From Odontesthes bonariensis (taxonomy: Eukaryota; Chordata; Actinopteri; Atheriniformes; Atherinopsidae): a stretch of 64,000 nt of DNA. The stretch is taken from NCBI RefSeq assembly GCF_027942865.1, contig NC_134508.1:36701466-36765465 (forward strand). The letters are read 5' to 3'. The notes under the pieces are model-generated. The model searched no databases. It saw nothing but the letters and a program-made list of their open reading frames with translations, and was not told the origin of the DNA. This document shows, one piece after another, positions 1-64,000 of this stretch; positions within the stretch are counted from its first letter, which is position 1; the number at the start of each line of letters is the position of its first letter. A program made the position numbers and the translations under genes.

Positions 1-1446
1 GGATGTTCTTTCGGTTGTTTTATTTCATAGGAAATAAATCCCAAATGTGATTTTGAAAAATATTTACTTTAACAGCTATACGTGATGGCTTTGAAAAATA
101 TCCCTAAATAAATTAAAGTGCTGTAATTTTTGCCTTTTTCAGATCAAATAGAGGAACAAATTAGGGGATTGTTAAAAGAAATCATGATTAGTGCTTTGGT
201 TAAACTCTTCTGACTTCTGTGACAGCTTGAATTCTTTGGGGCTTGGACGCCACTAGCAAAAAACAATATTGTTCATGAATCAGGTTCCAGCTTTCTTGTG
301 CACCAGCTGATTGATTCGCTTTTGCAGGATGGAGCCTTGTCACGGACCCTTTTTTATTTGTTTGTTTTTTTTCAATTCCCACCATGAATTTCCACTCAGA
401 CTGAGATCAGAGCTGTTTGCTGGCCATGTCATTGAGTTCACATGTGCTTCCCGTGGGATGTCATTTCCTTTTAACACAGTATAGACAAAGACATGCTGTA
501 TGAGTGTGTGTATGAATGGGTGACTGTGGCTTGTAGTGTAAAAGCGTTTTGAGTGGTGAAGTAGACTGGACAGCTATATATAAGCACAGCCCATTTACCA
601 TGACCATTTTCCTGAAAACCTTGAATGCTCTGTGATACATTATCATCCTTAAAAAAGATTTTGTCATCACTAGACCAACTGTCAATTGATGGAATGGCAA
701 AATGGAATGGCACTTGTTCATTTACCGTACAGGTGATTACTGCATTCTACCCTCATCTTTCACCTGCCTTCAACCCCATTTAATCAATGATTGTCATAAT
801 TATTTTTTTTAGGCAGTCATGTTTACATGTTTCATTGGACAGATACCAAACTAAAGTTCCAGCATCTTCATATTCTTGCTATATAGAGATCCATTATTCA
901 TCCCTGATTATCATTACTGCATCTCTTGAGTCCACTGGAACCGTTTTCTTCTCTTTAGATGTTAATGATAGTTTATCTTTAGCTTCTCTGAATGCAATTC
1001 CCATTTCCTTGAAGAGTTCCTTTTACAGTTTTGGTCACAGTGTTATCTTAATGGTTTGATGTCCTCTCCATGTTTAGTTACTACAACTTTACTATTTCGC
1101 TTGCATTTGCTCCACATTTTAGATCCAGCTGACTGGGAAACAACAATATCCCTGCTGCACTGTGTCTTGTTTTTTTTTTGTCATTTAAAACAAAAAAGAA
1201 TTGATTCTGACTAAATTAACTGTAACGCCTACATCTACACCTTTGTGATGGCAGAAATGCAAGTACATTTGACACTTTTTGTCAGTTTTATGACTGATTT
1301 GAAAAGCAAGACCTAATTTTCAGGTTAATGGAGGTGAGAAATTCAGCAGGGTTTAAACTACTTTGGCATTCGTCCAGTCTGTAAACAAAAGATACAAAAC
1401 TACTTTTTGTCTAACAGTTAATTGGAAATGAATTCCCCCCTGTCAG
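1..1446. other. Intron of alpl (3' part), no other feature
   Basis: This AT-rich stretch ends in a polypyrimidine tract and a CAG acceptor directly before the first visible alkaline phosphatase exon. I found no earlier alkaline phosphatase exon in it, so the intron probably runs off the left edge. Short open frames here (for example 461-721 and 787-1059) have no recognisable domain and look like chance. Confidence 0.6.
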
Positions 1447-2376
1447 GAGGACGTATCGACCATGGACACCATGAGGGCAAGGCCAAGCAGGCTCTGCACG
1501 AAGCTGTGGAAATGGACCGGGCCATTGGCCGGGCGGATCTCTTAACCAGCACCCATGATACACTGAGCATCGTGACTGCTGACCATTCTCATGTGTTCAG
1601 TTTTGGGGGCTACACATTCAGAGGAAATCCAATATTTGGTATGTAGTACTGAAGATGTAGTAGATACTATGATGTATACCTGAAGTGGTGACTTAGAGCT
1701 TTCATTCTGGTTCTGTTGCGATTACAACCCCCAATGCTTTGTCTCCATCACTAGGTCTGGCCCCCATGCTGAGTGATATTGATCAGAAGCCTTTCACTTC
1801 CATTTTATATGCAAACGGACCAGGTTACAAAGTTTTCAATGGTGCGAGGGAGAATGTTTCGACTGTGAAGTACAGTAAGTATATTTTCTTGGCCAAACTA
1901 GATCAGGATGTGTGTTTAGATTACATTTAAGATAGGAAATCCCCCCCGATCTTGTTTACAGACATTTATTTTTTCAAGTCACGGAGGAAAAACTAAAAAA
2001 AATTAAAGTTTTACTGTCACAAGTTAGTTACAAAGACTCAGCTTTCTTTTGGACTTTTCCTGGTTGTATTTAAAGACAATGCATCTTTTTTCTGTGTCTC
2101 TCCCTTTCAGTGGAGAACAACTACCAGGCCCAGTCAGCTGTACCTCTGTCTCTGGAGACCCATGGAGGAGAGGATGTGGCTGTGTTTGCTAAGGGTCCCA
2201 TGGCTCACCTCCTACATGGAGTCCATGAACAGAATTACATCCCCCATGTTATGGCATATGCAGCCTGTATCGGCCAGAACAGAGACCACTGCGTGTTAAC
2301 TGGTGGAACAGTCGGCTTGCAGCCAGTGTTTTCTAGCATTGCAACCATTCTCACAGTCACTCGACTTCTGTGCTGA
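1447..2376 (+). CDS. alpl: Alkaline phosphatase, tissue-nonspecific type, last three coding exons
   Basis: GPI-anchored ectoenzyme that hydrolyses phosphomonoesters at the cell surface; in vertebrates it acts in bone mineralisation and on pyrophosphate and pyridoxal phosphate. Three coding exons are visible: 1447-1638, 1755-1874 and 2111-2376. All have AG acceptors and GT donors (gtatgt, gtaagt), and the split codons join in frame (G|GT, A|TG). Exon one carries [11 protein letters not shown] (Zn ligands Asp and His) and TADHSHVF (Asp-His metal ligands). Exon three carries [11 protein letters not shown] (Zn-ligand His), then [15 protein letters not shown] and [10 protein letters not shown]. 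These match the nonspecific type better than the intestinal type. The C-terminus after the last Cys is weakly hydrophobic ([11 protein letters not shown], then TGA), as expected for a GPI signal, though the tail is less hydrophobic than in mammals. The N-terminal two thirds lie outside the window. Family is certain; paralogue (alpl versus another fish alp) is fairly sure. Confidence 0.93.
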
Positions 2377-3105
2377 CCTTCCCCAGACACGTCATCCTGA
2401 TAATATTAATTTGAACTAAATTCTCCTTTAAAGATTTTAACTTTTTCTTGTTTTCTCATTTCTTTTTAGAGCATTTTTATCACTATCACCACTGTAAAGA
2501 CACTTTTTTTCTTGGGGTATAATAATTAACGGACAAAAGTACAAGCACATATTTGCTCAAGTGATTTAAAAATGCACCACTCCTATTATTTAGAATGAGT
2601 TTTAACAGAGCACGGTGATAACAGAAAGCAAAATTCATAACCTACATTTAACACATTTTTGTGATTAGTGTGTGTTTTTGTATGTTTTGTGTTGAAATCT
2701 CTTTTTTCAGGTGGACTTGACCTTGATAAGTGGTAGTTGCAGGTGTGGCTGACCTTGCCTGGGTTGATCTACAGTCCAAGTACATTATCTTAGACTGATT
2801 TACATCCTTTCTCTTGGTTTTTTCTTTCAGCCCAGCTGTGACACTGTGTGGACATGAGAAAGATTAATGTGATTTTGCTGCTCTTGACAGCGAAATCTTT
2901 AACTGTGGTCAAAGGGTTTGTCAACTCATTTGAGGAGTGACTGCAGACAAACTTTAGACTTTTCTCCCATTGAAACGAGTGAAAACAATGGTTTTAAAAA
3001 TGTGAGCAAATTTGGATATGTTTGAAAAATAAGGATAATGTGATTTTAAATTGTTAGTGTATATAATTTTATTTTGTTCAGCCAAATGTGTAAAACTTGA
3101 ATAAA
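2377..3105 (+). other. alpl: Probable 3' UTR of alpl with poly(A) signal
   Basis: AT-rich sequence follows the TGA stop. A cluster of AATAAA signals starts at 3100 (AATAAAATAAA), with another AATAAA-like motif at about 3130. The 3' end is inferred from these signals only. A pyrimidine tract and AG near 2830 could also mark a spliced UTR. Confidence 0.45.
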
Positions 3106-3130
3106 ATAAATCACCCCCGATGCACTGAAA

Positions 3131-6100
3131 TAAAAATTATTTTTAAAGATCAGAAAAATCAGATAACATAATTGTCACCTTGAATTTTTAAGTGTTGTAT
3201 GACCCGTTCAATCTTGTCTAATGTAAACCCTGTTGCTTTAGACATAATTTGCAAATGATTTAAGTCATTTGTGTTTCAAATGTGCATTTAACAGAATCTA
3301 CCTCACAAGCTTCCTAAAGATCCCTCATGACAGCGGTGTGTTCTCAAGGACACATTTTGTTAAACAAATTTTGGCAAGTGAATGTATAATTGACAAAACA
3401 TGAACATTTATTTGAATTTCTTATCATAATGTGATGTACACTTTCCATACTCACAGAAAGCAACAAGAAAGCCCATGTTTTGTCCAAATTTCTGTCTGGT
3501 ACACAATAAAATTGTCTGTTTTCTGATTATCTTCTATGTTTCTAATGTTGCAACATTAATGCTTTAAGCATTTTAAATGGTTTATTGGTAAGATTTATTT
3601 AGACTTATCAAAGGTTTTAGGAAATAAACTATTTTCATCACTTGTACAGTCTCAACTCAATGTGAAAAACTGTTTTGTAGCTTTTCTTTATGTAAAATAT
3701 AGATTTGCAATTTGTCACAATACAAAAGTTCTTGAAGACCCTTCATTTCAGCTCGTCACACATGTTGTCACATTTAGCCACGAGACAGGTCAGACCCAGG
3801 AAGGAGCAGAGACAGTTTATTGTGAGAGAAACCAAACTCAAAATAATCCTCCATGGCAGTTAGTGTCTGTGAAGAGACAATAGGTGTTAAATCTTGGCTG
3901 GGAATCCAGAATGTCCAAGAATCCAATAGAGTGCTGAACAGTAGTGATGCTTGCTTTCTCTGGAAAGAGTCACAAAAACAAGAGACTTGAGAATACAAAC
4001 ATGACTTCTCAGAACAAGACTTAAACAATAATTTGGGAGGCGTTGTACCACTCAGTTAAGGCAACGATCTGGCGATGAGACAGAAGAAGGAGACACGAGA
4101 GGAAGCAAAAAATAAAATCAAAGCTAGTGTGGCTTGCCTGGAATCCAAATCGATTGAAGCCACTAATTCTGTTGCTTCATGCGGTTCCTGGGAGAACAGA
4201 GGATTCGTGTCGGCTGAAGCATGAGATGGAAGCCTCATGCTGTCAACAGTTGTTTTCAGTATCAGCACACATACTGGCTACTTCACAAAGGGAATAAATA
4301 ACCATTTCAATTTGTTAAGTGTTTTAAAGCTGGTTTGAGTTCAACTCTATGTTTTGAATATTGTTTAGAATAATTTGACTTTAAGTCTTTATTTTAAAGT
4401 ACAATTTAGATATCCTCTGTCACAGATAAACACTAAAAGTAAGGTGTGCTTGGAGGTGACATTATGTCCTATAAAGACAGAAAGTCAACCTTTCATTCAC
4501 ACACCAGGCGTGGGCAATTGAGATGAAGAAAGAGTTCAAACTGAACATGAAAAAAGTAAAAACTTTGGACCAATTCACCTAGAACTACAATAAAAGTTAC
4601 TGCTGAGTAGTGTTTGTTATTTTTACTGTAAAATGTGGAGCTTGTGGTATACAAAAACTTTGTATCCAACCTGTTCAAGCACATATAGCTGAGTGAAGGA
4701 GTATGATTAATGTAGCCACAGAATTTCAGATTCATTTACGGTAACAGTTGGTAGGTTTCCTGATTTTGGTTCACATTAGTGGTAATTATCTTACTGCAAG
4801 AATACATTTCATGTTGTAATTTCACTTATTAAAGCACTATATAAACAAAAATAATCACAAATTAAAATGTCGACTGGGGAGTTGGGAATTAAACTCGGAT
4901 TAAAGACAACTCCTTGACCTCCCAAGATACATCCCAAGTTAGATCATATTTCCTTTGTATTATGTTACTTAAATAAGTGATTTCACTTCAAGTTGAGTAT
5001 GATTTCACCATTGTAACAACCCCTGTCCATTTTCTATAACTTCTTTATTTTGGTTCTGAGAGTTGCTGTAGCCTAAAGAGCAATTCTAGTTGAGAAAAAA
5101 AAAAGTTTCTCTTTACATCTAAGCTGTGTCAGAGTCACAGGGGACACGTCAAAATTGGTCTGTTGAACAGGATTTTTCCTCTGGGTAAGTGCAAATCGCT
5201 GCCCCATAATCCTGCTTTAGTTTATCTATTCCATATTCAGAGATCGATGTTGGGTATCAGACTATAACAGAGTGTGTGTTAGAGTGTGTGAACGTCCCCT
5301 CACTCTCATATGACGTTTATGACTCACACAGCTTCTTGTAATTCTAAGTCTGCTTTCCAAAGTGATGAAATTGATGATAAAAGCAGGGAAAGTGGTGGTG
5401 TGTATTTTTTTGCCTTGCAAAAGCCTCGCTATTCTTTCCTCAACATCAAGGCAAACAGTTAAGGTAAGGAACAGCTGGTGACTTACCCTGGAGTCACTCT
5501 CCTGCCACACGTTGAAGATCTAAGGAAATGCCAGAGGTGGCCTTGTTAGATGTAAATTGCTCTCAGGCAAGTCATAGTCTGGTGAGTTCATGTTGAATGT
5601 TGAAGGTTCTATGTCATGCCACTATCCAGGAAATTACTCAGCAAAGACTGCTATTAGTATGCAGTAGTACATATTTTCCTAACAAGTGAATCAGAAAATG
5701 TGAAGCTAAATAATGCAGTTCTCTGTCCATGTAAACGTGATAACATTAAGATAAGCATAAAAAGCAAGTACAACAAATACAAATCATAGTAGTTAACAGT
5801 ATCGCACATACAGTAAGCACCAGCCATTGTCCATTCACACACTGCAGGTGGTACAGCCTGTTACAGAAGGAGCTGTCCAGTCTGTCCGTGGGTCCCGTAT
5901 GGGATACATGTTTTTCATCTGTTTAGTTCAACAGCAAACTCAGCTGGATCAAGAGGGCTTCCTGGGACAGAGCTGGACCCCTTAAATAGCCTGTTAACCA
6001 ACCTGACCATTCTCCTATATGGGGATTCAGCTTGAGATGATGAACACACAGAGAATAATTACTCAACTATGTGCTTCCTCTCAGCTTCAGAAAGTGAACA

Positions 6101-9100
6101 GTCATCTCTCAGCTTGTGGTTTTGCTTTTATTTCCCACTATTCTTTTCATAAAACCAAAACACTCATAGGCCAACATTCCTCAGGAGAAAAAAACATGAA
6201 CTGAATACTAAACTTTGGTAATATTTGTCAGATGTACAAATAGAAAACTGTGTCCTAACGTAGTTGTCCTGTCAACTTACCAGTATACAATGGTAATTTG
6301 ATGCTTTTAAAGCTGGGTTCCATTCCTCTCCGAAAAAGCATAACTAAATAGCAATCCAGTGTGTTAATCGTGTTTGGCAGTCACTGGTTCAAATCGGACA
6401 AGTAATTCACACACTGCACTGAACTATTGGCTCATAGGAAGTGTATTCTAGCAGGCCAGTTACTCTCCAAGTAGATTTCAAAACTAAAGGATATAGGAGT
6501 ATCCTGAGACTTGACTGAAATACATAAGGAAGTAAGCTACACTTTTCTGTTTTCTGTTTACGGTACATTCTAATAATATGAAAAGATAGTTGAGGGTGCA
6601 CTGCGGGGGATTACTCGAGCTTTGCTGTCAAAGAAATTAATGGGTTTCTGAGACAGTGTTTGGCCAAAGTAGGTTATTCACTAACTGGAAGGTTGATTTT
6701 TCAAATTCCAGCTTCTCTGGCCAGTATGTGCAAATGTCTTTGTGTGGAATACCGAAGCCTAATTGCTCCCAATGTGTTCATCAATATGCAAATTGCTATG
6801 TGATAGAAAACTTGTTGTATGTACAGTACATCATCTAAGTGTGTATGGATGAGTGGTCCACAGAACCAAAAAAGCTCATCAAAACACAACATTTTTGTAA
6901 ACATCTGTTTACATGGTGCAATGTTCTTTTAGGAATGAGAGATTTGCCATCATTTGTCAGTCATTCAAATCTTTTCTGAGGAGTCATTGCTCAAAACCAA
7001 AGGACTTTGTTCTTAACTTTGTGAGAAACCTTTTAAAGTGAGCAAATATTTCTGGCTAAACTTTTTAAGCAATGTGCACAAAACTCACATAAACGTAGCC
7101 TCAACAAAAGATCTGGAACTACAACCTGATTTCATGTGGTGAAAATAGTATATTTCAAATTATTCTTCAAACATCAATGTTCTTCTGCTAATTTCCTCTG
7201 CAAGTGAACATAATCTTTACAACAATGATCTCTTCTACGCTAACCCTAATTTTAATCAAGATGAAGAAACTGCCTACAGTCACGCAGATTTCAGCCTGAG
7301 ACAGGATGTAGAGGAAAAACAGAAACAGTTTCACAATAGATATAGATCGTTATTCATCTTGAAACGTTCTGACTGCGCCATCAAATGCCCTGAAGTGACT
7401 GAAATGAAACTGCACATCAAGACTGCATGTCAATCTCTCTGAACAGACTGCTGTGACAGCTCAGTGCTTTCTATTTCACTCCCTCTGTTATTATCTGTCT
7501 AACCCCATTTCATTTGGTCCCTTTTACTTTGAGTTATGATGTTTTATATCCATCAATTTCCTTTTGTGGCTGTATCAGGGACCCTCACTACAATCTGTGT
7601 CATGATTTCCAAACCTCAATTTGCTGTTGGCATCACTGAATAAATGGTAAAAAGACAAGAGAGTTGGGATTCTGTCGGATCAAACTGAAAACACAAGACA
7701 AGGCTGACAGCTACAGCTGTTGTGTAAAATGAGAACTGAGGTGGCAAAATGAATGCTAATTCTTGTGTTTTCTAAACAAAGGTCTTATTTGGGACAAATG
7801 ATGGTGATGAAGCCCTCTCTTCCACAATCGTGTCCAGTTGAGTGAATAAATTCAAACCAGCAATGATTCATTAATCCACTTTTCACAAGTTACCTGAAAT
7901 TATGATGATACTTTAATATTTATTGCATCCTCACAAGTAAAATGGATTAATCTTATCTAAGAATATTAAGAAGTACCCCTGTACTACCACACTAACAAGT
8001 TAATTTGTTATTCTTCATTTTCTTGATATATTTATCATCTCATAGTATTTGATTATACCTAGAAGAGGTGGAACTTTCTCAATCACCTTCATCTCCACTC
8101 TCACAGCTTCCATCACTCCACTGAGGCCAGTGACCATGAGACCCTCTGACACTAATGACAGAAATAATCAAGTCTGGACCAGGAATTATTCACATGTTTT
8201 CAATGGGTTTCTTTTCAGACCATCCAAAAGAAAAAATGGGAAAAGGAGAAGCAGCAGCAGAATATGTAGTTCCAAAGTTATGCAAACATTGCTGTGATAT
8301 GTTGGGTCATGGGAGCACAGCTCAGCAGAAAACGATAAAAACACAGATGGTTTGGCAAGTGGACAACTGGAATCACCTCAGGTTTCATGAACTTACTGGA
8401 AAGTGTAAAGTAGATCAATCTTTTCTCGTCTAATAAAATGCAATATTTTTGTAATACAGTTTCTATGAGGAACAATGTTGGTTGTATTCACCTTGAACAT
8501 AACACCAGCAGCCTCAAGAACAAAGCCAACATGACTGTCCAGCCATGAATTAACATGGTGTTGGAAACAGAATCACCCAATCTTTTGCAACTTTCATTGC
8601 TAAGAATCTTTGGTACTCATTTGGCCAAAGAGAAGCTCAGGTTTCACCAGCTTTTGAGGATCCTCTCATACAGCAAGTGCCCGTCCGAAGCTTTGCTTGA
8701 TATTTTCAAGTTTTACTTTTGTAGCTGACAAATAGCTTACTCTGAAAAGAAAACAATCCATTGTTTAAAATCAGAGTGCTCCCAAACACTACTTTCCATG
8801 AAGACAGCTTTGGTTGGATTATCTCTTGAGTTCCTTGCCGCTCCATATCAATTAAACTAACAAATCTGGGCACTAACTTAAGCAGCAAGTTATTGATGCC
8901 CTGATGTTTCTTTAACATAAATACGTAATCAATTAAAGAGGCCAGAGGAGAATAGTGGCAAGTCAACTTTGCCAAACGAACAAAGTGTTTAATTGGAGTT
9001 TTATCATTTCTGACTTGATTCAGAATCCTACAAGAAATAAGAATCAATTTTTATGTGTATCAGTTCGTCCCTGCATATCTATCTGAAATAGTGAAATCAT

Positions 9101-9129
9101 TACTTAGTAACAATCTGTGGCCACAGATG
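3131..9129. other. Intergenic, no gene seen
   Basis: About 6 kb of AT-rich sequence with only short open frames (under 115 codons), none with a recognisable domain, splice context or start context. I saw no tRNA and no long repeat. Confidence 0.5.
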
Positions 9130-9134
9130 ATTTC

Positions 9135-9767
9135 TGTGACAGCCTGGTAACTAGCTGTCTGAAAATATGGACTCAAGAGCAGACAGAGTGAGTCAAGGTA
9201 AAATAATTTATTAGTGAGCGATGTAGGTGGGGAGTCGAGGGCTGAATCCAGGTTGACTAGGAACTCTGCAGGAGGCGGGAGAAGGTTAGAGGATACTTCC
9301 AAGATTGTGGCATGATCCAAAATTGGTTGGCTTGTCGTTACTTGTTGTCCGGAGGGGAGAGTGCTGGCTGTGTTGCTTGGTTCCGAGTCGGTGGCGGGGT
9401 GAGGGACTCGAAGAGGGAAGAGGGAATCCAACCATGGATGGTGAAACAGGCACGAGGAAACAGAATACGGAGAGTGGACGTGGGAGACGAGGACTGAATG
9501 AGACAGGTTAATGTAAGGTTTTGGCAGTAAGTAAACTTGCTATAGAGTCACTGGAGTCGGCCTTATTACCACAATGAATGTGAGACAATGTGGCGAAGAC
9601 TGGCTGCCCCTGCAGCTCCTAAAAGGGTGTCCTGATGAGTGCAGATGAGGAGCAGGTGGGATGGCAGGAGCAATCCAGACTCCGCCCAAGGCTCCCAGGA
9701 AACGATCTCAACCCCGCCTAAGACTCAGGAACCAAAAGAACAACCACAGCCAAGCATGATCGTAACA
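9135..9767 (-). mobile_element. Solo LTR (Ty3/Gypsy-like size and TSD)
   Basis: The 633-bp block begins TGTGACAGCC and ends GATCGTAACA, so it has TG...CA termini. It is flanked by a direct 5-bp repeat ATTTC (9130-9134 and 9768-9772), the signature of LTR-element integration. Read on the - strand it starts TGTTACGATC and has an AATAAA-type motif about 80-90 bp before its end, as expected for the R/U5 part of an LTR; this sets the strand. No internal gag or pol sequence lies beside it, so it is a solo LTR left by recombination between two LTRs. Open frames on both strands inside it (9060-9431, 9305-9511) are LTR sequence, not genes. Assignment to Gypsy rests on LTR size and the 5-bp duplication only. 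Confidence 0.72.
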
Positions 9768-9772
9768 ATTTC

Positions 9773-10489
9773 ATATGCATCACCAGATTTTCCACGCCCT
9801 TTAACTCCCCAAAATGACTTGTGCTTATCAGTTCCTGCTGTGAATATACTCCCAGCCTCCCACCACACATGTCACTACGTTGAATTTATGTTCCGTTCTG
9901 CTCCTGATTATATCTTGCTTGTTTTGTTAACCTTGCCAGTACTCTGGATACTGCTTTAGGGCTCCATGTGCAGTCTGTTTTTGTTTGGTTTTTTTTGTTT
10001 AATCGTGAACCGACTTTGTGTGAATAAATCTCACTTTGTTGGTTGTACACTCCGCCTCTCATGTCATGCTTATGTCAAGTGAACTGTAACAAATATGCTT
10101 GCTTAAAAGATTAAAAAGAAAAGAAATTCTACAGAAACAGCTAGATTGATGTTGTAATTGTCATAGGAGGGACAGCTTTCAGGGATTTAATAAAAAAAAC
10201 GTGTTCACAACGTATATCCTCTGGAATGTTTGTTCTGTACACAACACTTTCCAAGCATAACATGGTTATATAGAGGTGAACATTTGTGTCATTGTTTCAT
10301 AGTCAAATATTAGGTGGATGGACTGTTGGTACAAGTTAGGACAGTCAATGTGTTTCTTTCTTATGTGTTTTTTAACCTTTATATTAATAATCTGAGTTTG
10401 AACACAGCCATAATGGTAACCTATTTTAAAAAAAGTCAATAACACTTAGCAATGACAAATGACTTGATTTCTAATTTCTTATTTTCTAG
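9773..10489. other. Intergenic; possible degenerate LTR-like piece at its start
   Basis: Around 9900-10090 a T-rich stretch is followed by AATAAATCTC and later GTGAACTGTAACA, which resembles the end of another old LTR. I found no matching start or target duplication. Nothing else is recognisable up to the acceptor at 10489. Confidence 0.3.
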
Positions 10490-10570
10490 ATCTCAGGGCT
10501 TGTGGGTTCAGCTCACGATACAATAATGGTCACTGCAGCCAAGAAGAAACTGGCAGCAGCAGATACATAA
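10490..10570 (+). CDS. Possible last coding exon of an unidentified gene
   Basis: A pyrimidine-rich tract ending in TTTTCTAG precedes an 81-nt open block that ends in TAA at 10568-10570. Its translation begins ISGLVGSAHDTIM and ends KKKLAAADT. An AATAAA at 10801 would give a 3' UTR of about 230 nt. I do not recognise the protein and cannot place upstream exons with confidence. It may be a chance combination of acceptor, frame and poly(A) signal. Confidence 0.25.
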   Translation: MSGLVGSAHDTIMVTAAKKKLAAADT

Positions 10571-10806
10571 TCTTTGTTTTAACTTCCTTCTAACCTATAG
10601 AAACCAGAGCTTTGCAGGTACATTTTGTGACAGATCGCATTCAAAACTGAGTTTCTGCTTGACTGCAATAATCTATAAATGATGGGACTCTCTCAAAATA
10701 AGGGCAAAATCTGAATACTTGAATAATGAGATGGGCCTCTATTGCTGTAAATTTGATTACAGCTCTTGTAATTTGTTTTTGTGGAAAGGTCGCTGTCACA
10801 AATAAA

Positions 10807-12318
10807 ATCTTTCTAGAATGTTTGATATTTGTATCTAATGAATAAAAAAATATTCTACTGACTCTGAAGGATGGCTTTGTTTTTCTTTAGACAAAGAAAA
10901 CTTGGAAAACGTCAAAGCTATATTTCTGAGACATAACTGTCTTATAGATCTGTATACGTGTTACTAAGCACACATGCAACTAAAAGATTCTGTTCAGAGA
11001 AAGATGGGGCTGCAGGAAGGAGGTTAACTTAAATGTGGCAACATTTTTTTCTTGTAAATGATTTGACGTGAAGTGTTTCTCTATGTTTTAATCTTCTCGT
11101 GACAATAGCAATGAGCTCCAACCTTCTAAAGAGGAATAAGACAAACAGAAAATGTTTAAAAATGATCAAAATCAATATTTTGAAGAAAAGCCATCTGGGC
11201 AGATAAATGTTCAACGCACAAAGTTGTGGTTGATAGAGAAGAAATTAAATACTGCTCTTGGGTGTATCTTTGCAAAGTCATCGAGGACTTTGGTTTCTAA
11301 AAAAGAAAATTCTATTTTTTACAAAGGTGGCCAGTATATGGGTTGTCAGTATGGTTACATGCACAATTAAACTGAGCTATGGTTGTACATTGACTTGGCC
11401 ATTTAGTTGGACAACTGTCTTTTTCCCATGTACATGCACAGGAGGGTAATTGAGTCATCGCCTGAAGTATGTCTAACAACGGTTAGACTTGGTTAGAAGT
11501 CATTCATCATCATCATCATCAGTGGGAGACCATTTTACGTATACGTATAGCAACACCACTGTCTCTAAAAGCTTTACGCCATCGTTAGTTGACATGTAGT
11601 TGTAATGGGCTGCTTTACTGTCACAATTTCTGATGTGTTAATTGGTCTGACAAAAGAAACTAATATGTGAATGAGAGCAGTTTTATACGGAATTTGGCTG
11701 TGTGAACACACTGTTTTAAAAAAAAAAAAAGATGAAACTTTCGAGCATGTGCTGAGTGCCTAGGCGCATCTGAGTCTAGTTGAGTGCATACATGCAGAAG
11801 TGATCAAACCACCAACCGCTGGGTGTGTCAGTATAGGTAAGAAGCTCAATTTTGAACGATTTTTATGTTGCGCCAACATTAGCCGCTTTCACACAGGCGC
11901 ATGAGTCCTGAAATGTTCTGGTGTTATGGCATGTGAGACGCAAAAGTCCATAATGTCCACTTTGGGAATTCTGCAGATATTTTCCTCCCAGCACCCTGGT
12001 GTCCCTGACAGCAGCAGGTGAGACAATGTATAAATCTGTCAGGAGCATGTGTGTCTGTGATAGTTTGTTCTCTATGTTGACCTGTGTGTTGCTTTCTGCT
12101 CTCTCCCTGCTGTTGTGGATACGTACAGATACATGCAGAACTTAAATCTATGCCATAACGAGCATCATCTGCTATTCTCAACACGCTGTAAAGAAAACAC
12201 ACATTTCCAGCGTAATTTCTGCTTCATGTGCTACCTCCTGCCCACTCTAGACACCTATTCCTCTGCATGCCTCCCTCGCATTTCCAGCCGGAAGAGTGCA
12301 ACTCCAGCAGAAAGCCTC
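10807..12318. other. Intergenic, no gene seen
   Basis: AT-rich sequence with a short (CAT)n run near 11506-11520 and a 12-13-bp poly(A) at about 11718. Open frames at 11863-12202 have no recognisable domain. Confidence 0.45.
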
Positions 12319-12508
12319 CTGGGGTCCGTTTCACGTAGCATGTTCAACCAACTCTGAGTCTATTCCTGATCTCTGAGTTGATCTACTCTGAGATAGAAAA
12401 CCCTGAGTTTTCGGTTCCACAAACGCTGATTTGAGTGAGGTTAATCAACTCTGAGTAAGTTCACCTTGAGTTTAGCGCGTGCACCACAACTTTAAAAAGC
12501 CAGCATCA

Positions 12509-13284
12509 ATGGAGCCCCGATTCGATGAGTCACCTTGGCAACGGGGAAGAGGAGGGGCTACGTTTTTCACCAACCTCGAATTGGAAATCTTAATGCGCTC
12601 ATACGGCGAGTTTCAATACGTTTTAGAAATAAGTGCAACACCGTTGCAGCAGCAAAAGTGTAAGTTTAAATGTAGTCCTTTGCAATCACAATAATATTAC
12701 AGGGAAACTGCTTGAATGGTAGCCCATTCATTTATTTCATTTAGGTGCAATCCCGCAGGGGAGAAGCGCTTCTGGCAGCAGTTTAAGATGAAATATAAAA
12801 ACATTGTTCAAACAGGTGAGACCTCGGCATGGAGGTACCTCATTTTGATCATGTTTTACACTGTAAAATAAATATTAAGTGGCTATTTCACTGTGCAGTT
12901 ATTTTATTCCCAACATAATGCTGTTTTCACACACATAAACTATGTCTTCTCATCTATACCATCCCTCCATCCATCCTGTATCTATACACCGCTGAATCCG
13001 TCAGTCGGGTCGCGGGGGGGCTGGAGCCTATCCCAGCGGTCAATGGGCAAGAGGCGGGGTACACCCTGGACAGGCCGCCAGTCCATCACAGGGCCACATA
13101 GAGACAAACGAGACAAACAACCATACACACTCACAGTCACTCCGAAGGACAATTTAGAGTCATCATCTATATCATGTTCTGTTAAATACTTATGCCTATT
13201 TAAACTAACACAGACTTCTACTGAGCCAACAGAAAGAAGGCAGATGCCCGTAAAACGGGTGGTGCCCAGCACCGCCACCCCTAA
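12509..13284 (+). pseudogene. Harbinger Myb/SANT-like DNA-binding protein, degraded
   Basis: The accessory protein of Harbinger elements binds DNA and helps the transposase. Three blocks are visible. Exon 1 (12509-12659, ATG at 12509) carries GGATFFTNLELEILMRSYGE, the start of the trihelix/Myb domain. Its 3' end is frameshifted: the expected NKCNTVAAAK reading is in another frame. Exon 2 (12745-12815) encodes NPAGEKRFWQQFKMKYKNIV between a TTTAG acceptor and a GTGAG donor. Exon 3 (13226-13284) encodes NRKKADARKTGGA and stops at TAA. A retroelement sits in the second intron (12959-13162). The frameshift makes it a pseudogene. Confidence 0.65.
12959..13162 (-). mobile_element. Short retroelement (fish LINE-tail/SINE-type repeat) with TSD
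   Basis: A block beginning CCATCCCTCCATCCATCC and holding the fish repeat signature GGAGCCTATCCCAGC...CCAGTCCATCACAGGG is flanked by the 9-bp direct repeat TCATCTATA (12950-12958 and 13163-13171). The (TCCA)n run is the repetitive 3' end read on the other strand, so the element is in minus orientation. The large open frames across it (12893-13435 and the antisense 12982-13323) are repeat sequence. I recognise it as a widespread fish interspersed repeat but cannot name the exact family. Confidence 0.7.
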
Positions 13285-13918
13285 TGGAAGGCCAGTGGCT
13301 GAGGGAATCCACCCCCAAGACACGAGTGTCTTTATAAAATATAATAGACCTATATATGTCTTTTTTAAGCCTATTCATACAAATATTTATTTGTCTTTTA
13401 TGTCTTTTTTTTTCTTTTGTCCCAACACATTCTGATGGTGTCGCTCAAAAAGATAATTGTCTGTAAATGCAAAAATCTATGCGCGGTCTGATAACCATCT
13501 CCGACGAATATTTATTTCTCTGCGCAATAATGCTGCACCTTCATCCACGGGATCGTTGTCAAAAGGACATGTTCGTGAAAAAAGTCGTCTCCTACTGTGC
13601 CTAATGGACTTATAGAAGTAGAAGAACTCGCTCTGCTAACTGAATGAATGAGGAAATCAAATGGCGTGTGTGGCTGAAAGAGGGCGGAGACAGAAAGAAA
13701 CTCAAGGTTTCTTGAATAAAACCTGGTCCCGACCAGGTTAGGTTCAGAGAGTCTGTTACTACGGTAACTGACCGTGAGGTTAAGTTACCTCTCTTTGTGA
13801 AACAGGCTAGAGTTACCCCTCTTTCTCGGGGTTGAGTTACCTCCCTTTGTGAAACGGAAAACTCATGGTTTCCCTCATTTCAGGGTTAACCTACTCAGAG
13901 TTTTCACTAAACCTGCTA

Positions 13919-15154
13919 CACTGTAAACCCGGAATTTGTTTTCAATTAAACGTTTTAGTGTTCATTACTTATTCTATTATGTTTTGTAAAAATCTATGTA
14001 ATTACTAAATCAAATTAGTTCTTTGGATTAGAAATGTGAAAATATACACTGCAATGATCATGTTAAGCAGAGATTACATATAAAGTTATGTTCTGTGAGG
14101 GAGGGGCGGAGCCTATTTGAAGTTCAACTGAGAGTCAAGACCCGTCCTGTGTGAGAGCGTGACCAGCTCGATTTTTGGAGAAAACTGAATTGTGTATTTA
14201 AAAATAAACTGTGGATGTTTTAAAGTAGTTTTAACGACACTAAGTAGACGGAAGAGTGTGTAAAGCAATTATTAAGATCGGTCTGGTTGCTAAACGTTTG
14301 CTAAAGGTTAGCTTAGGACTGCACCAGTCTTAATTCATTATTGCTGCAGTGAATTATTTGTGTTAATTTTTATTTGTTAATTTCAATGTTTTCTGAAATA
14401 AAATAACTTGAACAATTTAAAAGTATTTTTTAATTTCTTCCTTCCCATACAAATTTCTTTTTAAACAATATATTGTGGCGTGCTTTGGGTGTGTTGCCGC
14501 ATTGCATTATGGGTGCTCTCTGTTTCCCGTTTATGTGCTGTATTTAGTGCTGTGGTAGAGTTTGTATGTGTTTTATGTTTATGTTCTGTACGCAGTGACG
14601 GTGTAGTACAAGGTTTTTGTTCGTGTTGCATTTTAACTAAATCTGCACCATAACTGAAAGTGGTGAGATAGAAAGTTACCACCACTTGTTCGAATACATG
14701 TGGGTTGGTTGAAATTCACTATCGTTCCTGTGAATTGTCTGTCAAGATAAAAGTGCTTACTGCAGGAGGAAGTCTGGACTAAGCCTTTTCTTGCCTCCAC
14801 CTCTACCATTATTACAATGGTATATACAAACTCTAAATCAAAACAGTATAAGTCATTAATTAAAATTTGAATACAATACATTACTTATATCAACAAATGA
14901 TGTTAAGTAATGCTTTTATATATATTTATGTGCATTTGACCTAAAATGGTTGGCTAGACCTCAGAAAAGAGATAAGTTATGTGAACTAATGGTTTTGAGT
15001 AAAGGTTACTAATGTAAACTTGAATATGTCTAAGTTATCTATGCCAATACAACTTAAAAGGTTTAGTTTCATGTTTTGTAAAAACTTAAACGGGATAAGG
15101 CAACGGGTTTCCACGCGATTTTCTAGTAAACTCAACTAGTTCGGGTTAAGAGTG
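13919..15154. mobile_element. TA-flanked MITE inserted in the Harbinger terminal repeat
   Basis: The block starts CACTGTAAACCCGGAA and ends TTCGGGTTAAGAGTG, imperfect inverted ends, and is flanked by TA on both sides (13917-13918 and 15155-15156). Removing it with one TA restores ACCTGC-TACGTGAAACGGACC, the inverse of the Harbinger left end. This proves a TA target duplication and fits a Tc1/mariner-type transposition mechanism. At 1,236 bp it is long for a MITE and encodes no recognisable transposase; open frames at 14461-14881 and 15132-15393 have no known domain. Confidence 0.68.
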
Positions 15155-15173
15155 TACGTGAAACGGACCTCTG

Positions 15174-18100
15174 CTGTGATGTGCCTGTGTGAACATTAAC
15201 TGTGGAAAAAGACCAGATCAAATTGTCCGCACGATCTCCCAAACATCTCTGGTGTTCAAGTGTGAAAATAGCTATGTGTCCATGCAAGTCTAGCTTTGGT
15301 CCGACCAACAAAACAGCTTTACCACGAGGCACAGACAGACTATTTGTTTTCTGCAACAGCAAACGGAACAAAAATATTTATAAAAGTATATGAGAACTGA
15401 AAATAATCAAACATGAAAAAACACATATAAACACACTAAGAACAGAGGAAGTAAATGGAAAAAATAAAGCTAACAGGAATAACAAAGCTGCAATATGACC
15501 TTGGGTGTCTAATGAAAAAAAAGTGTCTGAAATGAGTCTTAGTATAGTTACTCAACATCCATTTCACAGCTGCTGTTTAGAACATCATGTTACATGTTGG
15601 AAAGACTTAAAAGGAAACCTTAAAGTCCTCACTGACGAGAGGTTTTGTCCATGACTCACAATCCTGCGCAATATGTGTTCACTGTCTGCTGACATGATCA
15701 CCGCAGTCTCAACTTGAGCTCAATGTGCTGTTTCATTTAGGACATTTTATAACAATGGAATTTCATGAGAAAATTCCCACGTTACAACTGTGTTTTGGTA
15801 AATCACAAGCAGATGATATACATCTTGGACAAGATTAGCGCCGCAAAGGAGCCCAGCTGGTAAACATTTACCAATGTAAGAACTTACAAACTCTGTTGGT
15901 GGGCCTATAAATTGTGTAATTGAATATTTAATTAGGAAGTATAGAAAATTGGGTTGTATGAAGCAAAGGAAAAAGACATGACTGCTCCAAACTTTTTTGT
16001 TTTCAGCTTTTATTGCTTGGTTTGTGTGTTTCATTCCTGCCCTGACTTTTTCTTACATATCCTGAGAGAAGAACTTTAAAATCAGGAGAGCTGATCTCAT
16101 TTATAGTCTTGTGGTGCCCACATATCCCCTGTGTCCTGTCCTTCCTGTTGTTCTTCACCTTCCCCTGCAGCGTCTTGTCTCCCTTTTACAGCTACATGCA
16201 TAGGTTGATCGGCGCAGTAAAAATAGCACTATTCCCCTTCCCATCCTCTGAAAAATCCAGGGGCTGGAGAGGATGCCAGGTTAACTTTTAAAGAGCTTCT
16301 TCTGCCAGAGAGCAGTCCATGCAATAGATTGAACATAATAGATTAGAATCTGACTTTGGTTTAGGACCATTAACAGATTACGACCAACAGAACCTGTTGA
16401 CTACACTGGAATAGACAGGATATTTAAACAAAATCATAACCATTTTCTCTGTATGTTTCATTGATTTTTTGAAACACAAGCATGTCACAAGATTAAAAAA
16501 AAACGTAAGGGATATATGCAACAGGCACCAGGGTTCGCCTCATCTGTTTTTTTTTATTTATAAATACTACTCTAAAAGGAAAATGGAAGGTATTTGATTA
16601 TACCAAATCCACATGATAGAACAAGAAGCAGATAAGTCCCTACATGCCTGAATTCCAGTACTCCCCTGTCTCTTCTTTTGAGTTTCAGAAAAACAGAAAG
16701 AGAAAGTTGTGGCTTAGTAGTTTTATCCAGTGTAGATTGAATGACCTTTTGGACACTTCGAGCTTTGCAGTACCAGTGCTTTGGGGGTTTCTCGGAAGGA
16801 TCAGCTAAAAGAAGGTCAGTGTCATTTTTTATTTTTTTTTATAAGACCTTTCCTGGAAGTTTCTCAAATGGAACCGCCGGATTTGGTTTTAATCGACGCA
16901 CAAAAGAAAAGCAGGGTGGCTTGACCTGTGACACAGTGACAAACTAAAAAAGTTCATCATGGCTCCACACTGGTCCGTTCCATGAGCTGAGAAATTCCAA
17001 ACAGATTGTCAAGCAAAAACAATCATCCACTGCTTCATAAACAATGTTTTTTTATTTGGTTGGGACCAAATTTTTGAGGGCCCAGTTGCTCTTTATTTGA
17101 GCAAATTGCTCCTAATGCTTGTTTGGTATGCCAGCATATAAATGATCATTTAAATTTCTTTTGTAACAAAGGCCTCTTTGATGGGTGCCAGTGAGTGACT
17201 GTTGGGATCCACTTAACCCAACAAACAAACCTTGTTGGTTAATCATTATGTACATTCTTCCCCTGAATGGACTAGATTCATGAATTAAGGTAAACATTTA
17301 GTTTTCTGTAGTGTAAACTTCAGCTGGACTATGGACCTTTCTCATCTGCATTTATATCATTTCTAAAATCCATAGTTTCTTCATCTTCATGACAGAGTGA
17401 GTCTGAGTAAGCAAGTAAATGGTGTCAAAAGATGCTGTTAATCAGAAAACATTCACCAGAACACCTGCAGTTAGTTCAAGGGGGCATTGTAAAAGCTCAG
17501 TTTTTGAGTTTTTCTTTGGTCTTGGTCTCCTGATGGAGTTACTTTTACCCTCACAGCGTTCCAAACAGGCAGATAAAATGGTGTAAACACATAACTGAAC
17601 ATTTTAACTCACACAGTTGTAACACAGAAGTCCAAATCCACACTGAGCTAATCAAAGAAATAGTTTAAGGACAAACGGCCTTTGAAGTGGAAGAGAGTCA
17701 AACATAAATTTAATGTAAAAGGGCATTGTTACAGTAAGCCAAAACACTGTAGGTTATTATTTGGTTATATAAAAGGAATGGGTGTGGAAAATGTCCCATG
17801 AACTGAACTCCATATCAGATTACACTCACTGACCAGAACACATGTTAAAAATGTCAGTGTAAAATACTGATTTAACTGATTTGTTTTTATCAGGTTCACC
17901 ACAAAAACCCCTCTGTGTCCCAGTTTTCAGGATCTTTGTTTGATCTCATGCCATCTTGAATTTCTTTCCGGCCACATCATGCTCTGGGAAAAATCCTCTG
18001 TTATTGAGAATGCTGCAAGAAAGGCGAACGACTATTTGCACTGGGAAAATGGGGATGGTTTCAGCTTCCTGTGAGGACACGCTTGTGTTTCTTTTTCTTG

Positions 18101-19034
18101 TTTAATTCTTCTGGAACCTTTGTGGCAGAACATCTCAGCTGGCCAAACATAATAAAGATACGTCCATCCCGAACGCTGGATGAAATATGTTTGTTTGTCA
18201 CTTCGGTTGTCTCGGCACAATATTTGGATAATCTGGGTCATGTTACAATTTGATAGTCCAGCTTTAACTTTGAAAAAAATGTTTTGTTTATAAAATTGGA
18301 AAGCTCCAGTATCGTGTTATTTAAAGAGAAAACTTCATTATCCATTCTTGGATGAATAGACAGTGTCTGTGTCTATTCGGTGTATCACAACATGCATTTG
18401 CTTTCTCTGAAGGTTCTCCGACTTACTTAAGTAGTCCAAGTTAATTGTTTTTTTAGTTTTTAAAAACATGTTTAGAAGTGCCAGTCCTCTCCATGCATCT
18501 TTGTATATAAAAAATGTATACAATTACCCATCATATGCACATGATAATGATCATATATGATGTTAAACCTTACCAATTCATCAGTAGAATTGTCCAAAGA
18601 AGACGTTTCTGGTTGCCTCAACAGTGGCCTGGTGTAAAATATTTTTCATTTCCAAAAATATGAATAACTGGTAATCATTTAAATTCTCGTCTTTATATTT
18701 ATCTGTGGTAAATTACATTGTTATTTTCAATGTTTTACTTTTTTTTCTTCTGATTTATGCCATAGCAAAAGTTTGCGTTTTGAAGATTTGCTGCAGATAC
18801 AGTATAGCAGCAAACAATCTCTAAGTGAGAACAGATTTAGAATACAATTAGCAAAGAAACAAACACCTAAGATTGGATGTGACAGTCAGACTGTTATTCA
18901 GGAGTCAAACATACTCCTTCACACTGAGTTACTGCACAACTGAAAAATATTCTCTTGGATAAATCTTTCATGACGAAGGTATTGTGGCGGAAATTTTAGT
19001 AAGGCAAAGAGTCAGTTATTTTCTGAGGAGATAA
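15174..19034. other. Intergenic, no gene seen
   Basis: About 3.9 kb of AT-rich sequence with only short, unconvincing open frames and no repeat ends that I could pair. Confidence 0.45.
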
Positions 19035-19429
19035 GGGCCCTCATTTATCAAACTTGCGTAAGACGAAAAACATGCGTAGGTCGTGTGTACGTTCTTTTCT
19101 GCGCAAAGGTTGGCATTTATCAAATCCATCGTGAGCGCAGGAAAGATGAAATCGCCACGACAGGTCTGAAGCAGTGTACGCACTTTTCCATTTTGACTTG
19201 CGGTGACTGCAATAGCATACATAAACAGCAGCGTCACTAGTGCGTGCCTCATGAGTCGCAACAAATCTCTAGGTTAAAATTACAGACTTATCACTTCAAA
19301 GAAGGCCCATGTTTTATTTGACTTCAACATAAATATAAACATAAACGCAAATTAAATAAATAAAAAAAATAAACAAGTACAACTCCGTAATTGGAAGAGT
19401 GATGGCTCATTATTCAACCGCCTATTTAA

Positions 19430-20305
19430 AGTGATACTCCAGAGTAGATTCAACCTGGGGTCATTTGAACCGTGATATCCAGCCAAGTAGCCCACCCGCA
19501 GTTTTTTCGATATTGGCTGATCATCAGCTGAGTTACTGAGTTATCCCGAATAGCTTCGTACAAGGGTTAATGGATCCTGGTCCGTATCTCCAAAATTACC
19601 ACACTAAAATCACATGCCATGACACCAAACTTCTACAGGAGTACAAATATGGTCTGTACTCACAAAGCGATGCATTTGGAAGTTTGAAAATAGTCCAGGA
19701 GTTTATTATTATCAACACAAGCCTGATAGCTTCTCTGCAGCTAAAGCTGCGTCGACGTCACTTCAGAGAGCTGGGAGCTTCAAAGTAAGATGAGGGTTGA
19801 TCTACTACTGTAGACAACAAAGTATGTGCTATATTCTACATGTTTTTTTATGAATTTTTTATGTTGAAGAGTTGTGAAATTATTTTATCAATGGAGAAAT
19901 TGAGCAGCCTTGCTTTGTTGTCTACAGTAGTAGATCAACCCTCATCTAACTTTGAAGCTCTCAGCTCCCTGAAGTGACGTCGACGCAGCTTTAGCTGCAG
20001 AGAAGCTATTAGGCTTGTGTTGATAATAATAAACTCCTGGACTATTTTCAAACTTCCAAATGCATCGTTTGGTGAGTACAGACCATATTTGTACTACTGT
20101 AGAAGTTTGGTGTCATGGCATGTGATTTTAGTGTGGTAATTTTGGAGATACGGACCAGGATCCATTAACCCTTGTACGAAGCTATTCGGGATAACTCAGT
20201 AACTCAGCTGATGTTCAGCCAATATCGAAAAAACTGCGGGTGGGCTACTTGGCTGGATATCACGGTTCAAATGACCCCAGGTTGAATCTACTCCGGAGTA
20301 TCACT
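19430..20305. mobile_element. Giant foldback (palindromic) TTAA element, copy A
   Basis: Two arms of about 393 bp each (19430-19822 and 19913-20305) are near-perfect inverted copies around a 90-bp loop. Ends are AGTGATACTCC...GGAGTATCACT. TTAA flanks both sides (19426-19429 and 20306-20309). Only a few mismatches separate the arms by eye (for example CTCCAGAG versus CTCCGGAG near the tips). No transposase is encoded; the open frame 19570-19788 lies in one arm and has no known domain. A TTAA target duplication is typical of piggyBac and Kolobok-type transposases, but the tips do not show the common piggyBac CCC start, so the family is open. Confidence 0.85.
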
Positions 20306-20342
20306 TTAAGAGGTGATTCTAGCGGCGCGGTAATGGCGAAAC

Positions 20343-20357
20343 GATGGCAGACGCCAG
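20343..20357. repeat. Target-site duplication, left of the full-length LINE
   Basis: GATGGCAGACGCCAG is repeated exactly at 25579-25593, directly after the poly(A) tail of the LINE. The 15-bp length fits target-primed reverse transcription. Confidence 0.9.
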
Positions 20358-20627
20358 GGGGTCGCGCAAGATGGCGACTGCAGCAGACGTGTAAGTGCGA
20401 AGCTCTGCAGCATTAACGAGTATCTGATGATAATTTGACGAGGCCAACGGTTTGAACGGCTTGTTAAACGGCTAAACACCAACCAAACAAGGATAGAAGA
20501 GTTTTGATAATAGGTTGAAGATTCTGACGAGTGACGACCTATGGACATTAACTCTCCTGACATGTGCGTCAACTAAGCTACAAGCTAGCCTACGAAGCTA
20601 ACACCAACATTGCACCAGTGAGCCGAA

Positions 20628-21416
20628 ATGACAAAGAGAGACGCAAAAAAAAAAGAAGTCACAAAAGGAAATCTGGTGATGGACATGGAGCCAGAGGAGA
20701 GTTTCTACGGCTTGTGTTCTCCTCTTCCCGAGACTCCCAGCAAAAGTCCAAACCCGAAGAAACTGTGTGGAGAAAACAAGGAGAAGGACACGGTTTCTAA
20801 CTCCGACATCCTCCAAGCCATACGTGAGTTAAAGCGGGGTTTTTCCGTCTTTGAGCAGCAAATGAAACAAAACACTGCGGACATTAAAGAGGCAAAAGAA
20901 GTAATGAAAGGGCTTAATTTTCAAGCTAAAGAAACGGAGGATAAAGTGATAACGCTGGATAAAAGAGTGGACGAACTGAAAGAAAAAACCGAAGAAGGAG
21001 AAAGATACAGCAGAAGATGGAATCTGCGCCTCATCAACCTCCCAGAAAAAGAAAACGAAGATGTGAGGCATGAAGTCCTCAAAATATTGAGCCAGATTGC
21101 ACCGGATGAAAAAAGTAAGATGGGGTTCCTGGTTGACACGGTACACAGAGTGGGACGCCCGAGGGATGATAACAAACCGCGTCCAGTCATCATCCAGTTC
21201 AACATGCGGACCTTCAGGATTAAGATTTGGAGAGAATCACGCAACGCTGACATCCTGAAGAAGATGAACCTCCGTATGGCCGAAGACCTGACCCGCTTCG
21301 AGAAAGACTGCAGAAACAAACTGTGGCCTTTAGTCGAACAGGCACGTAAGGATGGAAAGAAAACCAGATGGCAAGGGCCGATCGTCTTCATCGATGGGGT
21401 AAAATTCACTGCGTGA
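20628..21416 (+). CDS. LINE ORF1 protein (RNA-binding chaperone, 262 aa)
   Basis: ORF1p coats LINE RNA and acts as a nucleic-acid chaperone in the ribonucleoprotein particle. The ATG at 20628 starts a basic tail (TKRDAKKKE). A coiled coil follows at about residues 60-125 (heptad-like ELKRGFSVFEQQMKQ through VDELKEKTEEGER). An RRM-like domain begins with RRWNLRLINLPEKE and includes HRVGRPR and RPVIIQF. A C-terminal domain contains RTFRIKIWRESR. This is the order of L1 ORF1p (Transposase_22 family). The frame is complete, with no stop or frameshift. Confidence 0.88.
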   Translation: MTKRDAKKKEVTKGNLVMDMEPEESFYGLCSPLPETPSKSPNPKKLCGENKEKDTVSNSDILQAIRELKRGFSVFEQQMKQNTADIKEAKEVMKGLNFQAKETEDKVITLDKRVDELKEKTEEGERYSRRWNLRLINLPEKENEDVRHEVLKILSQIAPDEKSKMGFLVDTVHRVGRPRDDNKPRPVIIQFNMRTFRIKIWRESRNADILKKMNLRMAEDLTRFEKDCRNKLWPLVEQARKDGKKTRWQGPIVFIDGVKFTA

Positions 21417-21659
21417 AAAGCCAGCTCTGAAGACCATGATGCTTATTAAAAGTAAAAAAAAAGAATATTAAGAAAGCTCATTACAAGTAATGTTATGGCC
21501 TCAAAACAGCACATTTTATATGCCTGATACTCATAATGTTCAGAGTTTTTCTAACTTTTCCAAAGGTAGAGAGTTTTTATAAAAGCTCTTTTCTTGTTGT
21601 TGTTTTCTTTTTGATTGTTCAAGTTAGTCGGCATCCAGCTATTTTTATTTTTTTTATTT

Positions 21660-24600
21660 ATGGCGACCAACAATTTCATCAACCTTAAAGTACTTTCTCT
21701 TAATGTCAATGGTATACGCAATATTACCAAAAGAAAGGCAATTTTTTTGTTTTGCAGAAGGTCTAACGCCGATTTACTTTTTCTACAAGAGACACACTCC
21801 TGTGAAGATGATCGTAAATTCTGGAGAAGTCAATGGGGAGACCAGATTTATTTAAGTCATGGTTCTAACAACTCAGCAGGAGTAGCTATTCTGTTTAATA
21901 AATTTAAAGGGGATGTTATAGAATCTCACTTATCTGAAGAAGGTAGATGGATTATTTTAGTGCTTAGAGTAAACAATGTGATTCTGGTGGTGAATAACAT
22001 TTATGGTTATAATTACAATGCTCTAGCAAAAAATATGATTGTCCAACTGACAGCAAAACTTTTGAAGCTCAAAGAGAAATATAAAGAGGCCCACTTAATA
22101 ATTGGCGGTGACCTAAATGATGCAGCTGATGACTTAATGGACAGAGTACCAGCAAGAATATCTTCCAATTCAAGATTTAAAGTGATATCACACTTAGGTG
22201 AGCAACTTAATGTTATAGACGCCTGGCGATATATCCACCCTTACCAAAAAGAGTGTACATGGAGTAATGCTAGTGGTTCTTTACAATCTCGAATAGACAT
22301 GTGGTTAATATCTTCTTACACTATGCAATATGTTTCCGAAATATCACATAGTTATGCCCCCTTTTCAGATCACAAAATGATAGTCATTTCCTTTACTAAT
22401 CCTCTAAAACAAAAAGCAACACTGCGTGGTTACTGGAAATTAAATTGTAATTTACTGAAAGATGAAGCTTTCTGTAACTCAGTCAAAGCAATTGCTGGGA
22501 ATATTTTCAATGAAAAAGAACTTAGTAATATACAAAAATGGGAATTTTTTAAATTTAAAATCAGAGAATCAGCTATTAGACACAGTAAAGAAATGAAAAA
22601 ACGCAGCAATCTTAAAGAATCTGAAATCATGAAAGAACTAAATATCCTAATAAACAAAAGTTCCCCTACTCCAGAGGAAGAAATTAAACTGATAAAATTG
22701 AAAGATGATTTAGATAGTTTATATATTAATATGACCAAGGGAGCCTTTGTACGCTCCAGGGCTAAATGGTTAGAGGAAGGTGAGAAGAATACAAGCTACT
22801 TTTTCGCCCTAGAAAAAAGGAACTACAAGAGGAATAATATCACATCTCTAAAAATAGATAATTCTGTAACCTCCAACCCAACTGATTTAGCAAATCACGC
22901 TTTTCAATTTTATTCTGACCTATACAGCTCTAATTATAATTCAATAAAAGGTGAAGAATTTATTAATAATGTTAAAGAATTTACTCCCAAAATATCAGAT
23001 AATTTTAAATTGGATTGCGAAAAACCTATCTCTAAAGTTGAAATCCTTGAAGCTGTAAACAAAATGAAAAAAGGTAAATCTCCAGGAATGGACGGTCTTC
23101 CTGTCGAATTTTACCAGTGCTTTTGGGAAATAATTGAAAGACCTCTTTTTGAAATGCTGAAAGAATGTACAAATAATGAAGAAATGACCACAACCATGAA
23201 ACAAGGCATAATAACTTTGCTTCCCAAACCAGACAAAGACCACCTTCTGTTGGATAACTGGAGACCAATAACATTGCTCAATGTTGACTATAAAATACTA
23301 ATTTTCGCCAGGCGTTTAAGAAAAGGTTTAAGTGAAATCATACATGAAACTCAAACTGGCTTTATGAATAATCGCCACATAAGTTGCAACATTAGGTTTA
23401 TCCTTGACTTAATAGATTACTCTGAATATGTTGATTCAGACGCTTTAATTTTATTTTTAGACTTCTACAAGGCATTCGATAGTGTAGAGCATCAATTTTT
23501 ATTTAAATCTCTTCAAACCTTCGGTTTTGGTGAACATTTTGTATCCTATATTAAATGCTCTATAAAGATATTAGTAGCTGTGTCATGTTATTCCCAAATA
23601 CCACAAAAAGATTTTCAGTGTCTAGGTCAGTCCGTCAAGGATGTCCTTGCTCCCCATTTCTCTTTCTTATAGTCGTTGAATTGCTTTCAATACAAATTAG
23701 ACAGAGCAATGTCTTTCGAGGGTTAAAGATTTTTGAGAGAGAGATTAGGATAACTCAATTAGCGGACGATACAGTCTTATTTTTGGAAAATAAACAACAA
23801 ATAGAGACAGCACTTAAGGTAATAGACACCTTTTCTGTTGCTTCAGGTTTAAAACTTAATTTAAAAAAATGTGAAATACTATGTCTCTACAACACAAATG
23901 AAACTCTTATATGTAAAATACCAATTAAAGAAAATATTAAGTATCTTGGAATTTATATTTCTAAAAATATAATTGAACGTCAAACAAAAAACTTCAAACC
24001 TAAAATACAAAAAACTAAAAATATTTTCAATATGTGGCTCCAAAGAGATCTGTCCCTATTAGGTAGAGTTCTTCTGAGTAAAGCAGACGGTATCTCTAGA
24101 TTTGTATATCCTACTCTCTCTCTTTTTGTTCAACAATCCCTTTGTAAAGAAATAAATAATACCCTAATAAGTTTTGTCTGGAAAAACAAATGCCATCGTT
24201 TAAAAAAAGAGATCTTGGCAGCCCCAAGAGGAGATGGTGGTATGGAGCTGTTAGACTATATGGATGTGAACTATACCTTTAAGACAAAATGGATAAAAGA
24301 ATATTTGAAAAAGCCAGAATCTCTTTGGTATTTTATACCTCAGAATATTTTTGGGAAAGTTGGAGGGTTACCTTTTCTCCTAAATTGTGATTATAATGTT
24401 TCAAAATTACCCCTAAAATTATCTAAATTTCACCAACAAGCCATTTCAGCAGCAAAACTATGCTTTGTCCATAACTTCTCTCCACATAAAACTATTATAT
24501 GGAACAATGAGTTCATAACTAGGAAAAATAAATCACTATTTCTGAAACATTGGATTGAAAAAGGAATAATATATCTTAAGGATTTACAAAATGATGTAGG

Positions 24601-25384
24601 TGAAATTTTTAGTTATGAAGAATTTCTTAGATCTAAAATCTTCCCTGTTACCTATAAAGAATTTCAAACAGTGATAAAAGCTATTCCCAGTGGCATTCTC
24701 CAATTGATAAAAGGTCATTTTGAAAGGCAAGAGGCAGAGAAAGTTGACTTTACCCTCTTTATTAATGGTATAAACATTATGAGTCACCATTGTAACAATA
24801 AACATATAAGGAATCATTTTTTCAGGAAAAGGAAAATTACACCTCGAGGAAAATTTGTATGGTCTTCCTCTTTCTCTGACATTAATTGGAAAACAACATG
24901 GCTCCTTCCACATAAATTTGTTATCTCCAATAAAATCAAAGAAGTTCAATATAAAATTATACATAACATCTACCCCACTAACAAATTTGTGTCAAAATTT
25001 GTCAATATTGATGCCAATTGTGTATTTTGTAATGCCGAAGTGGAAACGATTAGGCACCTTTTCTTTGAATGTAATTTTTCCCAGATTTTTTGGAAAAAAA
25101 TCGAAGCTTACATCACATCACATTCCAACATACCAATTAATTTGAATGCCAAAGATATACTGTTATACTATAATAATAAAGATAGGAAAATGCAACACTT
25201 AATTAATCTGATTATTCTAATTGCAAAATTCCACATACATAAAACCAAATTTTCTAAAGGTCGACCTTTCTTTCCTGTTTTTGAAATTGATTTCAAGAAC
25301 TACCTCGAATGTATTAAAAGAATTGATAATAAAAAATGTATACACACTGTTAACATAATTGAAGGAATATTTGGAGAAATATAA
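21660..25384 (+). pseudogene. LINE ORF2: endonuclease-reverse transcriptase, one frameshift
   Basis: ORF2p nicks target DNA and copies LINE RNA there. The ATG at 21660 leads an apurinic-type endonuclease: LNVNGIRN, LQETHS, IIGGDLND, SRIDMW and SDHKM hold the expected catalytic Asn, Glu, Asp and His. The reverse transcriptase follows: GKSPGMDGLPVEFY, LLDNWRPITLLN, QTGFMNNR, FLDFYKAFD, RQGCPCSPFLF and QLADDTVLF (an ADD active site with Leu in place of the usual Tyr). A C-terminal Cys/His motif reads CVFCNAEVETIRHLFFEC. The frame changes once near 23550-23555, after SYIK, in a short A run; it looks like a one-base loss (coding span 3,725 nt, one short of a multiple of 3). An assembly error there is possible. 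Confidence 0.88.
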
Positions 25385-25527
25385 TATGTCCTGCCATTTT
25401 CTTTCTTCCTTTTATTTAATTTCATTTATTTTATTATATTTAGGGTACCTATGTAATGACTTATGCACCTTATCCACTTTATGTCTCATGTCTCAGTCAA
25501 TGTTCTGATTGTGATTGGAACTTTTAA

Positions 25528-25541
25528 ATAAAGTTTGAAGG

Positions 25542-25578
<37 letters not shown>
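25528..25578 (+). repeat. LINE poly(A) signal and tail
   Basis: AATAAA is followed after a few bases by a run of about 38 A, then the right target duplication starts at 25579. Confidence 0.9.
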
Positions 25579-25580
<2 letters not shown>

Positions 25581-25641
25581 TGGCAGACGCCAGACCGGCA
25601 GGATTTCTTTCGGGAAAATGATGAGTGGCTTATGAGCCGTA

Positions 25642-25905
25642 CAGGAGAGGCGCTTTAACACTGCGCATAGTACGCTTGCCACTGTGGAGAGGTGTACAGG
25701 GCTCCTAAAGGGCAGGTGGATCTGTCTCTCGGCTACGGGGGGAACCCTTCTAAATACGCCCGAAAAGGTATGCAATATTATTATTGCATGCGGAGTGCCA
25801 TTTCCAGATGTACATCCAGAGGACCCCATACCCAGAGATCCCTACCACCAGCCTGCACAGCCAAGAGCGCTCAGGAGGAGAAAGGAACTTATTCAGCGAT
25901 TCTGA
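25642..25905 (+). pseudogene. Harbinger transposase, C-terminal fragment
   Basis: The frame reads QERRFNTAHSTLATVERCTG, then LLKGRWICL and PEKVCNIIIACGV, and stops at TGA (25903-25905). This is the end of the DDE domain of PIF/Harbinger nucleases, where a (Y/F)N.AHS...VER..G.LKGRW.CL motif surrounds the last acidic residue. Everything before it is missing or lost to frame breaks: only 49 bp of Harbinger DNA separate the palindrome from the LINE upstream. Not functional. Confidence 0.72.
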
Positions 25906-25949
25906 CTTTTGGTAAGCATTCTGTTATTCAAGGAAAAAAGACGTAGCTC

Positions 25950-26114
25950 AGGCCAGCCACCCTCTCCTCCAAGGCACTCAAATCCAAACCTGGATCGGAG
26001 CCCCCCCCCCCCTGTTTGTGACATGCTGCGTCGGAGAGCTCTGCGACCTTCTTTGGTGGCAAATTTCATATCGGACCACTTCTTCCTGATCTTATTGGAG
26101 AAAAAGTAAAACAT
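25950..26114 (-). pseudogene. Harbinger Myb-like protein fragment
   Basis: On the - strand the frame reads IRKKWSDMKFATKEGRRALR, then RSMSQTGGGG. This matches the third-helix region and Gly-rich linker of Harbinger Myb/SANT proteins (KKKWSD.K...K.R...RRS). The N-terminal helices are not recognisable upstream. It opposes the transposase fragment, as is usual for these elements. Confidence 0.6.
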
Positions 26115-26483
26115 CGTTCAATTTTAGATTTCATTTAATCTGGAGTTTATCACATTTTATTGACCATCACAGTAGGGGAAAATACATAACTCGTCCGGTC
26201 TGCGATTTATATCACCAACGCTGTTGACAGCTGGGACGGCTGTCAACAGCGTCTATCCATGTAGCAAATTCTAGAGGTGCGGCCTCTCAACCCCTTTTTG
26301 TAGAAGGCGTGGTTAGGATAATTACGATGGATTTCAGCCGCCAGATTTATCAACAGCCGCTCGGTCTTACGATGGGATTGGTGTGGTACGCATGTTCTGT
26401 GAATCTCACTTGAGCCTCTGCGTACGACGAGTTCTCCGCTCATATCAACGATGCTTTCTACGACGGCTTGATAAATGAGGGCC

Positions 26484-29400
26484 AATGTGTTTTAAATAAT
26501 ATCTTGCAAGAGAGAACAACAGTACAAAATACAGAGTTGCTCTGACCACTGAGGCAAATACACTTCAGTTATAATGCCCAGTGTCACGTCATCGCTCCTT
26601 GGGTATAGTTGATGGTTCTTATCTAGTCTACCTTTCCTCCCCAACCACAGTTGAGGTTACCCAGACACAGTCCTAAATATCAGCTTCATCCCTGTCACCC
26701 CTAAAGTGCAGCTATATTATTATAACAAGCACACCATTGAGAAGAGGGATTTAAGAAAACAGAACGGGGTGGTATCTTGCAGCAAGGTCATTTGCAAGTT
26801 ATACACAGCAACACACAATGCATAGAAGAATTCATTTTCCATTACAGTATGCTCATAGAAATCAATATGACACTGATAAACTCCACATGTGAGGTTTGAC
26901 TACATTTTACAGGTTTACTCGACACCATCCTAATAATTGATGGTGCTGGGAGACTCCACATGACCATATCGAGGTAATTTTGTAATTGAAGGGCCACACA
27001 TTGGACAAGTGAATTAAAACTTCAACTTTTTCACATACTCGAATATACTGAAAGTCCCCATCAGAGAAATGCTTGCTCTTTTTTGCAAGCTTGTGGGACA
27101 GCATGTGGCTAACGCTTGTTGACTGTTTTGTAGAGTTTTGATGGCTTTGTTTGGTGGTCTGGAAGACAACATCAAGGCTTTTTCTTTTTCCTGCAATGAC
27201 ACATATGTAGCAGGGGTTAGCAGAATAAAAAAAATACAATACTTGGAATGTGCATTTGTCATTTTTGATTCATCCAATATCTGTTTCTGCCACAGACATC
27301 ACAGACATTCACCATACGACAAGCAGAGTGTCCTCAGGCCCACATCGGTGTGTGCTACATGCATCAAGCCGGCATCACAGAAGCAGCTGAGTGCTGACAG
27401 CATTGTTGGTTAGAAAGGCGAGTTCTACAATGCCAGCTTGCCAACAAACAGAGCCTGTTTGCCTCTGTTACTACTTGTCTTGTTGGCTCAGAGACGTGTA
27501 AGTGGCAGATTGACTGTGCAGCAGACTGTACCTTCATACATGTCACAGGTAAGCAATGAAGGCACATCAGCCCCAGTTTGAAAGGCATGCGTAAAAAGGT
27601 CTGAGGTCAGCTCTCTTGGCTGGAATCTCAACAGAAATAGCTGTAGAGTTTTCACTCTCCTCAAGAGTCAATAACAAACCGCTGTTTTTTTAAAAATATA
27701 TTTCTGTTTTTTTGCAGTTTGTATGTCCAGGGGCTGCCTCTGGCCTTTGCACAGTATTTTACCTGTGTATGTCCTTATAATATTGTCAGAATTTAAACTC
27801 TAAATAGATTTTAAAGACGAGTGACTATTTGTAATGATGAATAGATATGAAATGACAGAGTCAGAAACTGAATGAACTAAACCAATTGTGAATTTATAAG
27901 TTCTTGTTCACCTTCTGCAGTTCTTGTGATAAACATCTACTGAATTAATTTAGCTTTGTCAGAAAAAGACAGTATCAATTCACAAATAATACACTGAGCA
28001 TTGAGGTTATAATGCATTACTGTGTCTCAAATTCTATAAACTAACACCTAAGACTGATATAAAGTAAAGGATGATTCAGAAAAATCAGTGGTTCGTGTCA
28101 CTTATATGGAAACAGATACAGGTGAAAAGAAAATATTGATAATTTGCTAAATCACTCGTGGCATCCAATCATATCTGAGGTACTTTAACTACACTGAGCA
28201 GGCCTTTAAAACAGTTTAATTTTAGTACATATGGTGCGCATAAAACACTCCTGGGAGCAATATTTAAATTTTGGATCTGCCTTAACATGTACAAATCTTT
28301 TCATGCTCTCACAGAATGGTTTAACCAATTGTTGTTCAACAGGTATAACAAGAATAACTGAAGGATGTAGGGATTAGTACTGGCAGTAACCCGCTGAATT
28401 AACAATAATCAGGTTCATAGAAGAGAAATTACAGTTATGTTGACTCATCTGACATAAACAAGAGCAACATGATGAAATCAAGACTGGTTCCACATTTCTT
28501 ATACTAGGTTTGGCGCTTTAGTTTGTGACATAAATCTGACAAAGGCACACCTTAAAATATAACTGAAGCGCTCCATGAGTGGCTTTTGAAAAAAATAAAT
28601 CTTTGGGTTGTAACTTGACTCATGAGCTGGGGCATTGTGCGAACTTTGTGTGCACTATTCGAAGGTTGCGCACAACCAATGACACTGGGACTTTAAATCT
28701 TCCTTCAAAATGTGATGGTGTTTTTCTATCTGTATGATTGTTGGCCCCGACGTAGACTATAAACATGGGTCTCTCTGTCTGTGTAAACAGGGATTAAACT
28801 CCAGCAGCTTGACCCTGAACAGGATAAGAAGTATAACCACAAAATGTCTGACTGTTTCTCTTGTCAATGTAAAAATATCTGTAAAAGTAAAACACTCCTC
28901 CAGAAATAGAGGAGTTTAAATATCTTTGAAGATGTGTGCCAGGGAATCTCACTTTTTCTTTATGCTTCCTTGAGACAGGAAAAGAGTTTGCACGAATGCG
29001 TCGTTGGCAATGTTGTCTTTTGAAGTTCTTTCAAGGATCAAAATGTGACATTGACATTAGGCTAGACGGTATTGATGTATTGAAGTATACAGTTTTAAGA
29101 AAATCAAAGGTATCTTTGGCAATATTGTGTAAAGTATGAGCACAGTTAACATGATCGGTTTCATCACTCCACTGTACGAAGTCAAAGTTCAGGAAGTTGG
29201 CAAACTGGACAAAACTGGCAAGGAAGTCATGAGAGACACTGCTGGGGATATAGGACTTCCTGTTTGGGAATCAACAGCATAATGATATACAGTAGCTGTA
29301 GCAACCAACACAGACAAAAATACGGTGGCAAAAGAGGAAACGTTTCAACCTACAAATGAACGACAAAATCAAGACATTGAGAAATATATGTTGAACCTTA

Positions 29401-29868
29401 TACAACAAGAACTTTTTTACAATAACCAAACTAGGACCATGTCAGTTACACTCGATGACTGCGTGGGCAAATATTTGTGTGTTTGCGGTCTGGTGAACAG
29501 ATCTCGGAATAATGAATATTCGTCCCAAGACCAGTTCTGGTCTCCACGTCATTTCTTTGAATCTTCTAAAAATCTACTGACAATCTTTTTCATTGGTATA
29601 ACTGATATTCAGAACATTTTCTCTAGTCGGGTTTGGATGTGGTGCTTCTGGAATGCTTCCTGTTGGTAAATCTCACACTTTTTTACATTTGTTATGTTGT
29701 GTAACCATGCCAATGGGGAAGAAATGCCTGGAATACGACCCCAAAACCATACAAGTTGAAGAAGAAACGTCTTGGATGTAGGGCATGAGCAAAATGAAGA
29801 GCAGTTGGCTGTTGATAATCACTAAGAAAATGGCATCACTGGTTAAAAAAATGGATGAGCTTTGAGAT
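26484..29868. other. Intergenic, no gene seen
   Basis: AT-rich sequence. Open frames near 26907-27588 and 28734-29669 have no recognisable domain, splice context or Kozak-like start. Confidence 0.45.
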
Positions 29869-29878
29869 TAATCTAATT

Positions 29879-30284
29879 CACTTTTATCTATTGAGCGCCA
29901 AATCACAACAAGTGTCACTTCAACGACGCAGTCCAATTCAAGTTTCACCAAGACATTCAGCTGTGAAGGAGCATCTTTACTCCCCAGATGCTGAACTGTT
30001 GGCTTCGAGTTTCTATCCACTAAGAGATTTCACCTGTTACTTGCTGCCACTGCACGTGACATCATCGACTCGATTGTTGCAAGGCTTCAGATGACGACCT
30101 GTTGCATTCATGGTAGTCTGTGCAGATCTTGCCAACACCTTTCCTGCTGCTACATTTAAATTTTCTAACGGTTTGTCAACTCATTTTCATCTATCCATCT
30201 ATTTCTGCATCTATTTCTACAACTGCATTTCGTTGTTCAAGTACTTGTTACTGTGTTCAATGACAATAAAGTTGAATCTAATTT
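29879..30284 (+). repeat. Probable short interspersed retroelement
   Basis: It contains ATTGAGCGCCAAATCACAAC, a motif common in fish interspersed repeats, and ends with GACAATAAAGTTGAATCTA followed by ATCTA-type repeats. TAATCTAATT occurs at both edges (29869-29878 and 30285-30294); it may be a target duplication or only tail repetition. Confidence 0.35.
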
Positions 30285-30652
30285 AATCTAATTTCAGTTA
30301 TTTTTTCATGTATTTGTTTGGTCATTTTGCTCACTGATTTATAATGTATTAATATGTTTTTCCTTTGGGATTATTAAAGTACAATTAAGTTAAATTCAAT
30401 TAAAAAAGGCTAGTACAAAGTAAAGTCATTGTCAGATGATATTCAGGGATTTGGAGAATATATTATGATGAATGTGTCTTGAGTCTCAATAACTACAATT
30501 CCATCCTTTTCTGTAACTGTTGATGGAAATTATGCACTAGCAAATTGTGTTTATTTGTGATTTTAGTCAACATGGTGCTACTACAGCTCTACATGTCCAA
30601 TAATAGCCCCTTTCCCCCACAATCAAATGATTAAAAACGAACATTACTTTCC

Positions 30653-30735
<83 letters not shown>
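30653..30735. repeat. (ATCT)n microsatellite
   Basis: About 21 uninterrupted tetranucleotide units; likely length-polymorphic. The Tyr-Leu-Ser-Ile repeats translated from it are not a protein. Confidence 0.97.
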
Positions 30736-31603
30736 AGAGAAAAGATGTATGCAATGCACTTTTTTTTTTAAACCGACATGTTATATTGATGGGAGCAGTT
30801 ATATCTCTTTCAATGTAAAAAGAAAAACAAAGCAAAACAAACGCAGGGGGTATTTTTTGCCACTTTCATGGTACTGTGTAGGAGGTATGTGGCAAAAATT
30901 ATTTAGAGGAGTGTGCCCTCTGGTGGATATTAAGGTGAACAAACAAACTAGGCACAAACTATACATAAAAGAAGACAAATTATGTCTTTTTTAAAGATTA
31001 CACAAGCATAATTCACAGAAGTAAAAGAACATGCCCGCTTCAAAGCTATGTATCCAACAGTTGAAACCCCACATCACATTTGGATAGAAACGTTGTAGAC
31101 TGAGAAGTACTGTAAGGAAGTCTGTGTGAATGGCTGAATGTGGCTTGTTGTGTAAAAGCACTTTGAATGGTCAATAAAACTAGATTAGGTCTATCTAAAT
31201 GCGGTCCATTTATCATTCGATTTACATGGGAGGTCCAACAACATGTATGTTAACCTTTCTGGTTGGATGACAAATTTGCAGCACTTTTCACTGCTGCAGT
31301 TAAGTGCACTGTAAGATAACCTGTATTACTGAGTCATGTGCACATTTTACTAAAGCACTAATTGATAACTGAGTGGATAAAGTCTGATGACAATGAGAAA
31401 TCTTCACAATTAAATTATTCTAACAAAAATTGATAGGTGCCTTATTTTATCATCAAAACAGTACATTAAATAATTCCTTTATCGTGAATAACTATCTGCC
31501 CATCATTTACTTTCATCTTAATCTTAGAGAGTATGAAAAACAAACATTTTAGCGACTTGTCTAGTTGAGAGTTTATGCATTCGGATTTTCTCATAACGAG
31601 TAG
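30736..31603. other. Intergenic, no gene seen
   Basis: AT-rich flank between the microsatellite and the tRNA gene; nothing recognisable. Confidence 0.5.
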
Positions 31604-31607
31604 AAAA
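31604..31607 (-). terminator. Pol III terminator of tRNA-Pro
   Basis: TTTT on the - strand, starting 3 nt past the 3' end of the tRNA, the normal minimal Pol III stop. Confidence 0.8.
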
Positions 31608-31610
31608 CAA

Positions 31611-31682
31611 GGGCTCGTCCGGGATTTGAACCCGGGACCTCTCGCACCCTAAGCGAGAATCATACCCCTAGACCAACGAGCC
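31611..31682 (-). tRNA. tRNA-Pro (anticodon AGG)
   Basis: Read on the - strand, this 72-nt gene folds as a full cloverleaf. The acceptor stem is GGCTCGT paired with ACGAGCC; the D-arm is TCTAGGGGTATGA; the anticodon stem is CTCGC/GCGAG around loop TTAGGGT, which places AGG at positions 34-36; the T-arm is TCCCGGGTTCAAATCCCGG. Internal A and B boxes (TGGTCTAGGGG, GGTTCAAATCC) are intact. It matches the vertebrate tRNA-Pro(AGG) gene closely and has no intron. A T-run just downstream serves as the Pol III terminator. Confidence 0.97.
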
Positions 31683-31866
31683 ACGTGACAGAGCAACTGA
31701 ACAGACCATGAATAGATAAGTGCGTTTGACGTTCTTCGGTTGTAAAAATTTCTGATGGTACTTTCATACAATGCGGAAGTAAACGGTTGTTTACTTGTTT
31801 CTAACATGACACATCAAAATTCCTGCTGGAGAGATCCTGCTGGAGATGCTGGAGTTCCCCCCCCTC

Positions 31867-31897
31867 ATATATATATATATATATATAATATATATAA
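31867..31897. repeat. (TA)n microsatellite
   Basis: Alternating TA run with one interruption, able to form a hairpin. Confidence 0.9.
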
Positions 31898-34800
31898 TTT
31901 GTTTTTTTACCCTCTTAGTGCCATTACTGTTGTCCAGTAGGCTACCATTTGACAAAAGCGCTTCTGTTATCTGGTTAAACAATTAATGCATTTCTGTCTG
32001 AAGCGAAAAAACTTTGTCCGGCATAGTCAACAACATAGATTGTTAGAAAATCTTGAAATTAATCTGTCAAATTGAAGCAAATTTACCGAAAATCTTAAAC
32101 CGTTGGATGACAAAAGTGCAACGTCAACAATTAACCGCGAGAGGTCGACAGTTGTCAAATAAACGAAGAGAAGGCAAATCTTCTCTGCACTTCCGTCTTC
32201 GTTTAGAGTGGCGTGTGTCCACTTATGCACAGAGAATTTTTTTCATTTTAAGTATAGGCTTTAATGAGTTTAATATTTGTGTAATAGATGGCTTAAAATG
32301 ATCTAAATCTTGTTTAATTTTGTGAGATTATGCCAGGTTATTACTGGTTTTGTATTGGTTTAACTTTCATCTCCATTTTTCTGCTTTTATCTCTCATTTG
32401 CTTGGTTAAGTTTTATCTAGTTGTCTCGTAAAAAAAAAAAAAAAAATCAAATTTAAGGACAATTGTTATTTTTTTCTCCTCAATTTCTGTGTATCATCTA
32501 TTTTAATTACAATGATTCTAATGCACTATTTTGTGAAAAGCATCAGCACAAACTACACACGTGCAAACTAAGTTACTGCAAGTAATGCAAGTAATGCATT
32601 ACTTGTTAAGGTTGAACACTTTGAATAAATCAGTCCATTATCTAATCCATTAGACCCACTTTGTAGTGGGATTTAAAGATTGGTGTGTGCAGTTTAAGTA
32701 AGAAAGCAGGTCACAGACATCATGCATAGTGAACCATGGGGCAAGTAATGGACATTTTTAATTTATTTTTTACAAATATTTGCTAATCTATTGGCTCATC
32801 TTACGATCATTCCATGACCATGTGGTAAATTTCACACAGAATTAAAACAAAACTCAAAAAATTACATTCTCAAATGTTTTTTACCTTACTGATAAGCAGC
32901 AATAACTGTTAGATAAAAAAAAAATGGCATAATAATCATATCATTTTGTAACTACTATCCAAAATGCAGTTTGTTGACCACAGAGCCATGAGGCTCTCTG
33001 GGCTCGGTTGCTGGGGGACATGCGGTGATTTGTTGTGTCCATTGATGCCTTATAGATAGAGAAGTGTAAAATCTGGAGGATGATGCCCCATGGAGGCTCT
33101 CCATTGATGTGTCTGAGCATGTAGCAGATGGCAGCCTCAGTTCAGACAGCCGAAGCAAGATGGGTTGGCACATATTTCACAAGGATCTGAAGACATGATG
33201 ATGTACACTGGAAAGTACAAAAAAAAAAATAAATACATATAAATATTCTTCTGAATTTTGCTTTTTTTACCGACCAAATGCCGGCTGTTCAGTTTTATGA
33301 AATATTGCCAATACTAAGGATGGGATCAATTTCCATCTCAGTACAGTGACAAGTTTTCTGTCTGAGACTAATGAGTTTTAGGGGCCCAGACAGACTGTTT
33401 GTTAAGCTTTTCATAGGCCTCTCGTCTGTCATTATCATTCCAGAGCCATTTCACGATGCAGGACTTAAAGGATGTTTGTGATACATTGGGTAAACCCTGG
33501 ACTCTAGGAATCCATTCAAGCAAACTAATAGGGGCGTGTGTCTAAGCTCAAATCCAAAAGACAGTGTGACTGAGTGATAAAATTCAGGGTTAAACAGCTA
33601 CTCTAAGAAACTGTGTGTGACTGTTTCCTGCATGGATGTGAGACAAAAGCCAGAATAGACACTGCTGCTAAATGAAAAAGTGGTTAGAGCTCTGGTGGTC
33701 GAGGAGGTCAGGTGATAAGGAATACTCTGACATTTTGGGAAATACATTTATTCATACTCTTACTGGGACCTGGAGGAGGAGATTGTTGAGGTCAATCAGC
33801 TTGGCTTAACAGCAAAAATGAAAAATGGTGGAAACAATCAGCTGTAAAGGTATTGGGAGGCTTATTTAATTTGATCCTGACAGAGTGTCCCACGGTTTCC
33901 ACTCTTTGTGCTAATCTAACCACCTGTTACACATTTATTTATGTAGACTTTCCCCTTTTAAAGAAAACTTCTGGTAATATTACTTAGCCTAATTCACTGT
34001 CAAAGATTGTGCTGTGTGATGGTTCTTATGAGCTGTGCCTATATGGTGGGCTCATCATCATAATGAAAAATGCTTTCAGATACTACACAGGTCATTTTCT
34101 CTGTGCTGTGAATGAAGTAATCTCTGTTGACATGTGTATGCCACTGAGCCAGTACCAGTGTGTCTACGCATTATTACCCTTTTCCTCAAATAAAAAAATA
34201 TAAATGACTTAAGTAATTTTCTATGGGATTTGTTTTCTTTGTTCACTTTGTATGTATTCAATTTATCACATTACTTGCAGGCAATAATTCATGTATTTGT
34301 TTTGTTTCTGTAGTTATAAGAGCAAAAAAACATTAAATCTGTTAATGTATACAAGATACAAGTTACCCATATGAATTAGAACAGCTCCTTCAATTCATTG
34401 TTTGAATTGCTAATAAACTGGTGCAAACAAACTTGAAAATATCTTCAAATATTACTTGCTGTTTTGTGACAGGTTTTGATGCAGCAGCTGGTCTACTTGA
34501 TCAAAAGCCAACCTTTTTTTGTCCTTTCCACTCAACCTGTGAAACACTGCTAGTCTCTTGGATTTTTCATACTCAGGTCTGTTTTGGGATCCCATCTTTT
34601 TGCCTCCTCCTTAGATGTGAAACAACCCTGACTGAATAACTTAAGTCCTGCCTGTTGGACATTTGTCTCGAGTCAGTCTTTCCTTGCATATCTGTCACTT
34701 CCTGAACTTGACTAATCACACACTACATGCCCTATTGTATGCCCAGTTTATCTCAAATCAGTCCAGCACATTTATAATCAAAGTTGAGCAATACTTTTCT

Positions 34801-35270
34801 TTATCTTCATCTGTTAATCATTGTTATTAAGGACATAATGTTGCCATTTCGTTTGAAAATTAAGCTTCCTGTTTGTGACCTATTTTTAAAGCTCCACATC
34901 TCCTTTAACAATGGATGGGCCTGTCCTATTAATTGATTATGGGAGGAGATGAAAGTACTGAAATCAAATCAAATATTAATTTTTTTCTTCTGATTTCTTA
35001 TGACAAAAATCCCCAAAACATCTACATAACTGTCCCTTCATTTAATCATTGATTGTTGAAAAGTGTGCTGTAGTAAGATGAAAAGACATGCACTATGTGA
35101 AGATTCCAGACTGACATCCACCACATAACACCCTTAACGGCATGATATTTTTTTTTCTTTTTTGCATTTAGATATAGGCCACAAAATACTTAAGATGCAG
35201 CTTAGAGAAGAGCAGTCTAATATTTTAATACATTTCTGACCAAAATAAAGTCTTTCTGGCTCATTCTTAC
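31898..35270. other. Intergenic; no guanylin hormone exon found
   Basis: About 3.4 kb, AT-rich, downstream (on -) of the incomplete guanylin gene. I read the nearest 1.3 kb on the - strand base by base and scanned the rest for a CxxCxxxxCxxC-coding exon and saw none. No other gene is recognisable. Confidence 0.5.
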
Positions 35271-35853
35271 CCAGTTTTGAGAAAACCATTCCTGCTCCCC
35301 TCCCTTGACACACTGGCCGAAAGACTTGAGGAAGGAGAGGGTCAGCACAAACTGCTGCAGAGCTTGTCTCTGCAAGGCGAGGGTTCAGATTCTTGTTTAA
35401 ATCCATCCGCTCCTTCAGCTGCTGCACTGCCTCTAATGGGAAGCTCATGTCTCCAACCTGCAGGGGAAAGAGCAAGAAGAAGTTTTAGAGACAAGACAAG
35501 TGAGTCTGGCACAATCTAAAGCTAAAACAGGTATAAATTGTGTTTAATCAAACTTGAATAAGATGAGAGGACTTGGATGGCCTATTCTATCAAAGTTTTG
35601 CAGGACAGAGTGAAATAAAATGGATTTGATAATGATGCTGGGATATAAGTTTAATGTTGGAAGAAGTTAAACACCCTTGGATTTTCTAAAATAAAATTAA
35701 TACAAAGTACACTCTTTCATGGCAAATAGCATAGGAAATAATATGCCATATTGAATTCTAAAAATAAAATGTGATGCTCACCTTGACATGTACACTCAGA
35801 GCTCCCCTGCACACACACAGCACCAAAACAAGGACGACACTCAGCACCTTCAT
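35271..35853 (-). pseudogene. Guanylin-family prohormone gene, hormone exon not found
   Basis: Guanylins are secreted peptides that activate guanylate cyclase C in gut and kidney. Exon 1 (35782-35853) encodes a signal peptide, MKVLSVVLVLVLCVC, then VHVK and a GTGAGC donor. Exon 2 (35271-35457, 187 nt) follows a CTGCAG acceptor and reads VGDMSFPLEAVQQLKERM...AVCADPLLPQVF..VCQGRG, the propeptide with its two conserved Cys, ending at a GTAAG donor in the same phase as the paralogue at 46 kb. The third exon, which should carry the CxxCxxxxCxxC peptide, is not recognisable downstream. A CATAAAG box lies about 75 nt upstream of the ATG. Either the hormone exon was lost (pseudogene) or it lies far off or has diverged. 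Both visible exons are intact, so decay, if any, is recent. Confidence 0.7.
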
Positions 35854-37946
35854 TTTCAAATAGAGCAAGATACCTTTCAGTTCAGAGGAATGTTTCTTCT
35901 GTGGTTGCTGTAGCTGAGCACTGCCTCTTTATGTAGTGTTAGGACAGAGTAGTCAGTGATTTATTACCAAAGACAACTGGCAGTCGTTAACAAAGAGAGT
36001 AAAGGTACACTGACTGTTCAAAGGTAACCAAAGCAGCCTGAATAATAAGTACGCTGTTAGTGCTTTGGATCCTCTTTTTTGGTTTATTGCCTGTTTTTGT
36101 TTATAACACCTATCTGAGCTCTTTTAATGCGTCACACTAATATTTCATTATAGACTTTATTGTTGACTATGGGTTCAGAATAACGCACCACATGCCAATG
36201 CTACCCAATAAATCTCATCGTAAGACTTTCTCTCACAGATATTCATCACAGAGTTGTCAGATAAGGAAGTACATACGTGCAGATCTGGGTCAGATGAGTG
36301 TCACCTGTTTTAATAATTGCTATGATATTTAAAAAATTATGACATTTCCCAGCCATTTTTTTTTGTTTGTATCTTCACCATAAATCGCAAGTTTGTCTAA
36401 GCTAAAAGGTTTTGAAACAAAGGTAATTTCATGGAAATGTTCAGTAGAAATAGACATTTAGCCAAGTCAACTTAACAGTTTTACCAGCGTTTTGTAAGTG
36501 AAACAAAGCAAAATAGTAAGTTAATGTGTTACTCCTTTTGTTGTTTTGTAGCCACTCCTGCTTAAGAATAAAAGCAAGAGTTGTTATTGAGCTGTGTCTC
36601 TATCAACACAGCTTGATAACCACTTCAGTTCCAGCCATAGTGTTGATTCGTTAGCTTTGGTGCTTCTGATGTGCTCTGTGGACCAGCTGAGATTCTGCAG
36701 TTTCATGTTACAAGGCCAGATTAATCCATCAAGTTGGAGACGTGGACGGATTTAAACGTCTACGCCAAGACTTCCAAGTTATCTTGTTTGGAGATAGAGA
36801 AAAGAATTAGAAAACAAGATTTCCATGAAATGTTTGAAACAATGAAAGAAATCACCTCAGGGAGAGTCACAATGATAAAGAAGTACAATCCGAATCCGAA
36901 TACAATCCTCGACCATGAAAATTGTTATGAATGAACCTCACACTAGAGAACATTTTGAATCGGGGCATGTTTTAAATAAGAAATGGTTTTAAGGTGTTAA
37001 GATACTTTGTAGAACCTATCCAAAGGTAAAACATGCTATTGGTGGTGACTGTTTTTTAAAATATTTTTTAATATCCTTTATTGTTTCTTCTCTGTTCCTT
37101 TCCCTGCGGTCACTGAACAGTCCAGTGACTGATCAAAAAAACAAAGGTGGATTGGTCATAGTGTGAGCAAAGTGCTGATTGCCTCAGGAATAGTGCCTTT
37201 TGGCATAAACTGGGTGTTGGACTTGAGAATTGAAACTTTTGTTTTTAAATTAAAGGAGTCCAGAATGCATTGCGAATGTAATGCAGAAGTAAAAGTGGAC
37301 AAAAAGCTGATAGCTGTAGCCTGAATCTAAAGGCTGTATTAAAATAAACCCTTTTTTATTCTTATTTGAAGGCCAATTCATGGTTTCCACATCCTCTTTT
37401 GCAAACTAATTGGTTCTTTGCGTACAAATAGAAAGCGCAGCTCAGTTTAGATAAGCTGCACCAAAGCTTTCTGTGCATTAACTGATCCACCCTTTCACAC
37501 CTCGGTCTGCCAGTAAATCTCCCTGCAGCCTCTCCTTAAAACAAGCATCCACAATCTTTTCCTTCTTCTAGTGTTTTCTTTTTTACATTGAAGATTGTGC
37601 ACATGACCATTACTTTTGCTGAGTTAAAAGAGGAAATCTTTGAGTTTAACTTTCTTGCTTATCTATTTATTTATCTGTTTATTCCATATAATCTCAAAAC
37701 AGAGTTAATTAACCCTTTAATATCCTGCTCTATGGTCTACCATTGTGTCCATACTGTGTCTTATCCACAAAATTAAGTAAACCTATCCAAACTCTCTCAA
37801 CCACCCAGTTTAACCATGTAATGCTTCAAGAAATCCTACATAATGCCATAACTTTTTAAAATCTTGATAATTTTCCCATGAAGTGTCACCCAGCCACTTG
37901 GGGGAAAAAAAACAAAAAGACACCGCTGCTCATGATTATTGCCCAA
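35854..37946. other. Promoter flank of the first guanylin gene and intergenic DNA
   Basis: The proximal 100 bp hold a TATA-like CATAAAG on the - strand (about 35927-35933). A GTTAAC half-site of HNF1 type is near 35986. The rest is AT-rich with no gene. Confidence 0.4.
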
Positions 37947-38225
37947 GGCAAAAGAAAAAAATCAAGATAAACATGATTTATTTATTCATTTATTTTTTGT
38001 AAAGTATTTTTATTTACATTTTCACATAATCCAGAACATGCAGAACTGCTCAGACATGACAAGAAGATACAGCAGAATATGGGCATGTCGGTATACTGAA
38101 TATACAATAAAAATAAACTAGCAGTGGGCATATTCACCATTGTGCCCTCTCCCTTTCAATCCCCTGCAACAGAACAATACAATATCCAGATGACAACCAA
38201 TACAGAACATACAGACATAGAAAGG

Positions 38226-39173
38226 CTACAAGGTGCTTGTTATATAGTGAGCACTAAAAGTCACAAAAACAGTATAAGCTGACCTGGGGAATCCATGTAA
38301 CAAAGAGGATGACAGCGTGGGCCCAATATGCTGCAAGTAAAGGTCCCAGGCCTTGTGGAAAATGTCTATTTTGGAGTAAAGCATGCATGTGATGTATTCA
38401 CTAGGAATACAGTCCATAACAATGTTGTGCCATGATTTTTTTGTTGGGGCATCATTCTTGATCCAAAAGAGCAGAATGTTCTTTCTAGCAGCAAAAGTCA
38501 GTATATTGAAAAATCTCCTATGATTACTGTCAGTGATCTGACCATCCGGGAGACCGAGTATAAGGCACATAGGGTCCATGCGTACTGAGACATCAAAAAT
38601 AGCAGACAGTTCATTCACAATACCACCCCTAAATTTTTGTAGCTTCACACATAACCAGAGGCAGTGAATGTAGTTACCAGCCTCAGAATTACATTTCCAG
38701 CAAAGCGGGGAGATATTAGCATCCATTTTGTTCTTGACAACAGGTGTTATATGCGTGCGATGTACAATTCTAAACTGTGTGGATTTAGTTCAGTTACACA
38801 CAGAAATGTTCATAGCCTGAGACCAGACTTCCCGCCAGTCATCATCATCTATAGCAAAGCCTAAATCTTTCTCCCAAGGTTTCTTGGTGGTTTGAGAGGT
38901 AAGCGGAGAATTGGAGTTCAGGGCTCTATAAAAAACAGTAATGCATTTCTTACCAATCTGTAGAGACAGGGCCTTTTCCACACATGAAGAGGTGTTATTA
39001 ATCATTAAGGTGGTGTCTTTAATTATGACATTTCTAATTTGTAGATATCTGTAGAAGTCACCTTTTTTAGATAAGCCAAATTGCTGTTGCAAATGCTGAA
39101 AGGATAGTAGAATCTGGCCTTTAAATGAATCACCCAGTTTCTTTAACCCTTGGTTGCCCCATACTTTAAAGCC
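38226..39173 (-). pseudogene. LINE ORF2 C-terminal fragment
   Basis: The - strand reads FKVWGNQGLKKLGDSFKGQ, then GDFYRYLQIRNVI and KPWEKDLGFAIDDDDWREVW. A frame break near 38790 follows, then CWKCNSEAGNYIHCLWLC (the Cys/His motif) and NILTFAARKNILLFW. The same order is seen near the end of the ORF2 at 53.6 kb (FFRYLQVRHFV, NWEKDMGVNITDEQW, CEKCKQAPATLFHTFWSC). Degenerate and truncated. Confidence 0.78.
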
Positions 39174-39176
39174 CAG

Positions 39177-40010
39177 GGGCCTCATGTACAAAGCGTGCGT
39201 ACGCACAAAATAGTGGCGTACGTACCTTTTCACGTCAACGATCAGATGTATCAAGAACGAAAAGACCGTGGAAATGTGCGGTGCCTCACGGCAGCTTCAG
39301 GCATTTTTCTGCAGCTGTTGATTCTTTGGCGACACCTAAGGTGATGTTGGGAAACTGTTATAATAAATAAATGTGAAAACAATTAGTCCTCAGACAGTGA
39401 TGTGCACATTTGAGATAGATGAACAATTAATACTGATAAACAATTAATACACCCATGTGTTTCCATTTACACGAGTGGATATAAAAGCAGCGCAAAGTGG
39501 TGCAATGCATACCATTAAAAACAATGGCTGCTTTAAAAGTATTAGAAGACTTTGCAAATGGTGCAATTCGAAGAGACACTACAACAGAGAGGATTAGCTG
39601 GCATATGATGGCGACTGACTCATTAGCCGTTTTGAGGGAAATCCTCCTGGAACTGTGCGCAGAGCTGCGGCCGGCGTTGGAGCGCAACACAGCGAGGATG
39701 CGCTGCATCACAGGTGATGTGCACACTGGGGTTCCAACCGAGGCATTCCAGAGGGAGCTGGCCAACCGATTGGGACTGTGCTAGTCTACCCTGAGCCGAG
39801 CCATGCCAGCCGCGTGGGACAGAATTATCCGCATCTCAGCTACGTATATCAAATTCCCAACAGGGCAACATTAAAGCTCAATTTGAAGCGAGAGCCTATT
39901 TTGTAATCGACTGCGCACACATTGCTATAAAAGCTCCATCACATGATGAATTTGTATGTTAACAGGGAACATTTTCATTCATCATATGTATTTTCATACA
40001 TATTTTCATC
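39177..40010 (+). pseudogene. Harbinger element remnant: end plus transposase N-terminal half
   Basis: The left end starts GGGGCCTCATGTACAAAG with palindromic GTGCGTACGCAC, a Harbinger-type tip. From the ATG at 39524 (MAALKVLEDF) a frame reads GVPTEAFQRELANRLGL and hits a stop at 39781-39783. Beyond the stop the frame continues STLSRAMPAAWDRII and YIKFP, then after frame breaks VIDCAHIAIKAPSHDEFVYV. The last motif is the first catalytic Asp block of Harbinger nucleases (IDCTH-type). The catalytic C-terminal half is absent. Not functional. Confidence 0.65.
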
Positions 40011-41239
40011 AGATCATATGTGATGCGTAGATGCCTGGCTTCTTGGTGAGTAACTTCATTCTTGTAATTGTCCTAATATTATTCCCCGTGACGCGCATTG
40101 AGTATGTGCGCCCCCTGTTTCTATCCCGTCTTCACAGTGTAGTGGACTTATAGGTCTTAAACATAACTAAAGTCAACCTGTAAGCACCTCCTTTAGCTCC
40201 TCCCCTTTCCTGTATATAAAGCCTCAAAATGGCTTCCTTCAGCCTCTTGCTGAGCTTGTGTTGTGACCTAATTCAGGTGGTTCACTTGCTGCTGTGCTTG
40301 GTCTCTATTAGTTTGTTCATACCTGTTGTTCTGTTCTGTTGTGCTGCTTTGTTAATTTGTTTGTACAGCTCTGCTGTGCTGTTTTGTTAGTTAGTTTGTG
40401 CTGTTTTATTGTGCAGTGTTTGGTTGGTTTTACTTTTGTTTTACTTGTGTAGTTCTTTGTGTTTTAGGTTGATTTATTGATTTGATATTGGGTTTGTTAA
40501 CTTTTCCTTTTTTTGAGTTTCATTGTGGTCTGGGTGTCATCAGGTGGGAGGCTAGGCACTGTGGCGAGGACCTCACTTCCGTTTTCGCATGCAAGTACAC
40601 TGGGGCATTTTTAGCGTGTTTGTTGTGGCTTTCAATCAGGGCCGCTGACAGGTTTGGCTGGGCCCGGGACAAAATTCTCTGAATGCCCCCCCCCCCCCCG
40701 AACATTCTTTCTGAGAATGTTCGGGGAACAAGGCGGAGCCCATTCATCTGGCGAGTGTCAAGTTAAATCAGTCTAACTGAAAGTTACAGGCTACCCCAAA
40801 ACGTCACGTTTATAACCCATTCATTACATTCAACTCTATCTAAATGGCAACTTCACACGTTGCCATGTCTATACTGGCTTATTTTAAACAAAATAAGGTT
40901 AAACCAGAGCCGCGTTACACTGGCTGTCATTCAGCTGACCGGGGATGATTCTCAAATCAATTCAGCCTGATTGGCGTGCGTGCCTGAAACATTTGGACAT
41001 ATTTGCGGACTAATGCGCATATTCCTTTTTTTTTTTTTTTAAATGCTGTTTTTTGCTGGTTAAACTTCAGTTTAAGATCTTTCTAACAAGCCCCTGATCG
41101 TCTCTGTGGGCAAATGTTAATAACCCCGTGCGTAAAGTGTGAAATATCTTAATCAGCCTCGACTTTTCCCCGGCGCACTTCTGCACGTTACTGTATGAAC
41201 ACGTTGTTGTGAGTTACACAAAAACATCGGTATTTACCT
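40011..41239. other. Unassigned repeat-like sequence
   Basis: 40100-40640 is T/G-rich with a TATATAAAG box at about 40213 and looks like a promoter-bearing repeat (an LTR or LINE leader), but I could not pair its ends. At 40638 a CAGGGCCGCTGACAGG tip resembles a hAT end, with no partner found. A C16 run is at 40684-40699. No gene is recognisable. Confidence 0.3.
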
Positions 41240-41289
41240 TGGGGGTAATCAGAGTCACCCACATGAGCTCCCACCACCCCAGAGAGAGC

Positions 41290-41662
41290 AGTGTCACCCA
41301 TTGTTGCGCCGACTCTCTGTTCAAACAGAGTCGGTCACCCCCCCCACCCGACTGTTTTGGCCACACTGTGGGCATCCAGTTTCCGCTTCACGGCCACCTT
41401 AATGTTGGACCACTTCTTCTTCACCTCTGCTTGTGAGGCTTCTCAGACCCCACAGCATTGACAGCCTCAGGCTCTCCCACCCACTCTTCTTGTGTTTGCC
41501 GGAGGACAGCGTGCCAAAGAACACATTTTTGCGGGCCTTCACTTCAGAAAGTAGCACCGACATCTCGCTTTCCGTGAAGTTCTTCTTTTTTCCCGTCTTA
41601 TTCATTCTTTTTTCTTTATTTTCTGACCGTACACAGAGGGGAATCGCAGGTGCAGGGCTCAT
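41290..41662 (-). pseudogene. Myb/SANT-like protein fragment (transposon-associated)
   Basis: On the - strand from about 41662: MSPAPAIPLC..., then KKKNFTESEMSVLLSEVKAR and KNVFFGTLSSG, the first helices of the trihelix/Myb domain of Harbinger accessory proteins and fish MSANTD-like proteins. After a frame change near 41450, QAEVKKKWSNIKVAVKRKL and AHSVAKTVG follow, the third helix and linker. The frameshift and lack of a clean end mark it as a dead copy. It faces the transposase remnant at 39.5 kb, so both could belong to one broken Harbinger element, but their families may differ. Confidence 0.55.
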
Positions 41663-41710
41663 TTAAATATGATTTGAGTATTTAAGTAGGGGCGTGGACA
41701 GGGAGGAGTT

Positions 41711-41754
41711 AAACATTACAACAATACATGCCCAGTAATATTGTTGTAATGTTT
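41711..41754. repeat. 16-bp perfect inverted repeat (hairpin)
   Basis: AAACATTACAACAATA (41711-41726) and its exact inverse (41739-41754) flank a 12-nt spacer. TTAA lies at both outer edges, so it may be a very small or collapsed TTAA-type MITE. Confidence 0.75.
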
Positions 41755-41799
41755 TAAATACTTGAACGCAGTTTTTCTAGAGAAGATAATTGCTTTGTA

Positions 41800-42202
41800 T
41801 ATGGGATTATCGTCCATCGACTCTTTTGGGCTTTCACATGCGCGAGCATACAACTAACCGGTTGTTATATAAACATGCTGTTTATAAAGTTGTTTTGTAA
41901 CGTCCCCATGCCAGTAATGTGAGAACCATGCATATGGTTTTGATGGTAAGGCTTGTGACTTTATTGTCGGATGGTTTATAAAGTGGTGTGACGTTTCTGC
42001 AGTGTGCAAGTTGTTGTTTTACGTGGAAGGGTTAGCACTTGCCCCTAGCCACCACGTATTAGCCTCGCATGACAGGCTGAGCGAACAGCGCGATCTCCAC
42101 ACAGGGAGCGCAGATTTGCACTTGTCTGTGTCCTACTATCAGTATTTGACAACCTCTAGCAATGGAAATGCGCTTCAAATGCCCCGGAGTTCCCCTTTAA
42201 AA
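41800..42202 (-). mobile_element. Fragment of another TTAA-type MITE
   Basis: On the - strand the LINE reading stops abruptly and TTTAAAGGGGAACTCCGGGG begins. This tip (AGGGGAACTCC after TTAA) resembles, but is not the same as, the tip of the large palindromic element (AGTGATACTCC). No partner end was found, so its inner limit is uncertain. Confidence 0.4.
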
Positions 42203-43847
42203 CCGCCGCCGTCGGAGTGTTATACAGAACCTTAATCCAATTCAAAAAGTTATCACCTAGGCCAAATTCTTCCAGAGCGTAAAACAAATATGACCACTCG
42301 ACCCGGTCGAATGCCTTCTCAGCGTCGAGAGACAGCACGATCGCCGGGTCCTCACAGTTTTGGGTTAATTGGATGATGTTAAAGTGATACTCCGGAGTAG
42401 ATTCAACCTGGGGTCATTTGAACCGTGATATCCAGCCAAGTAGCCCACCCGCAGTTTTTTCGATATTGGCTGAATTGTCTACTACTGTAGACAACAAAGT
42501 ATATGCTATATTCTACATGTTTTTTTATGAATTTTTATGTTGTAGAGTTGTGAAATTATTTTATCAATGGAGAAATTGAGCAGCCTTGCTTTGTTGTCTA
42601 CAGTAGTAGATCAACCCTCATCTTACTTTGAAGCTCCCAGTTTCCTGAAGTGACGTCGACGCAGCTTTAGCTGCAGAGAAGCTATCAGGCTTGTGTTGAT
42701 AATAATAAACTCCTGGACTATTTTCAAACTTCCAAATGCATCGTTTGGTGAGTACAGACCATATTTGTACTACTGTAGAAGTTTGGTGTCATGGCATGTG
42801 ATTTTAGTGTCGTAATTTTGGAGATACGGACCAGGATCCATTAACCCTTGTACGATGCTATTCGGGATAACTCAGTAACTCAGCTGATGTTCAGCCAATA
42901 TCGAAAAAACTGCGGGTGGGCTACTTGGCTGGATATCACGGTTCAAATGACCCCAGGTTGAATCTACTCCGGAGTATCACTTTAAGGAGCCTCCGTACAT
43001 TATCACAGGAGTTCCAGCCCTTAACAAAACCGCTTTGGTCCTCCTTGACAATATGAGGCAGCACCTTCTCTAGGCGTAAGGCCAAGATTTTGGAGAGCAA
43101 TTTTTGGTCAGAGTTAAGTAGGGCTATCGGCCTGTAAGAAGCACAGCTTTCCGGGCATTTTCCTTTTTTAAGGATAAGAGAAATGTTGGCCTCCCTGACG
43201 GATTGAGGTAGGATCCTATTTTCAAACAAATTATTAAGCATAGACAGCAGAGGGTCTAAAAGAATACCACTAAACTCCTTATAAAATTCACATCCGAATT
43301 CATCTGGCCCTGGGGCCTTACCGGACGGCATAGATTTCAAAGCAAGTAGCGCTTTCTCTCTAGTAATTGGAGCATTTAGTTGTAATTTTTGATCCTCTGT
43401 AGCTTTGGGCTGCCTCAAATCTGCGAAAAATTGATGCATAAGGGTCAGGGCATTGTCAGGCTGTTCAAATCTATATAGATTGGAATAAAATAATGCAAAG
43501 TGTTTATTTATGGTTCTGGTGTCAAACGATCTAACCCCATTTGCATCAGTAATAGAGACTATAGTCTCTATTTTGAGAGTCTGCCCTCTTCTTGGCAAGA
43601 TTAGCAAGATATCTTCCAGGTTTATCCCCAAACTCATATAGTTTCTGTCTGGCAAATTTTAGGGACTATTCAGAGTCTAGAATCAGAAAGGTATTCAATG
43701 CGGCGCATGCAGATAATAGTTCCTTAAGCAAATCCGGACTTGGGCTAGACATGTGACTTTTCTCCAATTCAGCTAGTCGAGATTCAAGAAGTTTACGTTG
43801 TTCATTCTTCCCACGTCTCTTGGATGCAGCACCAGAATTGAGTCTGT
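42203..43847 (-). pseudogene. LINE ORF2 reverse-transcriptase fragment
   Basis: From the upstream side: a linker with a stop near 43670, then GKAPGPDEFGCEFYKEF, ANISLILKKGK, SYRPIALLNSDQKLLSK and QSGFVKGWNSCDNVRRLL. The palindromic element interrupts, and the frame continues after it with [14 protein letters not shown] and [16 protein letters not shown]. The LINE ends there at another element. The RT frame is open on both sides of the insertion and is continuous if one TTAA is counted. Confidence 0.8.
42383..42981. mobile_element. Foldback TTAA element, copy B, left arm deleted
   Basis: Same tips and same right arm as 19430-20305, in the same orientation. TTAA flanks it (42379-42382 and 42982-42985). 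About 277 bp are missing from the left arm: the sequence passes from ...GATATTGGCTGA (42475) to TTGTCTACTACTG. It sits inside LINE coding sequence. Counting one TTAA, the LINE frame runs through as RRLL-NIIQ, which proves that TTAA was the target and that it is duplicated. Confidence 0.88.
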
Positions 43848-43856
43848 GGCAAAAGA

Positions 43857-45350
43857 GGAGAGGCCTTGATCACGCTACCATACTAAGTAGTTTAACAATC
43901 AGGTGATGAGTGGAAGAAGAGTCCAAGTTAAATACTGCTGAGGATGAATGATGATTGTCAGGTGTGTCGAAGGAACTGGGGCAGCAACGCCTGCTTCAGG
44001 GAGGGGTGAGCAGAGTTGGTGCTCATACCCACACTCACACACATACATGACAGAGGGAGGAAAGATAGAGCAGGTAAGAGAGACAAGGAAGGAGAGTCAG
44101 CAACTGAGAAGACATAGGGACCATGACAGACACAATAGACTCAATTAATGTCTTTTTTCTTTTGTACAATTTCTTGGTGGCCCCCATTTGAACGTAAACA
44201 TGTTACAATATTGGCACTCCGTTTTTCAAATACTCAAGCAGCTTTTTGAATTTTTTGAAAGATGCTTGTCAGTGTATGATTATCAGAACCGTCGTTTACA
44301 AGGGCCATCAAGGCAGCAATAGCATTTCTAGCAGTAGGACAAAACAAACACAAACCCATCCATCCGATTTCCATACCTACTTCATGTTGTTCAGGTTTGT
44401 AGAGGGATGGAGATACTCCAGTTGTAATGGGGGGGGGGGCATAGGTAGTCACCACTCCATCACAGGGCTAACATGGAGACAGACAACAATGCTGACAACA
44501 AAAGACATACAAAAATAGAGATGAATCCAATTTGCATGTCGGTGGAGGAAATAAGCTATGCGATCTCATGGAGAGAGCTCAAATATAAGCAAGTGAAGAA
44601 ACCCAAATAAAGGTTAAAAAAGCTAAAATGAAAAATATAAATAAATAGAACAGATAGACAGAGAATAGACGAGAAACAAACTGGAATCAAAGACAATGAT
44701 TAATAGCAGTTAGTAATATTTATGACAGAATTTGCAGTAGTCTTTAATTTATTAACAAGATCTTCTCCTCAATATCCCCCTGGGACTGTTTCCGTGTGTA
44801 TACTGATGACACACTACTGATAGCTTAAGAAATCTTAAGAGCTTGTTGTGTAGAATTAAAACAGGATGGACCATGGTTAAACTCACATTCACAGACAGAG
44901 TAACTAGACAATTGTTGCTTGGAAAAATGAATAAAGACGACAATAACTTCTCATCGAATTTTTATTAAATTTGGTTTATGTTATCCATAATTGTCAGGTG
45001 CATGTGCAGAGCAAGAATTGTGCAAAACTTTCAGGCCATAAATAGTTTTATTTGTCAGTTGACCTAATGTGTCCATGCTTTGCCACTTTAGGATGCAGCA
45101 GTTCACAGAAAAGAGTTTTATGTTTTGCAGAAGTCCTATATCTTCATTACTCCCTCTGTGTTTGGGGTTGTTGTCTCCTTTGTCCAAATAAACATGAATC
45201 AAAATGTCTCAAAAGCCTTTCTCTACCTGATTAGCATTTTCATTTGAAATAAATCCAATATGTTTTTTATTTTTTGTAGAAGCAGTAAATCTCTAGAACA
45301 GCCAGAACCAAAATTAAACCATTGACACCTCATTATTACCGTATGTGCCT
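43857..45350. other. Intergenic, with an old interspersed repeat near 44355-44495
   Basis: CACCACTCCATCACAGGGCT and GGAGACAGACAACAATGCTG are related to the repeat at 12959-13162 but heavily decayed, with a G10 run in the middle. No gene is seen in the rest. Confidence 0.4.
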
Positions 45351-45400
45351 TAAAGGGATAGTTCGCCTCTTTTGACATAAAGCTAAATAGAAAAAGTTTA
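45351..45400 (+). repeat. MITE end with TTAA edge
   Basis: TTAAAGGGATAGTTCGCCTC is the start of a fish MITE family. The partner end is not recognisable, so only this tip is annotated. Confidence 0.45.
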
Positions 45401-45866
45401 TATAAAACCCCTGTGTGAAGAAATGAAACATTCCAGACTTTATTATAACTTTTGGTAGAGTCAGCTTCTTGTTTGGTTTAGCTAGTGCTCACTTTGTAGA
45501 GCTAAATATTTTTAACCCTTTGTTCCATATGCACTGTAACAGAATGAGTCAGACAAAGTTAGTAACTATCTTAGAAAGATAATCCAGCATTTAGAATCTT
45601 AAGACCGACACCAGCTATGTTTTAGCCCCAAATAGCAATAAATGTAGAAGTACTTTTACATGACTTAATATGAACATTGCTCAGTGTCTGCATAATGTGT
45701 CAACATGTAAGTATCGGTGGAAAAGTTATGTTGATTTCAGCATTTCATAGTTTGTTTACCCTTGCTTTGCAAATAGTAAAATAAATTTTAGTATCAGCAG
45801 TTGTAATTGGGTGTTCACATTCCTTAGAAAGAGCACAATAGACTCATGATGTATCAATGAAGGCTT

Positions 45867-45872
45867 TTTATT
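45867..45872 (-). terminator. Poly(A) signal of the complete guanylin gene
   Basis: AATAAA on the - strand, about 410 nt past the stop codon at 46282. It is the first clear signal downstream. Confidence 0.5.
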
Positions 45873-46281
45873 CAAAATAATAATGATAAAAAAGAAGAAA
45901 AATGAAAAAAGAATACATCTTTTTAAATATATAAAGCAAGATAAGAGAAATGTAACAAACCATATAAAATCCAAACACAAAATGTACAGAAAAGAGCTGT
46001 CTGCATAGATCTAAAAGGTCATTTTGCTACAAAGTAACAGTTTGCAAAATGTACCTTGTTTTAATTTTTTTTTTCTTTTGGGGCCATTTTTGGTTTACCA
46101 GTTACTCAGAAATATATAGGGTCTGATGGGCAGGAGTCAGAACTTCAGGGACAAACTCTTTTTCTAGTCATTGCAGGTAAAACATTTTTAGAAATTCCTT
46201 GAAAAAGAATTGAAGGGAATGGAAATAAAAAGAATCATTAGTCTTAAGCGAGGCAAGATGTGTCTGGCTTGCAGTGTGCAT

Positions 46282-46926
46282 TTAGCAACCAGTGCAGGCA
46301 GCAAATGCGCAGATCTCGCAGATGTCTAAGGGAACAGCAGCTGAAATAAAGACAAAAGACAGACAGATGAGCTCACTGCTGAATTGCTGGTAGTAAAAAT
46401 AATGATGACCTGACATGTTCACTCAAAAATTCAAAACGGGCTATTGAATTTATAATCATCTCACCTAATCTATAGAGGGATGCAGAAGCTCCTCTTTGTT
46501 TACAGAGAGGCAGGAACTCCTGTGGGAGCATGGGCTCAGCACAGAGGGACATGGTGCTCGCCCTGAGTCGAGGGCTGAGTTGTCCTGCCATGACTCTGGT
46601 CTCCGTCAGATCCTGAAGCCTCTTGACAGCTTCCAGAGAGAAAGAGAGTCCATTTTCCTGAAGCGAAAAGCAGATTTTAGTATCAGTAAAGGCAATATAC
46701 AACACACCGGTTTTATTTATGAAGTGTAAGTCACATGATTTGCTGATAAATGACCCTCCCTCTTCTAATGAGCATAACATGTCATTATCCAGGCTGGTAC
46801 TCCCATCAAGGACACATCAGTCATGCTAAAATCTTGAAAAGAGACACTTACTTCAACCTGCACAGCCTCAGAGGTCAAGCCAAGAGCGAGGACGAGGAGA
46901 GCAATGGTGGCAAGCGTGGCCTTCAT
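46282..46926 (-). CDS. guca2a: Guanylin-family prohormone (108 aa), complete three-exon gene
   Basis: Secreted ligand of guanylate cyclase C that controls salt and water transport in intestine and kidney. Exon 1 (46852-46926) holds the ATG and signal peptide MKATLATIALLVLALGLTSE and ends at a GTAAGTG donor. Exon 2 (46465-46657, 193 nt) gives NGLSFSLEAVKRLQDL...SLCAEPMLPQEFLPLCKQRG, the propeptide with its conserved Cys pair. Exon 3 (46282-46340) gives AAVPLDICEICAFAACTGC and TAA. All splice sites are canonical and phases agree (0, then 1). The hormone has the CxxCxxxxCxxC pattern with ACTGC and no residue after the last Cys, as in guanylin; the core CEICAFAACTGC is also like renoguanylin, so the exact orthologue is uncertain. 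A TATA-like box and an HNF1-type site lie upstream. Confidence 0.93.
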
Positions 46927-47035
46927 GTTAGCAGTTGACAGTTGTTTTTCTTGCAGTGTCTTTTCTTCTTGAAATTGTTGTGCTCAGCAGATGCTCAGCT
47001 CAGTGTGTCTGATTTCCATGCCTCCACAAGCCTCC

Positions 47036-47042
47036 TTTTAAA
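47036..47042 (-). promoter_or_regulatory. TATA-like box of the guanylin gene
   Basis: TTTAAAA on the - strand, 110 nt before the ATG at 46926; the only TATA-like element in the proximal flank. Confidence 0.5.
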
Positions 47043-47107
47043 CAGTCCAGCAGCCCAGTGGTCACATGACCAGGAGTGCTACAACTGGGAACAAAGTTTT
47101 TCTCACA

Positions 47108-47120
47108 GGTTAATGATTAG
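47108..47120. promoter_or_regulatory. HNF1-type site upstream of guanylin
   Basis: GGTTAATGATTAG is close to the palindromic HNF1 consensus GGTTAATNATTAAC and lies about 180 nt before the start codon. Mammalian guanylin and uroguanylin promoters are known to depend on HNF1, so the match fits gut and kidney expression. Confidence 0.55.
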
Positions 47121-48098
47121 TAATGGTTTTTTACAAGGTTGTAAAGGGGAATTCATAAATCCTACTTTGACATCATCTTCTGTCAGATTATTTTTATGGA
47201 TTTGAGGTGTGCTGGTCTGTTTCGTGTTGAGTTGATCTCACCTCTGGTGGGTTAAAGAGTTACCATGAGTCAAAGCCACACCGGCCTATTGTTACACAGT
47301 CTGGCTAATCACACCCACACTTGTTATTGTGCTTTGTTGAAAATTATGAAATGTCTGCCTGACCTGACTGAAATTATAATTTGTTCAAATAAATCTTGCA
47401 AACCACTGGAAACATACAGGCTGCTAAACTCAATGCTTACCAGTCTTTAAAAAAAAGCACACAGTTGAACACAACTAAATAAAAACAAACCATCTAATCA
47501 ATATGCAAATATTATTCTGTTCCATATCAGAGGCCTGCAGATTTCTCACTATCCCATGGTGCAGAATATAAAATCTACTGAATCCCACATTAAAGACTGC
47601 TGTTTCTGCCCAGAGAGCAGACAAATGTAAAATTAATTTGATACATTTGGCCTTAATCTCAAATCAGATCTGAGTTAACCATCACATAAATGTGCATGCA
47701 TGGGTGCACTCCATTAAAGGTTTTTAGGCCAGCTGGACACTGGGTGTGTAACACTGCAGCTGTGAAAGCTTTCAGGGAGTGGATGTATGGGGGCAAACTG
47801 AATAGGAAAAAGTTTGTATTTGCATACATGCATTTCCCTGCAGGCAGCAACTTTTCCCCTTTTAGTGGGCAGCAGCATTTTTGCACAGACCCGTGACATC
47901 TCAGTAATGAAATAATAGCATAATTGTTACACATCTGAAGGACAGCGGGAGCTGAAAAGAAAAAAAAAGTCTATTGATTTCACTTTGGTGAGGAGCCAAA
48001 ACTGCAAGCACACACACCAGTTCTAACAGACACATCTGGCAGATTTGTTTTAATGAGTTCATTATATGCAATTTTTCACTTAAAGCATGAATGATATA
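47121..48098. other. Intergenic flank of guanylin, no gene seen
   Basis: Nothing recognisable; the open frames near 47690-47934 overlap on both strands and have no domain. Confidence 0.45.
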
Positions 48099-48545
48099 CA
48101 CCAATCAGTTATAACATTATCATAACCTGCCTATTATTGCCTCCTCATGATGCCAAAAGAGCCCTCATCTGTCAGGGTGTGGATGAAGAACATCTGAGGA
48201 TGTCCTGAAGAGTCTGGTTTGAGGACATTGCCAATAAATTCTTCGGACCTTGTGGATCTGGGGTCTTTTATTGGGCTAGCTTCTCACAGATGCCATCAGA
48301 TCCCACCAGACATCTTAGGTGTATTGGGCCAGGTGAACATGTCACTCTGTCATTTTCTTTGAGCCCTGCCTAGGCACTTTTTAGGGGCTGACTGCTTCTG
48401 CAAAAGGTTAGGGAGGCTGTGAATGGTTTTCAAAATGGGCAGGATAGGTGGCAATTGTTAAATTAGTGTAGTTTTAGCCAGCAGAACATTGCATTTTAAC
48501 AAGATGAGCAGTGGCAAACAGGGGCTTTAATGTTGTGGCTTATTG
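48099..48545. mobile_element. Decayed copy of a common fish DNA-transposon MITE
   Basis: The left tip CACCAATCAGTTATAACATT and the right tip AATGTTGTGGCTTATTG are imperfect inverted copies. They match the well-known fish repeat with CAATCAGCCATAACATTA ends. The body (CCTGCCTATTATTG, CATCAGATCCCACCAG) also fits but is heavily mutated. No coding capacity. No target duplication is assigned. Confidence 0.6.
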
Positions 48546-49763
48546 AAGTGTCTATCTAACTAACAGACAGGGACAGTGCATCTCAACTGTTGCCATCATC
48601 TAATGCCTGTCAGAAAGCAATATCATCAGAAAGTAATCACGAATGAAACAGAAAAAATATAAAAGGTTTTTGTCTGAGGTTGCAATTTATCAAGTAATAA
48701 GGATGGTAGGAGAAGGTAATTTGACCTGTTCAAGATCATATGCTCAACTGAACACGATATGAAGCTAATCCCGCATCCTTTTACAGTAGATGGTGTGCAG
48801 TGACATGCAAAAGTCTCAAATTTCCATGCAATGACACGCAACACAACTTGGTGTGGTATTCATATGTCATTTCCCTGGAACAGGCTGTCTTTATCCACTT
48901 TTCAGACTTGTGTGACAATCTGATGATATTTCAGGGCAAATTTATGCAGAAACAAAACATTTTTCAAGAGTTCACACACCTTAAAGTGTCACATCTATAT
49001 AATTGGCTTTTGTGACGCCTTTGGTGTATCTAGGGTTTTTAACAACACATCTTTTTTTTATTTATAATCACAATTATATAGTGATGATTTATCTCATGCT
49101 GTGTTGGCAGCATTAAAACTGTTGTCTGCAAACTTTATTGAGTGGGCTAATCTCTGCTGTTTATCTACACATTCATTCTAAATGTCATTCATGCTATTTT
49201 ATGGTGCTTTTATGTGTAAGTATTATTATGGCGTAAAAGCACTTACGCCTCACTGTCAATTACCACCAACTCAGGATATGACAGTTGGCTTTTCCCACTG
49301 CAACTGAAGTGTGACTCTTATCAGGCTGCAAGGTATATCTTTGTTCTTGACAACTTGTTTCAGACAAACCAACCTCCTATCATGGCATGTATAAGTGGGT
49401 CTCGGGTGTGATGACAGCGAACAATATTAGCTCTTGAAGGGGGTTGTGTCGGAGTTGTTATAGTATCAGTTACATCAGAACAAGAATGCCTATACATTGA
49501 AAGAAGAGCAAAGATAAATAAATGATTATTTTCACTCTTCTTTGAACTGATTTGGGCAAAACTTGAATTAACCAACTTAATTAGTTCTGTAAATTGCCTG
49601 AAGCTAGCCCATTTTAGAGTAAAATTGTAGGATCCAATCACTGGAACTTTTTGAGTTTCCAGTCAGATCACAAAAATCACTTTCCAGATGGCTCTGTCAA
49701 ACAAACTGTTTCCTTGGCTTATTATGGCGGAGCCAGGAGCAGAAAAGATTGTATCCTTTTTTG

Positions 49764-49765
<2 letters not shown>
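48546..49765. other. Intergenic, no gene seen
   Basis: AT-rich, no recognisable feature. Confidence 0.45.

Positions 49766-49806
<41 letters not shown>
49766..49806. repeat. (AT)n microsatellite
   Basis: About 20 AT units directly abutting a LINE fragment. The sequence right after it is mid-gene RT, so it is not a normal LINE tail. Confidence 0.93.
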
Positions 49807-49808
<2 letters not shown>

Positions 49809-50040
49809 TTTTCGTCCTGGCTGTGGAACAGTGGACCAGCTCTATACCCTCCGCAGGATCCTGGAGGGTGCATGGGAGTTTGTTTTGTGGACTTGGAGAA
49901 GGCGTTCGACCGTGTCCCTCGGGGACTCTTGTGGGGGGTGCTCCGGGAGTATGGAGTGCCGGACTCCTTGATATGGGCTGTTTGGTCTCTGTATGACCGG
50001 TGTCAGAGTTTGGTCCGCATTGCCGGCAGTAAACCCAAAC
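49807..50040 (+). pseudogene. Non-LTR reverse transcriptase fragment
   Basis: The frame reads GFRPGCGTVDQLYTLRRILE, then after a small frame change FVDLEKAFDRVPRGLLW, GVLREYGVPDSLIWAVWSLY and RCQSLVRIAGSK. This is the palm region (FVDLEKAFD motif) of a fish LINE reverse transcriptase different from the L1/Tx1 elements in this window. Both ends are truncated. Confidence 0.78.
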
Positions 50041-53000
50041 AACAAACCCAGCCAAGTGGGTTTCCTCCAGATGCTTGGATTTCTGTCCAAACAATTGACT
50101 GAAGGAGGAATTTTCAGTTGTTTGTTTCACCTCTGTGACAAATTATGCCACCCACTCAGTGTATAATGGGATAGGTTCCCACATCCTGTGAGACTGCCCT
50201 AGATGAGTGGGTTTAAGGACTGATTACCAATGAAAGCTATAGTGATGCCAGCATCTTCCTAAAAGCCTCCATTAGTCATGAGTAGCTGCACTATGTGCAT
50301 CATACTGCCAATACAGACAGATGGGAGTGGTATAAGAGGCTGCTGTTAATTAATAATCTTCATGTCAGGCGGGTCAGTTTAATAATCAGGACAATCGGTT
50401 GCCAGGAAGGTAATAAGTCAGTCTGGCTGAAATGTGTGGGCAGAGCAGACGAGACATAGAGAAAAATATCAGGATAATTGTTAATAATGTAAGTTTGTTG
50501 AATTATTTAAATGGTGGATATGACCTGGTGAGACATTTTGCTGTCCAGCTGTTCCTGGAAGTTCTGTGGTCAAAATTTTGTCAGTGTAGATCTGCACTTG
50601 TAAAACTGACTAACTGCACAAACAGTTTTCTGTTGCTCCTGGAAGTTTGTTTCCAAGTCAGAGGAAAGAACAATTATTCAGACAATTAGGACTAATGGAT
50701 ACTTTACGATGGAAGGAAGTCAATCATCAGCACGAGTGTGACGTGTATATCGTTGAGTATTCACCTGACTGACTCACCACACACATCTTACTGTCAGAGG
50801 GACAGGGAGCTCCGGTTTTGTCATGCTTCTACAAGCTGTTAAGATGTTGAAAACTAAGATTAAACATGAGCTTGTCTTAAGATAAAAAGGAAAGAGTCAG
50901 TGGGAGTGTGTTGCTTTAAGCAGCCTTGAGAAGATAAAAAATGAGCCAAGGAGTGCACTTTGAGCATGACAACCAATTGTTTGATGTTTTACCCGACACT
51001 CAAACACGTCACAATAATTGTTTGCAATTTCTTTTTACATTTCAAGAGGAAGTATAAAAGCTGCAGTTTGTGACTCTGAATGATGTCACAAAAGATTTGA
51101 AGCAGATGACAATTTTTCTGACGGACATCCCTCAGATATGGTACAACTGCTGCATGAAGACGCCACGTTGTGACAAGCAGAAAGGCTTGAGCATCTAGCT
51201 GTGAGAGCACATCTCCAGCACAGAATCTTCCAATCTAAAGTGCATGTGTGAACAGATACTGCAAAAAAAAAAGAAAAAGTATTTTCTGCACATTCTCTGG
51301 AAAATGCCTGTTGTATGAATATGTAGTATGTATCCTGATTCAAACTTTAGACTATGTAAAACTTACATATAGTTAAACTTAAAAGTATAAGACTAAGTGC
51401 AAAGATGAACAACTTTTACAAGCAATGTGAGCTAAGAATGCATGCGGATGTAGGCTTTAAAATGATCCATATTTAGACAGACATGGGATAATTCCGGTAT
51501 GTAAACATCATATGGGTATTAAATGCAACTGTAAAATTAGAAATATAACTATGGATATACAAATTTACAAATAAAAAGTGCATAGTGCAATGATTATGCA
51601 GTAACCAGTGATAGCTGATTTAAGAGTGCGTAAGAGAGTGTGGTTGCATGTCCTGATTTAGGAGTCTAATGGCATGAATACAAAAACCCCTCCTTCATTG
51701 TCAAATATCTAGTAACATCAGGGACATTCTATCATATCTATGAAGACGTCTGTTGGTGAGTTGAGTTTACTGTTTGCCGAGTCAGAAACATATTTTTTGC
51801 CAGGTCAGATAGGATTTGTAAAGTTGTTTCCTTTCCCCCTAAAGGACTGAACGTGTGCTCTCTGTTGGTGCCTAATAAAAGCACATCCATATGTTATATC
51901 ATTTGGCTGCCACTTGGGGCCTGTTTCATAAATACGTGTAACAATCTGAGAAGTGTGCTGTTCTTGGTTGTGTAGACAAAGATCTGATATAGGGTGGAGT
52001 AAAAATTATTGTTAAGATCTATAAGTTGTGTTGTGTAACTGAATTTGAGCTTTATACTGTCTCTTGTCTCATGTTTTTTTTTTATAAAGAGAAACAAACT
52101 CAACTCTCAAAGAGGTTTATGACTCTTTAAAGCAGCCCTGAAACATCTGATCTCATAGATTAAATACTTATTTTCAAAATCTGATAATAGGACTGTAAAC
52201 TTTGTTTTTAGTTTCACTTTCCTATAAGTGACTTGATGGTCACTCAGTGTACATATTTAGATAATCTGAAATACTGAGTATGACTTTAATGCGCAGAGTA
52301 AAAAGTATTAAGATTATTTTACTTTTTGTACTTGTGTGTATTTGTTTGACCTTTAAATAGACTAGTGTGTATTTATTTAGAGGTTAACTGTGTTACTTTG
52401 TTTATGGTCTTTTTGTTTAGCTAAAATAACCAGATATTTATTGTAGTGTAATTCACATGTGTAAGAAGATGATATGTATAGCATATATACAAAAATGTAG
52501 ATTTAATACTTTGAACTTAGACCCATAACCCTGGTAGAGAGACTATATCTCTCGGTTGGCTTGGAAATGACTAATTTCCTTTCGAAATAGCTGGACGAGG
52601 TGGCCGTGGAGAGGAAGGTCAGCGGATCTTTGCTAAGTTTGCTGCCTCTCTTGACCCAGACTTGACAGAAAAAGGATGGATGAAAACAATAGTGACATTT
52701 GTGGCTGTTTTTATAAAGAAATCTATGATATCTTAGATTCAGGACCACTCTGAGAGCAACTTGGAGCAATAAAAACAAAAACTCTTATCTTAGTGAGGAG
52801 GCGATGCTGACCCCATTGAGAGGAATGACACAATCTTTGAAGACTGTGATTCACTGTACAACAATAAAAAACAAAAATAACTGATTATATTGACACATCA
52901 GGCCTATTTTTGCCAACTTTAACCACAATCGAAACCACTCGCACATATATTTTTTTGCTATTTCTTATTTAAACTCTTTATTTATTTATTTATTTAGTAC

Positions 53001-53305
53001 ACTACTTATTTTCATACGCTATTTTTTGTATTTGTATTTTCTACACTTTATTTACCTTTTTGTTTCACTGACGACTTTATAAATATTTAATCGTTATCTG
53101 CAAATTGCAATGCGGTCATTTTTTTAAAACATTTTTTCAGTTTTTGTTTCGTTCCTTGCATGCGTCCTTTTAACCGTTTTACGGAGCACTGAGTTGCATT
53201 TTGCTTAAAAAGCCCATATGAATAAAGATTGACGGATTGATTCACAAACACAATCCCTGTACGAACTAATTTGAAGTATTTTAACAGCTTACTATCATTC
53301 ATTGT
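50041..53305. other. Intergenic, no gene seen
   Basis: AT-rich. At about 51918 GGGGCCTGTTTCATAAA resembles a Harbinger tip but stands alone. The open frames 51086-51343, 51894-52103 and 52503-52778 have no recognisable domain. Confidence 0.45.
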
Positions 53306-53321
53306 CTGAGGCTCATCTCTT
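53306..53321. repeat. Target-site duplication of the LINE at 53-63 kb
   Basis: CTGAGGCTCATCTCTT recurs exactly at 63295-63310. It sets both limits of the host LINE although its ends are 10 kb apart. Confidence 0.92.
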
Positions 53322-53570
53322 TGTCAATGTATCTTTATTGAACTTTTTTTAAAAAGTGTACACACAAGGCAATCAACATAAAGGATTAAATGCAAAACAG
53401 ACAAGAAAAAAAAACATACAAAAAAAACAAAAACCTCAACAAAAGGAAAGCCCATAAAAGTAGAAGAGTCCAAAGAGTCCAGATGTATTGTCCATTGTTC
53501 CTCAAGAAAGAAAGCTTAAGAAAGAAAAAGAATTGGGAGGGGGGGGGGGGCTGCCATATTATACAAGACA

Positions 53571-56500
53571 TTATACAAGACATTCTGAGTGCATTGTAAG
53601 CTGTTCCACATACGCAATGAATGAGTGCCATATAACCTGAAATTTGTCTGTTGACCCGTTTAATAAATATCTAATTTTTTCAACCTTCAGGAAAAACATG
53701 ACATCACAAATCCATCTACCAAAAGATGGAGGCTTGTCACTTTTCCAATTTAAAAGAATGAGGCGTCGTGCTAGAAGTGAAGAGTAGGCAATGCAATTTA
53801 ACTCAGGCTTTTGTATGGGAAGAATTTCTGCGGGTACACCAAAAAGTCCAATAAAAGGGCAAGGATCAATATTCACACCTGTAATTTTTGAATATGCTTC
53901 AAATATAGAGGCCCAGAAAGAAGTTAGACTGGAGCAGGACCAAAATGTATGGAAGAGAGTAGCTGGTGCCTGTTTGCATTTCTCACAAATAGGACTTACC
54001 TCTGGATAGATTTTGGATAACTTAACCTTAGACATGTGAAGCCTATGCACAATCTTAAATTGAATTAAGCTATGTCTAGCACAAATAGACGTGGAGTGAA
54101 TTCTTTGAAGTATATCAGACCATTGTTCATCTGTAATATTAACACCCATATCCTTCTCCCAGTTTTCCTTTATTATAATCAATGAACAGGTCTCCAAATC
54201 AAATATCCTTGCATACAACCTTGTTATGGCTCCTCTAATTCCAGGCTGTACCTCTAAGATTGCATCCAAAGATGTTGTCTGTGGTATTGAGGGGAATTCA
54301 GTAAAGTGACTCTTTACAAAATGTCTGACCTGCAGATATCTGAAAAAATTATTTGATGACAAATCAAATGTTTCCCTAACTTGATCAAAAGACATAAATA
54401 TGCCATCCTTATATAATGTTTTAATATTCAATACCCCACTTTGAAACCATTGACAGAATGTATGGTCCAAAAGTGAAGCTGGGAATAGGTGGTTGGCCGT
54501 AACTGGAGCATGCACTGACATGGATACTAGACCATAATGTTTACGGAACTGAGACCAAATCTTCAAGGAATGAAGCACAACTGGGTTCTGACAAGCCCGA
54601 GGTGAATGAAAGGGAATCGATGAACATAAAAGAGCAGACAGTGAAACTGGGCTGCAAGAGTTAGATTCCATATGTAGCCAGCCTGGAGCGTTATTTTGGG
54701 ATGGGTCCCAAAACCAATGCAAAAGACTTCTGATATTGGCTGCCCAATAGTACATTTGGAAATTTGGTAGTGCCATCCCGCCAGTCATTTTGGGGCGTTG
54801 TAAAAACAACTTTCTAATCCTTGGCCTTTTGTTATTCCAAATAAAAGAAGAAACAACACTATCAATTTTAGCAAAAAATGTTTTTGTGAGAAAAAATGGG
54901 ATACATTCAAAGAGAAATAAAAATTTGGGGAGGATGTTCATCTTAATTATACTGATGCGCCCAGCTAAGGATAAAGGCAATGTAGACCAGCGGTTGAGAT
55001 CCTGTTGAGTACGCTCCAAAAGTGGGTTGAAATTGGCCTTAATAAGCTGAGAGTGAGACTTAGCAACATACACACCCAGGTATTTTAAACCTTCGTAGGA
55101 GACTTTAAAAGGTAATGAATGAAATGAGAGTTTTCTAGCAGCTGTGTTAATAGGGAGGAGCTCACTTTTGTCAAGATTTAGCTTATAACCAGAGAAGATA
55201 CCAAAAACACTTAAAGTGTTAAGGATATGTGGAATGGAGGTTGCAGGGTCAGATATAAAAAGAAGGACATCATCAGCATACAGGGAGATTTTGTGTTCCC
55301 TGTGCGCCCTTGAAATTCCCTTAATATTTGTTTGCCGTCTAATGGTAGCTGCAAGAGGTTCCATGACCAGTGCAAAAAGTAATGGGGACAGGGGGCACCC
55401 CTGTCTAGTCCCACGCTGTAGGGGAAAGTAAGTGGAGTAAGTGTCATTAGTCCTAACTGAAGCCATAGGTGAGGTGTACAGCAATTTCACCCAAGAAATA
55501 AAAGTGGACCCAAAACCAAACTGTTGAAGAATATAAAACAAATATTCCCAATTCACACGATCAAAAGCAGAAGCCGCGTCCAGAGACAAAAGTGCCTCAG
55601 GCACCTGAGTTGATGACGGTGTGTAAAGAATATTAAATACACGCCTAATGTTGAAAGACAATTGTCTATTTTTGATGAAACCAGTTTGGTCGCAAGACAC
55701 AAGTGAGGGCAGGACAGTTTCAAGACGGAGAGCCAACACCTTCGCTAGAATTTTGACATCAACATTGAGGAGGCTTATGGGACGATACGAAGAACATTTA
55801 AGAGGATCCTTGCCCTTTTTCAGTAGCAAAGATATTGACGCTTGGCGTAAAGTTGGAGGAAGGCTCTGGGAATAAGAGCTGTCATCAAATACTTCCATTA
55901 GCAAGGGGCTAAGCTTTGCTGAAAACTTTTTATAAAATTCTGTAGGAAAGCCATCTGGACCTGGGCATTTTCCACTCTGCATGCATCTGATGGCATCGTT
56001 AATTTCGTCAAGAGAAAAAGGGGCATCTAGTGACTCTTTAATGGTCACGTCTACACAGTGCCGTAACCAGCATTGAGGACACACAGGTGATGACCTCGGT
56101 ATTTTCCCCGGTGATTTTTTATTTATTTATTTATTTTTATTCAGAGAAATGTCAAATTAATATAAGATGAAAATCGTTCTGACTTTGATTGGTGGAAAGA
56201 TCAGCATGCATTCTCATTTGTTTTTCTGAAAATAAAGTCCACATAATCCCTTTATCATCACGTTATATTTTAAAACTGAGCGGAAAAACGCCACCCGACT
56301 TTTTTTTTTTTTTACGCCACCCGACATTGGAAACATGTTTATCATATTACGCGCTTCGACGCAAAAGTCAGCTATGGAAGCAAGATAAAGAAATCTACTA
56401 AACAAACTAAACTCAGCTTTGGAAAGCTAACTGGCCAGGGGAAAAGAAAGAGAGAAGGAGGTGAGTTCATTTCGCCAATCGCCAGTGAGAATGAGTGACA

Positions 56501-59101
56501 GTTCATAATGTTCATATTTGTTCAAAGCGCGGCTAGGAATAGGAGGATGCTAGATCATTGTCCTCAGCATTTCAAGCAACAGTCACAAAGCCCCTTGGTT
56601 AGGATTTCGTTTTCCAGTCGGCACAAACACACTGCACACAAATCTCTCTCTCAATTCGATTTTCCAAAAAAAAAAGTAGCGACCTGTAATGAAATTATTG
56701 GGAATCGTGACACGGCTTGGGCTGTTAAGCTAACCTTTTTTTTTAAATCAGGGCTTGACAGCTTTGTGCCAACTGTGGCTAATGGTCATTCAGCCTCACT
56801 AGCTACAGTTTTGTTCAGTGCTATATGGCTTCCTACATGTAAATAAAGCAGACTAATAGAAACTGGGTCAGAAACTTATATTTTTCTTTTACTTAAAACA
56901 ATTGATGATACACACGGGGCAAAATAACAGAATGAAATACCCTGTGTACTCTCTCACATGACACAATCTTGAGGTTAGTTGTGCTGCTCATGGTGCATTA
57001 TGAAGCCAAGTTTTACCAGCATTTAGCTAGTTGTCAGGCCCAGCATGATACCTATGTCTTCTCTGTGTTGAGTGAATGGATTGAATTGAGACTATACATC
57101 TAAAATACAGCCAACATCTTGTGGTCTGTTTGGCACATTCTACGATGTTAATTTAGTGGGTGGATTCAACCAGTTACTTAGGTAAAATGATTGCATTTTT
57201 CCTAATGAACCATTTGGATTTTATTGCAAATGGTGTCTAAAATTTTGCACATCGGTTAGACCAATAACCCAACTCATTCATTTGACCTTTTAGTGGGTCA
57301 TGCACATGCATGGTGATGATGGTGACAATAGTAATAATAATAATAATGTAATATTAATATTAATAATAACAATAATATTAATGGTGATGCTGATGATGAT
57401 ATTTTAAAACAGATGACACAGGAGAGGATGAGAATGAAGGAGTTGAAGAGAGAGAGTCAGTAGAGGAAGAAAGGGGAAGAACTGAGTCTCACTCACACTC
57501 ACATTCATTCTCACTAACTCACTCACACTCACTCAAATACTCTACTTTTGTGATCACATTGTTATAATAAACTTGTTCACCTACATATTCACCTCCTTGA
57601 TGGGCTTGTGATTTACCTCTGTTTATTCACATTTCCAAACTGTATTTTAAAAAGTCAACATATTAGGATGTTTTTTTTTGTCAAATAAGATTTATCGCAA
57701 TTTTTGACCTCGGTATTTGAAAAATCCTGGTTACGGCCCTGCGTCTACAGTAGGTAGGTCTAACTCTGCAAAAAATGACTTCATCACAGTCAGATCAGAG
57801 GACTCTTCAGATGAATATAATTTGCTATAAAATTCACTGAACTCTCTATTGACATCTGAAGGATCTGACACAAACCCTGTTTCAGATTCAATTTGATCAA
57901 TTACATGGTTTGTAGATATCTGTCTTAGACTGTAGGCAAGGGCTCTACCAGGTGTCTCTCCATGTTCATATGACCTATGCCTATTTCTCAGTAGGGCTCG
58001 CGCTGCCTGACCAGTTGAGAGCATGTCAAGTTCAGCCTGATATATTGTTCGCTGTTTGAACAGCTCTGGGGTTGGGGCAGTAACATATAATTTGTCCACA
58101 CCTGAGATAAGCGCGGAGAGTTCAGTCTGTCTGGCCAATCGCACTTTTTGTGCTGAAGCATTATAAGAAATAATTTGTCCCCTCAGGTAAGCTTTCAGGG
58201 CCTCCCAAAGCAAGGAGGGGGAAGTTGTTTCATTTACATTGGTTTCCAAGAAGATGTCTATATGAATATTAATGAAGGTAACAAATGATTCATCTGACAA
58301 AAGTAGTGGGTTAAGTCTCCATCTAAATCGACTAGGCCTTTGGTTGGGGATGATCAAAGATAGTGTTACAGGGGAGTGATCAGAAATTACAATGCTATTA
58401 TAATCACATTTTTGAATCAGTGAAAGTAAAGACTTATGTATGAAAAAATAATCTATGCGGGAATAGGTATGATGAACAGGAGAAAAAAAAGAATATTCCT
58501 TCCTTGTAGGATAAAGGAATCTCCAGGGGTCAGACATGCCATAAGATTGTAGAAATTTCTCCAAACATTCAGCTGTCTTAGACTTATTAATTGAGCGGGT
58601 TGATGATCTATCTAATACAGGATTAATTACACAATTACAATCACCAGCTAAAATAAGTTGATTAGTATCCAGGTAAGGTAAGCGTGACAGAAAGTTGTTC
58701 ATAAATTTAAAATCATCCCAGTTGGGAGCGTAAAAACAAGCCAATATGACAGGCCGATTGTAGAGTTTACCCACAACAATAACAAAACGTCCCTCTGGGT
58801 CTGAGATGGTTTCAGAAGCTGCAAAAAAAACTGATTTGTTAATCAAAATTCCAGCCCCCCTGGCTTTGCTCGTAAAACACGAGTGAAATACCTGTCCGAC
58901 CCAGCCTCTCTTCAGACAAATATGTTCTGAACTGCGCATATGTGTCTCAGTTAAAAATGCTATATCAGTTTTCAGACTTTTAAGATGGGCTAGGACCTTA
59001 GTGCGTTTAATAGGGTGATTAAGTCCCTTCACATTCCAATTAGTAAAGTTAACAGATTGGCCTCTTCCCCCAGATGGTGTATGTGGATTATCTATATTCA
59101 A
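53571..59101 (-). pseudogene. LINE ORF2 (endonuclease-RT), split by a hAT-like insertion
   Basis: The N-terminal part (57750-59101) holds the endonuclease: NWNVKGLNHPIKR, TETHMRS, FYAPNWDD, LAGDCNCV, SRIDYFF and ISDHSPV, with all expected catalytic residues. The C-terminal part (53571-56055) holds the RT: GKCPGPDGFPTEFY, SYRPISLLNVD, QTGFIKNRQ, LSLDAASAFDRV, RQGCPLSPLLFAL and SLYADDVLLF, then CEKCKQAPATLFHTFWSC near the end. Coding length with one copy of the 8-bp duplication is 3,837 nt, exactly 1,279 codons including the stop, so the ORF is open apart from the insertion. It cannot be translated whole while the insertion stays. Confidence 0.9.
56056..57741. mobile_element. hAT-like non-autonomous element inside LINE ORF2
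   Basis: Ends are inverted: CAGTGCCGTAACCAGCATT at the left, and CAGGGCCGTAACCAGGATT read inward from the right. The 8-bp direct repeat CGTCTACA flanks it (56048-56055 and 57742-57749), the hallmark of hAT transposition. GACCTCGGTATTT recurs near both ends. The 1,686-bp body holds ATT/GAT-rich simple repeats (57310-57400) and ACTCAC repeats (57486-57535) but no recognisable transposase. The 112-codon frame at 56508-56846 has no known domain. Confidence 0.88.
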
Positions 59102-60181
59102 TACTATAGGTTATATGACATGAACATATTGATCTGACAAATGGCATTTTGATTTTGGCTCTGGCAAATGGACATGGAAAAAGGTGGAACCACAATTGGG
59201 CACAGAGAAGAAAAAAAACAAAAAAGAAAAGAAAAGAAAGCAAATATACAATACTTAAAAGGAATATATAGAAACACACAACATTTACCCTCCACCCACC
59301 AGCACTATCCCAAACACAGTGCTTAAACCCTTGGGCAGCAAGGCCCACACATCTCACATCTCTAGCTTGGGTCTCTAACATAACCAAACTCGACCCAAAG
59401 CACAGCGGGCAAAACAGAAACGAAAGTGCATAAATGGCAAATGCTGCTACCATTCTTAAATATACCACAATAAAAGGTGAAGCATATAAACTGCTTTATC
59501 ATAGGCAGATCGTCAAATGACTGGCCTACACAAATGGTATGAAAAAAGGTGCCTGGAAAAATGCGGCCTAATGGGCGGCTCTAAATACAGCCATAAGGAA
59601 AACAAAAATGAGAGAGAGAGAGAAAAAAAAAAAAAAAGTATGCTACGTCATAAAAGAAAAAATGTATCTGTTATAGTGGTGTTCGACAGAAATATTAGGG
59701 CTTCAGGTAGCCTACAAGGAAAGAAATGACGGCCTCTGAGGGCTCAAGCATAAACCACGAAAAATAAGTCACAACATATTTTTCATTTTTTGCATGAATG
59801 TGTGGTCAATATATTCAAGAACTAAGAAAGAGGAAAAGAACAGTCAATTAAATGCAGACTTGTAGTAGGCTAACCTACGGTACCTCGACATGCGGCAGAA
59901 TGTTCTCCTTAATGTAGGAGCTTGTACAGGAGCGGTGAAGGTTTCTTCCACCTGTTTAAACGTGATCCGGAAAGTGGCCGGGTAACGAAACCCAAACCTG
60001 ACATCCTTCACATTCTTAAGAAGCTGTCTAGCATCCGTAAAAGCTGCTCGCTTCTTGGATACCTCTGGGGGGAAATCCGGAAAGATGTACACACGTTTCT
60101 CCTCGTAGAACAGCTGTTTCTTCTGAGCTGAAAGGCGGAGGATGTGATCCTTGACGTCTCCATGATGCACACGGATTATGA

Positions 60182-61458
60182 GGTATGCAACCGGCATTCC
60201 GACATCCCGTCACTCAGACATGACGCCACTGCGACATCCCGCCATTCCGACACTTTGATACCACCATTCCGACACTTGTTGGGAGCTGGGGTCGGACTGG
60301 GAAAAAAAAATCGGCCCTGGCAATTTTCCCCGGGACCAGCCCCCACCCTCAGTATTAATTAGTATCTCCAATCTAATTAAATAAAAATAAAAAACGAGCA
60401 CAGACCGCTCAGTCAATGAACACATAGAAAAAATACACACACATCACACAACCCGACTATCGACTGCTAACAACCATGATCAGTAACCTACACAAACCCA
60501 GACACATAATGGCTCGGCGGCCAGCAATCGGATAAACCAATGAAGTGAATCAATCCTGTGAAAGAATGAAAACAAGTGAATGAAACCTGCACTCACCCAT
60601 TATGAAGTTAACTCTGCCAGCCCCATACTCTTCCCCCTGCTCAGCCAACTCCTTGACGTCAGGTATGGTTGGTAACGTTACTGCGGCTAGCATTAGCAAC
60701 GAGGCTGCTAGGCTTGGTAAATCGGTAAGCATTAGGCTACTGAAGAAAGCTAGTCTTTTTAGCCACGTTATATTATCATCTTTCTTCTCGGCTATAACCT
60801 TTGTTTACGGCCACTGCTTAGCTGTCAAATCACCGGAAGTTTTCACCGGAAGTACTCGCGCACACACAAAAGCTCTCTCCAGACATATCTTTCTTTCATT
60901 CCGCCCAGATGAAATTTAATGCCAATCTTCGAAAATCGGCGAAATTTAAGACATTTTATCTGCCGGTGAACCCAAGTGTCCATTGTCCTGATAAAGATCT
61001 AGCCTACCAGCTGTTGTGAGGCTTCACTTTGACAGCATTCTCAGTGGTTTAAGGTAAAATAAATTGAGGCAATTGTCACAAAAACAAATAGCATCCGTTT
61101 TACACTGCCAAATGAAATATTGGCTACACAACGAGCCCCTCGTCAGCCCTCATCATCAGTAAATTTCTGAGTGAGTGAGATCAGTCTTGCTTGACTTGCG
61201 TGTTGGAATGTCTCTCTCTCGGGCATTTGTAGCTGGTGAAGCCCTATTATTGCATGGCGAGCTGTCCACGCGTGTGGTGCTGAAATCGCGTGTCGGAATG
61301 GTGGTATGTTGAAAAGAAAAAATCATACCGCCATTCCGACAAAAGAAAAAATGAAATTCGGAATGACGGGACGTTTCATTTCTTAAAAAAATGTCACCAT
61401 TCCGACAATTGAACGTCAATGTCGGAATGTCAGTATGTCGGAATGGCAGCATGTAACC
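60182..61458. mobile_element. Non-autonomous DNA element with 9-bp TSD and CATTCCGACA repeats
   Basis: The 9-bp direct repeat GGATTATGA flanks it (60173-60181 and 61459-61467). Ends start GGTATGCAACCGGCATTCCG and, from the right inward, GGTTACATGCTGCCATTCCG, sharing CATTCCGACAT. The decamer CATTCCGACA or close variants recur many times, in both orientations, within about 170 bp of each end. A 9-bp duplication fits Mutator-like or Merlin-type transposases; I cannot decide between them. The frame 60602-60919 has no known domain. A GGTCGGACTGGGAAAA block at 60292 is a fish repeat motif, so something older may be nested inside. Confidence 0.82.
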
Positions 61459-61697
61459 GGATTATGAAGGGTCTTGGCTTTTCTCCGGGAGGCGGCCTAA
61501 CTGCTAGTGATCGGTGGCCACGGTCGAGGCGTGGAGTTTCATCCAGACCCAGTATCTCCTTCAACACTGTCGCACAGAATAGCCGCGCGTTGTTTCCTTC
61601 TTTGCCTTCCTTTATTCCCACCAACCGAATATTCTGTCGTCGGCTACGGCCTTCCAAATCCAGACATTTTTCGGATAGCCGGCACACCTCAGCCTGC

Positions 61698-62779
61698 TAC
61701 CGAACCCTTAAAATGACATGGCAGAGTAAAATAAAACCCAAGGGTTTCTCGTGCCCACCAGAAAAGTTTTGCGTCGGCACTAGAAAGTTTCTCGTGCGCA
61801 CGAGAAACTTTCACTTTATTGTAAAACAGTGTAGGTTAGGCACCAGGACGGGCAGAGAATCGTCATGTAGGTCAGCCGCGGCTATTCAGAGACAAAACAC
61901 GGGAAGCCGGACAGCCTCTCCCATTATCTGGCGAAATTGCTACATCTTCAATGTTAAATTGACGATAAAACAGTTATTCACAAAACACAAGATATGCCCA
62001 ATACTGCATTTACTTTCATAACTACAACATATTGTCCTGTAGCTTAATGAAGTGATTTGTTCTGAAATCGCCGCCGTTCACTGAGGAAATCATGTTATGA
62101 AGCCGCCACTAACACCCAGGCTTCCGAGGCAGCCCGGCGTCTCTGGGGGAAAATTAGACGTGGGCGTGTCAATATGAGGGGCTGTGTCGGGATGATTGGA
62201 GTTAGTGTTTGTCCATCAGATCTTGTGGCAGCAGAATTTTTAAGCGGGGAGAAGCACGCTGGAACTGCAGTCCCAAAGCGGATACGAAAGAGACTGGTTG
62301 TCTGTCAAAGTGCTGTCGGAGTTTCACTCATTTCCTATCGTTTCCATCCTTTACACACATACACTTTTGTAAATATTACACTGTAAATAAGAAACACATC
62401 CTTGTTGTTTAGAAGTTTTGTCAATCATATTCCTGTTGTGCATTTGTTTGTCGTGTTAGCTAGTTTTGTCACAATGGCGTTAAATGGGCTTCCCCTGTTT
62501 TAAAAGTCAGCAGCCGCCACTGATGTAGGTCTAATGTCAGACGCAGGTCAACTTTCTGCGGATATCAAACCGCGTAAGAGTAAGTATCCTGGGCCTAATT
62601 CTTTAAGTTTCACGTTCCCACCAGAAAGTTTCGGGTGCGCACGAGAAAGTTTCACGTTCCCACCAGAAAAGTTTAAGGTGCGCACGAGAAAGTTTCAGGT
62701 GCGAACGAGAAAGTTTTGCGTGCGCACGAGAAAACCTTGGGTTTTATTTTACTCTCATATGTCATTTTAAGGGCTCCGT
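61698..62779. mobile_element. Non-autonomous DNA element with iterated CGTGCGCACGAGAAAGTTT motifs
   Basis: Ends are inverted: TACCGAACCCTTAAAATGAC at the left, and ACGGAGCCCTTAAAATGAC from the right inward, both leading to AGAGTAAAATAAAACCCAAGG. Direct repeat AGCCTGC flanks it (61691-61697 and 62780-62786), a 6-7-bp duplication depending on where the tip is set. Near both ends GTGCGCACGAGAAA and CCCACCAGAAAGTTT units repeat in tandem (about 61750-61815 and 62610-62735). No transposase is seen. The 6-7-bp duplication excludes TA and TTAA types and does not fit the 8-bp hAT rule; the family is unassigned. Confidence 0.8.
62600..62740 (+). repeat. Tandem subterminal iterons of the element
   Basis: At least six units of about 20-25 bp alternate GTGCGCACGAGAAAGTTT and TTCCCACCAGAAAGTTT. 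The mirror cluster lies at 61750-61815. Clustered palindromic GTGCGCAC cores at both ends look like binding sites for a trans-acting transposase. Confidence 0.75.
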
Positions 62780-63310
62780 AGCCTGCAGCTTTTCCACTGT
62801 AGATTCCAGACTCATGACAGTAGAGCTCCACTCCGTGGTAGCTTGCTCGAGGTCGTCAACGCGCTTGGAGGTCTGAGTGTTAGCAGACTGCAATGAGCTG
62901 ACATTCATGTGCAACTCATGGCGAACTGAGGCTATCTCTTGACGAAGGGCAGTAGTTTGAGTGTCAATTTTAGTGCCCAACGATTCAATTGCTGCCATTA
63001 TTTTCTCAACGAAATCCGGGGAAGGTTGTGCCTCAGCGCTAGCTTTTTTGCTAGTTGTAGCAGGTTTCTGTCGGCTAGCCATTTTAAAACCAAAGTTGAG
63101 GAAAAGAGGAAAATAGTCCTTGCTGCAATTTTAGTCCTTCAAAAGTTCCTCAAAGCACTCAGACACTCGATTTCACTATCAATGACCACTTTGCACATTG
63201 ATTAATACAATTAAATAAGATATACCCGCTGAGCTCGAGAACCACGGAGCCTCACATGTCGAGTGCGAACCCCGAGTCCCACGAACCCCGAGTCCTGAGG
63301 CTCATCTCTT

Positions 63311-64000
63311 CTTGGATTTATGAGATTTACTTCTGTGCTCTTCCAGCCTACTCCAAACTATTTTTTCACAAAGGAGCACTTTTAAAGTTTTACAAATAAC
63401 TTTTATCTTTACAAGGATCTTCAGTTTTATTTCACGGGGGAAAGGCCCACAATTCTAAGAGTTCTTCTTGAATCTTATCACAGGGAACAAGTCAAATCTT
63501 TGTTATGTATACAGCCCCAAGAGTTTTACAAGAGCCTCAAAACAGTGGCATTGATATCTAAACTCATTGAATGCAGATACATTAAATCAATCCAGATGAC
63601 TGATAATCAGGAAACTAAACACGTGTCATGACAATGTCCTCTGTGCCCTTTTCTTATTTGAGCCTTTTATAGTTTTTAAATTAGACTCTCACTGACCGAT
63701 CTAAAGCTGTAGTGTAAGTGGATAAATCCTCCCAGTGAAACATGTTACATCACAGCGTGGCCAAACGAGAGATAATCAACCACACACTGAAATGCCAAAA
63801 CACTTGAAAATTAATAAAGCACATTTTATTTTTCTTTGGCTTAATAATAGAGTCACTTGTTGAAATGTCAAGCGAAAACAGACAAAAGGTTTTCGGGATC
63901 AGTCAGATGAGAAGAGGCTACACCTGTGAGAAAATGATTTCAACACTAGTGTAATGTTGAATGCTCCTAAAAGTCTAGTATTTTTCCACGTTGTTGTGTA
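63311..64000. other. Intergenic right edge, no gene seen
   Basis: AT-rich sequence flanking the LINE; nothing recognisable. Confidence 0.5.

Follow-up and report, generated by a model that had tools for sequence, protein, structure and literature searches.

With a probability of about 0.95, the locus described here is a young L1-clade LINE of a small family that was afterward hit by three separate insertions: ORF1 took E3 and E2, and ORF2 took E1. It lies in a window of 64,000 nt of the genome of Odontesthes bonariensis (NC_134508.1), the window being the whole stretch of DNA analyzed. The three inserts are mutually unrelated, and each carries a target duplication of its own (8, 9, and 6 bp for E1, E2, and E3, respectively). 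The LINE would have arrived by target-primed reverse transcription, and E1, E2, and E3 would then have entered it one by one, probably moved by transposases from elsewhere. With two breaks in ORF1 and one in ORF2, this copy would now be unable to make full-length proteins. No evidence against the nest itself was found.

Table 1. Features of the nested locus (positions in the window)
Feature	Position	Strand	Description
L1-clade LINE	53322–63294	minus	5′ end 63294, 3′ end 53322; split by E1, E2, and E3
LINE target-site duplication, downstream copy	53306–53321		16 bp, CTGAGGCTCATCTCTT; identical to 63295–63310
LINE target-site duplication, upstream copy	63295–63310		16 bp; identical to 53306–53321
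ORF1 piece 1	62780–63082	minus	ATG at 63082; open, 101 codons
ORF1 piece 2	61460–61690	minus	Open, 77 codons; in phase with piece 1 counting one duplication copy
ORF1 piece 3	59844–60170	minus	Stop TGA; matches 2jrb, E 2.9e-4 (query 59884–60170)
ORF2 5′ piece	57743–59110	minus	AP-type endonuclease, PF03372 E 9.2e-11; no in-frame ATG before codon 58
ORF2 3′ piece	53571–56045	minus	Reverse transcriptase, PF00078 E 1.4e-38; C-terminal Cys/His region; stop TAA
E1	56056–57741		1,686 bp, hAT-like; ends CAGTGCCGTAACCAG/CAGGGCCGTAACCAG; duplication CGTCTACA at 56048–56055 and 57742–57749
E2	60182–61458		1,277 bp, Mutator-like, 16-bp subterminal repeats; duplication GGATTATGA at 60173–60181 and 61459–61467
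E3	61698–62780		IS3EU-like; ends TACCGAACCC...GGGCTCCGTA; duplication GCCTGC at 61692–61697 and 62781–62786

The LINE and its reading frames

The LINE is assigned to the L1 clade by its best protein matches: the reverse transcriptase piece matches human L1 ORF2p at E 4.5e-110, the next match being R2-type at 2.2e-22, and the endonuclease piece matches human L1 ORF2p at E 3.7e-55. The features in common with the clade are two ORFs; an AP-type endonuclease and an L1-type reverse transcriptase; an ORF1 that matches L1 ORF1 protein; the 16-bp target duplication; and A tails at the sister copies. Two features set it apart, namely a spacing of ~730 nt between ORF1 and ORF2 and the lack of an in-frame ORF2 AUG in most copies, whereas a short spacing and an ORF2 AUG are usual in L1. 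The endonuclease shares with human L1 the stretches NxxGLN, ETH, YAPN, GDxN, ID, and SDH, some residues of which are catalytic. The chain 2jrb, matched by the C-terminal part of ORF1, is presumably the C-terminal domain of mouse L1 ORF1 protein; a protein match sought for the middle piece of ORF1 was not found. ORF2 has no relatives in the viral contigs or prokaryote genomes searched, as expected for a vertebrate element. A library of papers, searched for nested insertions in connection with teleost L1, for an AUG-independent ORF2, and for lineages of L1 in fish, yielded no recognizable description of this family, which is not to claim that it is unpublished.

The target duplication of the LINE, whose copies start at 53306 and 63295, is exact over 16 bp and 10 kb apart, as the preliminary description had it, and was matched in none of 4,000 random draws of equal-sized boxes (draws less than 200 bases apart were skipped, leaving slightly under 4,000 tested). 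Both frames keep their phase across the sites of E1, E2, and E3, two of them in ORF1 and one in ORF2 as first described, and the reported lack of internal stops holds for all 1,566 whole codons of the five coding pieces. ORF1 runs from the ATG at 63082 to the stop at 59844 with a net length of 864 nt, the value given before; the 3,837 nt given for ORF2 are counted from a TTG at 59101, and its net stop-to-stop length (59110–53571) is 3,846 nt. Over the E1 site, human L1 ORF2p (8sxt) aligns without a gap: codon 453 of the first ORF2 piece corresponds to residue 439 and codon 4 of the second to residue 447, with as many intervening codons as intervening 8sxt residues.

The proposal that the LINE was intact when hit stands as far as the open frames are concerned. 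The missing in-frame ORF2 AUG and the short A tail weaken the case for its competence at the time of the insertions, and the further proposal that the inserts silenced a competent LINE is not upheld. The window copy lacks an in-frame ATG before codon 58 of ORF2, a state found in six of seven LINE copies, and the one copy that has such an ATG differs by 5 bp just upstream of ORF2. Past the shared 3′ end, the window copy carries 2 A—both also part of its target duplication—versus 8 to 15 A in all eight other copies whose 3′ end can be seen. These features would fit a LINE that, lacking an ORF2 start codon, was already immobile when it arrived, the inserts having silenced nothing, a reading that is somewhat unlikely: copies lacking the AUG have nonetheless spread with A tails, among them the copy at C17:9.0 Mb, which at 2.1% in the 3′ piece is the most diverged, the coding pieces of the window copy are free of stops, and ORF2 translation in bicistronic LINEs is in any case called unconventional in an excerpt of PMC2881922. 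The AUG-less ORF2 may be the normal state of the family, since six of the seven copies are alike in this respect; they offer a naturally occurring case in which to test whether an L1-type element initiates without AUG.

Empty sites and the age of the nest

Ten further copies of the LINE were found in the same genome. Some of them have one to two stops within the compared parts. Interruption is not unusual in the family: by coordinates, inserts of at least 0.5 kb occur in three of the six other copies that have the 5′ end.

The alignment to other genome copies, proposed with the preliminary description as a check, finds all three sites empty: that of E1 in 7/7 other copies reaching it, and those of E2 and E3 in 6/6 each. 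At the E1 site, the LINE parts adjoin exactly in six copies and leave a single base unaligned in the seventh (by coordinates); at the E3 site, they adjoin in all six; and at the E2 site in five, with 2 unaligned bases in the sixth. Of 4,945 sites, 23 (0.47%) carry substitutions private to the window copy; 13 of these change an amino acid, 7 are silent, and 3 lie outside the coding pieces. None of the three insertions can be older than this value allows. Empty sites in sister copies, combined with the nesting, make a clean relative clock: the contents of a LINE with a private divergence of at most 0.47% moved later. A stop-codon clock on the LINE gives d <1.8% with an assumed transition bias and is weaker than the private count. 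Of the recent and near-simultaneous movement first proposed, what remains is that all three insertions fall within the life of the LINE and that E2 is very recent; their relative order and timing are not recoverable.

The 16-bp duplication encloses the whole nest and, for this reason, the insertion order cannot be read from the window copy by itself. Such an enclosure would also result if the nest had arrived as a unit, with the LINE copied from a source already holding one or more inserts. This is very improbable, as none of the inserts is common to other LINE copies (0/7 for E1; 0/6 for E2 and E3) and a LINE whose two frames are both broken would presumably depend on help in trans. Separate insertions after arrival are the preferred reading.

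The three inserts compared

The earlier report of an exact duplication around each nested element stands at 8 bp for E1 and 9 bp for E2; for E3, the length is 6 bp and not 7. In free boxes, random draws gave an 8-bp match (the size in E1) in 109/4,000 cases, a 10-bp match (E2 box) in 14/4,000, and a 7-bp match (E3 as first read) in 466/4,000. The short duplications are nevertheless real because they adjoin inverted-repeat ends, leave the phase of the frame intact, and lie where other LINE copies run on without a break. A Pfam search of the five longest frames of E1, E2, and E3 yielded no transposase, the one sub-threshold match (DUF1661, E 0.18) being a chance match.

Three insertions within ~10 kb, together with the interrupted sister copies, could suggest that the LINE or the locus attracts transposons. 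This explanation is improbable, since the inserts have neither duplication length nor ends in common, and dozens of matches to each of them lie elsewhere. Three independent insertions need no common cause because other copies of the family are also interrupted.

Dates based on how far the two ends of a single DNA element have diverged were not accepted because the ends of elements of these types differ from the outset. Measuring divergence against a family consensus, as first suggested, can give misleading dates: the private divergence of E2 was 0.89% with few relatives aligned and fell to 0% once a trimer of this element (see below) was added, and the 1.10% of E1 exceeds that of its host LINE. 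The LINE clock exposes how divergence dates depend on sampling, one closer relative being enough to change the E2 date.

E1

E1 resembles the hAT superfamily by an 8-bp target duplication, present in the window copy and in 6/6 other copies, and by ends that start with CAG, which is a hAT habit. It differs in that its longest frame lacks a transposase match. E1 has 18 private substitutions at 1,639 sites versus 23 at 4,945 in the LINE (Fisher p 0.0098), a count based on six other aligned copies out of 40 scored of 220 candidates. The interpretation of this excess as an old copy jumping was dropped, as few E1 copies were aligned and a missing relative inflates the figure, as for E2.

E2 and its trimer

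E2 is like Mutator elements, a likeness drawn from duplication length and end structure alone. Its duplications of 8 to 9 bp and its subterminal short tandem repeats are also those of mosquito MULEs in an excerpt of PMC5225508; it differs from MuDR/Mutator-like elements in that no transposase gene is tied to it. Both the window copy and the trimer are flanked by a 9-bp duplication; among nine other copies, the duplication measures 9 bp in five (two with common flanks) and 8 bp in two, and it is absent in two. Among the matches scored, the only exact full-length matches are three head-to-tail copies on contig C20. E2 evidently moved very recently because its 1,277 bp are identical to these three copies.

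The copies on C20 form one locus: they are separated by the spacers AG (2 bp) and AGAA (4 bp) and enclosed together by a single 9-bp duplication, in the manner of an inserted multimer. The spacer AG equals the two bases with which the left flank of the trimer ends, and AGAA differs from the abutting four bases of either flank, at the trimer site as well as at the window site. It is doubtful, though conceivable, that E2 represents a vertebrate Mutator-like family able to move via joined-end (circle or concatemer) intermediates like those of bacterial IS256, the trimer being an inserted multimer and the LINE copy a monomer of the same burst. The tandem arrangement and the uneven short spacers recall circle junctions of the IS256 family, for which excerpts of PMC7780238 and PMC3942029 give 6 to 8 bp as recovered for ISCth4 and 6 to 10 bp as stated for related circles. 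The E2 spacers differ from these in being 2 and 4 bp, and the E2 trimer differs in being three copies in a row at a single place. If the trimer did arise by insertion of a multimer, it would be a specific, sequenced case for asking whether eukaryotic Mutator-like elements use IS256-type circles.

E3

The duplication of E3 was first read as the 7-bp AGCCTGC. This reading was rejected, and the seventh base belongs to E3 because other E3 copies have 6-bp duplications: among six, an exact 6-bp duplication stands beside TA...TA ends in four, one has a mismatch, and one has none. Duplications of 6 bp and TA...TA ends are likewise given for IS3EU in an excerpt of PMC10045372, and E3 differs from IS3EU/GingerRoot in that its longest frames lack a transposase match. 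Dada, considered for the 6- to 7-bp duplications, was rejected, since the excerpted text of PMC3706591 describes Dada-U6 and Dada-U1 as having no terminal inverted repeats and places the Dada elements it describes in small-RNA genes. An E3 end searched for in viral contigs had no relative there. E3 has 7 private substitutions at 971 sites (p 0.32 versus the LINE), a figure subject to the same caution about missing relatives as that of E1.

Architecture of the nested LINE

The LINE belongs, as judged by its protein matches, to the L1 clade: the best solved-protein match of its reverse-transcriptase piece is human L1 ORF2p (E 4.5e-110; the next type, R2, follows at E 2.2e-22), the endonuclease piece matches the same protein at E 3.7e-55, far ahead of other solved proteins, and the last ORF1 piece matches the L1 ORF1 protein chain 2jrb (E 2.9e-4). 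For the middle ORF1 piece, a protein match was sought and none found. This L1 make-up, the two guanylin-family coding stretches in the window, and a genome size of 945 Mb point to a vertebrate host, probably a teleost. The element is split by three DNA elements, the hAT-like E1, the Mutator-like (MULE) E2, and the IS3EU-like E3 (see table). ORF1 runs from the ATG at 63082 to 59844 and measures 864 nt after removal of the inserts and of one duplication copy each, and ORF2 is open between the stop preceding 59110 and 53571. The five coding pieces comprise 1,566 whole codons with 0 stops, which bears out the preliminary description of frames without internal stops. Across the E1 site, human L1 ORF2p (8sxt) is collinear with the LINE: codon 453 of the first ORF2 piece aligns to residue 439, the second piece resumes with codon 4 at residue 447, and the codon count between these anchors equals the residue count exactly when one copy of the E1 duplication is counted. 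The longest open frames inside E1, E2, and E3 have 115, 111, and 107 codons, and a Pfam search of the five longest frames of the three elements returned no transposase; because of this, we take them as non-autonomous.

Features of the window
Feature	Position	Strand	Remarks
LINE	63294 to 53322	-	16-bp target duplication at each end
E1	56056-57741		splits LINE ORF2 between endonuclease and reverse transcriptase; inverted-repeat ends, own duplication
E2	60182-61458		splits LINE ORF1; inverted-repeat ends, own duplication
E3	61698-62780		splits LINE ORF1; inverted-repeat ends, own duplication
Second, more diverged L1-like element	20622-25384	+	ORF1-like and ORF2-like frames; a shift of frame near 23555 interrupts the latter
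L1-like ORF2 fragment	42975-43388	-	48% protein identity to LINE ORF2
L1-like ORF2 fragment	38325-39170	-	28% protein identity to LINE ORF2
Guanylin-family coding stretch	35134-35484	-	PF02058, E 1.5e-13
Guanylin-family coding stretch	46373-46816	-	PF02058, E 1.5e-16
tRNA-family match	31611-31682	-	53.9 bits; a tRNA gene, or else a repeat derived from a tRNA

Empty sites in sister copies

Genome searches with the 3′ piece (40 of 191 candidates scored) and the middle piece of the LINE (40 of 69) yield counts that are lower bounds; they place the family at no fewer than 10 other sites at about 94–99% identity (by contig and position in Mb, C23:25.8, C12:3.55, C17:9.0, C12:5.44, C13:8.1, C13:30.1, C3:21.4, C16:30.3, C14:17.3, and C17:10.5). 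E1 is absent from all seven copies spanning its site—by coordinates, the LINE parts abut exactly in six and leave one base unaligned in the seventh. E2 and E3 are both absent from the six copies whose 5′ part, spanning both sites, was compared, with an exact join at the E3 site in 6/6 and at the E2 site in 5/6, the remaining copy having two bases unaligned. Nothing argues more strongly than these empty sites for the secondary nature of the inserts and for the sizes of their duplications. The nested arrangement stands as first described, apart from corrections to one base and to one start codon. By coordinates, inserts of 0.5 to 5.4 kb also occur in three of the six other copies with a 5′ end (C12:5.44, C13:30.1, and C17:9.0 Mb), so that a young LINE with transposons nested in it seems nothing unusual for this genome. 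Ends were read for two of these inserts; at C13:30072092-30073583, the insert measures 1.5 kb and has the inverted ends CAGTGTTTCCCGCAG...CTGCGGGAAACACTG.

Age of the LINE and of the insertions

The window copy carries 23 private substitutions in 4,945 sites (0.47%), counted over those of the about 5,904 LINE sites at which at least three other copies align; 13 change an amino acid, 7 are silent, and 3 lie outside the coding pieces. Read as divergence, this 0.47% sets a maximum age for the LINE here, since some changes may predate the insertion or be common to copies outside the comparison, and consequently for all three insertions as well. The distance of the 3′ piece to other copies is 0.6–2.1%. 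Recent activity of the elements, proposed from the window alone, is right and firmer than it could be made there, given this bound and the identity of E2 over 1,277 bp to copies on contig C20. The inserts may have silenced a competent LINE.

Start of ORF2

The ORF2 of 3,837 nt in the preliminary description begins at a TTG (59101) and not at an ATG; the open frame measures 3,846 nt net. Upstream of codon 58, itself part of the endonuclease, the frame has no ATG (region 59110-58939). In six of the seven LINE copies that include this region, the same in-frame stop lies 20 codons upstream of a conserved anchor, and the 59 to 120 codons compared per copy contain no ATG ahead of codon 58. The seventh (C12:3.55 Mb) shows a 5-bp difference just upstream of ORF2, and its frame extends further and includes ATGs. 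Because the six include the most diverged copy (C17:9.0 Mb), the AUG-less ORF2 is, on this comparison, a trait of the family and not decay of the window copy alone. Either ORF2 would start without an AUG, or AUG-less copies would travel on proteins supplied by others.

The inserted families

Among 40 scored of 220 candidates, full-length E1 copies occur at 92–95% when indels are included; the mean substitution distance among seven aligned copies is 1.5–2.4%, and 8-bp duplications flank 6/6 other copies. Near-full E3 copies occur at 88–98% (40 of 589 scored). Among six other E3 copies, four have exact 6-bp duplications, one has a mismatch, and one lacks a duplication; therefore, one base of the duplication first given as 7 bp is reassigned to E3, giving TA...TA ends. 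E3 thereby has the IS3EU signature as stated in PMC10045372, namely 6-bp duplications with TA...TA ends.

E2 carries 16-bp subterminal repeats and resembles the animal MULEs described in PMC5225508 in these and in its duplication lengths: five of nine other copies have 9-bp duplications—two of them with common flanks, which may be one locus duplicated—two have 8-bp duplications, and two have none. The window E2 differs from four other aligned copies by a mean of 2.75%. Of the 40 candidates scored out of 1,178, just three match it in full length at 100% over 1,277 bp, and these lie head to tail at C20:11543704-11547540, an exactness confirmed by sequence. Their spacers are AG and AGAA, and a single 9-bp duplication, GGACAGAAG, flanks the entire trimer. 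A triple row within one duplication is the expected trace of insertion of a preformed multimer, as by a circle route like that of IS256, a bacterial relative of Mutator elements for which circles whose short spacers vary in length are described (PMC7780238, PMC3942029); for a mosquito MULE transposase, the authors suggest cutting outside the ends, leaving 1–4-bp deletions (PMC5225508). We consider this multimer route unlikely, at roughly one chance in five, since the arrangement is known from one locus, no transposase is tied to E2, the spacers are shorter than the 6–10 bp of the bacterial cases in these sources, and only one of the two spacers equals flank sequence at the C20 site. The trimer could also stem from local duplication or from end-joining of excised copies, and an assembly error is possible.

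Minor observations

Two E2 copies 600 kb apart, C24:24832179-24833495 and 25437680-25438996, have the same flanks and the same duplication, so they represent either a duplicated segment of the genome or a locus entered twice in the assembly. The window LINE has 2 A beyond the common 3′ end (53320-53322), and 8 to 15 A are present in all eight other copies with a visible 3′ end. Its 5′ end (63266-63294) features a near-duplicate, with GACTCGGGGTTCG occurring twice, 16 bp apart, and its first 14–27 bases are unaligned in the six other copies compared there.
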